Assembly (NCBI GenBank): GCA_014925825.1 | Contig: JACGCK010000003.1 | Location: 1,116,001 to 1,180,000 of the forward strand | DNA from: Pholiota molesta | Taxonomy: Eukaryota; Basidiomycota; Agaricomycetes; Agaricales; Strophariaceae | DNA: 64,000 nt | Direction of reading: 5' to 3' | Part shown: positions 1-64,000 of the stretch, piece after piece | How the letters are laid out: the number at the start of each line of letters is the position of its first letter | Position numbering within the stretch: position 1 is the first letter of the stretch | The notes under the pieces: generated by a model | Database searches by the model: none | Told to the model about the DNA's origin: nothing | What the model saw: the letters and a program-made list of their open reading frames with translations, nothing else | Translations under genes and position numbers: made by a program

Positions 1-627
1 GTTTTCTTAGTCTTCCAAAGTAACTCCTTGAAAAGCTTTTCTCACCGAATTTGCTATATATTCCCAGATATCTAGGATCACTATTCTTATCTCGCAGACG
101 CAAGCTAGATTCCTCCGATGAGATACCCGGAACATAAGTTTTGTGTGTATTGTCATAAGTATCTGATTTTCGACAACACCTCTGCTTACGCATTATTCAT
201 CTTGCCAGTTATTCTTTTATTCTTTAGCGAACCTACATCATTTATATCTGCAATTATCGTGCATTGCACACACATCAACACGCATTTGTATCATTAGACA
301 ATATCATCCTTCTGCTATTTTGGCTTGATTTGTTCCGTTCCTCCGTGTACCTTGTCCTCTTTCTCGTCTCTTTCCCTACCTGTTGCTATCGACCTTTAAT
401 TGCATGCATTCCATCAATCACTAAATTGATTATCCTATCGGGACGGTGGACAGTTAAGTATATACGAGAAAATACAAGGTGATGTGAGATATGCTAGCCC
501 AAAATGTCGCTTCTCAGATCTCAGACTCCATCATTACAGTGACACCCTTGATGTCTCCGCTTTGACAAGGCCAATGTGCTTTCACACCAGGTGTTTGTTG
601 GGAAGTTTGTTTTCCAGGTAGCTATCA
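1..627. other. No gene recognised
   Basis: AT-rich stretch downstream of the frataxin gene. The only open frame (264-482) has no protein-like features that I recognise. It may hold the 3' untranslated region of frataxin or the flank of a gene outside the window. Confidence 0.5.
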
Positions 628-1336
628 CTACACCTGGATTTTTATTGGTTGCCCGAAGATATTGCTGAGCTCTTCCGTCAACAAGCCGTCAAAGGTGTGT
701 CCATCTCTGGCATAGAACCATTCTCCAGTCTCATCATTGTGGTCGTATCGTTTTGGCCCACTGTTGTGTAAAACAAAAACAAAAGATCCTGAGCGTTGAT
801 ATGTGTATCACATTTGGAGGAACGAGCATGTACCTGAGCGGAGAGGATAACCAGATTTGCTTATTGGGTGGTTGCTTGTTGATAACATAGGTACCATGGG
901 AGCCAAGTTTGAGAGTGAGGACACCACTCTGTATCATAGAACCAAGGGTCAGCGCTTCGACATGTAGAAAGGCACCGTCGGCGTACATGATAGTCCACTT
1001 CGTAATCCGGGTGTCCTTCCGAGTCTACCAACTCCTCCAGAGTCTCTAGAAGTTCTTCCATGGTTTTATCTGCCAATGCATGGTACTCTTCCATAGACAA
1101 ATGACTATGCATAGAACAAGAAAAAATAATCAGTTTGACGCTCAGAGAGGACGCGGAAAAAGCGAACCTCTCATTCACCTGCGGCGGAGGTGTGGCGAAC
1201 GTCCGACGAAGCACAGTAGTACATCTTGTCGTCGGAATGATGATTGCAGCCTCCTTGTCGCGAATGCTTGAGTCGAACGCCGATACACTGAGGCTGCTGA
1301 GCAACGGGTTAGTGAACGTACTGTTTGCGAGAACAT
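628..1336 (-). CDS. YFH1: Frataxin, mitochondrial iron-sulfur assembly factor
   Basis: Frataxin stimulates Fe-S cluster assembly on the ISCU/NFS1 complex in the mitochondrial matrix. I read four exons: 1336-1179, 1104-987, 928-834 and 760-628, with GT-AG introns, giving 167 residues, near the usual fungal length. The ATG at 1336 gives an N-terminus rich in Arg/Ser and poor in acids ([12 protein letters not shown]...), a good matrix presequence. Then follow the acidic first helix ([20 protein letters not shown]), the beta-sheet core with SGVLTLKLG and [19 protein letters not shown], and the C-terminal GPKRYD...[12 protein letters not shown] segment. All conserved frataxin blocks are present and in frame. 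The rhodanese gene lies upstream on the same strand. Confidence 0.95.
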
Positions 1337-1657
1337 CTTTCAAAGTGGGTGGACGCGGTTCGCGTTGCTTGTGTCACTCACACTTGATTCAGGGTTAGGG
1401 TTATGTAGTCTCTGAATACGCAATTGAGGTGAAAATACACGCAAAGTTGTCCAACAAAAGTATGTGCTAATGGGCATCCGTCTTCTCTAACAACAGGACA
1501 GCGGAAGAAGACAATACATAGAAAGAGAGTGTATTAGAAGGAAATGAGATGAAAATAACATCGTGTGTGTTCCAAATGTTGTTTTCAACGTTTTCGAGGC
1601 GTTGTGCGTTCACCAGAAGAATTTTGGAAACGAGAAAATCATAATTCAATAATCAAC

Positions 1658-2327
1658 CTATTTAGAGGCCGCTTTCTCATTTTCCTTCGCCGTCCATTCT
1701 AGCCAGGAACCTTTGTAGTTCAGGATGCTAATAACCAAGTCAACAATTCAATCTCTATGAAATAAACAAGATATTATGCTTACTTCGTGTACCCGTTCCT
1801 TTTGGCAACATCAGAGGCAGTGGTGCTTCGCATACCGCTACGGCAGTAGAAGATGACTTCTTGGCTGGTCCGAGGCTTCTCAAAACCAAACTTTTCGGCA
1901 AATTCTTGGCGGTCCATATGCAGAGCGTTTGGCAGAACAGTCAGGGGAAGATTCACGGCGGAGGGGATCATTCCTTGGATGACTTCATCTGGTTCCCTTA
2001 CATCGATGATGTATGTGGTCTACGAAGAGTAACCATTATCTGAATACCGTATAGAACACTAATAGATTTAATACGCACTGGTGATGGGTTCTGCGTCTTG
2101 AGCAAGAATTCTTCGTAAGGAATAACCTTGGCATCCCAATCTCTTTGCAGGTCATCCTGCCGCTCGAGTACGGCTTTCTTTGCGAGCTGTTCCGGTGTTT
2201 TTGGTGGTTTTGTGGATGGTGTTTGAGTCGAGTTCAGGCGGATGGCATTGAACGAGGCTACTGCTGGTCGAAGAGCGAATGATCGCGTCGCAGTCCTAGT
2301 AGTTCGAATGACAGTGCCCCGGAACAT
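1658..2327 (-). CDS. Single-domain rhodanese-like protein, probably mitochondrial
   Basis: Three exons (2327-2079, 2019-1784, 1727-1658) join in frame to 184 residues. The start at 2327 was chosen because it gives an Arg/Thr-rich, acid-free presequence (MFRGTVIRTTRTATRSFALRP). An in-frame extension upstream lacks a better ATG. The rhodanese fold is recognised from YIIDVREPDEVIQGMIPSA, the active-site loop CRSGMRS with its persulfide-forming Cys, and the C-terminal NYKGSWLEW. Family members transfer sulfane sulfur to cyanide or protein acceptors; the physiological acceptor is not evident. A degenerate copy of exon 1 lies at about 4862-5105. Confidence 0.93.
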
Positions 2328-4080
2328 TTGGATATGGATTTCGGATACGTAAGATACTAAGAAGAAGAGGTTGAACAAGATGATAAGTCGAAAGTGAGGC
2401 AGGTGATCAACCCATCACGAGGCATTTCACTTTAAGGTATCGGGGGTCCTGCCTTCCTTCTGCACATATGCCACAGCTTGCCCAGGTGTGGTCTTCCTTT
2501 CCTTCCGTTCAAGTGCTCTCCCATGCAACTCTCCTCCTTCTTCTTCTGGGTGGCTCATGCAGACCGACTCTGTCCGGGGTGCTCATTTTCATGGATATTA
2601 TTAGATCACCTGAACTCCTGGCTGCGCCCCTGGTTGACCTGTAACTGCTTGCTTTCGACAGTTTCGAAATCGTGGATAATCAGGACGCTCAATAGTCTCG
2701 CAGCAACCATCTTAACAATCCCAAATGGTCGGGCCCGCTAACATTCGAATTGGGACGGTCAAAAGAGCCTGGTCCAAGACAAGCTGCTCTATTCAAAAAA
2801 CTCCCACAAACTCTCAGCCATACACTACTATGGGCCGCAGCTGATTGGCCAATCTTGTGGGTATCGAGATGCTCGACACCCTATCCTAATCACAGCCCCA
2901 TTGCTTCCTGTCGTTGCTATTGCCATAGAGTGCTCTCCAATCGCTATGAATGGTATCATGTCGTGTCTGCTCTGATAATACTGGACTGTGGGCAACTTTA
3001 TTCACTGCCTGTGGTGGTTCTGATTTGATTACCAGCGAAATCTGACTTCAAATATTTCGCCTGCACCCTTTCGCTGATCTTCAAATTCCTTGAACATACC
3101 AGGATTCCCCATATGTTGCGGTTTAAACAAAATCTTTTCCCTGTACCCTGACGTCTTTTTCTGGTCTGTGCCTGTATTACCCCACGGTTGCCTCGCAGTT
3201 TGAGGTCTCGGAAGCGTCCGACCATTGGAACTCAATTGAAAGGCCGATAAGACTCTAGGCTCGCCGTTATTTAGCCTGGGCGATCGTTCCAATATTTTAC
3301 ACCCTATCCCACCTCGAAAAGACATGTCTCTTGCTAATATGTCGTCGTCGGCGGATATGCCTATGGAATCATCTCAAGTCATGATGATGACTCCGTACCT
3401 CCATTTTACTGGGGGAGATTATCTCTTCTTGGGCGTTTGGCGACCTTCCTCTCCGGGCGCTATCGCAGGCGTGTGCATTGGCCTTGCAGTCCTCGCCTTT
3501 TTCGACAGATGGCTTTCTGCAACCAGAACTATGTTGGAGACTTATTGGCGTCGCAGGTTCATAATCATCTCTCAATTCAGTATCGTCGACTTAACCAGCT
3601 TATTCGACTTCTAGGGCCCTTGCGTCGACAACAGCCCGCGACGACGTCGTAATCGATGAGGATGCATCTGGGTCCAACGATCAGCGTTACTTTGTGCGTT
3701 CTGACACGCACCTTAAAGGCGAGGCCAGTAACCCAGCGTCTCCTGATTTACGATCATCACTCGAGAGAGAACCCAAATTCATCATGGAAGCAAGGAAACG
3801 AACTATCCCCCCTTCGTCGCCGCTCATGATATCCCCCGTGGTATTCTATTCGCTCTGCAAATGGCGGTCATGTATTTGCTTATGTTAGCTATCATGTACG
3901 TACAACTTCTATCTATCACTGCTCATCTGACTTTTCTATAGGACATTTCAAGCTGCGTTCTTGATTTCTATTATATTGGGCTTGGGTCTGGGCGAAGTTG
4001 CCTTTGGGCGAATTGCGGCAGGCAGGAGGCATTGAAATCTGAAATTCTCTTCAAATTCCATCCTTGTAAATATCTACATG
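2080..4080. repeat. Unit A of a ~2-kb direct tandem duplication
   Basis: The stretch from rhodanese exon 1 through the whole CTR copy A is repeated in the same order and orientation at about 4860-6830. Shared landmarks include the phrase around 2090 (GGGTTCTGCGTCTTGAGCA), the stretch with TTTAGCCTGGGCG before the CTR start, and the whole CTR gene. Between 2328 and 3323 there is no gene; this is the CTR upstream region and is paralleled by 5106-6056. Boundaries are approximate. Confidence 0.8.
3324..4035 (+). pseudogene. CTR-family copper transporter, copy A, with a one-base frame break
   Basis: CTR proteins are trimeric high-affinity Cu(I) importers of the plasma or vacuolar membrane. Exons 3324-3556, 3615-3895 and 3942-4035 line up with copy B. 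Visible features are an N-terminal Met cluster (MPMESSQVMMM), a first membrane segment (GAIAGVCIGLAVLAFF), a long basic loop, TM2 with the M-x3-M signature (MYLLM) and TM3 with GxxxG (GLGLGE). The spliced length is 608 bp, one short of a multiple of three. The C run at 3807-3812 has six bases where copy B has seven, so the frame is lost just before TM2 and runs into a stop at 3888. Either the copy is dead or one base is missing in the assembly. Confidence 0.8.
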
Positions 4081-4861
4081 TACTTATATCCTAGTTAACG
4101 ATTGCTTCATCCTTTCTTGGGTCTGTTCCTGTGCGTAAGCTCGACTGTCATCTGACATTTTCTAATCTATTCGGAAGGGCTTAAAGTTAGAACTAATAGA
4201 TTACGGAGGTTGCGCACGCCACAAGATGGCACACAGATGTCACAGAAGGTGTCGTCGGGCCGATTATCTTTATCGTCCTTGTTCATGCACAACAGCTATG
4301 AGGCACCCAAATGCTTCAAATAGATGGAAAGATGTTGTTCAGTATCACGTACACCATGGTTTGAATGTTTAGACCGAATCAGCCTGATTTTTGACCCAAA
4401 TATGAAGGCTACTGCGGCGAAATGCCATTTCTTTGTAAGTAACCCAGCACATAATTGAAGGTAAGTACTACACAATGTTCACGGCATGGACGACGACTCA
4501 TGGCCTTCCTCTAACTCAAACAACTTCTTCAACCTCTATTTTGCGGTACAATTTGAGGTCAGAAACAGTTGTCAAGCCAAGATAATTGTAGCCTTTGAAT
4601 TGACTCGGAATGCTCGGAAGCCTGCCAAGCTTGACCCTCTGGTGCATGTGCGCCTGATTTTTGTTGGTCGAATATTCGCTCTTAGAATGGCAGCCAAGCC
4701 TTTGCAAAGACTTCCAAGATCCTTTCACTTGCATAGGACCGAAATTTTACTTCACAATGTCACTGATGGCAGGAAAAACATAAATCCTGCCCTGTCTCTT
4801 GCAGCACATTTTCTGTCTATCTGAATGTCGTATAGGACATTTGTAGTAGGTGAAAGTACGC
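4036..4861. other. No gene recognised between duplication units
   Basis: Contains a 112-codon open frame (4486-4824) with no recognisable domain and no paralogue in the other unit. I see no RNA gene or repeat here. Confidence 0.4.
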
Positions 4862-5105
4862 GTTACTGTCGGGTTCTGCGTCTTGAGCAGGAAGTATTCA
4901 TAGGGAATACTAAGTCTTAACATCCCAGTCTCTTTTCAGATCATCCTATCTTCCAAGAGCGGTCGCCTTTGTTGCCAACTGTTCCGGTGTTTTGTACATA
5001 GATGCGGGGTTTGAGTCGTTCAATTAAACGAGGCTACTGCTGGTCGGAAAGCGAATGGTCGCGGAGCAGTTTTCGTAGTTGTTCGAATGACGGCGCCCCC
5101 GAATA
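4862..5105 (-). pseudogene. Rhodanese exon 1 fragment carried by the duplication
   Basis: This segment is a diverged copy of the first exon of the rhodanese gene. It preserves the CTGCGTCTTGAGCA block, the CATCCCA(A/G)TCTCTTT block and the CGAGGCTACTGCTGGTCG block, in the same order. It has insertions and deletions that break the frame, and the catalytic rhodanese exons 2 and 3 are missing. It marks the left edge of duplication unit B. Confidence 0.8.
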
Positions 5106-6056
5106 TTTGGGTACATCGAAACAGTGAAGACTATGAAGCTTCAAAGCTTTACTAATACCAGTGATGAGGCAGGTGCCGGTGATCAATCCATCAATTCATC
5201 ATGATCATGAGGCATTTCATTTTACAGCTGTATCCGGGGTCCTGCTTTCCCTCCGCGAATATGCCGCAGCTTACCAGGGCGCAGACGTTCTTTCGTTCCT
5301 CCCATTCAAGTGCCACATAGCCAGCGCTACATAGCCTCTCAAGCACCCCTCCTCTGCATTTCCCCTGTTTTGTGATGGTTCATCCGGAGTGTGTATCCTC
5401 TATTCCGTCTGGATGGTTATTTCCATGGATCGTATCAGATCACCTGAACTCCTGGCTGCGCTCTATTGACCTTGGTTGCAACATGGTTGCTTGCTTTCGA
5501 CAGTTTCGAAAATACGCACAATCGTAACGCTCCCTAATCAACAAGTTCCTCTAATGCTGGATTATACACTACCATGGGATGCTCCTGACTGGCCAATCTA
5601 GCGGGGAATCGATATTTTCAACATGCTATCTTAATGACAGCCACCGTTGCTTTCTGTTGTTCCCTTGTCATACAAGCGCTTCCAATTTCCTCTGCTATGA
5701 ATGGTATTCTGTCATTCCTGTCCTGATACTATACTGTGGGCAACATTGATCATCTGTTGTGGTGTTCTGATTGACTATGTACCAGCGAATTCTTACTTGC
5801 AATATTTCGCATGACATTCCTCAGCTATCTTGGTTTCCCTCTGATATGACATCCCCATATGTGTTGGGGAACAAATTTTTTTCCTGCACTCTGGCATTCT
5901 TTCTTCTATGCCCATGCTTTGCAACCAGTTCGCACACTGAGATCTCGGAAGCATCCGATCATTGGAACTCAATTGAAAGGCCGATAGACTCAAGCTCACC
6001 GTTATTTAGCCTGGGCGTCGTTACAATATTGACACCCTATCCCACCTCGCAAAGAC

Positions 6057-6786
6057 ATGTCTGATGCTAGAACGTCGTCGTCAGCAGATATGTCTGCGGA
6101 ATCACTTCAAGGCATGATGATGATTCCGTACCTCCATTTTTCTGGGGAAGGCTATCTCTTCTTGGACGTTTGGCGACCTTCCTCTCCGGGTGCTATCGCA
6201 GGCGTGTGCATTGGCCTTGCAGTCTTCGCCTTTTTAGAAAGATGGCTCGCTGCAAGTAGCGCTATGTTGGAGACCTATTGGCGTCGCAGGTTTAACATCT
6301 CTTGTTAATTCAGTAACGGATATCGACTTAACCCGGTTGTTCCTCTTCTAGGGCTTTTGCGTTAACTACTGCTCGCGACAACGTCGTACTCACTGAGATG
6401 GTTGCAAACGTGTCTGGCTCGATCGATAAGCATTATCTTGTACGCCCTGCCACGCGCATTAGAGGCGAGGCCAGCAACCCATCGTCTCCTGATCTACGAT
6501 TACCACTCGAGAGAGAACCCAAGTTTATCATGGAATCAAGGAAACGAACTATCCCCCCCTTCATCGCCGCCCATGATATCCCCCGTGGTATTTTATTCGC
6601 TCTGCAGATGACGGTCATGTATTGCTCATGTTAGCTGTCATGTACGTATGTCCTAACTTCTATCCATCTCTGCTCATCCGACCATTCTATAGGACATTTC
6701 AAGCTGCGTTCTTGATTTCTATTATATTGGGCTTGGGTCTGGGCGAAGTTGCCTTTGGGCGGATTGCGGCAGGCAGGGGGCATTGA
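6057..6786 (+). pseudogene. CTR-family copper transporter, copy B, with a different one-base frame break
   Basis: Exons 6057-6289, 6352-6641 and 6693-6786 show the same layout as copy A: Met-rich N-terminus (ESLQGMMM), first membrane segment (GAIAGVCIGLAVFAFL), basic loop, TM2, and TM3 with GLGLGE. Here the C run (6553-6559) has seven bases and keeps the frame into TM2 (HDIPRGILFALQM). However, the T run at 6621-6623 is one base shorter than in copy A (3874-3876), which brings in a stop at once and removes the M-x3-M helix and TM3. The spliced length is 617 bp, again one short of a multiple of three. Neither copy is open end to end as given. Confidence 0.8.
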
Positions 6787-7099
6787 AAACTGAAATTCTC
6801 TTCAAATACCCTTCTTGTAAATATCTTCACGTACGTATGTTATGGTCAATGATTGCTTCATCTTTTTTGGGTTCTATTCCTTTGCGTCAAGTGACTGCGA
6901 CTCCACTGCCATTTAACCGTTTCTAATCTATCTTCAAACACTCAGAACAGAATACGATGATTGCGCATGCCACAAGATGGCACAGAAAGCGCCGCCGGGT
7001 GGCTGTTTACCTTAGGACCTCAAGCCCATCTTTTATCCAATAATACAAGGAGTCAACCCAACTCGTGGCAAGCCACAAGACAGGTACAGCATTCACCTA

Positions 7100-7465
7100 T
7101 ATGCTCATTTACCTGCCATTAGTTGGAGCTATCCTTCCCACTGTCGCCAACCCCAATGATTTCGACAACTTCTCAGCCAACGGCGTGCAACAGATCGCTT
7201 CTACATATGCCAAAGGGAAGCTGGAACCTATTGCATACCTCTCGACATCTCCGCCGCCGGGATCGACGGGTTGAAGGATGGTTAGGATGCGACTCTTCAA
7301 TTTATCTTCGCGGGAGGCGATGGAAATCGCTATCAGGTAGTTTTGTCCTTATTACGGTTCCTCTATACATCCGTGATATTGATCCGATCGAATTTCTTTA
7401 GTGCGCGGACCTTGATGCTCAAGGCCAATTTCACTACATATTCCATTGAATGTAACATGCTCCAA
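7100..7465 (+). pseudogene. Truncated BIM1-like (LPMO-related copper-binding) pseudogene
   Basis: The stretch aligns by eye with exons 3-5 of the intact BIM1-like gene at 8237. It shows NPNDFDNFS, then CIPLDISAAGIDGLKDG, then DATLQFIFAGGDGNRYQ and, after an intron, CADL followed by LKANFTTYSIECN. It is broken by a frame change between the first two blocks, a TAG inside KDG*DAT at about 7281, and a one-base loss after CADL. The first two exons, with the signal peptide and the histidine that starts the mature protein, are missing. It is a dead copy lying head to tail with the live gene. Confidence 0.8.
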
Positions 7466-8236
7466 TGAAACTGTTACCGCCATCGCCACCACCTCCAAAC
7501 CCTCATCAACTTGAGTCTTTGCCAGAAAGTATTTGCGACTGCTGACCTCTCTTTGGAATCTTTGGTGTGATGACCGCGCTCTTGTAGGATATTCCAAATT
7601 CGGAATGCTACAATACTTTTAGCACACTTCATTCCAGTCCGCTATATATTTTTCTGCATGTTCCTTTATACCTGGTTTCCTTAAGGTCATACCTAGGACC
7701 ATTTAACAAACCACATATTCATGGGACACCGCGCATCAATACATTTACTTTGAAATACCCCGCTTCAACTCCAAGTACCTAACTTAGATACTTGGGCAAC
7801 CAAAAAAGTAGATTTGTGTGTTTTCACCCACCTCCAACGCATCGACGTGCTAGCTCTGATATGTGATAAGAATGGTCCAATCAACGCTCTCGACAATGTG
7901 CGTGTAGAACTTCTGACTTCTGCATAATGATAAGACATATAGTCTTCTTTGAAAGGTTCACAATATACCGCCCATGTTACAAGACTCCCATATCTGTAAG
8001 TAGGTCCGTTGCATGTTGGCCCTTGGGGAGGTTGGAGGTCCACATATATAGTGGGCCATATGGCACTGCCGTTATAAAAATAGAACTGGATGAACTTTCC
8101 TGTTGTGATCACAGCTTCCTTCTTTGGGAGTGAAAAAACTTTTTCTCCCCGCAAGATTTGATGCACAACTTATACCAGCATCCCAGCGTTTAGTATATAA
8201 TCATGGCACTTCTTATTCCTTCAGCCTCAGCCCACA
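7466..8236. other. Upstream region of the BIM1-like gene
   Basis: No gene recognised. A 133-codon antisense frame (7765-8166) has no domain-like pattern. The last 60 bases hold the TATA element of the BIM1-like gene. Confidence 0.4.
8194..8200 (+). promoter_or_regulatory. TATA box of the BIM1-like gene
   Basis: TATATAA lies 37 bases before the ATG at 8237, so the 5' leader would be very short if it is used. Confidence 0.55.
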
Positions 8237-9115
8237 ATGCATTCTCCTCTACTTGCCTTTGTCTTTGCTCTTCTGGGTGCTGCCGCCGTCAACGCGCATT
8301 TCCAGCTCCAGTTCCCTACTCCTCGCGGGGTATTTGTTGAAGACCAGGAGCCGAATTTTTGCGGTATGTACAGCATGCATTGTACATTGGCGAATTATAT
8401 GATTGAAATGATTTTGCAGATGGATACCTCAACGCCGTCTCTAATCGGTCAGAGTTTCCTCTTAGCGGTGGCTTCTTCACTCTGAATTCCGAGCATCCGC
8501 AATGGACTGGTCAGTTGTTACGTTTGTTTTGCTCGAGATCTTCGTATTAATCGTCTATGATATTTGTATAGCCGGTGTCTTGATCTCAACATTGGATAAC
8601 CCTCAGTCTTTCAACAACTTCTCGCAGGTCAATGGGTTCTTCCAGGATCAAGGAGAGGGTGCCTTTTGTATTCCTCTTGATTTCTCCAAGTCCAATGTCA
8701 CATCATTGAGCTCGGGCCAGAATGTGACGATTCAGGTAAGTGGAGACTGACTTCAACTCGGCGTTGAACAAGCGTCTGATGAGTACGACGCTTGATCAGA
8801 TCGTCTTCGATGGGGGTGATGGTCAATTATACCAGGTAAGAAATACCTTGATGCATATCTGCTAGTAATTGTTAATCCTGAATTATACCACAGTGTGCCG
8901 ACTTGACTCTGAGCGACAGCTTCAACATCCCTTCAAGTGTTGCATGCTCAAACGCGACAGGCTCTGCATCCTCCACATCCTCCACACCAAGTGCGACAAC
9001 TACATCGCCCGCAGGATCGAGCCCGACGAAAAGTTCATTCGCATTGCCAATATTTACGACTTCGTATTCGGCTGTTGCACTTGTTCTTGGAGTCTTCGGT
9101 CTAATCCTTGTATAA
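8237..9115 (+). CDS. BIM1-like GPI-anchored copper-binding protein (X325/LPMO-like)
   Basis: Five exons (8237-8363, 8420-8509, 8572-8735, 8800-8835, 8894-9115) join in frame to 212 residues. Residues 1-20 are a signal peptide ending in VNA. The mature protein would begin His-Phe, so the N-terminal His typical of LPMO-like copper sites is present. The domain carries [55 protein letters not shown], with paired Cys. A Ser/Thr-rich linker and a hydrophobic C-terminus ([12 protein letters not shown]) fit GPI attachment. Known relatives: Cryptococcus BIM1 works with the CTR1 transporter in copper uptake at the cell surface. The adjacent CTR genes support the same role here. Confidence 0.9.
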
Positions 9116-10740
9116 AGCAATTGACCCCCGAGGCGCACTTCCACATATTTTCCGTCATCGACCCGATCGACCGATTGACACCTCTGAAAGTTAGTCGACT
9201 TGATGGATGTGAGCACTCCTGTTCAATCTGGTGTATGTACCAGGTAACTACCTGGAATAATTGTGGGGTATTTACAAGCTAGTCAATGCATACCGCTCCT
9301 TGAAGAATGATTGAACGAGTTTCAACTCAAGAACTTCAGTCGTGCAGACTACCACTGTTTTAAGAATGGCACTCGGATTCTGGAGCACGGCGTGGGCCTT
9401 ATTTTTGTCTGAAATGCCTGCTGTTCAGAATTCCTAATCCAAAATCGGGGTATAAATTTTTGAGCCGGATTTAACCATGAGACGAATGCCACTGTAATTC
9501 ACGGATGTGAAAATAGGCGTAATTTGTATCCGCATTATCTAGTTTTCTGATGTCCTGCGAAGTAGTTGTGTTAGAGATTGGTTGTTGCTTTTGTCGAATT
9601 CACTCCATCAATGACGAGAGGTTGCTCATGCCCAAGAATTTTTGTTCGATAGAGCACTTATGAGGCTTCGTTAGCAGATGATCTGGAATTTATAATTCGC
9701 GAAATGTAAAGGATCAGTCTCTAGGCAGGCTGATCGGCGTAGTAGGTTTGTAGCGCCCTGATAGCGCCTCGGTTCTGCAAAGCAAAACACATCTTCCCAT
9801 GTGTTAAAAAACGGATTCCTCTGGGGCCAAATCTGAGCGCTCGGCCTTACCAATGTTCTTCAATCACACGACCGGAACAAGTCACCGGTCACCGGTCACC
9901 TAGCAAATTTTGGGCATACATATTGACTTTCAAGTTAGTTGCATAATATATTCTACGTGAGACTTTTCTCAAGTCAAGATGCCTATATTGTGCCTATAAG
10001 TATCTTGATAACTGTTCGTTGCACATAGAAAGTCATAGATTGAATGCAATAATAGCGAGTGAGATTTTCAGTCCAGTTCTGCTCAAAATCAAACATACTT
10101 ACACATATGGAATGTAATTGAGAGCGCATATGTGCAGGCGTCTGATAATATAGTGTGCCACACAAGCGCCCGTTAGTCAGCGGTCCGGCCTCCACCGATT
10201 ATCGGCGTGAGTCATGGCCGCGCCGTGTTTCATAGGTGTCACTGCCGTATTATTCTCTTCTTGAGCGTAATAGCGATGACAACCTGGCCGAAGACATTCG
10301 CAAGGGCAAGAGCCGGTTATCCCTCCAGATATGTGCATCCACTTCTTTCAGCGTTTCCGAATGGCGCTGGATTGGAAACGCTTACTCGGAGAGCCTCCAA
10401 TTGCGTATACCTCGGGGGTCAAAGGTAGTATGATTCAGTGAAACGGCCGGGAAGACCCTGGAAGGCCTCCGGGCCCGTGATATTTCTGGGATTGGATCTC
10501 TGTCAAGCTTTCTCTGCGTAATATGACTGCGAGATTGATAAACTATGTGCAAAGTGGCAGTGCCGAGTTAGGCAATCTACAGTCCGATGAGATCTGGTGG
10601 CATGTTATAAAGACCCTCTGCGTACCGGACCACGCCGTTGCAATGCGAAAACCCCAGCTTCATTTCGCAAGATAATATCGTCGTTCAGTTCTACACCTGC
10701 CCTTAGCCTTCTTCTCGTGCCACCGACTCATTCTCCCACC
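9116..10740. other. Gene-poor stretch
   Basis: No gene recognised. Holds three direct copies of GTCACCG at about 9876-9900 and a TATA-like element (TTATAAAG, 10605-10612) before the next gene. Short open frames on both strands lack protein-like features. Confidence 0.45.
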
Positions 10741-11325
10741 ATGATGCTCTTCCGACGGAAGGAAATGCCCTGGGAGGTCGTCGAGAGCCAATCTGTCGAT
10801 CCCGTGCCTATGTACTACGACGATGAAGGTGCATATTCAGATGAAAATTTCATTTTGACGCCGGAATACTGAGCGCCATGTTTTTTTTTCTAGACCTAGA
10901 TCTCATTTACATCAAACGCAGTAATGTGCAGCGGAAGTATGTCCTCGACGTCAGAAACGACCAGCACCTTCAAAGCGAGCTACAGAAAGCTATCGTGTTT
11001 GCTCGGAATCAATTATTGGAAGAAATAAAGAGGAACGGGTATAATATTCTATTGCTTGAGAGGTACGATTCTTCCTCTTTTTTCCAGAACTACGTTGTCT
11101 GATTGGAGCGTCATGGATCATTCTCTAGCTGGCATATAACTGTGCTTCGCAGAGCTAAGCTACACCGAGTGGAAGTTGAATATAATGGTCGGCGTAAGTC
11201 CTCTTCGGCTTCTTGATTGTAACAGCAATCATTCAAACTCATTTCTTGTTGCAGCCGCCATCGCAATGAACACGCTCAAAGAGCGACATCCTCCTTTCAT
11301 GGAGGTCTTAAAAACCGGTCATTGA
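10741..11325 (+). CDS. Small uncharacterised protein
   Basis: Four exons (10741-10828, 10894-11062, 11153-11193, 11255-11325) with clean GT-AG borders give 122 residues. Start is ATG-ATG; either Met could be used. The protein is soluble and charged, with an N-terminal acidic/aromatic part (PMYYDDEDLDLIYIKRSNV) and a central helix-forming part (HLQSELQKAIVFARNQLLEE). It ends with a VEVEYNGRP strand-turn and ERHPPFMEVLKTGH. I do not recognise a family. The consistent intron phases are the main evidence for a real gene. Confidence 0.65.
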
Positions 11326-13969
11326 TTGCATTAATACTTGTTTAGAGGGGCTCCGAGAACCATCCAGCATTTGTATTTATTATTATCATATGCATCCACT
11401 GCTATGCATCCGTCTGTAAGCCACTAACTGTTGTACTAGTATTGTACTTGTATCGTACCCTCATCATGTAAACATCCACACCTCATACCAATTACAAAGA
11501 AGAAATTAACACATCTACAATGTCCTTACCAAGCAGTGAAGGTGCAATTATGGATAGTCGATGACCCGGGCGCCTTGATGTGTCAATTTCGCAAACCAAG
11601 TAACGCGTCGTCTCGGAGGAGAAGCCATTCCGCCGCGCGGCAAAGAAAGAACAGTTACTGCTTCAGTAAAGCATACTACTATAGCTTACGGCGCCCGGAA
11701 AGTATAAATGCCACTCGGAGTACCCTATTTGGTACGCTAATCTAATAATAATAATAGGAGAGGGTTCCCACGGGGGTAGACAAAACATAAAGACAAAAGT
11801 CCAAAGACAAACTCGTAATATGATTGGCTGGAAGTCATGTGCTCGGTAAATTCCGATTTATCTCCGGTTGGATTCTTGCCAGCGCGCAAGCGCTCCGCAC
11901 GGGCCACTTTCCCTTTCTATCTTTCCCCCACTTGCCCCCCCCCCCCCCCCCAACATCGCGTTGGTTCTATCCAGCGCGGCTTGCATTGATGCCTGAGGCG
12001 ATGTGGGTGCGGTTGACATTGGTCATTTGAGGCGTGGTTGCGGCATTCATGTAGCTGGCACCCCCTCTTTTTCCGTCGTCACCATGCAACTCCGCCCCTC
12101 CATTCGCCTCCGGCCAGGTTGCTGGCGTCTTCTTCGCCTCATATCGGTACGTTGATTCTCTATCCATCGCGGATACATCTGACCTGAGTGTACAAATAAT
12201 AGACTTCGAATATTAGCCAGAATTCCACTGCAACAATGGGCTAGGTGCGCAGGTTTACCTGCGTAACTGCGCATTCCGCATTGGTTCTATCCGTCGTGGA
12301 CGCCAGCGCACAACATCTATGTCAGTGCCATGCCACGTTGGTTCTATCCACATTGGATTGCACTGACGCCACTGGCCACCGCAGCGGAGGGCATGGTCTA
12401 GCAGCTGCAAATACCAGTACACTCCTCTTGGCTTTGCCGGAGCTTGGAGTGCTGGCTTCGTGTCCTAACCCTCCCACTTGGCGACTTCTTCGACCACACG
12501 GGGCAGAAAATCTCGACTGCCTTCGACTTTGCATCAGCAGGATAATCAAGGCGTCGATCAAAGTGCGGCTACTCCGAGGAGCTACAAGGACCTGAGGTTG
12601 CTCGATGGTTGTGGTAGCATGGCTTGCCGTGCTAACACATTTCGCATGGCCGCCGACGCCTTCGCGACCTCGTGTCGGTACGTCGTCTCTATCATTCACG
12701 GAGACATCTCAATTGACTTCGTAAGCAATAGTTCATCCCATGCGCTGTCGACTTCGCGTCAGGCCACCGTCGACACATCAGGCCACCGTTGACTTTGCGT
12801 CAGGCTCGCCGCCATCGACTTCGCGTCATGCCATCGTTGACTTCGCGTCAGGCCGCCGTCAACATCGCGTCAGGGTCCGGTCACAAGCTCGATGGGAACT
12901 TTCCTTTCTCCCCCTCCCCCTTGCGTGACAAGACTTGGTACATACATGTACCAAATTTTGCCCGGTCCGGTAAGCCCCTCTGTCACGCATGAGTGCTCAT
13001 TATTTAGAAAATTTATTAGAATGGCTGACTACTGCTTTGACCACTCTCCTTTCCTCCACGCTGGTTCTATCCGTCGTGGAGACATCGGAGCTCAGGCCCC
13101 TGTCATGCTCGCGTCAGGCTGCCATTCACTTCGCGTACTCCATGTTGGTTCTATCCGTCGTGGAGACGTCTAACTTCGCATCACGCCGCCCTCGGGATCA
13201 CATCAGGCTGCCGCCAACCGTTAGGTCGTCGTCGCCTTCGAATCGGACCACGTCGTATCGGTATGTCCGATCATGCACTGTCAAATTCATTAGCTAACCA
13301 ACATTTTCTTTCCTCCTGCAAGTCTTCCCCATAATACAATCTTAGTATAGTATTACATTTAGACTACATATTCCTGTTGTAGATGGGATGATGACCATTT
13401 TATCTGACCTGTTTTCCTCCACAACATAATAGTAATCCTGTCACTTGCAATGCATGGGCCACATTGGCCACATCACGTGATGCGATGCGCGTTCAAACCC
13501 TTTCTTGGGTGTGAACTTTTGCTGTTGCAGATGAAAAAAGCAAATTATCATAACCACCGTTGAACATTTCCTAGCATGTAACTCAGACAAATCGTTTGAT
13601 GTTCTTCCCATCAGTCTTTGTAATGAAGTCCAATCCTGGCAATCCAAGCTGGGTCGCCAGACTTGACTTTGTGTCAGGCATGCCACACCACTGCCTTCGA
13701 GTTTGTGTTGGGCGTCTGGACATCTATTTCATCGGCGGGTATGTGAATCCCTACTACTTGATGTCCTTTCCCTATGGCTTGACCCTTAACCTATATGCAG
13801 TGTATTACTCTGCTCCGGTTCAAAGATTCCCCCTCCCAATATCAAAATGACTCAATTGTCGATTATGACTAGGTTCATTGTTTGAAAGTTACCTGTAAGT
13901 CTTCCATCTTTTTTTTATATTCACCACCATCATCGTTTGCTCATGAATCCCTCCTTAGGCAACCATCCC
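11326..13969. other. Gene-poor, repeat-rich stretch before the Helitron coding region
   Basis: No gene recognised. Contains a run of 17 C at 11935-11951 and several copies of the GGTTCTATCC phrase, listed separately. The unidentified 5' end of the Helitron (a TC dinucleotide after a host A) probably lies in this interval. Confidence 0.5.
11955..13175. repeat. Degenerate repeats around TTGGTTCTATCC and CGTCAGGC-CGCC
   Basis: The phrase (T)GGTTCTATCC recurs at about 11961, 12281, 12337, 13062 and 13145. It is mostly followed by GTCGTGGA and a nearby GACGC/GACATC. Between 12757 and 12880 a second family of ~23-base pieces repeats, built on TTCGCGTCAGGC and CGCCRTCGAC. No coding sense is evident; it looks like decayed satellite or transposon sequence. 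Confidence 0.6.
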
Positions 13970-16900
13970 ATGATAAATCAACAGGCGTACGGTGACGTTC
14001 AAGTGATACCTAATGTCAACTGTACGTTTGTCTTTCTATTACCTTAATAAATGTACACCATGTTAACCATGTCGAAATTTTGCAAACACCCAGTGTCACA
14101 TATAGTGGACAACTTTCTTCCTACATTACCCGCTTCGCAACCACAGCGTCTCAGTCATCCAATTGCTTCCAATGTTCAATTTCGCAGACCTGCTCATCAA
14201 ACCCATGCAGATCGTGAAGCTCAACGACGCGAACGGATTTATCATCGGGAGCAAAGACCTCCTACGCACGAGCGGACACCTCCTCATCATGCATCCCTTA
14301 TTCTTCCTCAAGCTGACTCTTTCCCAAATCCGCCTTTTAATACACCTCCTTCATTATCTCGTAGAGATAGGCGCCAACGACAACGGCAAGGACGACGTGC
14401 ATGTAACAGTCCTCTAATGAATCCGGTACAATCTGTAAGTATTTTTATTTCCCATATTCTGTCGTTCTCTAATGTGAATTTCATAGGAGAACAACATACA
14501 AGCTCCAACTCGACGTTCCCAAGCTCAGCGGGAACGTCGCGAACGTGAAAGGCGTGAAAAAAATGCTGAACTACCACATCCTATACAACCACCACCTTCT
14601 TTTCCCTCTCAGAGAGATAGCCAGCCTGATCAACAACAAGAATGGTCTGCAAATATCACTCCTGTCACAAACAGATCTCCAAATCGTCGCTCCCAAGCTC
14701 AGCGGGAACGTCGCAAACGTGAAAGGCAGGAGAGGAATGCTGAACTACCTCCTCCTACACAACCACCACCTTCTTTTCCCTCTCAGAGAGATAGCCAGCG
14801 CGACGAACAACAAGAATGTTCTGCGAATATTACTCCTGTTCGAAACAGATCTCCATCTGTAAGTAATTTGGTTTGTATTACTCCTTCATCGTCTAAATAC
14901 CCATACTAGGACAATGTAGGAGGCTGCAGCCGCCGATCACAGGCTCAACGTGAACGCCGTGAACGCGAACGCCGTCAACGTAATCCAGAAACAACTGTTG
15001 AGTCCAACAGGCTCAGAAACATATCTGTAAGTTAAAAAACATATATCATACTACAGAAATATCATTAATGCACCTTCCTCCAGGAAAACATCTCTGCTAC
15101 TGCTACCAGAATGTCGACTTCGCGCACACAAGGCAACCGCAGAGGCAACCGCAGAGTAGTGAATGCTGTGGAGCCAGTCGGACGACGACCATACCAGGAA
15201 CCATCTGAACGCCATGATCTCGGACGCATGGAATATGAATGTCGGCATTGTGGTGCTCTTCATTGGCTATCTGAGAAGTTAACCAAATCTTTTGACTTGA
15301 ATCCTCACTTCCCAACATGCTGTGACCATGGCCACATTCGCCTTCCCAACCTTCAACCACCTCCCGAACCACTACTCTCTCTACTCGCAGGGTCCGATGC
15401 ACAGTCCCGTAACTTTAGAGAACACATATGGGAGTACAATCGTGCCCTCGCCTTCACATCTTTAGGTGTTAACCAAGACCATCACATAAACGATGGACAT
15501 GGTGCACCTGTCTTTCGTATTCAAGGCGAACTCTGCCACCTATCAGGATCACTATTACCTGCAGCTGGCCAAGACCCGATATACGCTCAACTCTATATCT
15601 ATGACCCGCGTACATCGCTTCAGCATCGAATGCAAAACAACTCTGAAAGCAAACTTCGTGCTGACACAATGGCCATGCTACAAGATGTCATTCGGCAATA
15701 CCATCAATACGCTCCTGTATATTTACATGCATATGAAATTTTACGCAATTATGAGACCGAAGATGTCTGCATCCGCCTGCGTGTTGCTCCAGGAACAGAT
15801 CATCGTCGGTACAATCTTCCAAGTGCAAATGAAGTGGCTGTAATATTGCCAGGTGACCAATCAAGAGCTGATGCCCGGGATATCATTCTTCGCAACCGCG
15901 GAGGTGGTCTTCAACGAATCAGCGAATGTCATCCTGCATATGCGCCTCTTCAATATGTTCTTCTGTTCCCCCGTGGTGAGAATGGGTGGCATCCTGACAT
16001 ACGCATGTATGATCCTCATCGTCGTCGCCCACGCCGGAAACGCGTCACATTCACCCGTTTTGTCTCTTACCGTTTGCACAGTCGTCGCCGTGAACATTCC
16101 GCTCTGCTTCAAGGTGGACGTCTCCTGCAAAGATATATGGTGGACATGTGGGCTGCTGCAGATCAGAACAATCTACGCTATCTGCGAACAAATCAACATC
16201 TTTTCCGGGCTCATATCCAAAATGGCCTCACAGATGCAATTAATAGTGCTGATGGTGATGTCGATCTTTCCGAACTTGGGCAGCGTGTCGTCCTCCCTTC
16301 GTCATATGTCGGAGGCCCTCGAAATATGCATCAACGTTTTCAAGACTCAATGGCACTTGCACGCTACTTCAAAAAAGTTGACTTATTCTTGACCATGACA
16401 TGTAACACAAAATGGGAGGAAATTACCAGAGAGCTCCGTCCGGGGGAAACAGCAGATGATCGCCCAGACCTCGTATCCCGTGTTTTCCAACTGAAGAAAA
16501 AGGCGCTCTTGAAGGATATTTTGGAGGATGAAGTTCTCGGACGAGTTATTGCGCACGTATACACAATCGAATTTCAAAAGCGAGGCCTGCCCCATATGCA
16601 CCTCCTGATTTTTTTCCGCGAGGGACAAAAGCTATTGACGCCTGAAGAGATTGATAAACTCATCAGTGCTAAATGGCCAGATCCCACCAGTGAGCCGTTG
16701 CTCTTTGAGACCGTGAAATCATGTATGGTTCATGGTCCTTGTGGCCCTGCAAATCCTTCTGCTCCATGCATGGACCCAGAAACTCGAACATGCACCAAGC
16801 ACTATCCCAAGCCCTTCACAGATTACACCAACATGGACATCAATGGCTACCCGGAATACTACCGGCCTAACGATGGTAGAGCATATAAAGTGGGTGTTCA

Positions 16901-18348
16901 CAATGTCGACAATCGCTGGATAGTGCCATACTGTCCCTTCCTTTCTGCAAAATATAATTGCCATATCAACGTGGAATGTGCCGTCTCACTCAGCTCCTTC
17001 AAATATGTCTTCAAATACATTCAGAAAGGAAGTGACATGGCAACTATGGCAATCCACAGATGCGACGAAATCAAGCAATGGATCGACGGCCGTTACATAT
17101 CTGCCTCTGAAGCTGCCTGGCGCCTTTTCCATTTCGACATCCATGAACAAAATCCTCCCATCACCCGTCTACAAATCCATCTCCCAGGTCAACATATGGT
17201 GGTATTTGATCCCAATGATGACCCTCAAGCTGTACTCAACCGCGCCGCAAATGAACAAACGACTTTAACTGCGTTCTTCGAAGCAAACTGTGATGATGGT
17301 CCTCTTGGAGAGCGTGCACGTACTCTTACCTATCAAGAATTCCCCCAGCACTTCACTTGGGTCAATCAGCCAGCAGATGGTCGCAGGAAGCATTGGAAAC
17401 TTCGTGAGCGTGGTTTCGCTTTAGGTCGGATGTACTTTGTTCCTCCAACAGGTGGAGAGCGCTTTTACCTGCGGACACTCCTGACAGTGGTGAGAGGCCC
17501 GAAATCATTCCAAGACCTGCGAACGTATCAAGGCCACGTTTACAACACCTTCCAAGAGGCCTGTCTGGCCCGAGGCCTTCTGGAGGATGATAACGAATGG
17601 GAGCAATGCTTGCGGGAAGCATCCGCTATGCAGACCGGCTTTCGGCTTCGTCAACTTTTCGCAACCCTTCTCCTATTCTGCGAAATTTCCCAGCCCGCCC
17701 GCCTCTGGGAGCAGTTCCGGGAACACATCTGCGACGATCTTCTTCACCGTCTGCAGACCATGGGCTTTGCCAACGTTTCAACCACACAAGTCTACGATTA
17801 TGGCCTTTATCTGTTGAATAAGCAACTGGAGGAATCTGGCCGTCAACTTTCTGACTGGCCAACCATGCCACAACCGGTTTATAATTGGGACATTCAGGCA
17901 ACAAACACCCTCATTGCGGAACAGTTAAATTACAACCTCAGTGAACAGCGGGCGCTCTTCGATACGTATCTTCCCACCTTGAATACTGAACAGCGTATCG
18001 TTTACGATGCTGTCATGACATCTATTAACGAAAACACTCCGCAGCTCTACTTCGTCGACGGATCTGGTGGTACGGGGAAGACCTATGCATATCGCACGAT
18101 TTGCTCAAAACTTCGAAGTGAGGGCTTGATTGTTCTCGCTGTCGCTTCATCCGGCATCGCAGCTTTACTAATCCCAGGTGGCCGCACTGCACATTCAACT
18201 TTCAAGATCCCCATTCATGGTCTTTGCGGAGAATCGGTCTGCACTATCTCCAAAAACAGTTCTCGTGCTGAACTCCTCCGCCGTACAAACCTTATTATTT
18301 GGGATGAAGCTGCAATGCAACATCGACATGCAATCGAAGCCCTGGATC
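13970..18348 (+). CDS. Helitron Rep/helicase protein, N-terminal part (split by KDZ insertion)
   Basis: Initiates rolling-circle transposition by nicking and unwinding DNA. Exons 13970-14021, 14094-14434, 14487-14858, 14910-15026 and 15084 onward join in frame; those at 14487 and 14910 have no ATG but are bounded by GTAAGT donors and AG acceptors. The first ~300 residues are Arg/Gln/Pro-rich with 58-residue repeats. Then come the Helitron N-terminal domain, the Rep HUH motif (RGLPHMHLLI, near 16585), the Tyr motif (KYVFKYIQKGSD, near 17005), and the Pif1-type helicase start with P-loop GSGGTGKT (near 18061) and Walker B LIIWDEA (near 18290). The frame breaks at the 8-bp duplication 18341-18348; it would otherwise continue at 36228. 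Ancestral length is about 1727 residues. Confidence 0.92.
14511..14858 (+). repeat. Two 174-bp coding repeats in the Helitron protein
   Basis: Two direct copies, 174 bp (58 codons) apart, encode the basic block RRSQAQRERR followed by a Pro-rich part (QPPPSFPSQRDSQ) and NITPV-NRSP. A third, partial copy of the basic block is in the next exon at about 14928-14985. Successive exons also start (E/D)N and end in Ser before GTAAGT, which suggests exon duplication. Confidence 0.85.
18341..18348. repeat. Left target-site duplication of the KDZ element
   Basis: CCTGGATC, identical to 36220-36227. It lies inside the helicase codons Ala-Leu-Asp; the frame is the same on both sides. Confidence 0.9.
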
Positions 18349-18535
18349 ACATAGCGCTGCGGCATGGTACCGTGTGACACGTTTGATTGGCTAACTACTT
18401 TGTACTGTTGGGAACGGTTCCGCTGGTCAACAATGGCTAGTGTACAATGTACTGTATAACACGGCACACTGTCTATAATACATTGTATCATTGCGAACGG
18501 TTCCACTGTACACTGTACATGTCTGCCTACCGGGC
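18349..18535 (+). repeat. Left terminal inverted repeat of the KDZ element
   Basis: Matches the reverse complement of 36045-36219 with many substitutions. Shared blocks include ATTGGCTAACTAC, CGGTTCCGCTGGTCAACA, ACATTGTATCATT and ACGGTTCCACTGTA. The outermost ~20 bases are less alike than the inner part. Confidence 0.85.
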
Positions 18536-18734
18536 GGCATCCCATTCGTTTTAAGATGCGGCATCATATGAACTTGACGGCATCCTATTTCTTGTCAGGG
18601 TGCGGTGTCAGATAGATGGCCGGCATCCCCGTTAGTAATGGTGCGGTGTCATGTGTATTGTGCGGCATCCCTTTGTCTCATGCTGTCCCCTCCGGAATGT
18701 GGTCTTTCCTTGCAAAAGGATGCCGCTCATTGTG

Positions 18735-19370
18735 CTACAATGTAATGTGTAATACGGACCACTGTCCAAAGTACATTGTGCCATTTCGAACGGTTTCACT
18801 GTTCACTGTACATCTGCATGGGAAATGTTGCGGCGTCATGGGTAGATTTCCTTCCGACACGACGCCGCTTGCCGTCATACAATGTAACGTGTAATACGGA
18901 CCACTGTCCACAGTACATTGTGCCATTTCGAACGGTTTCACTGTTCACTGTACATCTGCATGGGAAATGTTGCGGCGTCATGGGTAGATTTCCTTCCGAC
19001 ACGACGCCGCTCGCCGTCATACAATGTAACGTGTAATACGGACCACTGTCCAAAGTACATTGTGCCATTTCGAACGGTTTCACTGTTCACTGTACATCTG
19101 CATGGGAAATGTTGCGGCGTCATGGGTAGATTTCCTTCCGACACGACGCCGCTTGCCGTCATACAATGTAACGTGTAATACGGACCACTGTCCAAAGTAC
19201 ATTGTGCCATTTCGAACGGTTTCACTGTTCACTGTACATCTGCATGGGAAATGTTGCGGCGTCATGGGTAGATTTCCTTCCGACACGACGCCGCTCGCCG
19301 TCATACAATGTAACGTGTAATATGGACCACTGTCTTAAAGCACATTGTACCATTTTGAACGGGGTCACCC
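18735..19370 (+). repeat. Left subterminal array of 142-bp units
   Basis: About four and a half direct copies, period 142 bp. Each unit holds an inverted pair of octamers, GCGGCGTC and GACGCCGC, around TAGATTTCCTTCC, plus TACAATGTA-like and ACATTGT words. Apparent open frames here are by-products of the repeat. Confidence 0.93.
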
Positions 19371-19580
19371 TACACTGTATGTGTACTGTGCGGCATCCTA
19401 TTTTGTGATCAAGCAGGGTGCAAGTCCCGACCTTGCGGCATCCCTCATGTGGAAGGTGGCACAATATAGGTGCCTTTGTACATCAATCAATTCATCCGGC
19501 ATCCCATATTCAATGTTGCTGCGGCATCTTTAATTGATTTATCTGGCATCCCATATCAATTGTAGTTACACATGTACCTA
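19371..19580. other. Spacer with GGCATCC words
   Basis: Short non-coding spacer between the left array and the first minus-strand gene. It holds several (G)CGGCATCC words at about 19391, 19436, 19497 and 19521. Confidence 0.5.
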
Positions 19581-20496
19581 TTACATAGAATCCAAATCTC
19601 CTTCCTTATGGTAGGGGAGTGAGTCATCGGGCTTCGGTTGTGGATCATCCAAAGTTCGGAAAGACTCGAGGTGAACAACAGGAGCAATAATATCGGCTGA
19701 GATAGCCTGTTTGACCTTGGTCTGGAGGGTGGAGACAGCATTGCGCATATCGGCATATGCGCGCAAGGTTGCGACCTCATTCAAATAGAGTCGGTGTGCA
19801 GCATCCTTGTATGATAATCCATACAAAGATTGCATAATCACCACTTCATGGTGTAACTCCACGCCTTCACGGTGTGTTGGTATCTTGGAAGGTAGTAGGT
19901 AAGCAAATATTACAGGGAGCGAGATTCTTTCCGTACCGGATCAGGAGGATAATCGACATCCCCTCCGCCAGTTGTACGCAACCAGGTTCCGTGCGAGGAT
20001 TTGGCTGAGAAAACAAGAAAGTCAGCGAAAGAAATTATGGATGTGGACGGCATCATGGGCAAGAATCTTAGCACATTCTGAGGACGCCGCATTGTGGCAT
20101 CGGCACACATCGTTTGGGAGCCCAGTCAACAGCATGATGCCGTCAGACCAAACGGCATCCCCCACATCATGCTCGGAATTGACAGACATCATAGGATGCC
20201 GCCAATGTGGCATCCAATGTCGATCACTGCAAGCAACTGACCTTTGTGTGAGGGATGTCCTTCCAATCCTTGACTGCAGCGATATGACGTTGAACCAGCT
20301 GTTCAGTAGGACCGTTGAGGTAAGGGGGAACCAGATAACGGTTCCCATTGCCATCGGCAAACGAATCAAAGCCACGGGGTATCGCTAGATCAAAGGGATC
20401 TGGAAACGGGGAAGGCGGGCGCGACTCTGGATCTGTTTCTGCGGTTGCGGAAGGGGTGCGAGGTTCTTTATCTGTTTCTGAAGACTTGTCGGCCAT
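19581..20496 (-). CDS. KDZ-element accessory protein of unknown function (about 200 residues)
   Basis: The first exon, 20496-20242, starts MADKSSETDKEPRTPSATAE and ends before a GTCAGT donor with IPHTK. A second exon near 20010-19934 reads SHGTWLRTTGGGDVDYPPDP, and the last exon ends at 19581 with a helix-rich part (LYGLSYKDAAHRLYLNEVAT, LQTKVKQAIS). The phase between exons 1 and 2 does not fit my splice choice, so an exon border is wrong or there is an indel. The first intron is long for this genome (about 230 bp) and crowded with GATGCCGC-type words. No family recognised. It lies head to head with the Zn2Cys6 gene, 243 bp apart. Confidence 0.6.
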
Positions 20497-20739
20497 TGTG
20501 TTGTATAGATGTGAGCGATAAGTGAAAAGATTGCAAAACTTAAATTTCTTTGATAAGAAAATTCCGGTGACTGGAGCCGCAAACAAATGATGCAGAATCA
20601 ACCAAGGTGTTCGTGGGAAGGCCTCGATCATGTGATGGTTTGTTTTGTGTTTTGTGGGTAATCTCATACGACGCGTTACCTATCCTGAACATCTACGTAG
20701 CCGCATCCCACCGCCGCTCCCACTCCCCCTAATTCTAAA

Positions 20740-22745
20740 ATGTCTGTTCAATCCATTATTGATGCTCTCTTGGTTCAAGAGAACCGTCTTGTGTCTGCTA
20801 TTCTTGAGAACCGTATGATGGAAGTTCTCCCCCTTTTGAACGCCGAGGCAGTAAGTTCACCCAATAATGTTTTATGTTCATGATATTTATCTATGCAGAC
20901 GGCAATTTATGACAGAGCAAGCCACTTGGATCAAGCGGGGATGGACCAAGTCAACGGGAATGGCCGATTGTTTCATACTGCCATCATACATTACAACACC
21001 TTCTTGAAGACCGAGGACCATGATGAGGCCGCTTTGGTGAAGAAGATCCTACGTGCCCGTGACAAAGCCCAAAAGGCAGCCCTAGCTGCTAGCGCCTCGC
21101 AGACCACGGCTGTGGTGCAGACACCATCTGTCCTGCCTCCCCAACTGCCCCCAGTGCATTCAGCTGGATTCCCCCCACCGACGCACAAGGGACACCAACG
21201 CCGGTGGTCAGTGTTGCGGCCAGGTCACCAACGCCGCCTTCCCTGCCTCCCCAACAGGAGCGTTTAGGTCCCACCCACCACAGATTGCTCCCCTCCATGC
21301 AACATGCTCCGACGCCGATGTTGCCATCACGCATACCACCTCCTGCTGGCTCATCAAAAACGACAGCAGCTGCTCCGCCGCGTGATCGCACCATGCCGAT
21401 TGTGCCTGTGCAGTCCACATCGGCGTCCCTAGCAATGGATCGATCCATGCCGCCTCCAAAAACCGTGAAGACCATGCCGCCCCCTGGAGTGAAATTCGGA
21501 CCACCACCAGTTCAACAGATGGCGCCTGGTCCTGCACGGCCAAAGAAAAAGTCTTCGGTACCAGAGACGATTCCAGAAAAACCCAAAGTTGGTGCTGCGG
21601 TGGATGAAGACGAGTATCAGCAGTCAGAGGTGGAAAGCGAGAGGGAGACAAAAAAACGGAAGATGAAGCCGACGGTGAAGGCACAGGCCAGGGAGGAAGG
21701 AAAGCAGAAGGCGACCGCGAAAAAGGGGAAGAAGAAGGCCAAGGAGGCCGCTGCTGACGAGATGGAAGCTTCGGCGTCGGACGCCGATGATGAAGGATTC
21801 AAGAAAGCGCAGAGAGCGAAGTCCAAAGGCAAAGCAAAGGCCAAGGAGGCCGCTGCTGACGAGATGGAACTTTCGGCATCGGACACCAATGACGAAGAAA
21901 TCAAGAAAGCGAAGAGAGCGAAAGCCAAAGGCAAAGGGAAAGCGACGGCTGTGACGGAGGATGAGGAGGATGCCAGGAAGCCCACATCGAAACCACGCCC
22001 CCTGAGACCAAGCGGCCAAGCATACCCACAGCCATGTGGTCCTTGCGATGTGGCACATGAAATGTGTGAGATGCCAATTGGAGGAGAGGGCTCCTGCATA
22101 CGCTGCAAGACGCGCCGCATTGGCCCATGCCTGTACAAGATGACTGACGAGGACAAGAGCAAGGCCTACACCACCTTCGTTCCCAAGAAACCCAAACGCA
22201 AGCCCCAACTCGAAGACGGCGACATCGACAAACTCCACGCGATGGACCCAGAGGCGGCGTCCACCTCACTTGCGGCATCCACCGCTCTTTCGGCGTCCGT
22301 CTCCAAAGGGGCGCCAGCCAAACAGGCGTCCACCTCCAAAGCGCCACCAACCAAACAGGCCTTAGCGCGCCCGAATAGTGCCTCGGTCCTGAAGCGCATC
22401 GATGAGTTGGAGGAGCGGATGACGCTCTCAAATAGTGCCTCTGTTCTGAAGCGCCTCAATGAGTTGGAGGAACACATAGGCCAGCGTGTGTTGGGATTCG
22501 AGACCGGACTTGCACGCATGGAAAGCCTGCTGGAAAGCTTAGTGTGGGAGATGGCGGCGGCGTCGTCTACAAATCCACCAGGCCCCTCTGGTGCCAGCAC
22601 TGCTGCCGATCCCATGTCCATGCCGTCTCCACCACCACAACAAGAGGATGCCGTGCCATCGACATCAACCCCGGGTATACTTGAGCAGGGGCCGTTCTGG
22701 GATCGGAGCATCGCGAAGAACGAATGGCATCCCCATCTAATGTGA
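20740..22745 (+). CDS. KDZ-element accessory protein with Zn2Cys6-type cluster
   Basis: Exon 1 (20740-20850) begins MSVQSIIDALLVQENRLVSA; exon 2 starts at 20899 in phase. A frame change is needed between about 21080 and 21204 (unrecognised intron or indel), after which the frame is open to 22745. The protein has a Pro-rich part, a Lys/Ala-rich basic part with the repeat KAKEAAADEME, then Cys with spacing C-x2-C-x6-C-x9-C-x2-C-x7-C near 22033-22130. That spacing fits fungal Zn2Cys6 DNA-binding domains, though it sits in the middle of the protein. Two coiled-coil repeats (SASVLKRIDELEERM / SASVLKRLNELEEHI) follow. A strong donor (GTGAGT at 22742) sits at the end, so it may continue into the next feature. 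Possible role: DNA-binding regulator of the element (inference). Confidence 0.65.
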
Positions 22746-22757
22746 GTACAGCTGCCC

Positions 22758-23717
22758 ATGTCATCTGCCCCACCACTGATTGCGGCATACACCTTTCAGA
22801 CTGAAGAGACAGAGAATGGGATGCCGCCCACGCAGGCAGTCGGCCGTCCAGTCGCCATGGATGCTGCCACAGAAGATGTAGACGCCGTGGGTGACGGCAT
22901 AGCTCCGGCTGAGGGTGCATCGTCCTCCAAACCCAAAAAGAAATCGCAAGGCAAGAGACCTTCTAACTGGGTACCGAGGGGCGCGCACAAAACATGGGCA
23001 AAACATTCCTCCATCAAGCCTTACCCACCGGGCACCAAAATCGACATGTCAGAACTCCCCGAAGTCCGTGCAGCACGCCAGCGAGATGAGTTTTGGACAC
23101 ACAAGCGAAACGAGCGTGCACTCGAGGTACAAGAGCAAGAACGTCTGCTAGCGGCATCCCGTCCCATAGTCCAGACGGCGTCCCCTGCCAATCCTGCGTC
23201 CCAACCTGATCCCGTGGTCCAGACGGCATCCCCTTCTGATCCAGCCCCAGCTGTCCAGACGGCATCCCCTGCGAATCCAGCGTCCCAACCTGATCCCGTG
23301 GTCGAGACGGCGTCCCCTTCCGATCCCGCCCCTGCTGGCGGTGTCCTGCATCTGTCCCAACCTGATGCCATGGTCCAGACGGCGTCCCCTTCCGATCCCG
23401 CTACCGCTGGCGGTGTCATGCATCGCCCAGTTCCTGACCAGGAAGCGGCGTCCATGGTGAATGACAAGGACGTGGTCTCCTCGCCACTTACCGACCCTGA
23501 GGACCCCATTGGCCCATCTGTCCCTGCCTTGACACTACAGCCCCCCACACCAGAAGGCTCGGAGGCGACCCCAAATTCGCTTTTACCACCTTTCCAACCC
23601 CGTCGTAGTAGCCGTTCGCATAGCCCCGCTCCTGCAGCTGCGGAATCGTCGAAGTCATCCAAGAAGCGCAAGGCGGACACAGTTGCTGGTGGTTCCAAGA
23701 AGCGCTCCAAGCGTTGA
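22758..23717 (+). CDS. Pro/Ser-rich, basic-tailed accessory protein (possibly 3' exon of the Zn2Cys6 gene)
   Basis: Open from an ATG at 22758 for 319 residues. A good acceptor (CACCTTTCAG) ends at 22799, so the part from 22800 could instead be spliced to the Zn2Cys6 gene; with the donor at 22742 the phase does not match, which leaves the model open. The content is the basic segment KPKKKSQGKRPSNW, five or so tandem QTASP(A/S)(N/D)PA repeats at 23160-23415, and a nuclear-localisation-like tail (SKKRKADTVAGGSKKRSKR). No family recognised. Confidence 0.5.
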   Translation: MSSAPPLIAAYTFQTEETENGMPPTQAVGRPVAMDAATEDVDAVGDGIAPAEGASSSKPKKKSQGKRPSNWVPRGAHKTWAKHSSIKPYPPGTKIDMSELPEVRAARQRDEFWTHKRNERALEVQEQERLLAASRPIVQTASPANPASQPDPVVQTASPSDPAPAVQTASPANPASQPDPVVETASPSDPAPAGGVLHLSQPDAMVQTASPSDPATAGGVMHRPVPDQEAASMVNDKDVVSSPLTDPEDPIGPSVPALTLQPPTPEGSEATPNSLLPPFQPRRSSRSHSPAPAAAESSKSSKKRKADTVAGGSKKRSKR

Positions 23718-23956
23718 TTCTGGTAGTCGTTTGATGAGGATGTACATACATGTCTGGTGATTTTTGGGGGCGCTTACTTTTGCATCTGTCATTTTCTTGT
23801 CATACACTAGGTGGCCCGTAATTTTGGCGATAATATATTCTCTTGTGGTGACTTAGATGAGCATCAGATTTCCAAAGTAAATGGGCAAAGACATAGGTAA
23901 TTGGCATGATACAACATTGATGTATCTATTAACAGCACAGTTAATCCATGTGTACT

Positions 23957-26893
23957 TTAACTTTCACGTACTTTAACTTTCCGAACCCTCTTAGCTCCTA
24001 TCCCTTCACAGATTCGGTTCATTTCTCTAACCTCCAATGATTCATCCACACCGATCTGCGCGCATGTGGCGGCATCCTCCTCTTGACTGTGCTTGCGCTT
24101 CGGCCCTCGTTTCTTGGTTGCACTCACTGCGGCATCATCCATTGCATGCCGCTGAGGGCTCTCGGCGTCCTCTTCTTGACTGCGCTTGCGCTTCTGCCCT
24201 CGTTTCTTGGTTGCACTCACTGCGGCATCATCCATTGCATGCCGCTGAGGGCTCTCGGCGTCCTCTTCTTGACTGCGCTTGCGCTTCTGCCCTCGTTTCT
24301 TGGTTGCACTCACTGCGCCATCATCGACTGCATGCCGCTGAGGGCTCTCGGCGTCCTCTTCTTGACTGCGCTTGCGCTTCTGCCCTCGTTTCTTGGTTGC
24401 ACTCACTGCGCCATCATCCATTGCATGCCGCTGAGGGCTCTCGGCGTCCTCTTCTTGACTGCGCTTGCGATTCTGCCCTCGTTTATTTGTTGCATTCTCT
24501 GCGGCATCATCCATTGCATGCCGCTGAGAACTCTCGGCATCCTCTTCTTGACTGTGCTTGCCCTTCTGGCCTGGTGTCTTTCGTGCATTCTCTGCGGAGT
24601 TGCGCAGTGCATGCCGCTGGGGCGGCATCTGAGATGCATGATTGGGCTTGTGTTTGTGTGCTGGTGTCTTTGGTGCATTGAGTGCGGTGTCAGCGAGTGG
24701 ATGACGCTTGGACAGTTCCTTCGATGCCTCGCCATCGGCATCGTCTGCTTGATTCCGCTTGTGCTTCTGGGCTGGTTTCTTTGGTGCATTCACCATGGTG
24801 TGAGTCGCCGTGGGTGGTGCCTTTGATCCATTCGCGTCGGCATCATCTGCTTGGTTATCAGGTGGGGTGGCATTCTGACCGTCGACATCTGACACTGGTT
24901 CGTCAAGAGCACACTCGGCATCCCATTCATCATCGTTCGCAGGCGGCGTGGCTGGCGATGGCATGCGGCGGACTGGGGTGTAGGATAAATTATCGACTTC
25001 ACTCTGTTCACTGTCCTCATCAGATCCATTATCCTCTTCCGAGGGGGAGATGTTTTCCTCCTCTTCCGAGGTGGTAAAGTTTTCGAGCTCCTCGTTGCGT
25101 TTTTTCTTTGCTAGAGTCACCTTCTTCTTAGCTTGAGCGCGGCGTCCTCTTTGAGTTGCTGCATGTTTTGCACGCTTGGCAGTGGCAGCAGCCTCAGAGC
25201 CGGTGTACAGTGCATCTTCCAAAGTGTTCCCTGATAGATATGATGTCCATCGAAATGCATGTGGGATGCCGTGTGCATTTTGACGGGTGCGAATGTGTTC
25301 CATAATCTGTAGGATGTCGTCGCGCGGCATATATGCGGGATCTTTAAAATCAACACCAGCGGGCAGGTACTTTTTCTCGACAAAGTTTTTGATGTTCTGA
25401 GTCACGCTCGCATATGGTGTACTTCCATATTTTCCCCCAGATGCAATATCTGCAGAATGGTCAAAAATGACTTCGAAGATATGCCTAGACACCTACTGTA
25501 GTGCTTGTTCAGATATCGACGTAGGATGTCTCCCAATTGCTTCTTATTGGCATAGTGGGTGGGATTAGACGATGGCATGGTCGGGAACCCATCCGGACTA
25601 ACCACAATTTGGAGGTCATGCCGCGGAACAATATCATTAGATGGGTCCAGGATGCCGGATGGGTTTTTGAGATTGTCAAGGTTGCGCACGTAGGCGTATA
25701 GCTGTGTTTGCAGTTCTTGGCACTGATTCTTGAACATGCCAATAAAAGGAGGCGCAGTGACGCCCATGTCCTTGGCCATGTTATCATGCCTAGAGATGCC
25801 ATTAGTATATTGTCATTCGCAACTCTACAAGTAAATACCACTTACACATTAAAGACCCACTTTCCCTTTGTATTCTTTCCGGCAAAAAATGTGAGCTGCA
25901 GGGCCCCCATGGATAACCACTGCGTCGACGCAGCCTGTGCAATTGTGCGTCGGCCTCGTTTTTCAAAAAGCCTAAGATGGACATTGTCAGTACCAATGGT
26001 TGTCGGGGAATGCCGCATCCTGTCGGAGATGCGGCATCCTATCACGGACACGGCAGCCAATCACGGATGCGGCATCCCATCATGGATGCGGCATCCCATC
26101 ATGGATGCGGCATCCCATCTTGGATGCGGCATCCCCAAAGATAATAGGAGACTTACGCCTTCTGCTTAACGGTGGATGACCCTCAGTGCTGCGTTTCATC
26201 CACAACTCCAGTAACTCTTCATTTTGTGCAGGGTTGAGATTGCTGCGCGCCCGACTAATACCCACATTCAATAGTGGGAAATATTTTTTGTGGGCAGCGG
26301 GATCCTCGTCGGGACCTAAGTGCATGAGTTTCCGTAGCTCCTCATCCACTTCGCCAGGCCAGAGTTCACGTACAAGGTCATGCTTGCGAACAGTGACCTT
26401 GCCCGCTGCATTGACCTGGATATGGTGGTGCCTTCGCCAATTGTTCCGGATGTGCAACGTGAGCTTCTGAAAGATATACCAAGATGAAATAATTACAGAT
26501 TCACATAAGTTATGGAGACTTACCTTCACGAGCTCTATCTTCACCTCTGGCACATTCAAATTAGGTTTACTGTGTTTTGCCCAATAGGCAAAAATCGCAG
26601 GAAGTATGTCCTCCCTCATCATGACGATCCGCCGTTCACGGTCAAATTGACGTTCGTAAGCGATACGGTACTGATTGAGTACCCGCAGTTCCGCTACGTT
26701 ATAACTACAAGGCGCATACTGCTCACGGGGTGACTTCTCGAGCGGAAATTGAGGGGGTTCGACCATTTGCACACGAAGAAGATGACAAGGAAATGATGCG
26801 CTGGCACGCCGTTGCGCACCATCTGATCCATGCCATTGCGGTCCCGTCAACAGAACCCACGGATCGGCAAATCGGAAGTGGACAGGCACAATG
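23957..26893 (-). CDS. KDZ-element accessory protein with 31-residue basic/acidic repeats
   Basis: Exons read as about 26893-26524, 26466-26157, 25971-25846, 25789-25497 and 25449-23957. The 5' end is uncertain (no good ATG; an acceptor TAG lies just upstream), and one junction (26157 to 25971) is out of phase by my reading. The N-terminal half is globular, with FRFADPWVLLTGPQWHG, ILPAIFAYWAKHSKP, LTLHIRNNWRRHHHIQV, WLSMGALQLTFFAGKN and the AKDMGVTAPPFIGMFKNQ block. The C-terminal half is disordered: acidic stretches, then six copies of a 31-residue unit (KKRGQKRKRSQEEDAESPQR...) with nuclear-localisation-like KRKR. About 860 residues. Family unknown to me; convergent with the Zn2Cys6 side and divergent from the transposase. 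Confidence 0.65.
24070..24620 (-). repeat. Six tandem 93-bp coding repeats
   Basis: Period 93 bp (31 codons) inside the gene above. Every unit carries a GCGGCATC or GCGCCATC word and a GCATGCCGC word, so the dispersed element motif is embedded in the coding repeat. Confidence 0.9.
26065..26134. repeat. Four 19-bp intronic repeats with a 13-bp palindrome
   Basis: GGATGCGGCATCC begins at 26065, 26084, 26103 and 26122. The 13-mer is symmetric apart from its central base. It lies in the intron 25972-26156 of the minus-strand gene; related single copies occur just before it (26026-26040). Confidence 0.9.
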
Positions 26894-26974
26894 AGATCTA
26901 TGCATTAGATATGGTAATGATCCAAATAGAGGTATAGATCTGCATCTAGATTGAGATGATCAATTACTCGATAT

Positions 26975-27780
26975 AGTACGTTTCTACATAAGTAAAGCTG
27001 GCTGCACCAAGCAGCAAGCACGACGTATCGATGGATTGATTATCGTCGAGCCTCTTAGCATCTGACCATTAAATATATATAGAACGGTTGTTTCTTTATT
27101 GTAAGGACTGACTTTTCATACCTAGACTGATTACATGACTGTGTTCCAGAGACTTTGCACAAATAACTTGCAATGCATGCCGGTAATTTGAAGAAATAAA
27201 ACCTTGAGGGAGTTGAGTGTAAGGATGCCAACCGTGGCCACTATAGGATTATCGTCGAGCCTCTTAGCATCTGACCATTAAATATATATAGAACGGTTGT
27301 TTCTCTATTGTAAGGACCGACTTTTTATACCTAGACTGATTACATGACTGTGGTCCAGAGACTTTGCACAAATAACTTGCAATGCACGCCGGTAATTTGA
27401 AGAGATAAAACCTTGTGGGAAATGAGTGTAAGGACACAACCGTGGCCACTATAGTATTCAGCATCGAAGAATTGAAGAAATGCCGATGAGGCACGAAGAC
27501 ACATATCAATGTTTCCAAAAACATCTGTGATTCAAAATAGTATGTTTCTAGAATAGTAAAGCTCTCGGCACCAAGCAGCCCACACGAAAATTATATCGAT
27601 GGATTGATTATCATGGCACCTCGTAGCTGCTGACAATTATATATATATAGAACGGTCTCATCTCAAATTTAACGACCCTCATTCCCTACAGAGAATTACT
27701 GTGCTACCACGGCGCAGCAACTTCGTGCAAATAAGTTTCCATGCCTCGCCGTAATTTGAAGAAACGAGAATTCGAAATCC
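26975..27780 (+). repeat. Transposase promoter and start region present in three copies
   Basis: The block containing ATGGATTGATTATC, the TATATATA-AGAACGGT box and the CTTGCAATGC-GCCGGTAATTTGAAGA end occurs at about 26975-27215, 27247-27410 and 27545-27770. Only the last copy has the ATG followed by an open frame; in the first two the same place reads into a stop. Confidence 0.85.
27638..27649 (+). promoter_or_regulatory. TATA element of the KDZ transposase gene
   Basis: A TATATATATA stretch about 92 bases before the ATG at 27741. Equivalent boxes exist in the two upstream relic copies, at about 27075 and 27284. Confidence 0.5.
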
Positions 27781-30700
27781 ATGAAGACGATGAAAATGCC
27801 GCACCTGCTACGGGCTTCAACATTGAAGAAACACAAAACCCCAATGGTACATCATCTTGGTATCAGAGCACCATACCACTGTTTGTGGAACCATCACAAT
27901 CTACTAAACGGCCAAAAACGCGAGGGAATTTGAAAGCTGCACTGGTGGAAGAACCTATTCTTCCTGACTTCGATGATTACCATGATGATTTAAATCCTCC
28001 TCCTATTGGAAAGGTGAGCCCAAGAATTGATTTTGTCTTAGTCCATTTATTGAGACAAGGCAGAAACCATCCGACCACCTAAATGAATTTAAGGCAATGG
28101 CTCATTTGCTCCTCAGTGGATTAATGGCTCGGGAATGCATTCCTCATATGCAAGCGTGCTCAGGCTGTAAATCCAGTAACCTTGCAATTTGGCGTTGTCG
28201 GGATTGTACAACACCGCAGACTTTATGTCGGCTGTGTATGAGAACATTGCATGCGCAGAATCCTTTGCATTGGATTGAGTGTTGGACGGGAAGATGCTTT
28301 CGGGAAGCATCTTTATGGGAAGTTGGCGTGCACATCCTGATTCCTCACCACATCCAAACCAACCTCTGTGCATCTCTTAAATTCCAGGAAAAGCATTTGG
28401 AGGATTTGCAGCGAGCAAAGGATGCCGAAGAACAAACAAACTTGAGGACTAAACAGTCAAACAACTTAAACAATGCAGACTGCCCTTCAGATGCGACACC
28501 TGCAATACCACCTTCATTCAAGCAGCAACTAGATGATGAAATACTTCGAAATTTCGACGATAATGATCATTACGATGAGGATGACGACGCCGACGATGAC
28601 ACTGTGCTAGAGCATGAAGACCTACCTATTTCACCTGAACCTGCCACCAATTGGAGTGAGGTTTGCTCTGCAGCCGGCATCCCAAGTTTCCCAGCATCTG
28701 GAAACAATATCAGCAGCGCAGATCAAGAGGATGCCGCAATGTTTGCACCCAACACCGAATCATACGGCACATCCACAATTCAGGCTGCGGTGATGTCCAC
28801 TTCCCAGACTCTGCCTGAAAATGTGTCATTTCACTATGCCGCAATGGACAGCAAGCGAATGGCGGCATCCTCATCACTTGATGCCGCTCAAGCTACATCA
28901 ACATTTGACAATGCCGCAATGGACATCACGCCAATGGCGGCCTCATTCTCCACTGATGTTCAATATATGGCAGTCACCAGCGAACCAAGTGCACTGCGGG
29001 TGGCATCCTCATCTACTGATGCCGCTGGGGTGAGCTCAGTCAATACCATGCCATCGAGCACAATGAAACACTCCAATCTCTCAGGCGGCATGGGCACCTC
29101 GCTTCGCCCCGATGCACCTAGGGCAGACGCCATGATGAATCCATATGTCCGTGTTGTCCATACGAATGGTGTGCACACAATCGGCATGGTTTGTTGCAAA
29201 TGCCAAGGCATTGAGCAAACACATGCGGACTTGATGGCTCAGCGTATGATGCCGACGACATTTTCTAGATATAGCACCCTGTTCACTGTGGCAGTCCTCG
29301 ATGACTCGCGGCTGTCAAATCTCGAGTGCAAGACTTCTGTATATCAGTATTTTCAGAAGCTGAAAAGGATGACAGCACCGACTTCATTTGGGGATGTACC
29401 AGATCGATACCGGGAGTTTCGACGTCTGGCTAGGCAGTGGCGGTGGTTGAAATCACTGAAATGGCATGGCGTGGCTCACACAAGAGACGATGTCGATGCT
29501 CTCCGGCCTGGGGCGCTCACACTGTTCTGCCCAGCATGTCCTCAGCCTGGCGTGAATATTCCCAACAATTGGAGAGACGAACCTGATCAGTACGCCGCTT
29601 TTCTTACCATTTCAACCTATTAATTCACCTTCATTTGTAGGAATCTATACCTAAGGTCATATGTGGCAGATGGCAATTTTAAGGCTGACCATGTGCGGCA
29701 GCCACGCTCTCAGGATGATGTTTGGTTCTCCGAAGGGGCAGGAATGATGCCGACTCGCCAGGATTACGAAGAATTCCTGAAATGTGTTGAGGATATCCGA
29801 ACGGTGAGTGCATGCATGGCATCATATATGGCATCTTATGGCGTCCCTGATATTTGTTTTATTTACACAGAAAGCGCCATGCCAAAACATATTCCGTGTA
29901 ATTGAACTGGCAATGTTGTTGTCAAAAGTCTGTGACATAACTGGCCTTGTGGCCATAGCATGTGCGCGGCATGGGTGTTTTGCACCTAACAGCCTTGTCA
30001 ACCTTTTCCGTGGTGAACAACAGAGAAATGTCGATTTTGCGCTCTTGGCTGCACTGAAGACCACCAACACTGATGGCATCGAGAGGATATTATTATTATA
30101 TGACATCGCTTGCCAGTATCATGTCAATCTGACACAACGTATCGGCGACCGCCTACCTTTGGGATTACAGGTGGACCGCGGCATTGGGATGTTCCATGTG
30201 CACGGACATCAAGAAGAATGTTTCTTCCGCTTTGCTCCTAGTTTTATTCCCGGTGCAGCTAATGTGGCCGGCGAAATTTTGGAAACCCTCTGGGCATCGT
30301 TAAATACAGTTTCTTCATCAGCGCGAACAATGACATTGGCAGCGCGGGCAAGTCTCTTGGAAGATCACACAGCGGATTCAAATTTCAAAAAGATGGTCGG
30401 CATGGGTTTGTTTTCCAATTGCTTCTTGGATGGCATCATGTGCTAACAATTGAATACTTAGCGGCATCATTATCCGCAGCTTACCTCAATGCGACTGAGC
30501 ATCGTGCCACGGCATCAAAGTACTTTGAGAAGCTAGCCTCCGGTCTGCAACCATCCTCGATCAAGTTATGGGATGAGCAGATTGTGCATGCTGAGAGCAT
30601 TCGCTTTGAGCATCCTTCTGCAATGGATGTGATGAAATCAGACACGGCATCCATGCCATCTGCACCTGTGCACTTTGATGCTGTGACACACGATGATTCA

Positions 30701-31927
30701 GCCATTGCACAATGGCTTTCTTTGGCCCTTCAAATGGAGGCCACTCAGTATGTGCTTATTTATATGATGTATGCTAATTTCCTCAACCTGTGCTAGAGCA
30801 GACATCTGTGACAAAGTCAAGTATCTGGTGGATGAACCACTGGAAAGTGATCGCCAACACATTCAAAAAATGCGGCAAGAATTGACTGCGCAATTTGAAC
30901 TCCTGGCATCAATAGAACAAAGTCTCAACATTGATAGTGGTGGAACGATCATGGAGTCAGATGACATGCTGCATTCTACTATTTTTCACGACCTTGATAA
31001 TGACGCCGGTGATGGGGAGGGCAGCGCGGCATCGTCAACCAATCGGTACCATGGGTCGAGCACAAGGATGCCGAATGCTGAATCGGCATCCCCTGCTCAG
31101 ACAATCCCGGACATCTGCCCGGAACTTCGTCGCATCAACTTTCCTTCATTGTTTAGTTCACAATCTAGAGGTGACAACGGGGACGCATCTATGCGCCAGT
31201 TCCGGCCAATCGAACTCCAACATCGCAAATACCACGCCGCATCTTTATTAGGGAAATTGCGCGAAGTCATTGCAGAAAAATCCTTTCAATATTCCCATGT
31301 TATTAGGAAGGCTCACAAGAAGGCAGTGAAAACACGCTCCCGGGCCCGCGTTTCGAACCTCAGTGATACTATAGCACTCATTGCCAAAGCCTACGAACGC
31401 AACAGACTAGCAATGGTCCGATTGGATGCAGACCAGTATACTCTGGCAACTTTCAAACCCCTCACAAGGCAAGATCTTAGGGCTAGCACCGCCGTTCTTG
31501 ACCCTAACGAGGTGGGGTCGAAGAACTTGACTCTGTCGTGGGTATGGCAAATGACTTTGAACCATGCCGATAATTCAGCTGCTGCTCTTGAAGAATGTGC
31601 GTATACATCCTCTTACAATATTGCCATCTCAAACATTTTTCAGTTCGGCGTGTTCACTATCTCCGTGCCAGAGCAAATAAACAGCGATGGGAGGAAGAGT
31701 TTCGCTTAGTACAACACGAAATGTCCTGGACAGCAAGATTCTATCTTCGTCAAATTGAAATATGGCAGCATCATGCAGCAAAGGCGGCATTGGCTCAATA
31801 TCCTGGTGCGGCATCGTATGCTTTTCGAAAGGTTGCGATGTGGGAGGCTATGTTGACCCATGCCGAAGCACGATTCAGGCATGTCAATGACACTTATGAC
31901 TCCCTGGATCAGTTCCCTGCTACGTAA
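27741..31927 (+). CDS. KDZ transposase with CxC2 domain
   Basis: Catalyses cut-and-paste transposition of the element. Seven exons (27741-28013, 28094-29589, 29641-29803, 29871-30405, 30462-30747, 30797-31596, 31644-31927) join without a stop to 1278 residues. Residues ~106-175 form the CxC2 cysteine cluster (CSGCKSS..., CRDC, CRLCMRTLHAQNPLHWIE). A low-complexity insert with AAS/DAA runs follows. The KDZ core begins near residue 480 (CCKCQ...LFCPACPQPGVNIPNNW). Candidate catalytic acids are Asp in VADGNF (~600), Asp in YDIACQY (~721) and Glu in GEILETLWASLN (~778); HGHQEECFFRF and CARHGCFAP also match the family. The C-terminal part is helical (RRVHYLRARANKQRWEEEF). No break seen, so it may be active. 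Confidence 0.93.
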
Positions 31928-32120
31928 ATGTTCCAATGTAGTCATTTCGGTCAAATGAAACTATGCTCAATATCCTGGTGCGGCATTGTATGCTTTTCGA
32001 AAGGTTGTGATGTGGGAGGCTATGTTGACCCATGCCGAAGCACGATTCACTACACTTTGGTGGCATCATAGATTTCCAAATGGTTACAATGTCGATGGAA
32101 TGTTGATCCATGCCGACGCA
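31928..32120 (+). repeat. Partial tandem copy of the transposase 3' end
   Basis: From about 31964 the sequence repeats the last exon (CTCAATATCCTGGTGCGGCA..., the AAAGGTTGTGATGTGGGAGGC block, then CCATGCCGAAGCACGATTC). A shorter third echo lies at 32070-32125. These copies are non-coding. Confidence 0.85.
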
Positions 32121-32254
32121 TGATCTGGCTATGTCAATAATGCTTACTCTGATTGTAAAATGAAATTACATAATACATCCCTTGATCGTACAGAGCTGCA
32201 CTTGTGTTTACTCTTATCACAAAGCCATCTACACGAGAACCCTAAAGCCCTACA

Positions 32255-34601
32255 ATGCATCCCAAAGGTACCGGCATTCTCACTCTCCACACACCTTTGG
32301 AACGTCGCTTTCAAAACCGAGAAAGGGTCAGCAGAGACGCTCAGCATGTGATCTACTATGCAGAGTCCAGATTCCGTGCAATTTTACTTGCGCTCTTGGA
32401 TGGCCCCTCCGAGTCGCACAGGAAACATCTCATTTGGGCTACTTTTCGTATGGAAGTGGTGAGCATGGAATGCGGATTGGAACATTTCAATGACTGACAC
32501 CTTTAATATAGGAATATGTTCTGGCGTACATTGGTGCCGCCTGCATCCTTTCGCGGGAATTTAATGTTCCTCTTATCATTCGCAGCCTCGCAGGCTCAAT
32601 CAAGACCGTCTGGTACAAGAAAAATGTCATCTTTGACAAAGAAATGATTGCTTACTTAAACGCTGGATTGCCCCACGGGGACCCTTGTTCCCTGGTCGAG
32701 ACATATCAACATGACTGGTGGAACTTGGACACGGATACATTATCCACGGCGTACGACGACAGTACGCTCGTGTTCCTCGAGGCCAGAACGGTATATGAAT
32801 GTCTTCATGTGCACCTGGACCAGATTTTGCCATTGACGGAAGATGCTGCCTATTCCAAGACCTATTACACATGGGGCCAATGTTCAAGCTTTCGACCATC
32901 TAATTTGGAAAATGCATGCGACGAGTGTATGTCCTACCGTGCCGTCACCTTCCGTGCGCTTGATGTGTTGTGGGATATGCAGAAAGAACTTGATGCCATA
33001 GGCAATGCAGCCGACAAACGTCACGACCAGGCACACATTCGAGCCAGCAGATTCTTCCGATTATACGAAGCCGCTGCTACTTACGATGACACCGTTACTA
33101 TGGAACCGCTGTCGGTAGTGCCTCCGTTAGGTACAAGTGCAAACTTGACCATGCCGCAGGACGCGGCGTCCCCTGTGTCTCCAATTGGTACAAGTGCAAA
33201 CTCGACGATGCCGCCGGACACGGCGTCCTCTCAGTCACCAATAACCCCATACCCCAAGCCTTTTACCATGCCGTCGGTAGAGTTTCATCCCCCAGTGCTA
33301 CGGCGGATAATGCGGTAGCCGCACGGAACAATACAGATGATGCAAAGGATATGCCGATAGCCCATCTCGCAGAACAATTTCGTGTTGCACATGCTGAGGG
33401 GCTCCGCCAGTGGTTATCTCTACCCACTAAGCTGTGGACAGTATCCCCAGACGTCGGGGAAAATCATCTAGGATTCATTTTTGGATACGAGCCCAATGAC
33501 GATGGTGAACACTCAGGCTACAATGTGTCACTGCCTTCCACTGGACTGAACACCGCTGACACTCCCCCATCCTTGTCCGCCCACTCTGATGTCGGCCTGG
33601 ACGCCGATGCAATCAATTTAAACATAGAACATAGTGTTCCACCTCTTCCTCGTGGAATGCTTCCTCATGCATTCAACTTTCCTCCACTCGGTCATGGACA
33701 AGGAAGAGATCATGACAATCAAGTTCAAGCCACCAACACGATCGTGCCTGATGAGAGGGCTCCAACGTTCCAACCCAAAGCACTGTCTGACAGCGATAAT
33801 GATGATGCCGCACACGGGTTCCAGCCCAAAGCACTTTCAGACAGTGATGACGCCGCACCGGCGCTTGCAACCCATGCCGCGGTCATGTCACGTCTCAGAA
33901 GGTCGTTCCAATCCAAAGCAATGTCTGACAGCTATAACAATGCCGCACACAGCTTCCAGCCCAAAGCACTTTCCGACAGTGATGACGCCGCACCACGGAA
34001 AATCAGCAGGCTCACAGCCACCATGCCACCATTGCAACGACACCGCCAATTTGTTCCAACCTCAATTCTGTCTGACGATGAGGTAGAGGCCGCACCAGGA
34101 AACGTCCAACGCCGCCCATTCATTCCAACCTCTATTCTCTCTGATGATGAGGAGGACACCGCACCAGGCGAAATTAGCAGGATGCCGCAATCACAACAAC
34201 GCCGCCGATTCCTTCCAACCAATCTTCTGACTGACTCAGAAAATGAAGATTCCTCTGCCCATCAGCTTGACGCCGTATCCCATCTGCCAACAGGTGTCCC
34301 ATCCAATAACATGCCACTGACCGTTTCCTCTGCGGCATTCTCTCCGAAACTGGCCTTCCAACCGAAAGGACTTTCTGAATCGGAAGAGGAATCACGGACA
34401 GTTTCCTCTGCAGGATCGTCTTCGAAACTGGCTTTCCAACCGAAAGGACTATCTGATTCGGAAGAGGAACTGTTGGATAGTGAGGATTCCTTTGATGGTC
34501 AACAAGTTGAGGATGTGGATGTTGCCCATACCTCAGCTCAGTTCACTGCCGAAGCTTTCCGCGATATTCCTGATGATATGTTGGACATTGGTAGTGAGTG
34601 A
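32255..34601 (+). CDS. KDZ-element accessory protein with FQPKALSDSD repeats
   Basis: Three exons (32255-32458, 32512-33276, 33348-34601) join in frame to 740 residues; the second donor (GTAGAG) is weak. The N-terminal ~270 residues look globular (TPLERRFQNRERVSRDAQHV, EYVLAYIGAACILSREF, then HDWWNLDTDTL). A linker with LGTSANLTMPQDAASP repeats follows. The C-terminal 300 residues hold about nine degenerate copies of F-x-P-K/T-x-(L)-S-D-S/D-D/E followed by acidic residues and AA, resembling casein-kinase-2-type acidic Ser sites. No family recognised. It is transcribed in the same direction as the transposase, 327 bp downstream, so co-function is an inference from position only. Confidence 0.7.
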
Positions 34602-35046
34602 CAAGGAGATACAGCACCTGATGTGTCAGTAAATGTACTACAGTTGATCGAACAATATACTTTTGGCACTGCCTCGTATTAGGAAAGAGTGCATGGAACG
34701 TTGGAGAACAAAAATCCCCCACTCCAGTTTCTTAGACAACTCGTCTGGAGATTGTTCCCTATTTATTATAAAAATATCCGGACACCAACAAGGTTCGAAC
34801 CAAAAGTGCCTGATATTTCCCAGTTTCGGTAGCTGACAGGGCGCCATTCGACTCCTACACCACATAAGCATTTCCTGAACCTGGCACCTATGCCCATGAA
34901 GCATCCTCTGAAATTGTAGGCGGCATCGTCTTGCAAAAGTCTCTATCATGCCATGAATTGCCAGGCATGGTGTCCTGTCAGAAACTCATATCCTGAAATC
35001 TTCCCCATGATACCGCAGTATTTCCCACGCGGATGTACAGTAGACA
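34602..35046. other. Spacer between the last accessory gene and the right array
   Basis: No gene recognised. Contains GGTTCGAACC at 34791-34800, discussed among the rejected items. Confidence 0.45.
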
Positions 35047-35840
35047 GTAAAAGCGTTCAAAACGGTGCAATGTATCTTAGACAGTGATCGGTATTACATA
35101 GTACATTGTAGGACAGCGAGCGGCATCCTCTCTGAGGGAAATCTACGCATGATGCCGCAACATTTCCCACGTAGATGTACAGTAGACAGTGGAACTGTTC
35201 GAAACGGTACAATGTATCTTAGACAGTGCTCCGTATTACATAGTACATTGTAGGACAGCGAGCGGCATCCTCTCTGAGGGAAATCTACGCATGATGCCGC
35301 AACATTTCCCACGTAGATGTACAGTAGACAGTGGAACTGTTCGAAACGGTACAATGTATCTTAGACAGTGCTCCGTATTACATAGTACATTGTAGGACAG
35401 CGAGCGGCATCCTCTCTGAGAAAAATCTACGCATGATGCCGCAACATTTCCCACATAGATGTACAGTAGACAGTGGAACTGTTCGAAACGGTACAATGTA
35501 TCTTAGACAGTGCTCCGTATTACATAGTACATTGTAGGACAGCGAGCGGCATCCTCTCTGAGAAAAATCTACGCATGATGCCGCAACATTTCCCACATAG
35601 ATGTACAGTAGACAGTGGAACTGTTCGAAACGGTACAATGTATCTTAGACAGTGCTCCGTATTACATAGTACATTGTAGGACAGCGAGCGGCATCCTCTC
35701 TGAAGGAAATCCACCCATTGGCCATGATGCCGACACATTTCCCACGCAGATGTACAGTATACCGTGGAACCGTTCCCAATGGTACAATGTTCCACAGCCA
35801 GTGCGCCGTGTAACTCAATACATTGGATCTTTCTCCCTAG
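35047..35840 (-). repeat. Right subterminal array of 142-bp units (inverted relative to the left array)
   Basis: Five direct copies plus a partial one, starting at 35047, 35189, 35331, 35473 and 35615. Each is the reverse complement type of the left unit. Here the octamer pair reads GCGGCATC and GATGCCGC, that is CA/TG where the left array has CG. Confidence 0.93.
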
Positions 35841-36044
35841 GCCGCACGCTACACACACAGTATACTGTGCTGCCGTTCACAATGGTACAATGTTCCACAT
35901 TGAAATGGGATGCCGTATCAATGCACAGAGGATGCCGCTCCGGTATATAATTCACATGATGCCGCTTTTACATGTAACTGACGCCGCACCATATCAAGAG
36001 GGATGCCGCTGCACCAAAAGAAATGATGCCGCACGTTACTAGCA

Positions 36045-36219
36045 TGCGTACAGTATACAGTGGAACCGTTTCAAATGATACAATGTGCCTGCGACAGTGG
36101 TCCATGTTACACAATACAATGTAGGACTGGCCAGTGTTGACCAGCGGAACCGTGACAAACGCTACAATGTAGTTAGCCAATGTGATGTGTTACACGATAC
36201 CGTGACATGTAGGTACCTG
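36045..36219 (-). repeat. Right terminal inverted repeat of the KDZ element
   Basis: Inverted partner of 18349-18535, ending directly at the 8-bp duplication. Shared blocks in reverse complement are listed under the left repeat. Confidence 0.85.
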
Positions 36220-36227
36220 CCTGGATC
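36220..36227. repeat. Right target-site duplication of the KDZ element
   Basis: CCTGGATC, identical to 18341-18348. The helicase frame resumes here as Leu-Asp-Arg-Ser-Leu. Confidence 0.9.
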
Positions 36228-37264
36228 GCTCGCTGCGTGACATCCGTGGTGTCGATAGACCATTCGGAGGAATTACAGTCCTCTTCGGTGGCGATTTCAA
36301 GCAATGCCTTCCAGTCATTGAAGACGCAAGCAAGGAAGAAATCGTGAATTCCACCCTTCAGAATTCCTATCTCTGGAAACATATCCACATCCTTCACCTG
36401 CACCAAAACATGCGACTGGCACGCGGAGATGGCGATAGCAATTTCGCAAACTGGCTACTTGATATCGGCTATGGACGAAACCTGTTACCCAACAACATGG
36501 TCCATCTCCTGCCAGAAATCTTAACAACTTCACCCGATGCTCTTATTGATGCCATTTACCCCAACATCAACACCACTCCTCCACCGCCTCGAGAATACTT
36601 TGCAAACCGAATGATTTTGGCTCCTCGCAATGACGATGTCACAGAACTAAATGCGCAAATTCTGAAAAAAATGTCCGGAGTGGAAAAGACGTATTATAGT
36701 GCTGATAAAGTCATCCGAGAAGCAGGTGCTGATGGCCCTTCCATGGACACCCAATCAGATGATTTCGAACAACCGCCAATTCCTGTTGAAGTTTTACGAG
36801 ATATGGATGAAGGAAATATCCCTCCAGGAGAACTGACTTTGAAAGTTGGTTGTCCTTTAATACTTCTCCGCAACTTGAGGCCTACAGAAGGACTTTGCAA
36901 TGGCACGCGTATGGTCGTAACCTGGATGGATGAACGTGTTCTGGAGGTTCGCCTGCTGGGTGGAGAATATGATGGGCAAATCGCACTTATCCCTAGAATC
37001 ACCATCACGCCTCGCACCCAGCGTTCCTACAGCTTCACGAGACGCCAATTCCCGGTTCGTCTCGCATTCGCCCTTACAATCAACAAGTCACAAGGCCAAT
37101 CAGTGAAATACGTTGGCCTCGACCTTCGTGTTCCTGTCTTCGCTCATGGCCAACTTTACGTCGCACTTTCCCGAGTCACGTCAAGCAGAAACATCCATGT
37201 TCTCTTGCCTGACTCAAGCCAGTCCACACGTAATGTAGTGTACCCTGAAGTTTTGTTAGAGTAG
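36228..37264 (+). CDS. Helitron helicase, C-terminal part (split by KDZ insertion)
   Basis: Continuation of the protein that begins at 13970. It starts in mid-domain with SLRDIRGVDRPFGG, then the Pif1-family motifs GGDFKQCLPV (near 36290), a long insert, LRNLRPTEGLCNGTRM, motif V (LAFALTINKSQGQS, near 37065) and motif VI (YVALSRVTSSRN, near 37160), ending at TAG 37262-37264. Upstream plus downstream coding length with one copy of the duplication is a multiple of three. This fragment has no start codon or promoter of its own that I can see, so the helicase is presumably inactive. Confidence 0.92.
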
Positions 37265-37351
37265 ATGTCAAGAAATGTTTAAACCCCCTATCTATTACTA
37301 CTGACATCATCACTCACCCGTCCATGGACCGAATGTGTCTCAGACTTTTAA

Positions 37352-37360
37352 TATATAAAA
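37352..37360 (+). promoter_or_regulatory. TATA box of the second Helitron gene
   Basis: TATATAAAA, 47-55 bases before the ATG at 37407. Confidence 0.55.
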
Positions 37361-37406
37361 GGTGCGCGAACAGGATTCTAACATATTTCATTACCCCCCA
37401 ACCCCA

Positions 37407-38473
37407 ATGTCTGCTGATACTGTCACTTATCCTACCTCCGGCTTAGCCTCCTTCACAGGAATAACGGGCTTGGGCAACCCTCGCAGAATCCCAAAATCGA
37501 AAACCATAATTTTCGACGCCCAACTTTTTGTGGGTCCTGAACAACTGCTCCTCGGATCTGTGCGCTACTTTAATTCGTCAAACACCGAGTTCGAAGACTC
37601 CGTTCGCCTATATTGTCTATATGTCACAGTGCGTTGGGGATCATATTCTGCTTTCTTAACTCTATATGACTCAATCTTGCCTTCACCTTAGTTTGTTAGA
37701 AACGAATTTGGAACAGAAGTCTATCCTAGCGAAAATCGTAACTCGGTGGACTATGATTTCGTTGGTGATATTCAGTGGGTACGCTGCCTTACGAGACTCT
37801 TGCACTGATCATGTGCTTAATGATGATTTCCTATTGTCATAGATGATTGACGTCGGGCCTCCACTGCCTTTATACAGCACATCACCAGCTGCGGGTCAAG
37901 ACTCCGTCCCTCCAGAGCCTACTGTCTCGATAGACGTTGCACGTCCACCCTTTCTGCATGTCGTAGGCGTCGCAGCCGACTGCAAACGAGACGCGGGTAC
38001 ATTCCGGATGGACATTGAACAATACGTATCCTTCTACAAGGATTCCACAGCAAAACCATCCACTGCCTTTTTCTGTCGCTTTCCTGATTCCCCAAAATAT
38101 AAGGACGGTAAATTTCCAATGCCGACAAACCGCCGTTATGTGACAATTAACGGCTTCCTATCTGATGTGAAATATGTCAATGACATAGAAGTCGACGGTG
38201 TCGAGTACTTTGTAATCGACATTGAGAGTATCATCTTTACAGGAACGTATACACCACCAGCGCCTTCATATTCAAAGCAAAGTAAGTAAGCGAATCTTCT
38301 TATCCTTCAAAACCAGCTAATACTCGGTACATTGATTAGCATCCACAGTCACAAAAGCTCATACATCTGCAAAGGCACTCTTCTCTTACTCTACAAGCCC
38401 ACAGCAGTCTTCACCTGAACCATCTTCGCAACCTGTAGCATCGACTTCAAAGAAGAGAGCTAGAGCAGATTAG
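37407..38473 (+). CDS. Helitron-associated protein, possible OB-fold ssDNA binder
   Basis: Four exons (37407-37628, 37692-37778, 37843-38281, 38340-38473) join in frame to 293 residues. The first half has IIFDAQLFVGPEQLLLGSVR and DFVGDIQW. The second half has FFCRFPDSPKYKDGKFPMP followed by RRYVTINGFLSDV and YFVIDIESIIFTG, an alternating strand pattern as in OB folds. A Ser/Lys-rich tail (STSKKRARAD) follows. The gene lies 142 bp after the helicase, same strand, inside the Helitron 3' end. Plant Helitrons carry RPA-like genes in comparable places; that this protein does the same job is inference from position and pattern, not a recognised domain match. Confidence 0.7.
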
Positions 38474-39468
38474 CTTAAATTTTTAAATCAGATCTTCTAT
38501 CTTTGTTTTTGTTTTAAAGTACTTAATGAATTATGATCGAGCAACATAAATGCATGAATAATTTTGTAGTATCGCGCTTCAAATGCATATCAACTTATTT
38601 TTGTTCCTACATACCACAAAGAGAACACCTCGCCTCCAGAAGGGCTATAGACGAACAGACGCATAAAGAAGGCTAGGCCCCATATCCACCAACACTTCAG
38701 CTGAAAGCCAAATAAGTAAGCATGCTCCAAGCTTTATTTTCCTTCCCATCGTTGGCAGTTGCGTGCGACAGACAGACCAAACACCATAATCTGACTTGAA
38801 TCTGACCCCATTTTGCATATTGATATTCGCACTCACTTATGCACAAATCACATGACTTGACATGTTCACTTTCTCCAACCTGAACTTATGGCCATATAAC
38901 TCGATGAAAAAATGAGATTTTTCAAAACGGGCAATTTTGCCACATAGATAGACATATGGAGAATATACCTTGTGCTTTGCGAGAGGTAAGACATCCATCT
39001 TCCCTGTTTCTATATTCCATTAAGATGGGCCCTTTCTGATGCCTACACCCTATTTCAATCGGAGTTTCAATTACGGTGCACGCATGTAATACCTAACAAA
39101 AATATCTTGAGGCACTTCCCCACTTTCGGCTGTTAACCTAAGAAATTCTGAATAGACAGATTAAAAGAAAACATGAAAGTAGATGAAACCTGGGTCTAAG
39201 AATATACATTCACAATATACTGAATGAGATATGACGATGGTGTTATCGACTTTAACCGAAGTTATCCATGTGACGTGAATTTGTGACTGTGAGGTCACAT
39301 ACCCGAAATACAATGTTTAATTCATGTCATAGCTGCAGGTATGTCAACCAACTTTCTTCAAAAATACACAAGGTCTCATGTATCTACTCTAACGTACATA
39401 TATACAAGAATTCATTTCTTCCTGAGGTGTAACCATTTTGTAGTTTACTCCCCGCGATTTCCAGAAAC
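38474..39468. other. Helitron 3' non-coding region
   Basis: AT-rich, no gene recognised. Runs from the stop of the companion gene to the terminal hairpin. Confidence 0.55.
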
Positions 39469-39498
39469 CCCGTGCCAACGGCACGGGTCAGCCGCTAG
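39469..39498 (+). other. Helitron 3' terminus: hairpin plus CTAG
   Basis: An 8-bp perfect stem (CCCGTGCC, 39469-39476; GGCACGGG, 39480-39487) with a three-base loop is followed after seven bases by CTAG (39495-39498) and then T. This is the canonical Helitron end: a hairpin about 10 bases before CTRR, insertion between A and T. Confidence 0.88.
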
Positions 39499-39948
39499 TT
39501 CTAATACATATGTAGACCGAAGTTTGATACTAAGTATGGGTTAGACTCTGATATTTTTAACCATCTTGGCACAATGAAAATAGAACAACAACATAAACAC
39601 CACGATATTTCAATCGGGGACATCTCTTGCTTTGAGTATGAAGAATTGACTAAGTGCTGGAAGTTGAAGGACTGTGTTAGGAACGTCGGAACGGAGATCT
39701 TTCAAAGATAGCGATGTACTCGATTTCGATGGTATGTCGCAGCATAGGACTGATAAGGATCGCATAAAGCTTTGATCAAAGCACAGCACACCTGAAAATG
39801 AGGCCTTCGTAATGAGATAATCCGAATGCCAGTGGTTGGTAGATAGAGCTGGGATAAGCAAGCGTATATGGATTCCATAGATGCTACATTGCCTTTCAAC
39901 GGTTACACGGCTAGTTTAGAAGTCGTATTATTATGAAGTCTATTCGCA
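39499..39948. other. Intergenic, no gene recognised
   Basis: Host sequence between the Helitron end and the stop codon of the sulfurtransferase gene. Short antisense open frames (39610-39899) show no domain pattern. Confidence 0.45.
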
Positions 39949-41254
39949 TTATGTCGATTTTACTATTCGGCTGGTTGAACGCATAGCATACCCAGTCCAG
40001 GACTACATCGCAAGAAAAAAAGATGAAATCAGCGTCCAAGATCCAAGATCCAGAAGTTATATCTCCGCAGCTCACCTCATCATATAGGCCAACGTTCCTT
40101 ACGCCTAGCAATTGTAAACCAAGCCAAAGGACCCCCGCAGTCATGCCACTTCCGCAGCTGGCATTTACAGGTCTTTCCCCGCGGATAATCTTAGCCGCTT
40201 CTTCAGGGCCAACGGCTGACTCTAAGGCCTTCTTAATGTCTGCAGGGGGGAGGAAGGTCGAATATTCTTGTCCATCTCTTGTTTTATGTTTTTGCAAGAA
40301 CAAATTGAATGTGAGTGAGTAAGAATGAGGTATATGACCAGATGAAAGGCCAGGACGAGGCTCCGGGTCTGTTCCAGTATACCTATTTGAAATGATATAC
40401 TGTAAGAAGCTCCGGCCATATCGCGTATAGACTGGATATTGTACAAACCTTCCTCTTGGTCGGGCGTCAAGCACTAACTCCGACTGTGCATTGGTCAAAG
40501 GGTCGAACTGGGAATTAGCCACTATTTGCTCGTAGCCTGTCATACTGATGCATGAGAATCAAGGAAATTGATGAACTTCTTTGAATTACTGCGAATTGAC
40601 TTGTCCTCGAATTTCGGAAGTGCATACGTTGCAGGTTGGGGCTTGCTTGGAGGGGAAGTTTCGACAGGAAGCTGGTCGTCGACCCAACGCGGAAGTCCTC
40701 CGTCAATGATGCTGGAGTTTTCATGCCCAAAATTTCTGAACATGAACAATGCGCGAGGAGAAGAGAAGACTCCGTGGGCATCGTAGCTTCAGAGAGCGTC
40801 AGGCTGCAGTCCTGTCGCAAATAAGTGATCGGCCTTACAGGATGACGTGCGTAGATGGAGAGATGCCGAGCTTTTCTAGACATTATGTAGGAGCGTTAAA
40901 TAGGTGAATAACGCGTGTTATTTTAATGCTGCACATACCACAAGCGCGCGCAAATGTTTCCTTGTCGGGCATCATATGTTTAAGTCCCAGTTCGTGAGGA
41001 CTTGCAACTTCGTCTAAGTCAAGAAACTGCGCTCCCGGAATCCGTTTGGCAAAGAATTCATCCTTCGCATTTCTGGGCGCGTTGGGCATGAACCATGTTG
41101 AATCTATTAGAGAGATAGGAGCATCAGGTTTGTGCACAAGGTCATTGACCTGTCTCGGTGAAAGTAATAATCGAGCGATGGAGGACATATTTCGAGATCT
41201 GAATGCCGGAGAAGCAGACAAGATCTTGATAGTTGCAACCTTGGAGAGGCCCAT
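39949..41254 (-). CDS. TUM1: Thiosulfate/3-mercaptopyruvate sulfurtransferase (TUM1/MST type)
   Basis: A two-domain rhodanese that moves sulfane sulfur from mercaptopyruvate or thiosulfate; the fungal TUM1 branch feeds tRNA thiolation. Exon 1 (41254-40939) covers LIDSTWFMPNAPRNA...IPGAQFLDLDEVA. Then come 40875-40839, an exon from 40786 (LYDAHGVFSSPRALFMFRNF, GGLPRWVDD), and exons with ELVLDARPRGR, YTGTDPEPRPGLSSGHIPHS and the active site CGSGMTAGVLWLGL. The last exon ends SWTGYAMRSTSRIVKST at 39949. CGSG(V/M)T favours MST over classical rhodanese. An ATG at 41254 gives a possible mitochondrial leader; 41188 would give a cytosolic form. One internal splice (about 40550-40610) is uncertain. 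Confidence 0.9.
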
Positions 41255-41385
41255 GCCTGAGATTGAAGGACTCGGAAGAATGAGCTCAGATGCCAGGGAG
41301 ATGGTCATAGCCCCTAGAAAGTAACAGGCATCAACAACCTCCGCCCGACGTCTCTGCTTCCGCGCTAAAGGCCTGCACATCCCCC
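41255..41385. promoter_or_regulatory. Short divergent promoter region of the MST and VMA5 genes
   Basis: Only about 131 bases separate the two start codons, so both promoters must overlap here. No TATA box seen. Confidence 0.5.
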
Positions 41386-43000
41386 ATGCCTTCAGATCAA
41401 AGCACCTGGCTCATCTCCGTACCACAGGGACATGATCCACAGGGCACCTTTCGAAAGGTGTCCACCAACCTCACCCAACAGGCCAAGTTGCCGTCTCGGA
41501 ACATTGGGCATCTCGTTATTCCGTCGTTCAAGGTCAGCGTCGCGCTGTTATATTCGTGCAATACTAGAAACCCAACTGAACTAAACGCCAGACTGGGACT
41601 CTTGACTCGCTCATCCTCCTGTCAGAAGATCTACCTAAACTCGAAGGTTTCTTCACAACAACTGTCGCGAAGACAGTAGACACCCTTCGGAACCTCCTGA
41701 ATAACGATCCAGCGAAGTTGGAACAACATGTGTTAGTAGACGAGAAGAGCGTAGACAGCTACCTCTTAAGTGGTTGGAAATGGAACGAGGGAAGATACGA
41801 CATTCAGAAGGGTCTGCGAGATCTGGTGGACATCCTGAACAAGGTATTACGTCCTCTGTACGACTTTCCATGTGCCGGATTTTATTCATTACTTGTTATC
41901 CCGATAGGAAATGATCTCCATGGATAATGCATTAAAGGCGAAATTGAACAACTACAACCTCGTCAAGGGCTCTTTAACTGCTATGCAACGCAAGAAGACG
42001 TATGCCATACCCTGATTAGACTATGATGTCTTCTGACATACACGCATAGAGGCAATCTGTCAGTACGATCGCTTGCCGATGTCGTCTCGAAAGATGACTT
42101 CATTCAAGATTCGGAATACTTGGAAACGTTACTAGTGGCTATCCCGAAGTAAGAAGACATTATGGCTTCTAGGCGATTTCTTTAATCAACCCCAAGGCTT
42201 CTCGTTAAGGAATGGACTCTCAAGTATGAACGCCTAACCCCCATGGTGGTTCCAAGGACTTCGAAGTGCGTTATTATGTTCTAGCTTTCGATACCGCCAA
42301 AATTAATTTATGCTTGTTGTCGCTAGCTTGGTAGCGTCAGATGAAGATTACTCATTGTTCAGTGTCGTCATCTTCCGTCGAGTACACGACGACTTCGTTC
42401 AAAAATGTCGTGAGCATAAGTGGGCTCCTTTCGCGACTATATTGTCCGTTAGTCTGATTATATATCCATCGTTCAGATTCATTGTGCGAGACTTCCACTA
42501 CTCGGAAGAAGAGATTGCGAAGCAACAGCAAGAACTGGAAACGGCCGCAACCACAGAGAAAGAGCTATGGGTATAATATTTGTTTAAATTTGACGTGTAT
42601 ATGCTAACTCTATCACTCAGACTGAACTGTTGAGATTGACTCGCACTGACTTCTCTGAATCACTCCAAATTCTGGTTCATCTCAAAGTTATTCGGCTTTT
42701 CGTTGAAAGCGTTCTGCGGTATGGATTGCCCGCAGAATATATTGGCATTGTAGTCAAGGTATGTTCCCTCCCTTTTTCAGAATTTATTCGTCTCAGCACA
42801 TTCCACTCCAGCCCGATCCTAAGAACGTCAAGAAGATATTCAATATCCTGCAAGCTCAGTTCTCATATCTGAGTCCGAAGTCCAGCGCCGCCCAAGGAGG
42901 AAAGATTACTGGAGAGGACTTCATTGGAGAGTATCAGACTCTTATGGACCAAGAATTCTTCGATTTCGTTCTTTATGAGGTTCCTTGGATCATCAACTAG
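41386..43000 (+). CDS. VMA5: V-type proton ATPase subunit C
   Basis: Peripheral V1 stalk subunit that links V1 to V0 and controls reversible assembly. Nine exons (41386-41532, 41592-41843, 41908-41999, 42050-42148, 42197-42265, 42327-42419, 42477-42570, 42621-42758, 42812-43000) join in frame to 390 residues, equal to the family length. Recognised blocks: [10 protein letters not shown] at the start, [78 protein letters not shown] and the C-terminal [13 protein letters not shown]. No defect seen. Confidence 0.95.
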
Positions 43001-43402
43001 TTCTGAATGTAATTATTCCAGCCAACGATTCTTTAGCACAACATAAAAATCTATTAGTAAACGATAAAGATATGACCAGCCCACTTGCTGTAGGATAAGA
43101 TACTATGTATACAGACATGGAAGGAAGGCGTGTGAGTGCTAGACGAGGCAAATTTCGTACAGGCCATGATCGATTGATCAACAATGGAGACGATGGAAAA
43201 CACCGGATAAGGAGCGGGGGGAAGGTGGTGTAATAGATAATCAAAGAGTGAAGTAAAAGGCTATAGCAGTAGCGGTATATAAACACAATGATGCCTGACT
43301 TTGGGTGCAGATACTTTTGTTACATCGAATAGGGATATGAACGTCCATTTTTGCGTTATTCGCGTGTCGTTGACCCCGTAACAATGACCAAAGATAATTT
43401 AT
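43001..43402. other. Intergenic between convergent genes
   Basis: AT-rich, no gene recognised; the 3' ends of VMA5 and the KH-domain gene face each other here. Confidence 0.5.
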
Positions 43403-46400
43403 CTACAATCCGAGATTTGAAATGACTCGGGAAACTTCATCAATAGCCTCGTCGTCTTGAGCTTGTCCAGACCTCGGTTGCGATGCTGATGTCGAGCCGA
43501 AAACGCCGGACGAGCGGGTAGATAGAGGCGGTCCATATACACTAGGGAAGGAAGGAGCAGTGGCAGAGTTGGGGCTCGAGTTGCCACCGGTGCCACCAGT
43601 AGACGTTGTTGGCGATTCGGGGACGGCGTAGTTGGACCCCGACTCAGTGATTCTGGAGAGCGAGTAGGTTAAATCCAGTGATTGAGCGCGATTGTTGAGC
43701 GAGCGAGGTTGCTTGGTGAACTGCTCCTTCAATTTGGCTTCGAGGAGTGAATCTGAGCCCCGCTTAATAGCATCTTGTGAATGTCTGGAACGGTGTGGCA
43801 TTCCAGTGCCCTAGTAGAAATCATGAGTTATCGTATCCGGTAAGATTGGATAAGAAACATACGATTGGCGCTAGAGGAGTCCAGTATTCGAGCCCTGGAA
43901 CTGGAGGGGCAGGAAGATAATTAGAATCGGCTTCTTCTTGTTCAATGTTGTAGATATAAGCAGGCGAGTTGAACATCGCCTTGACATCAGGGGAGGAACT
44001 AGCAAGTCTCAACCTGCGGTCAGCCATGACATCAGACCGACCCATATCCATCGATTCTGGAGAGATATTTAGCAGACCGAAAAAATTTGAAGAAAGATGC
44101 TACTCACCATGGCCTCGAGCTCGAGTGGCAGAAAGGACCTTGCTGTCGAAGTGGGGGAAAGCCTCGGCGAATGAGTCGTTCTTTTTGTGAACATGAGCAG
44201 TAGGAGAGGGATAGACATGGATGTTATGGTTTAGTAAAAATTGTTCAAGCATTTCCCTTGCAGTGTTCAGGAAGTCGCTGTTGCTTCGTTGGCATCGGAA
44301 CTTGAAGGAATACTCGGAAGGTGTCTCAGATCCGCTATTGCCGTTCATGGTACCGGCCTTCTTGAAGTTGGGTGATATCGACACTTGCAGTTCGCGCTTG
44401 ACATGCTCCACCATCGCGCTGAACTCTGGCGACGCACATACGCGAGGAAGGTCGGTACTGGGAGGAACAGCCATATCGGCTTCAAACGGAACATGATCCT
44501 AAGACAAGAGTAAATATCCGAAAGATGAGATCTCATTCGCACAACAGACGTACCAAAAGCATTGTGGCAGCTATTTGGACCTGACTCTCCGGGCCGTAAA
44601 TGGTCACCACATCTGACGCGGTCTCCTTGTCCGGGAACCGGACACGAGAGTTAGTCTTGGTCTCGATGTCATGGATGAAGATACTCTTCTCCCCCAACAA
44701 GGTACGGTGATAACGACGAGGGATTGATACAGTTTCATTAACAAAGTCCTTGTCCTGAAAAGCAAGAATTAGCCAGATTCGAGAATAGATAAAGCAAAAT
44801 CACCTTCGGATTGACCAACTCCATGACAGATTGCTTCAGGTTGTCGAGATTAATCGCATTCTTAGCGGGCGTCCGAGCAACGACATTGTCATCGTTGTCA
44901 TTGTACCCACCAAGGGCTGCAAACTCTTCAGCATTAGAAAACTTGACATAAACACCGTATTTCTTCATGATGCGCTGAATGCTTCGCCCGCCCACACCGA
45001 TGATACGTTTATGATAACCCTCGGGTACATGGAAAGATATTTCGGCCGGTAACTCCTCTTGAAGGAGTGTCAAACCCTGAAGAACGGAGGTATCCGGGCC
45101 GGCGATGTCAATGAGGAAGTTGTGGTCGTTGAACGTCTCGAACTTGATCTTGACATTTGTCGTTTGCATGATCTTATTGATTTTCCCGTTCTTCTTGCCA
45201 CTGATAAAATCTCGATGTTCATTTGATAATTCGATCTGGAAGCGAATCTCATGATGGAACGCCTGGCGAAGGCGTTAGCAAAAGAAGATCGAGAATAGTC
45301 ATCATCAGAATTACCTTGATAATATCCAAATCCATGATCATGTTAACAGCGGCGCGTACTTCGTGTTCCAGACCATGCATTTCAAAGCACATGCTTTTGA
45401 AGACGACTTCAGCACCAGTTGCTGTTGATATTTGCTTCAGCAGCGCCGTAATAGCCGTGGTATTGAGATTGGCAGGTGGAAGCAGGGCGTTGAATTGAAC
45501 TGGTAAGAGCCAAAAAGATCCTACGTAATATTGGCAAGCCTAAAAGATAGAAAGAATTGTTAGAAAAAGCTTGAGCGTGGATGAAGGTTTGACTCACGAG
45601 CTGCATGATAGACCGTATCGTGCGTTGAATATTAACGCGGTGATCGCCATACACCGTGATCAAACTCGTCGAGCTTCCAAGAGGTGGAAATTGGATGAAA
45701 GTGGCGTTGTCGCTCATGATGGTTCGCAGGTCCTCTGCTCTGTCGGTGACCATCCAATCTAATTTGCGAGGAAGAATCGCTGTATCTCTTGAGATGACTG
45801 ATTTACTCTGGTAGTTCCATCAGTTAAGCGTGCAGATAGCGTATATTCGCACACGTACTTTGTTGACAGATACTTGGACCAGCATGTCCCTAGCCCTTTG
45901 AACGCCGAAGAACTCTCCTGTGATCCAGATAATGTTGCTATTACGAGCCCCGGTGGAAGTAGTGTTATTGAGGTCCGGACCTATAAGGTCTTGCACCGGT
46001 GAGGGATAATATATATTGGTAGCAGTTTCTTCCTGAATCGTTTGCAGCATATTGCGCTTTCGACCAGCAACAATAGCATGGAGTTTATGGTCGATCTCAA
46101 CGAGTTCCGAATGAAGGCCGCTCTGTTGCAAATGAGATAAATTGTTCGTAGTAGTGAGGGTATTTACGAACCAGTTCATCCAGCATTACGAGCAAACGAA
46201 CACGAGCAAGGTCCACGGCATCTTCTGTTCCAGTTACCACCAGTTCACAAACACGCTCAGTCTCAAGGCCCGACCAGCCAGCACTGCTACTAATCCCATC
46301 CGGAGGGGTGCGATTGGAGAGCGCTAAAGGGCTATTGACAACAGCTATGTGGGCCAAAGTCTGGGAAGCGATGTCATCCAGTCTCCGGCGGACCTCAGGC

Positions 46401-46873
46401 TTGAGAGAAGGATTTGAAAAGGGAGAGTCGAGGATCTCGGACCGCGTCACTTTGATGGCTGCCCGGTGCTGTGTCGATCGTTGGATGAGCATCGGCAAAA
46501 AAGCTGGGAGTAAGACAAAGAGACGCACCTGAATCGGACACTCTTTTAAGATTAACCCTCGCGATATCATGACCTGCTGATACGCTCCAGTAATATGAAA
46601 GTTCCATGCTCTGCCCTGGTCGACCATGTAATATGAGACATGGCAACCGTGCAGGGACATGGCCATCATGGCCAGTTTTTGGATGGCCTCAACGTCTGCG
46701 GAGACCGCGATGTCTGAGAGCTTCGGGTTGGGATGCTGCGCATGCTGGGTCGTTGGGAACGGGTCGATGAGCGAAGATTTCAGATCGGAGGGTTGGAAGT
46801 CGAGAGAGGAAGCAGGAGAATGAAGATGGCGCGACCTGCGTGGATAAGTAAAAGATGTGGTGTAGACGTCCAT
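43403..46873 (-). CDS. Multi-KH-domain RNA-binding protein (Khd4/BicC-like)
   Basis: Starts MDVYTTSFTYPRRSRHLHSP at 46873 and ends VSRVISNLGL at 43403, with about ten exons. Several KH folds are visible with their GxxG loops. These are IVAGRKRNMLQTIQEET (near 46050), FISGKKNGKINKIMQTTNVKI (near 45190), RIIGVGGRSIQRIMKKYGVYV (near 44990), and a degenerate one with LLGEKSIFIHDIETKTNSRV (near 44690). Less typical KH-like segments lie upstream (LARVRLLVMLDELVRKY; SSTSLITVYGDHRVNIQRTI). The C-terminal ~250 residues are Ser/Gly-rich. The arrangement resembles Ustilago Khd4, an mRNA regulator of filamentous growth; orthology is inferred from layout only. Confidence 0.85.
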
Positions 46874-47236
46874 GTCCGGTGGGCTGGAAGATTATAGAAT
46901 GATTCGGTAGTGAGTGAGAGAGCGTTGCGGGTATGTTTGGTAGGAGGGTATTGACACAAAATTGGTATCAATCCTCAGTCGTCCTGTCCGGCTTTTTGAG
47001 AATGTGAAGAATAGACAAAAGCGAGGGAAGGCGAGAAGAGAAAAGGAGAGCCAAGATATAAAAGAGGATATATAGGAGCAAAACCGACAATTTGCGACAA
47101 GTCCAACGCCAAACTTGTCTCACAACTATTTCACGGCTCAAAAACATACCCGCGGGGTTCAAATATTTCCATGACATAACCAGACTCAATGCCGATGAGA
47201 CTCTCCTCTATTGGCATGGCAATATCTACTACAACT
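46874..47236. other. Intergenic between the KH gene start and the RBR ligase end
   Basis: Upstream region of the KH-domain gene, on the minus strand. No gene recognised; a TATATAGGAG-like AT stretch lies near 47066. Confidence 0.45.
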
Positions 47237-48921
47237 CTACCATTCTACCTCCCAGTCCTCCTCGTCCACGTCGATCACGTCGAACAGCTGATTGTAGCAG
47301 GGCTTCCCTGGCTGCGAGAAATGAGCATACGGCTGTTCAGGGTTCAACCTTTGTCCACAGCGGTAACAGAAGTGCTGCATGCACTTCCAACATGTCATCT
47401 GCAAAACTGTCAGGGGCATTTGGCAAATTTGACTGGTAGTCGCGTACGTGATTGCACCCCCTTGTCTTCTCCACATAGCACTGGCAGCCCGGACACATTG
47501 TCGCCGACTTCTTGAGCCACTCCATGTTTGCCTTTTCTTCTTCATAGGCCGCAACCAGTCTTCGGATGTTGGCTTTTCCATACCGCCGCTCCAATTTGTC
47601 GCGCTCTTCAGATCCTTCTTGCGCCGCAAGGTATGCCAGCGCCAGATCCTCATATTGCGCGATAGGGCATTTGTCGAGAGGTCCGTGCCTTATAATTAAT
47701 TTAATATACGGTGTCTCAGCGGCAAGTTTATGAACACGTACCACGTCCGTTTGCAAAATGCGCAAAAGGTGAAAGCACATTGAGGACACTGTCGAAGTCT
47801 ACTCCAGCCAGATTCTGTATCGACATCTTTAGGCTTTGAGACAGGCGCTTGACAGACAACGACAGGACAATGAACAACTGTCGGGTCTATCAATGCAGTT
47901 AATATTCTGTAATAATTCGTTCTCATAATCCAAAGGAAATGGCACCTCTGTCAATATTTCGCTTCTCTTTTAGCCACCTCCACCGCTGCAGCGCTGCCTC
48001 ACTCACAACTCTGGCCACTTCCTCTTCACTAGCCTCCTTCCTTTCTTCACACATTCAGGATCTGGGCAACCTACTCGGCTAATATCTCCCTCCTCTATAC
48101 ACAGCCCCCAAAAATCTTCGAGACACGAACGACAAAATATATGTTCGCAAAGTAGCTTCAGGCACTTGGATCCTTTGTGCCAAGTCAGGCAGATAGAGCA
48201 GGGATATGTGTTCTGCGCGAATTGGTTAGATTGCAATGACTTATCGAAGGCGGTCAATAGCGGTGCGATGATGCGGGGTGCAGGGTGTGAAAATCTTCAG
48301 AGGTAGGTAGATTGAGTTGGATATAAAATCAAAATACATAGTTGACTTCGAAGACGCACGCAATTGTGTCGGGCGCGCATAGTAACCCATCTTTTGCAGA
48401 AACTCACCAGTCCGAATGTACTCTACCCAGTTGTAGAGAATGGGCTCCCCGGCTTGCCACATATCGGCGAGAGCTACTTGCAGACCTAAGGTTTCTGGCA
48501 GCCATATATGAGTTGCTCTGACGGAGATGATTTCCGGAGGAGAGTGAAGAGGATAGGATTGAGGTAACGCAATGTGAAGTAAGAACGGAGGTAGAGCAGA
48601 TGCAGAGATTGACACCACTGTGGGTGTCCGTTCAGGAAGAGATGGTGCTGAGGCAGACGTAATGGGTTCCGATATAATTACAGATTTGGGATTGCTGAGT
48701 TCCACGGGGATTTCGAGCTTGACGAATCCCTCGAGATTTTTGCTTGAGACGTATTCAGGATAGATCGACTGCAAGAAGGGTGGCATGTGGAAGCTAAAAA
48801 ACTAATTAAATAAGGGAGAACGTACCTCTAAAACTTCAAATTCTTCCTTTTGCATAGTGTGGCATAGTTCAATGTCAGCTGGATCATTATATGGGGTGGA
48901 TGTGACGATGTCGGCAGGCAT
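47237..48921 (-). CDS. RWD-RBR (RING-IBR-RING) E3 ubiquitin ligase, copy 1
   Basis: RNF14/ITT1-type ligase: RING1 binds the E2, then ubiquitin passes through a Cys of the last RING. Exon 1 starts MPADIVTSTPYNDPADIELC at 48921; exon 2 gives the RWD part (SIYPEYVSSKNLEGFVKLEI, LPQSYPLHSPPEI). RING1 is CSICLTWHKGSKCLKLLCEH...CRSCLEDFW. The IBR has CPVVVCQAPV...CPQCAFTFCAFCKRTW, and the Rcat domain has CPGCQCYVEKTRGCNHV with the catalytic Cys in GCNH, then CWKCMQHFCYRCG. It ends with an acidic tail (DVDEEDWEVEW) at 47237. A paralogue follows head to tail at 49503-51204. Confidence 0.9.
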
Positions 48922-49502
48922 AGCGATGTCGATGTATGAATGACGAAATCAGAAAACTAAGATGAGGATACGCTGGAAGCCATATACAGTATGCTCCTAT
49001 GGCAGGGCGACTGAGAAGATATTGATCAGGAAGAACATAACATCTAGATTCCTACGGTGGGGCAGGAGGAAAGGTGTGATTATCATGATCGGCCCGGATT
49101 CAGTGACTAATATATTACTAATCAGGGCCATTAAAAGTTGATCGTCGCATGCGACAATAAGTACTTAACGAACATAGTTTAGCGCGCGCTGTTATTTTGC
49201 CGGTGCAGACTAGCGCTCAGCCGCTGAACCCTGTTCGACAACTCTGTTCGATCTCCTCAAAGATGTAAATGATAAAACAAAAATTATATGCAGAATTAAA
49301 TCTTGATTTCATGGTAAATGCGCACAATATACATACATCATCTTGGTACTTGCTTGGTACCTATGATTACAGTAAGATAAACTCCGAGGTTGGGACGAAT
49401 ATTGCATGTAGCATAAATAGCAGAGGTTATTAGAAGACAAAGATTCCAATTCCAAAGAGGACAACCATACATAGAGTCATTCAAACCATCACTCTTATCA
49501 TA
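48922..49502. other. Intergenic between the two RBR ligase genes
   Basis: Promoter side of copy 1 and 3' side of copy 2. No gene recognised. Confidence 0.5.
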
Positions 49503-51204
49503 TTAGTCGAAAAGTCCGAAAGGGACGCCTTCATCTGATTCTTCACCATCGTCAACGTTATCCCCTACATCTGGTTCCCAGATATCGTCTGCAGCAAACA
49601 ATTTCTCAAAACAATATGTGCCTTTAATCGAAAAGTGGGCGTAAGGATTTTTTGCATCCAATTGTGCTCCGCACCGATAGCAGAAATGGTGCATGCATCG
49701 TGTACAGGTCATCTAAAGTATCGATAAGAATTGAGTGCCGGTGGGTACACCAATATGTACTCACATGATTACACCCCTCGCTCTTCTGAACATGACTCTG
49801 GCACCCCGGACAGACACTGGTTGATTCTGTGATCCAGGACTCCGTGGCTTTCTGCTCTTCATATTGAGCCAAAAGGCGAACGACGGTCCCCTTGCCATAA
49901 CGTAATTCGATGTGGTTACGTTCCGGAGAATTTTCGGGGGCCGCAAGATAATCAGAAAGTAGTTTATCCGTAAATGGTAGAGGACATGCTGAAAGTGGAC
50001 CATGCCTATGGCAATGGGTGTTAGATGTATAATAGAACGAGCGAAGAATGTAAATTACCATGTGCGTTTGCAAAATGAACAAAAACTGAAGGAACAACTA
50101 GAGCACTGTCGGAACCTATCCCAGCCAGATTCCGGGTCCACATCCTTGGGTTTGGGAACGAGATTTTGACATGTAGGAATTGGGCAGTTCAATATGGTTT
50201 GGTCTAGGGATTTCGAGTTAGAAGATAATCGAGAAGAATTGATGATGCATAACAGACCTCGCTCAAGTTCTTGCTTGGTCGTCAACCACTTCCACCGTTG
50301 CAGCTCCAACTCGGTCACGACTCGAGAGACATCCTCTCCTGAAGCCTTGCGTCTTACTTTAACACAATCCGGATCTGGACATCCAACGCGGTCAACGTCG
50401 CCCTCCGAGATACACATTCCCCAGAAATCCTCCAGGCAAGACCGGCAGAATACATGGCCGCATGCCAATTGAACACATTTAGTACCTTTGAGGTTTTCAA
50501 GACAAATACCGCATGGGTAAGAATTTATCGAAAATTGAGCGGATTGTGATGATGAGTCGTAAGCCGAAAGCAGAGGCGCAATCATAGATGGATTTGGATG
50601 GGGGATTCTAACAGGGATAAGCAGCTAGAAACGGCCCAATCAAAGATAGACTTACTGCAGGAAGCTATTATCATCAGAGAATAGTTTGAGATCCCGCAGG
50701 AAATCCCCGCTTCGCATATATTCGATCCAAAGATATAGAACAGCCTCCTCTGGTTTCCACATTCTGACCAGAGACTCGTTCAGGCTAGAGGTATCCGACA
50801 GCCATGCATTTGTCGCTCGGATGGAAACGATAGTTGGAGGGCAATGGGAAGGATATGCAGGAGGTAGTAATATTCGTAATAGGATTGGCGGTAGAATAGA
50901 TAGGAAGAGATTCTCCTTTCATCTGAAGCTATAGGATTGAAGAGTTCGATGGAGTGGGCTGCGCCAAGTTCAACTGGTACTTCTAGCCTAAAGTGACCGT
51001 CGGGCTGTCGATTGGAGATACATCCAGGAAAAATGGACTATGATGTCATTGAGAAAGATGTAAGCTAGTGCAGCAAAATTCAAGTAGTCCGAATCGAACC
51101 TCTAAAACTTCAAGTTCCTCTAGTTGAAATGATTTGCATGCTTCTATATCTTCTAGGTCGTGTTCGTGAGGAATGGAAATGAGTTCAGTCCCTGCGGCGG
51201 CCAT
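49503..51204 (-). CDS. RWD-RBR E3 ubiquitin ligase, copy 2
   Basis: Tandem paralogue of copy 1 with the same exon order. It begins MAAAGTELISIPHEHDLEDI at 51204 and continues with a short RWD exon series. RING1 is CGICLENLKGTKCVQLACGH...CRSCLEDFWGMC. The IBR has CPIPTCQNLVPKPKDVDPES...CSSCSFSFCSFCKRTW and the Rcat domain has CPGCQSHVQKSEGCNHV, then CTRCMHHFCYRCGAQL. It ends with an acidic tail (DNVDDGEESDEGVPFGLFD). All zinc ligands and the catalytic GCNH Cys seem to be kept, so both copies are probably functional. Divergent from the URB2-like gene, 484 bp apart. Confidence 0.9.
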
Positions 51205-51688
51205 GACAAACGATCGAAGAGCAAGCGATTGTAGGATCGAGGGGAAGACAAAAGGTCTGCTAAAAGCGCGCTTGGGTATATGTGCAATTAGAATTACTTT
51301 GGGAGTTAACAGTCCTATATATAAGGACAGAACGAAAACGGCAAGGCGGTGTCATGAGTCAGTATAACTTCCGGGTCTTCACGGTGCCGCGACCGTCGAG
51401 AAATCCTGTACACCAATTGACAATGAAATGGCCTTTGTCTTGGCTCCTTCGGTAGTTGCATAACTGTGGACCGTGGATGATTTGTGCACGATGGTTGATG
51501 TTGAATTGGTTGTTGAACAATGAACATGAGTCTGACGGTCCGAGGCGAGGCCCATAAGCCCAAAATTGGGGTTAGGGTCTCCTCAAAAAAAGCAGTAGCG
51601 AATGCATCGCTCCTTGAACAGCACTTGCCGCCTCCAGCCTCGCAATCAACTTCGTCAAGACTGTCCTGGCGACTATCTGGACATTGAC
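51205..51688. promoter_or_regulatory. Divergent promoter region of RBR copy 2 and the URB2-like gene
   Basis: Intergenic stretch between two divergent start codons. No distinct promoter element recognised. Confidence 0.4.
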
Positions 51689-54600
51689 ATGTCTGGCCAA
51701 GGCCCCTCCGACCCCTTGAAATCATCCCAGGATTTTGTTCGCGCCTTGAAAGCGGCGTCGGACCCACCGGTCGCAGGAGGACTTACCAAGTTCGAGATTG
51801 CCGAAGCAGCATGGAATAATGCGAATTTCTACGTGCCCAGTAAGGCGGAGCTCATCGCAGACTGGCTTTTTACCAAGTTATTGAAGGAGAGAGGCAAGGA
51901 ACTGTAGGTGCAGAGACTCTCGGGATCGACTTGTGCAGCTCATGTGCATTCGGTTTAGTCCTTTGAATCCAATATTCGATACGCGCCATTGGCGACTCAT
52001 TGCAAAGCTGATCGATTCTCAAAACTCAGCGTCCAGTGCCGCCGATGCCCGCTCTACGAAGTCCTGGTTAACGACATTGCTTCATCGCATCCCGCTTGGT
52101 CCAGTGATCGTATCGTTTCTCACTTCTTTCAAAGACGTCCGAGCGGAGGAACAAGATGTGCTTGCATTGTCCGTCAGCACATGTCTGTCCGCTCTGTGGT
52201 CTTTGCTGGTGCAACGAATGAGTACTGAATTGCTGCTGGAATGTTTCGGAGCTTTCATATGTACGGCGTTGGCGAGTAGACCGAATGGTGGCATTGCGAG
52301 AATTGGGAACATGATATCATCTTCTTATCGCAATTCTCTGACAAACTCGTCGAACAAGAAAAAGGTGCTGTTTCTCATAGTTCTTTCTGTGAAAGTTGTC
52401 TTACTTTGAACCCAAGCTATATCAATCCTTCTTGCAATCTCATTTGAAAAACTGGCTCCAAGTACTGTCGGGCGACTACTGCTCCTATGATGCCTCGCTC
52501 AAAATTGCGATACTTGACACCGGCGTCGAGACTCTTTTAACCTTGATATATTGCGACAGAATCATGATTCGAAGACAGAAAACCATCTCGTGGAATGTCT
52601 ACAGCTTCTAGCTGCCACTGAAAAAACGCTGGTTTTCAACCATATTTCGAGCCTGCTAGTTTATTATATGCAAGCAGTCAAGAAACATAGAGGAGCTTTG
52701 TTTGGCCAAGGTTCTCATATACAGTCCGGAGCGTCTATGGATGAGCCGCGTGAAACTGGGATGCAATTTTGCTTGACGCTGTTAGGACTGGTACAAGACT
52801 CCGAAAAAGATTCTCTAGCTTGGACAACTAGAGCTTCGCTCCTGGAGATAGTGGAGAAGGAGAACTTATTCGATCGAAGGCAGGTGGATGTCCAAATGAC
52901 CTTTATGAATATCTTGGAACACATTCTGCTGTCGCTACAAGAGGGCTGGAAAGGTGCGATAAGATATTCTCCGAAGTGTATTCTATCGAGACTGATACAA
53001 AAACGTAGAGGGCCAATTGAGATGTACCGAACTTGCCGTCCGATGCCTTTCAACAATTTCTCGCATCGATTATGATCTGGTCTTACCATGCGTGCCTCGC
53101 ATTGTGCCATTGCTTCTCCAGGTATGTTTCACAATCTAATATATTCCCTCGCGATTAATTATATGCACCAGATACCTGCTGCAAGCAACTCCTATCTTGC
53201 CTTCCTTGAGATACTACTCAGCTACCACACCAAGACGAGGACCATGGCCACCCTCATTCAGAGTCTTTTCACATCAATATTCGTACAGCGTACTGCTCTG
53301 GCAGATCCCAAGAAGTCTATCAGATCTGTTTCTCCAGTCCCATCATGCACACTCTCCACTTGGAACGCCTGGCCAAGGCTCTGCAGACATTTTTGACAGA
53401 GAGTCAGTGTCTCCCGACAATGCAAATTGTTTTTGATTCTGTGAAGGATCCATGGGAACATATCTACAATGCTGCGCGTCAGTGCGGGGACGGAGAAGGA
53501 GCGCGGAAGAAACGCAAGACTTCTTCTGCTTTCGTGGATAGTAAAATCGATTTGGATGAACTTGCCGTTAACTATGCCCTTGTCGCGCGGCTGGCTTCCG
53601 TGGTCCTTTCGTCTTTACCCATAGCATCCCTCTCTACGAGCAAGCAGGGAGAGGTCCGACAGCTTTTGGGTGGGTTCCGCACAGATTTCATCCACCACGC
53701 CCTTTCAAAGTCTGTCAAACGGCTAAATAAGGGCCGGGATGGGGATATGTGGCCAATGGAGATCGCTACCGCTGCTTCTCTGCGCCTTTTATATGCTCTA
53801 AACGTTTCTAGGAACTTATGTCTGCCTCTCAGCCACGATGCAAAGCTTGCCGGGAAGATGCTAGAAATAGTCAATGATGACGGCCGTCTCCCGGAGTTGA
53901 CTGTCGAGCTGGTATGAAATTTTGTTAACCTGTTCTTTATTTGATGATTTTAAACATGTTTTACCCAGTACCGTGCTCTGCTATATGGCCTTTCGCACGA
54001 CAATGGTCTGAGATCTGAAGATATTATCGGCCGCCTTCTGGATCATTTGGAGAAACATTCACTGCGGACATTACTTGGTCTGGCAATAGCTATCACTTGA
54101 CCAAGGGTGAGCTTGGGCAGGCTGAGTCGGCACTTGCACTCATGCATATGATCGTTGAACGGTGGATCCCAGAAGTCGAGTGAGTAGCTGTTCCTATCTG
54201 TGGTCTAGCTTCATTGATGAGTGTGGTTCCAGTCGACTCGCTTCGTCTGAGGAGCTCGAACGATTCCTAAGATTATTATGTCTATTAAGCTTCCTGTTGG
54301 TCAATCGAGGGAAGGAATACGATCTGACCAGCTTTTGCTGGAGATTTTGCGCTCGGCGCAATTTTTCGAGTTCCCAAATGTCCGCAGTACGTGCCAAAAA
54401 AACCATCACTCGAAATATTTGACGGCTTCAATTGACATCCTCGACTGTTGCAGACGTCTTCCTTGGACTCCTGGACAAAGTGACTGCATCGCTCGATCCT
54501 TCCGCCATCAAGCCACCCAAGACGTCAACCATGCTAGAGAAAGTCGCGGTCTATCAGCACTTGCTGTTTTTCCCGATGGAGTATTTTTCGTGGCAGCTTC

Positions 54601-56756
54601 TGAATGACCTGATAGTCCGCGCCTTGACCACCGATGTCGCTCTCAGCCGCCCCTCATCCAGTCGAAAACAAGGCGTTGCTGAAGGCCTGATTGTGCTTCG
54701 GGTGTTTTTAAAGAGGGCTTATATATATTGTGGATCCATTGGGCAGGATTCTGTAAGTCGATTTGATGTCTATTTGATGGTATATTTGACGTATCATGTG
54801 CATTGTGCTTTATCTTAGAACAAGGACACGTCCGAGTCTTGATTTCGTTGCTGAAGGATTCAGCCTCTTGGACGCCACGATCGAAGCCGACTTCACGAAA
54901 GCTACCATTGACCTGGTAGAGGTGTACTTCTCGTAAGGGTTCTTTCCGTTGCACAGTACATAGCTGACACCTCTTGTCAGGAAATTGCTGAAGGCGTCCA
55001 AGAAGACTGGGCCAGAATCTGTTCTCCGAATCTTGGCCACCTTCCCACCGGACCTGTTTGTCGGATCGCATGAAATTGCATCGAACAGTTTCATTGCGTT
55101 CGTAAGTCTCCTCGTTAAAGAGTTCCCTCGAAGCAGGTACGCTAAAAATATTAAACGTGATTATATTGTCTCATTTCTCTCGTTTATAGTTTATCAGAGG
55201 AGATCATTGAAGCTATCCAGAAACTCTATTCAGGGGTTTCTGCTTTCCTCTACCTCAAATGATTCAGTACAGGGAAACGTCACGGAATACTATGATCTTG
55301 TATCTGGATGGTATAGCCTACTTTGCCTGCAAAAATGGCTGGAAGCAGCTACGGACGATTCATGTATGCCTAACATATTTTCCCTTGAATTGTGTATTCA
55401 TACTTATCTCATTGGCCCTTCTACTAGCTACACCGTTCATCGGCCAAAAGCTGACGGCGAGATTAATCCAAGCTAAAACTCAAGCACCGAACGGTCCTGT
55501 CGGGAATGGGAAAACAGTGATGATCTCTGCGTGGTAGCATTCGCTATCCTTCTGCAGGAGCTTGAGGCACTATCGGTGTCGGACACTACCTGCAGCTCGA
55601 CTTGGTCGTCGCTGTTTATATTGCCTTCGCTGATAATATGAAGGTGACCAGTATGTTTCTTCTGTACTTCCACTGCGGCGTATTGTCCTCAAAAAATGAC
55701 TTTTTAGATAGAGAGCAAATGGATCGCTACCTCGGAAGGACGTGCAGGAAATTAGCGCTCGAGGATTACGTCCACCTGCTGACGACGGTGTCCCAGTCTT
55801 TATCTGACATTGAACATATTCCCTCCCATCGATTATTATACTTAGTGCACTTAGCAGCACTGTTACTACACGAGCATCCTTCCCGTAGGCATTCTTCCCT
55901 GAAATCCAATCTGAGTCTGATCTTCATCACTTTCCTTTCCAGATTCACTAGCCCACGTCCAAAAATTCGCCACGCGATGCATCAACACCTTCACCGATCA
56001 TCCGATCTTCATCGATGGGCCTGTAGCCCTACGTCTCCAGGCGCTGCATACGGTAGCACAATACTGCATCTCCCAGCCCGCGGCGCTCCGTTCCGTCGAC
56101 ACCGCGGGCATCTGTCTCCTCCTCTCCAAGTTCCTGGCGCCCGCCCCGGCGAACATCCACGACGCATGCACGGATCCACGGGTCTTCCATGCTATCGCTG
56201 GTGTGCTGAGCACCCTCGTACGTCTGCGTCGTGATTTGCTTGCGGCGCACGCGCTTCCGCATCTGGGGCTGTTGCTCCGTGAGATGCTGCGGTGTATGCG
56301 CGCACCGCGGCCTGGGCTTGGGGCAAGGCAGATGGCGCTGGTGATGGATACGCAGCCGAGGTGGATTGGCGCGGCGGGTCCGGCGCTCGGTGCGGAGGAG
56401 GCTCGGGTGCTCGCGCGGTTGCTGGAGAGCCTAGCGGCGAAGACGACCGCGCGCACGTTTGCGCAGGCGCAGGAGGCACAGGGGACGAATGGGAAGGCGG
56501 AGGCGCTAGCGAAGCCGTTCGCGAAGCATGCGGCGTATGTTCTGCAGGCGCACATCGTGGCGGCGAACGAGCCGCTTTGCGTGCTGCCCCGCGCGGTGCG
56601 GCGCGAGCTGCAGCCTGGGTTGTATGCGCTATGTGGGATGGTGAGCGACATGGAAGAGACGCGCTGATGGTATCGGCGCTCGATGCTGGAGGGAGGGCAA
56701 CGCTCAAGGCGCTTTGGAAAGAGTACGAGGAGCAGAGGTACGTTGGGAAGGGTTAG
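51689..56756 (+). CDS. URB2: URB2/NPA2-like nucleolar pre-ribosomal protein
   Basis: Urb2 acts in early 60S ribosome assembly in the nucleolus. The gene begins MSGQGPSDPLKSSQDFVRAL at 51689 and has many short introns; I did not fix them all. Helical-repeat blocks include WLTTLLHRIPLGPVIVSFLT, ECLQLLAATEKTLVFNHISS, HRLLYLVHLAALLLHEHPSH and AHVQKFATRCINTFTDHP. The C-terminal Urb2 domain (VQAHIVAAN-type YVLQAHIVAANEPL, RELQPGLYALCGMVSD, ALDAGGRATLKALWKEYEE) is clear. Near 56641-56660 the frame must shift to reach the last 35 residues; as written, the main frame stops at 56667. The last exon (from about 55,950) is much richer in GC than the rest. Confidence 0.8.
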
Positions 56757-56975
56757 ATGTGTTGTGCACTCGTTATTTTTTTGGTTGAGATTCTGGTGCC
56801 CGCTGGATCATATCACAGTATGTGTATTGGGTGTTTACATAGCTTTTATCTATCCTACAACTCTTTGGTTCGTCGCTTCAGCTCAAGGGTACATTCTGCA
56901 AACAATTCTCGATCCCTCTGACGTCATACTTCAGGTAGGAAAGTCAGACGAGGGACAGACATCCACACATCCAAC

Positions 56976-58212
56976 ATGCTCAGATCTTCCATTGCCCATG
57001 CCACTATCGCAAGGTCATCTGGTACCCTAATACGCTTCAAGGGCGCTCCGCCGCGGCGGTGCCTAGCCACGGTCTCCTCGTCAATTATCATACAGCCGCC
57101 CACCCGCCACCACCGCCCGCATCTCAAGGCAGCCTCATTGATGCCGACGTCCCGCCTCTGCTTGACGCGCGTGTGCTACAGGCGGCGGCGCGGCAGCACC
57201 AGACGCCTATCTCGGATATCCTAAAGCAATATGTGACGGCTAGTGGGACGGTGCTTGACATGACGCTCCATACGAGGCGTGCCCTGCGCCAGAGCGGCGG
57301 CCACACATTGCGGACCCTGGAGAGAGTGCGAGGGAGGTAGTGACAGTTGCGCATGTTGCGCGCGATGGATTGGACCATAAGGTCACGCTCGCATCGGGGT
57401 TTGTGCTGAATGCGATGGCGCCGCGGGTCGAGGGACAAGACGAGGAGGCGATGGTGTTGACGTGCGCGCATACGCTAGAAGAGGTGCGGCATTTATAAAG
57501 ATACGGAAAAAATAATGGAACTAATTATCGTGCTTCATGAAAGTTGCGACAGTGGCCGCTACTGGAGCCAGCGACGAAGAACCCGCGTACGAAGCAGGCA
57601 TCAGGCTCGTTCGTGGTTGTTGGCGCGGGCACAGGACTGCAGGTATTCCCAGTTTCACGGTGCTGTCGGCGCTTCCGCTCTCGGACCTGCTGCTGCTCTC
57701 GTGCCCCATGCCACCGGAGTCGGTGCGCGCTCTTCCGGTGTCGCCGTACCCTGCACACAGAGACACGCCAATCCTGGCGCATTTCGTATCGCACGGCAAG
57801 CCGAAGATGGCAGGGTGGAATCAGTGGATCGGAGATACTTGGGGGAAATGGGAGAAGGGGAAGGTGGTTGGGTACCGCGACTTTGCGGGGCGCGAGACGC
57901 AGGTGAGTGGTCGATTCGATTAATGTGGATATGTGGCTGAGACATGGGCAGCCCGGGACGTATGACGCCCTATCACACTGCTATTCACACCGCTACCGAC
58001 AGCGGGGTCGAGTGGAGGGCCTATTATCGACGAGGAAACTGGCGCGGTGTGGGAGTGATGCTGGGTACGCGGACGGTCAATAGCATCGAAGGTATGCGTG
58101 GGTGGGGCGCGTCTGCGGAGACGATATTTGAGGTGAGTGGGCAGGGCAAGTACGCGGCCCGGCTGATGAGGTACAGATGTTCTCGCTGCCTGGGCTCGAG
58201 GGGAAAAAGTAA
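56976..58212 (+). CDS. Trypsin-like serine protease, probably mitochondrial, frame-broken as given
   Basis: Starts at 56976 with an Arg/Ser-rich leader (MLRSSIAHATIARSSGTLIR). Catalytic residues can be seen in order: His in VLTCAHTLEE (near 57465), Asp in LPLSDLLLLSC (near 57680) and Ser in SSGGPIIDEETGAV (near 58013). The protein ends MFSLPGLEGKK before TAA at 58210-58212, after a good intron (GTGAGT...CAG). Between these blocks the frame must change several times (about 57060, 57340, 57640 and 58045), some of which cannot be introns. It is either a recent pseudogene or a low-quality GC-rich stretch of the assembly. Family assignment rests on the triad and its spacing. Confidence 0.65.
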
Positions 58213-60140
58213 ATTAGATACCGCTGGGGTGAGATACAGACGGGGAAATACAAAAGACCAAATTTCAACGTTTAACATTTGACACCACCTACTATCTATA
58301 TTAGCCAAGAACCTCGAGTGGCGAGGACATAAGATCCTGACTGAGCCTATGTACAACACTGATGGCGGTGTTGGAGAAAATGCCTCAAAGTGCCAGGGGC
58401 CCTGTGGGACAGGCGAGCCAATGGCAGAAATCCGTGACGCTCAAAGGCCTCATCACATCAAACCCCACTCTGTCACACTTATAAAAGCCTCACTGCCGCA
58501 AATCCCAACCCATCCTGCCCTTTTTCCTCTCCCCACCCCGCCCGATGCCCTCGCTTTCCCCTGCCTTTTTTTTTGTTCTTCCTTCTGCAGCAATGCGCGT
58601 CTTCTGGCCCTGGCCCTCTTACCTTCTGACTGTCGCAACCCGTGAAGTCTGTGATAGGTCTCGATAACAGTCTGTTCGTCTCTTCAAGTCTGGTACGTTC
58701 ATACAAAATATTTTTCTCTTCCTCCCTCCCAATTTTTGCTTGCCCTACGCTGGTGCGCCTACTATGCTGTACTCCTCCACCTTGCATTTCTTCATTACAT
58801 TCTCAGCCACTATTGGTTGACTTGATTCATACATCAACACTTCCTCATCATATCCATCCCCTTCCATCACTGTCCCTCCTCCCTAGCCATGGCCCTTCCA
58901 CACGTGTCCACCGTCTGACCTACCGGCCCACCTGCCTTTTTCTCGTCATCGTCCCATAGTCATCGCCCCGCCAAATAATTCTCTATCCCCGTTAACCATC
59001 TTCTACCTATGTCGTGCTCATATCGTCGCTGTTGACCTCGCATGGTCCCCATCTATCAGGCTCTCTCTCATTGGCTACCATTCCCACGGTTCAAGTCACA
59101 AGGCGTCGAGTTCCCGAGTCAACAGGTGGCTCGGGAACTCTTGGTGCTGACTCGGGAACTTGAGAAGCTCTGGGCGTTGGGGTGATTGTTACCTGATAGC
59201 ACAACCGTAATCCGTTGGAGATTTTTCATGCTTGTGGTTGTCTGATTGGGGATCTATAGGGATTATTCTGATGTTTCCAGAATCCAGAGCCTTCTTCGAT
59301 GATTTTCTGGCAACTTTGGATGGCTCTGTTTCCGTTTACATGTTCACGAAGGTTCACGAACGTGCATTATTTCGCCTCAGGCATCATCAATACACCAAGT
59401 TGGAGATGTTTGCGATCGCTCTTCTAGTTTATTGTGCGGAACGGTGCAATATCTCGCTTCAATGAAAATGCTTCTCGTTCCTTTCCTGGTCCATTCCTTG
59501 CCTTTTGGTGTGATGATGATGCCTTTTGTTGCTTGCTTTTATATTTCCTATCTTTTCGCCTGTAGGGAAATCATGAACGAATGTACATAATGATACATGA
59601 GCATTTTTTGGCCACAATGCAAACAATATCGCAACAAGTTTATGGTGCTCGTAAATTTGTTCAATTCGAACCTACTTCGACATGGTGGCATTTTCGCATA
59701 AAGCACCTAATTTCTATCCAAATAGTCCTGAGGCAGATGGCCAAAACCCATTGATTTTTATTGAATGATCTCCCAGGGATCTTGGTAAGTTTTCCGGATC
59801 CTCGTCTGCCGCCATATTAGACGGCGCCCAAAATTCGAATAACATATTGACGACTGTTTTTGAGATTCTAACAAGGTACGAGAGTACATTAAACGGTATT
59901 GCTGTACATATGTCTGACTAACAAGAAAAGGAGGCAAGAAGTGGTGCTCATTCTAAAAGTAAATGTATTCACGATTTCGAAAGATACTGGCAGAAAGACG
60001 AGAACATGCATATAAAAAAAAGACACTAGCGAAAAGAAAGAGAGCCTAGTCTCGAATATCCGCAGCCACACCGGAGGGCATACCTTGGGCATACCCACAG
60101 ACAAATGAATAGCTATAGACAGGTCAGACGCCAATGGCAC
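58213..60140. other. Gene-poor stretch
   Basis: No gene recognised. It includes a pyrimidine-rich part (58490-58990), the inverted-repeat cluster at 59109-59160, and a 77-codon open frame (59232-59465) without recognisable domains. Confidence 0.45.
59109..59160. repeat. One left arm with two possible right arms (hairpin cluster)
   Basis: AGTTCCCGAG (59109-59118) can pair with CTCGGGAACT at 59130-59139. The extended AGTTCCCGAGTCA can also pair with TGACTCGGGAACT at 59148-59160. The two stems are mutually exclusive. Confidence 0.8.
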
Positions 60141-62798
60141 CTAAAACGGCACGCCCCAGAACCGCGTTGGAGATGCCGACCTCCCAGGTACACCGCCCGT
60201 GCTCCCCGCGCGTGCAGCCACGCTCAAAGGCAGCAACAACGGCCTCAGCCCGTGGCTATGCGCCGCATCCCGCTGCGCAAAGAACTGTGCACGCGCGCGG
60301 TGCCTTTCGAGCACCGCCGCCCGTTCGCGCGCCTCGTGCGCAGCGCGTGCGAGGAGCGCGACAGCCGAGGTCGGAGGCGCGAGGGTCGGGGCGAAGCGCT
60401 GGCGCGGGGCCGTGCCGAGAAGCCCGACGCGGCGGTCTGGTGGCGGCCAGCTGGCGAGTGAGCGCGCATCTGTGGGGGTGCTGGCGTCTGCAGTGGTTTC
60501 GTTGGGCAGGGTGGAGAACCGGTATCGCGGAAGACTGCCGCGCAGCCCGACGCGGCGCGAGCCAGAGTCCCTGCCAGCGGCTCTGGAAGGAGAACGGAGA
60601 ACGGGGTAGACATACATGTTGTTCTGAGTACAGGAGTTGGCCTGAGCAGGGGTGCTGTGCTCGACAACGGGTTCGGAACCGTGTCTATTAGTGCCATGCA
60701 GCAGTTGAACCACGCCAGATGTATCATTCTTCTGCCCAATGAAGTCAGTGACAGCAAGTTCTGGGGAGCTCGATGCCAATGAACTCGTATCTTCTGAGAC
60801 AGGCGAGACGACAATCGAAGGAATCGAGAAACCTGAGGGTGTTGGCAGACTGAACTCTGAATTGATCAGGGGTGACGGTTCGTATATTGAGGTTATAATA
60901 GACGGCGAAAGCGCGTTGATGTCGATAGCCAGACCGTTGGTCACCCTCGCCTGTCGGTTGGCCTTCTTTGAAGGCAATGTCTGGGCGTTTGAAAGATCTT
61001 GTGAAAAAGTGGGATGGAGATATGGAAGGCCATCAGCTGCTACGATAGCAGGCGACAATGGACTATAAAGCGGAGAAGACACAGCAGAGGTTTGGACGGA
61101 TGAGGGCTCTGAAGAGGGATCCAGAGACTCTTGAGATAGAATACTTTCTTGAGGAGACAGAATAACAGACGACAAATCGAATGAATCCCTAGAGGAGAAA
61201 ACGTCGATGGCATTCCGTCGCAGAAAGAATACTTTGGCGAGAGGAGAAACCCTCGATGGAAGAGAATCTCCGGGGAGTCCATCGCAGAAATAACAGAGAC
61301 ATCTTCTTCCATAAGGTTATCTTGCCGGAACATGCAACAGAGAGCTCGAATGTGGACCTATCCGATTCAGGACTGGAGACGTCCTCCAGAGTATAGTATC
61401 CACTGATCGGATACCAGAGAAGAACCCTGGAGACGGTCTTCAATACCAACCATAGCAGTGGTGATATCTTTTCCACGAGGTGTTATTCTGACAAACCCCA
61501 TCAAAAGAAGAATTCGCAGAATTATTACCCGAAACGAGAGCGTTGAGTCGAACATTCACAGATGATCTAGGAGAAGCGTCGTAGTGAACGCTCGCAGAAA
61601 AGACGCTGATCGGGGCAGCAGGAGCTATAAATTGTTTTCCCAAGGAGGAGAAAAATTCATCGGCGGTCAAAGAGGCCGGTTTACCATAGTTGTCTTCGAA
61701 AAGGCGCTCAATCTGGCCAAAAGAATTGATAGAAGCCCCGCTAGAGTCCAAGCCCTTGGCGGATAGTTTGGCCTCAACCTATCCCTTTCTTCCATGATGG
61801 GACCAGAGAGATACCGTTATCCAGGTCGCCTTCAGTAATGTCCATGTCCATGTTGGGCTATCAATACTTTTGCATGCCAAAGTTAGATTATTGAAAAATG
61901 CTTGATCAGGAGACTGCGACGGTGTCGTCAGAGAAGACTGGAAAGACGCAGATTCAGAACAGAAGAAGGAATCACTAGGGGTCAGGCCCCAATTACTGTC
62001 CGACTCTGACAGAGTTGCTCCTGAGGCGGGAGTTTGCATAGAATTTGCTGAGGGGCCATTATAGATTGATGCAGCAGTTTGGTCCAAGTTGAGGGTGGAC
62101 ACGTTAGACAAAGGCGCATATCTAGACCGGCGTTCGACGAAAAGTTCTGATGATAGCCATTCCAGGGAGGTACATCGCTAGACTCGGAAATGCGTGAAGA
62201 AGAAAGATCATTGGAAACAGAATCGCGGATGTGAATTAATATGTTGGGGTCTAGAAGTAAGCTATTAGTTAAAGATAGGTGTTGCCTTTGTATTTATTTG
62301 ATAAGTATACTCACATTCCGCATCGTGACTTTTGGTATTCCATACAGCTGGGCGGTCAGAAGTATCGTGTATAGCTTTGGCAAGACGAAGTAGCCCGTTG
62401 GCCAGAAAGTTTAGGACGGCCACGCGCAAGCAATGGAATGATTTGGCGATTCTGCGCATATACATGGGGACTTGCCAGACTATGGTATAGCTGATCCGAC
62501 GAACGAGATTGTGGACACTAGCGAATACGATGGTGACCAATCGCTGAGTGTGTCCACAGGCTAGAATGACGCAACATCAATTGCGAGCTATAGGCGGACA
62601 GCATGAAGAGTGATGCTCACCAACGGCGATATAAGAGATTGGCGGGGTTGGCGAGGTGACAGGGAGCTCGATGAGAGGCGCGGGGTTGATTTTACGTCGA
62701 ACACGCGCAACTAAGAGTTTGGCGATCCTAACAACTGATATCGAGACAGAAACCCAAAAGACTAGGATAAAATTGTAGACGACCGAGTACCAGGGCAT
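60141..62798 (-). CDS. Uncharacterised membrane-anchored Ser-rich protein
   Basis: Starts at 62798 with an N-terminal membrane segment (WYSVVYNFILVFWVSVSISVV) followed by a basic patch (ARVRRK). The second exon has further amphipathic helices (LVTIVFASVHNLVRRIS, VAVLNFLANGLLRLAKAI). The following exons are rich in Ser/Asn and disordered. The long last exon (about 61175-60141) has SPLYSPLSPAIVAADGLPYL and an Arg/Ala-rich GC-rich tail with a repeated RRVGL(R/L)G(S/T)(L/A)PR(Y/Q)RF motif. No family recognised. Exon borders between 61180 and 62300 are not resolved, because frames alternate. Confidence 0.55.
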
Positions 62799-63316
62799 GG
62801 TAAACTCGGCGGTGGGGGATCGCGAAAAAGGGACAACTGAGGACAATGAATAGATGTGACGCCTTTATAGTAGGCAAGGTAAACGATCGAAGGAAGATCG
62901 CCAGTTGACCAAATACTACTACAATTCTATCCTAACCGAGAAACATAAATACACCTGAAAAGTGGTCAATGTATGTCTCAAATTGACAAACAAATAGGCA
63001 GGTGTGCACAGTACATCCATATCTGCGTGCATACAGGCAGGAGGCTGTATCGATCGCGTTTTTGCACATTAGGTCCATCGTTCGTTAGGTATTGAGTGAT
63101 CGGGCTTAATTTATATCTTTCTTCGTAGCTAACTGAAGAACGATAGGCGCCGCGGTGTCGAGTAACAAAGTGGGTTGAAAGGTTTGGGATAGGTTGGGGA
63201 GGAGGAATGTCCTGATCGGGAAATGCCGATGCTGACTAATGGATATTTGCGGGACTGTGGAACAGCAGGGATGGCTGGGCTCCTCCGTCTTCTCCTCTCC
63301 CCACTCCACTTCATCC
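62799..63316. other. Divergent intergenic region
   Basis: Lies between the start of the membrane protein gene and the start of the RBM26/27-like gene. No element recognised. Confidence 0.45.
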
Positions 63317-64000
63317 ATGGTATTCGACCCAGAGTCCGCAACACACCTTAAGCCATGGCTAGTTAGGACCCTCGAACCCATGTTCGTTTATCCAGCCCTC
63401 TCAGACTATGTGCTCTATACTGACTTCATTTCCTCAGATGTGATGCAGAGCCTGGCGCGCTTGCAGACTATATCCTCGCACTCCTCAAACACAACGTCCC
63501 AGAAAATGAAATGCGCAAGGAGCTAGCCGTCCAACTCGACGAGTTTCTCGAGAAAGGTCGGTCTTCATGACATTATCCAGCATCGACTCCATGCATTCTA
63601 ACTGTTCTCAAGCAGAATGCAGCTCATTTATCGATACTCTGTTCACCGTTATCCGTACAAAGTCATATCTTCCCTATCAGGCTGTCCAGGAGTCTCCATC
63701 CTTCCCCACAAAACCCTTGGATCAAGGAATCCCAATCCGCTCGATGCGCTTCTAACGCCCACCTCGACGTCGCCTGACCGGACACGTAAAAGAAGTACCA
63801 CCGATGACGAGCGAGATGGCAGACCGCCCGCGAAAGGCCCACGACTAAATACCGATGGTCAGTTCTCGAGATACGGGAATGTAGGAAATGGTGCAGATGG
63901 TCGTATGGGTCCTCATTCATCAGGTGGCTGGACCCGCCCACCGTTTAGAGACGGTACTATGGGCATGGGCATGGGTATGGGCATGGGTCCTTATGCTGGC
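63317..64000 (+). CDS. RBM26/27-like RNA-binding protein, 5' part (truncated by window end)
   Basis: Begins MVFDPESATHLKPWLVRTLE at 63317. After a splice at 63385/63439 comes CDAEPGALADYILALLKHN, RKELAVQLDEFLEK and, in the next exon, ECSSFIDTLFTVIRTKSYLP. This is the PWI-like N-terminal domain of RBM26/27 proteins, which serve in nuclear RNA surveillance (fission yeast Rmn1). Further on, NPLDALLTPTSTSPDRTRKR and a Gly/Met repeat (GMGMGMGMG) follow in a different frame, so a splice near 63680 is missing from my model or a base is lost. The CCCH and RRM parts expected in this family would lie beyond the window. Confidence 0.8.

Follow-up and report, generated by a model that had tools for sequence, protein, structure and literature searches.

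TnpA of plant CACTA elements has as its sites many copies of a short subterminal motif, present near both ends and in both orientations, and it brings the ends of the element together. In Arabidopsis, the VANC/VANDAL system provides an example of sequence-specific anti-silencing (PMC5735166, PMC10398659). Kyakuja elements are defined by CA..TG ends and a 7-bp target-site duplication (PMC12730594), and Zn2Cys6 proteins typically bind CGG triplets, in pairs (PMC5559640). The element described in this study lies in a stretch of 64,000 nucleotides of Pholiota molesta DNA, the whole of which is referred to as the window. Among the papers listed in searches of an open-access library, none describes an internal word of this kind in KDZ elements, and the portions of the Kyakuja account used here mention neither such a word nor a Zn2Cys6 gene (PMC12730594).

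The element and its dispersed word

The ends and flanks identify a Kyakuja-type KDZ DNA transposon of 17.9 kb, from 18348 to 36219, with CA..TG termini. Pfam matches for a KDZ transposase with CxC2 were obtained (PF18758, E 1.3e-37; PF18803, E 6.3e-17). The insertion splits a helicase-like frame into 15069-18374 and 36206-37261; the name "Helitron" for this frame is a label from an earlier interpretation made from the letters of the window (hereafter the sequence-only reading), the frame itself being helicase-like. CA..TG termini with a 7-bp duplication were found in two of two copies, i.e., the window element (CCTGGAT) and a short copy, C24 (GCTCGAC). Kyakuja elements are also characterized by having no terminal inverted repeats; here, inverted arms that are 81% alike (18363-18441 vs 36126-36204) lie about 15 bases inside the termini. 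The principal features are as follows, with ORF limits being those of open frames rather than of transcripts.

18341..18347, plus strand: left 7-bp target-site duplication, CCTGGAT (ends read)
18348..36219, no strand assigned: Kyakuja-type KDZ element (ends and flanks; CxC2 and KDZ Pfam matches)
18534..19528, no strand assigned: left subterminal words, six GCGGCATC and one GATGCCGC (word count)
18736-19362, no strand assigned: left 142-bp array, its words in the GCGGCGTC form (repeats)
23960..26904, minus strand: opposite-strand gene region with ORFs 23960-25492, 25405-25812 and 26083-26904 (ORFs)
24070..24580, minus strand: 93-bp repeat inside an ORF, with three GCGGCATC and a fourth at 24622 (repeats, word count)
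26010..26135, plus strand: 19-bp word array, holding all four GGATGCGGCATCC palindromes (repeats, word count)
28031..29620, plus strand: transposase ORF with CxC2, four words (Pfam, word count)
29808..30443, plus strand: transposase KDZ catalytic ORF, zero words (Pfam, word count)
32512..34598, plus strand: gene downstream of the transposase with a repetitive C-terminal part, three exact words (ORF, word count)
34920..36032, no strand assigned: right subterminal words, six GCGGCATC and eight GATGCCGC (word count)
35006-35790, no strand assigned: right 142-bp array, holding part of the right subterminal words (repeats)
36220..36226, plus strand: right 7-bp target-site duplication, CCTGGAT (ends read)

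The sequence-only reading had described a word dispersed in both orientations throughout the element and nearly absent outside it, and both observations hold. The exact octamer occurs 45 times in 18349-36219 (28 GCGGCATC and 17 GATGCCGC) and is absent from the remaining 46.1 kb. For the degenerate form GCGGYRTC, the element has 70 matches where 2.2 would be expected, and 60 dinucleotide shuffles gave 7 at most; the 46-kb flanks have 7, with an expectation of 4.8. The most enriched 8-mers, element versus rest, were GCGGCATC (45 vs 0) and CGGCATCC (42 vs 0), and both remained at the top when seven repeat arrays were masked, leaving 14.6 kb (25 vs 0 and 27 vs 0, respectively). The octamer itself proved too narrow a description: the motif is better modeled as gCGGC(A/G)TCc, for which there are 144 sites (74 on one strand and 70 on the other) in 121 distinct 17-mers. 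Of the shorter form CGGCRTC, 106 copies fall within the element and 8 beyond it. The palindrome GGATGC-S-GCATCC, previously taken to be a frequent unit, was rejected as such, with four copies, all in the single 19-bp array at 26065-26135. Regular spacing was likewise rejected, the gaps between words being irregular, with an average of 167 bases, a median of 61 and a maximum of 2294.

Coding sequence carries a large share of the words: 19 of the 45 fall in nine stretches of long ORFs, eight of them within two ORFs of the opposite-strand gene region. ORFs resembling those of this region were seen by eye in two related elements, C25 and C168. As previously reported, the exonic word is translated in several frames (Ala-Ala-Ser, Asp-Ala-Ala, Met-Pro, Cys-Arg), but it does not extend to all genes of the element, since the exact word is absent from the KDZ catalytic ORF. 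Synonymous-codon shuffles of the nine stretches gave a mean of 3.7 words (s.d. 1.7), with a maximum of 10 in 400 shuffles, and a stricter shuffle preserving codon-junction dinucleotides gave a mean of 6.8, with a maximum of 12 in 60. The observed 19 exceeds both, in agreement with the DNA-level constraint proposed before.

We also considered whether GCGGCATC arose from GCGGCGTC by CpG decay alone. This origin is disfavored, because its decay forms do not occur equally often (CATC 45, CGTC 17, TGTC 7) and the CpG within CGG is kept, its loss forms being rare (GTGGCATC 4 and GCAGCATC 4, vs 45). Between the left and right arrays, whose units are not independent, 8 of 63 word columns differ, every one at the A/G wobble, compared with 109 of 568 columns outside the words.

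Other copies of the family and the distribution of the word

Using the left 400 bases of the element as a genome-wide query, we found ten further copies that share the first 169 bases at 85-88%. Nine are two-ended, with their ends 3.4-3.9 kb apart, and the tenth (C593) is one-ended. C24, a two-ended copy of 3.5 kb that was read whole, can be aligned to the window element by blastn (E up to 1e-3) only at both ends and over the terminal arrays. It contains 28 GCGGYRTC where 0.2 would be expected, and 21 of the 28 fall in the interior, which does not align. The left parts of three more copies, two of these parts being identical, hold 10, 10 and 8 exact words. Genome-wide, the pair GCGGCATCC-N10-40-GCGGCATCC occurs at 65 places and its reversed control at none. 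All but one of these places belong to the window element or to one of its nine two-ended short copies; the exception is about 1.7 kb inside C593. Dense pairs are restricted to copies of the family. As a single 9-mer, GCGGCATCC is found 819 times in the genome (373 reversed). Codon-shuffled genes holding the word as often, or other copies lacking the enrichment, had been named beforehand as outcomes contrary to the sequence-only reading; both were sought, and neither was found.

Greater conservation of words than of their surroundings among four short copies was examined and set aside, the difference being too weak: 15/377 positions differ in words and 279/4534 outside with C24 as reference, and 10/398 vs 168/4530, 10/398 vs 164/4528 and 22/357 vs 300/4500 with the three others, two of which are identical in the compared stretch.

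One explanation of this distribution is neutral spread, in which expanding minisatellites and low-complexity coding repeats (Asp-Ala-Ala, Ala-Ala-Ser) carried the word along with no reader. Consistent with it, 20 of the 45 exact words are inside the masked arrays, and many exonic words fall within low-complexity protein. However, 25 words survive masking, as against none in 46 kb of flanks; the 144 sites are diverse and balanced by strand; the synonymous shuffles retain the amino-acid bias and yet fall short; and the same word is present in the non-alignable interior of C24. We consider neutral spread quite improbable.

A role in transposition is the main rival to anti-silencing. According to this explanation, either the Zn2Cys6-pattern protein described below or the transposase would use the word as an accessory binding site for pairing the ends, as TnpA does, and the interior and exonic words are by-products. 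In its favor, the terminal ~1.25 kb at one end or the other accounts for 21 of the 45 words, and those of C24 are confined to 0.2-0.95 and 2.5-3.35 kb of its 3.5 kb, with none between. Nonetheless, the other 24 words are interior and 19 are in ORFs, which would be superfluous for end pairing; the codon-shuffle excess within exons also speaks against it; and the element has a separate set of motifs that is end-limited, with 22 of 22 ACAATGTA, 22 of 24 TACAATGT and 12 of 13 ACTGTACA in the terminal ~1.25 kb. Because all 22 element copies of ACAATGTA are so placed, the transposase, one of the readers suggested previously, seems better matched to that motif than to the word. We judge a transposition role unlikely, although it deserves serious attention.

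Related families and a candidate reader

A search of the genome for KDZ domains gave 52 matches, and in a tree of 39 KDZ blocks the window element groups with C533, C25, C168/C127 and C356/C263/C94/C212 (split support 0.97). Each of the five families examined has a word of its own, and CGG is present in all five:

Window family: GCGGYRTC, 70 in 17.9 kb, shuffle mean 2.2
C533: CGGCATCGG, 22 in 14 kb, shuffle mean 0.1
C25: CGGCCGG/CGGCCCCG, counted as CGGCCSS, 74 in 12 kb, shuffle mean 8.4 (chosen and counted on overlapping data)
C168: YACCGGT, 52 in 11.9 kb, shuffle mean 2.0 (chosen and counted on overlapping data)
C263: CCGRCGA, 26 in 7.3 kb, shuffle mean 1.6

The C263 word was first seen in the transposase block, and CCGGCGA was then found 8 times in a separate 3 kb, versus 16 times in 175 kb of background. 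Words are largely private to their families. The window word occurs 4, 0, 2 and 2 times in C533, C25, C168 and C263, respectively, all within the shuffle maxima, while cross-signals above the maximum were obtained for YACCGGT in C263 (6, maximum 4) and CCGRCGA in C168 (7, maximum 5). Pair scans are less exclusive for C25 and C168 than for the window family: 11 of the 19 places found for C25 fall within that element (control 1), and of the 39 found for C168, 12 are on C168, with 8 in the stretch read and 4 near 44.6 kb (control 26). Counts of single words over the genome discriminate poorly, since CGGCATCGG is found 677 times (303 reversed), scattered among the 100 places listed. An excess of the own word over codon shuffles is also seen in C533, C25 and C168; in the last, 13 were observed against a mean of 3.9, a number equaled by none of 400 shuffles. 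The single ORF examined in C263 shows no such excess (4 vs 1.9, maximum 6).

Taking the codon shuffles together with the presence of the same word in the non-alignable interior of a short copy, and of a different word in each sister family, the conclusion that constraint acts on the DNA word rather than on the protein is supported. Outside this group, C45, a sixth and distant element placed elsewhere in the KDZ tree, has a weaker CGG word (GACCGG, 10 in 3.2 kb), and no Zn2Cys6-pattern gene was found in the 9.2 kb of it that was read. Raised densities of GACCGG, per 10 kb, were obtained for C45, C46 and C613:164 kb (26-33), for the C356 group (14) and for C25 (13). Most of the distant KDZ blocks, of 3-4 kb each, show no strong word. 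A search for KDZ in viral contigs gave no match.

Zn2Cys6 clusters follow the spacing C-x2-C-x6-C-x5-12-C-x2-C-x6-8-C. Scanned in six frames without a stop over 294,430 bases, this pattern gave five matches, one per family. The candidate gene of the window element and its domain are:

20740..23714, plus strand: candidate reader gene for P0001, a protein of 927 aa known from public annotation (annotation, sequence)
22035..22130, plus strand: Zn2Cys6-pattern domain, C-x2-C-x6-C-x9-C-x2-C-x7-C (pattern scan)

The ORFs with the pattern encode 256-550 aa and lie on the transposase strand, about 4-6 kb upstream of the transposase. Outside the domain, the genes are homologous (C168 with the window, E 3.6e-11, and with C263, E 1.6e-6; C25 with C533, E 1.6e-4, in a small pairwise comparison). 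The five domains themselves have only the six cysteines in common, versus 55-62% shared by the KDZ domains. No Pfam match was obtained for the domain, and its predicted structure, with a mean pLDDT of 54, is uninformative. A five-domain profile yielded 20 weak matches in the PDB: 13 fungal Zn2Cys6 proteins, including 6e33, which we take to be one, six nuclear receptors and one other. The best was LEU3, at E 0.042. A crude heptad score for coiled coils exceeded all 100 shuffles in three of five families, with C533 and C25 scored in a neighboring ORF. When the window domain was compared with protein databases, the one match was its own protein in Pholiota molesta, and for the C533 and C168 genes no homologue at E 0.01 emerged from 5.8 billion proteins, among about 8000 scored candidates each.

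The presence of a gene in each of five families, of CGG in every word, and of a domain conserved in hardly more than its cysteines makes the Zn2Cys6 protein the favored candidate among the readers proposed before. The sequence-only interpretation is thus partly supported.

Possible function of the word

We propose that the Zn2Cys6-pattern protein encoded by the element binds the dispersed word of its family and co-evolves with it, and that binding may keep the chromatin of the element open; we hold this combined proposal tentatively, at somewhat less than an even chance. In this model the word, ~gCGGC[A/G]TCc on either strand, would be the putative binding site of the protein from 20740-23714. 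The protein would coat every copy belonging to its family, even the short derivatives in which only the ends and many words are left, and each related Kyakuja family would have a protein and a CGG word of its own, the two drifting together. Tandem duplication and individual gains may have multiplied the word, which would also have entered parts of exons that tolerate it. The likeliest benefit would be that many bound sites keep the chromatin of the family open, through activation or anti-silencing, as VANC does for VANDAL.

Dinucleotide composition bears on this proposal. The observed/expected ratio of CpG is 0.71-0.85 in the clade, compared with 0.90-0.96 in the flanks of the window, and TpG/CpA is raised in the window element and C24. 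The mild CpG depletion is a hint of past methylation and argues against full protection from it. Also weighing against the proposal are the lack of a Pfam match, the weak PDB matches (7 of the 20 to proteins other than Zn2Cys6 factors), the cross-signals and less exclusive pair scans among the sister families, the C263 ORF and the GACCGG count of C45; the array columns that differ at the A/G wobble alone speak for it. Enrichment, codon-shuffle excess, the restriction of dense pairs to family copies, a different word per family and one Zn2Cys6-pattern gene per family are direct results; the binding of the word by this protein, and an effect of such binding against silencing, we infer.

The same data are relevant to a host mark, i.e., to the idea that the host, and not the element, reads the CpG-bearing word as a target for silencing or methylation. 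All five words contain CpG, as this idea would have it, and the depletion and raised TpG/CpA are in keeping with it. However, a host mark would be expected to be a shared signal, whereas the sister families have different words and largely lack one another's; an element would not profit from collecting targets for silencing; and the CpG in CGG is kept. We regard a host mark as very improbable.

Extended to the whole clade, our proposal is that Kyakuja families possess, within one genome, mutually orthogonal codes of self-recognition, in which private Zn2Cys6 proteins coat entire elements, exons included, at family-specific CGG words, so that a family and its short derivatives would escape silencing without activating their rivals; this would be an independent origin of a VANC-type system. 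We see this extension as a real possibility, though less likely than not.

If the proposal is true, the clade would supply a set of natural Zn2Cys6 domains whose targets change from one to the next. With five short words and five short domains, specificity and orthogonality are testable. It also implies that the exons of an element can be shaped by constraint at the DNA level. The transposon lineage concerned is known to carry genes for DNA demethylation.

Among known systems, the Kyakuja elements of Agaricomycetes (Kojima 2025, PMC12730594) resemble the window element in having a KDZ transposase, CA..TG termini, a 7-bp duplication and a host in the Agaricales. The described elements carry a TET/JBP gene (PMC12730594), whereas none was matched in the ten ORFs of the window element that were scanned. 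With fungal Zn2Cys6 factors such as Leu3, Gal4 and Pho7 (PMC5559640), the candidate reader shares the spacing of six cysteines and CGG in every putative target word, and in the window protein a coiled-coil-like stretch may follow the cluster; it differs in being encoded by a transposon, in its lack of a Pfam match, in its weak profile match, and in having little but the cysteines left. Like the sites of CACTA TnpA, the word is present in many copies by both ends and in both orientations, but 24 of the 45 words are interior and many are exonic, so that the subterminal restriction of the TnpA sites is not seen here.

The VANDAL system resembles the Kyakuja clade in organization: in both, a short motif is dense in the copies of one family, rare elsewhere and partly in tandem; it changes from one related family to the next; and the element has a gene for a fast-changing DNA-binding candidate. 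VANDAL motifs are mainly non-coding tandem repeats in one orientation, whereas here 19 of 45 words are in ORFs and the strands hold 28 and 17. VANDAL is a Mutator-like element, in contrast to the KDZ transposase and candidate Zn2Cys6-pattern reader of the present one, and VANC binds its motif and removes methylation (PMC5735166, PMC10398659). Co-evolution of motif and reader in transposons has been described for these plant elements; if our proposal is true, the Kyakuja clade would provide a fungal case, with another transposase and another DNA-binding fold.

Terminal motifs and upstream repeat of the window element

In the Kyakuja-type KDZ element, all 22 copies of ACAATGTA are terminal, as are 12 of the 13 copies of ACTGTACA and 7 of 9 of GAACGGTT. 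This terminal-only set, arranged in inverted subterminal arrays, probably consists of transposase sites.

18363-19362 and 35004-36204: inverted subterminal arrays of ACAATGTA, ACTGTACA and GAACGGTT
27038-27458: 209-bp direct repeat, upstream of the transposase

The dispersed word, counted as GCGGYRTC or CGGCRTC, is absent in both forms from the kilobase holding this repeat. In the host part of the window, two clusters were recognized by eye only:

48099-48200, minus strand: RING-like cysteine cluster
50412-50513, minus strand: RING-like cysteine cluster

Related and distant KDZ copies

C24:703081-706616 (locus L070): short copy of the window-element family
C45:84830-88027, C46:249228-252683 and C613:164518-167865: distant KDZ copies, GACCGG raised

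By visual inspection, the short copy appears to sit within a tyrosine-recombinase gene; it interrupts ORFs 639-1109 and 4570-5223 of L070. GACCGG density in the distant copies is 26-33 per 10 kb; the Zn2Cys6 pattern was not found in the stretches read.

Further matches to the Zn genes

Two weak matches to the element-encoded Zn2Cys6-pattern genes of two sister families, C168 and C533, were also noted. C193:44586-44996 resembles the C168 gene (E 1.3e-5), and no KDZ match is listed for its contig; C234:15167-15508 resembles the C533 gene (E 3e-4), and a KDZ copy lies about 6 kb away.
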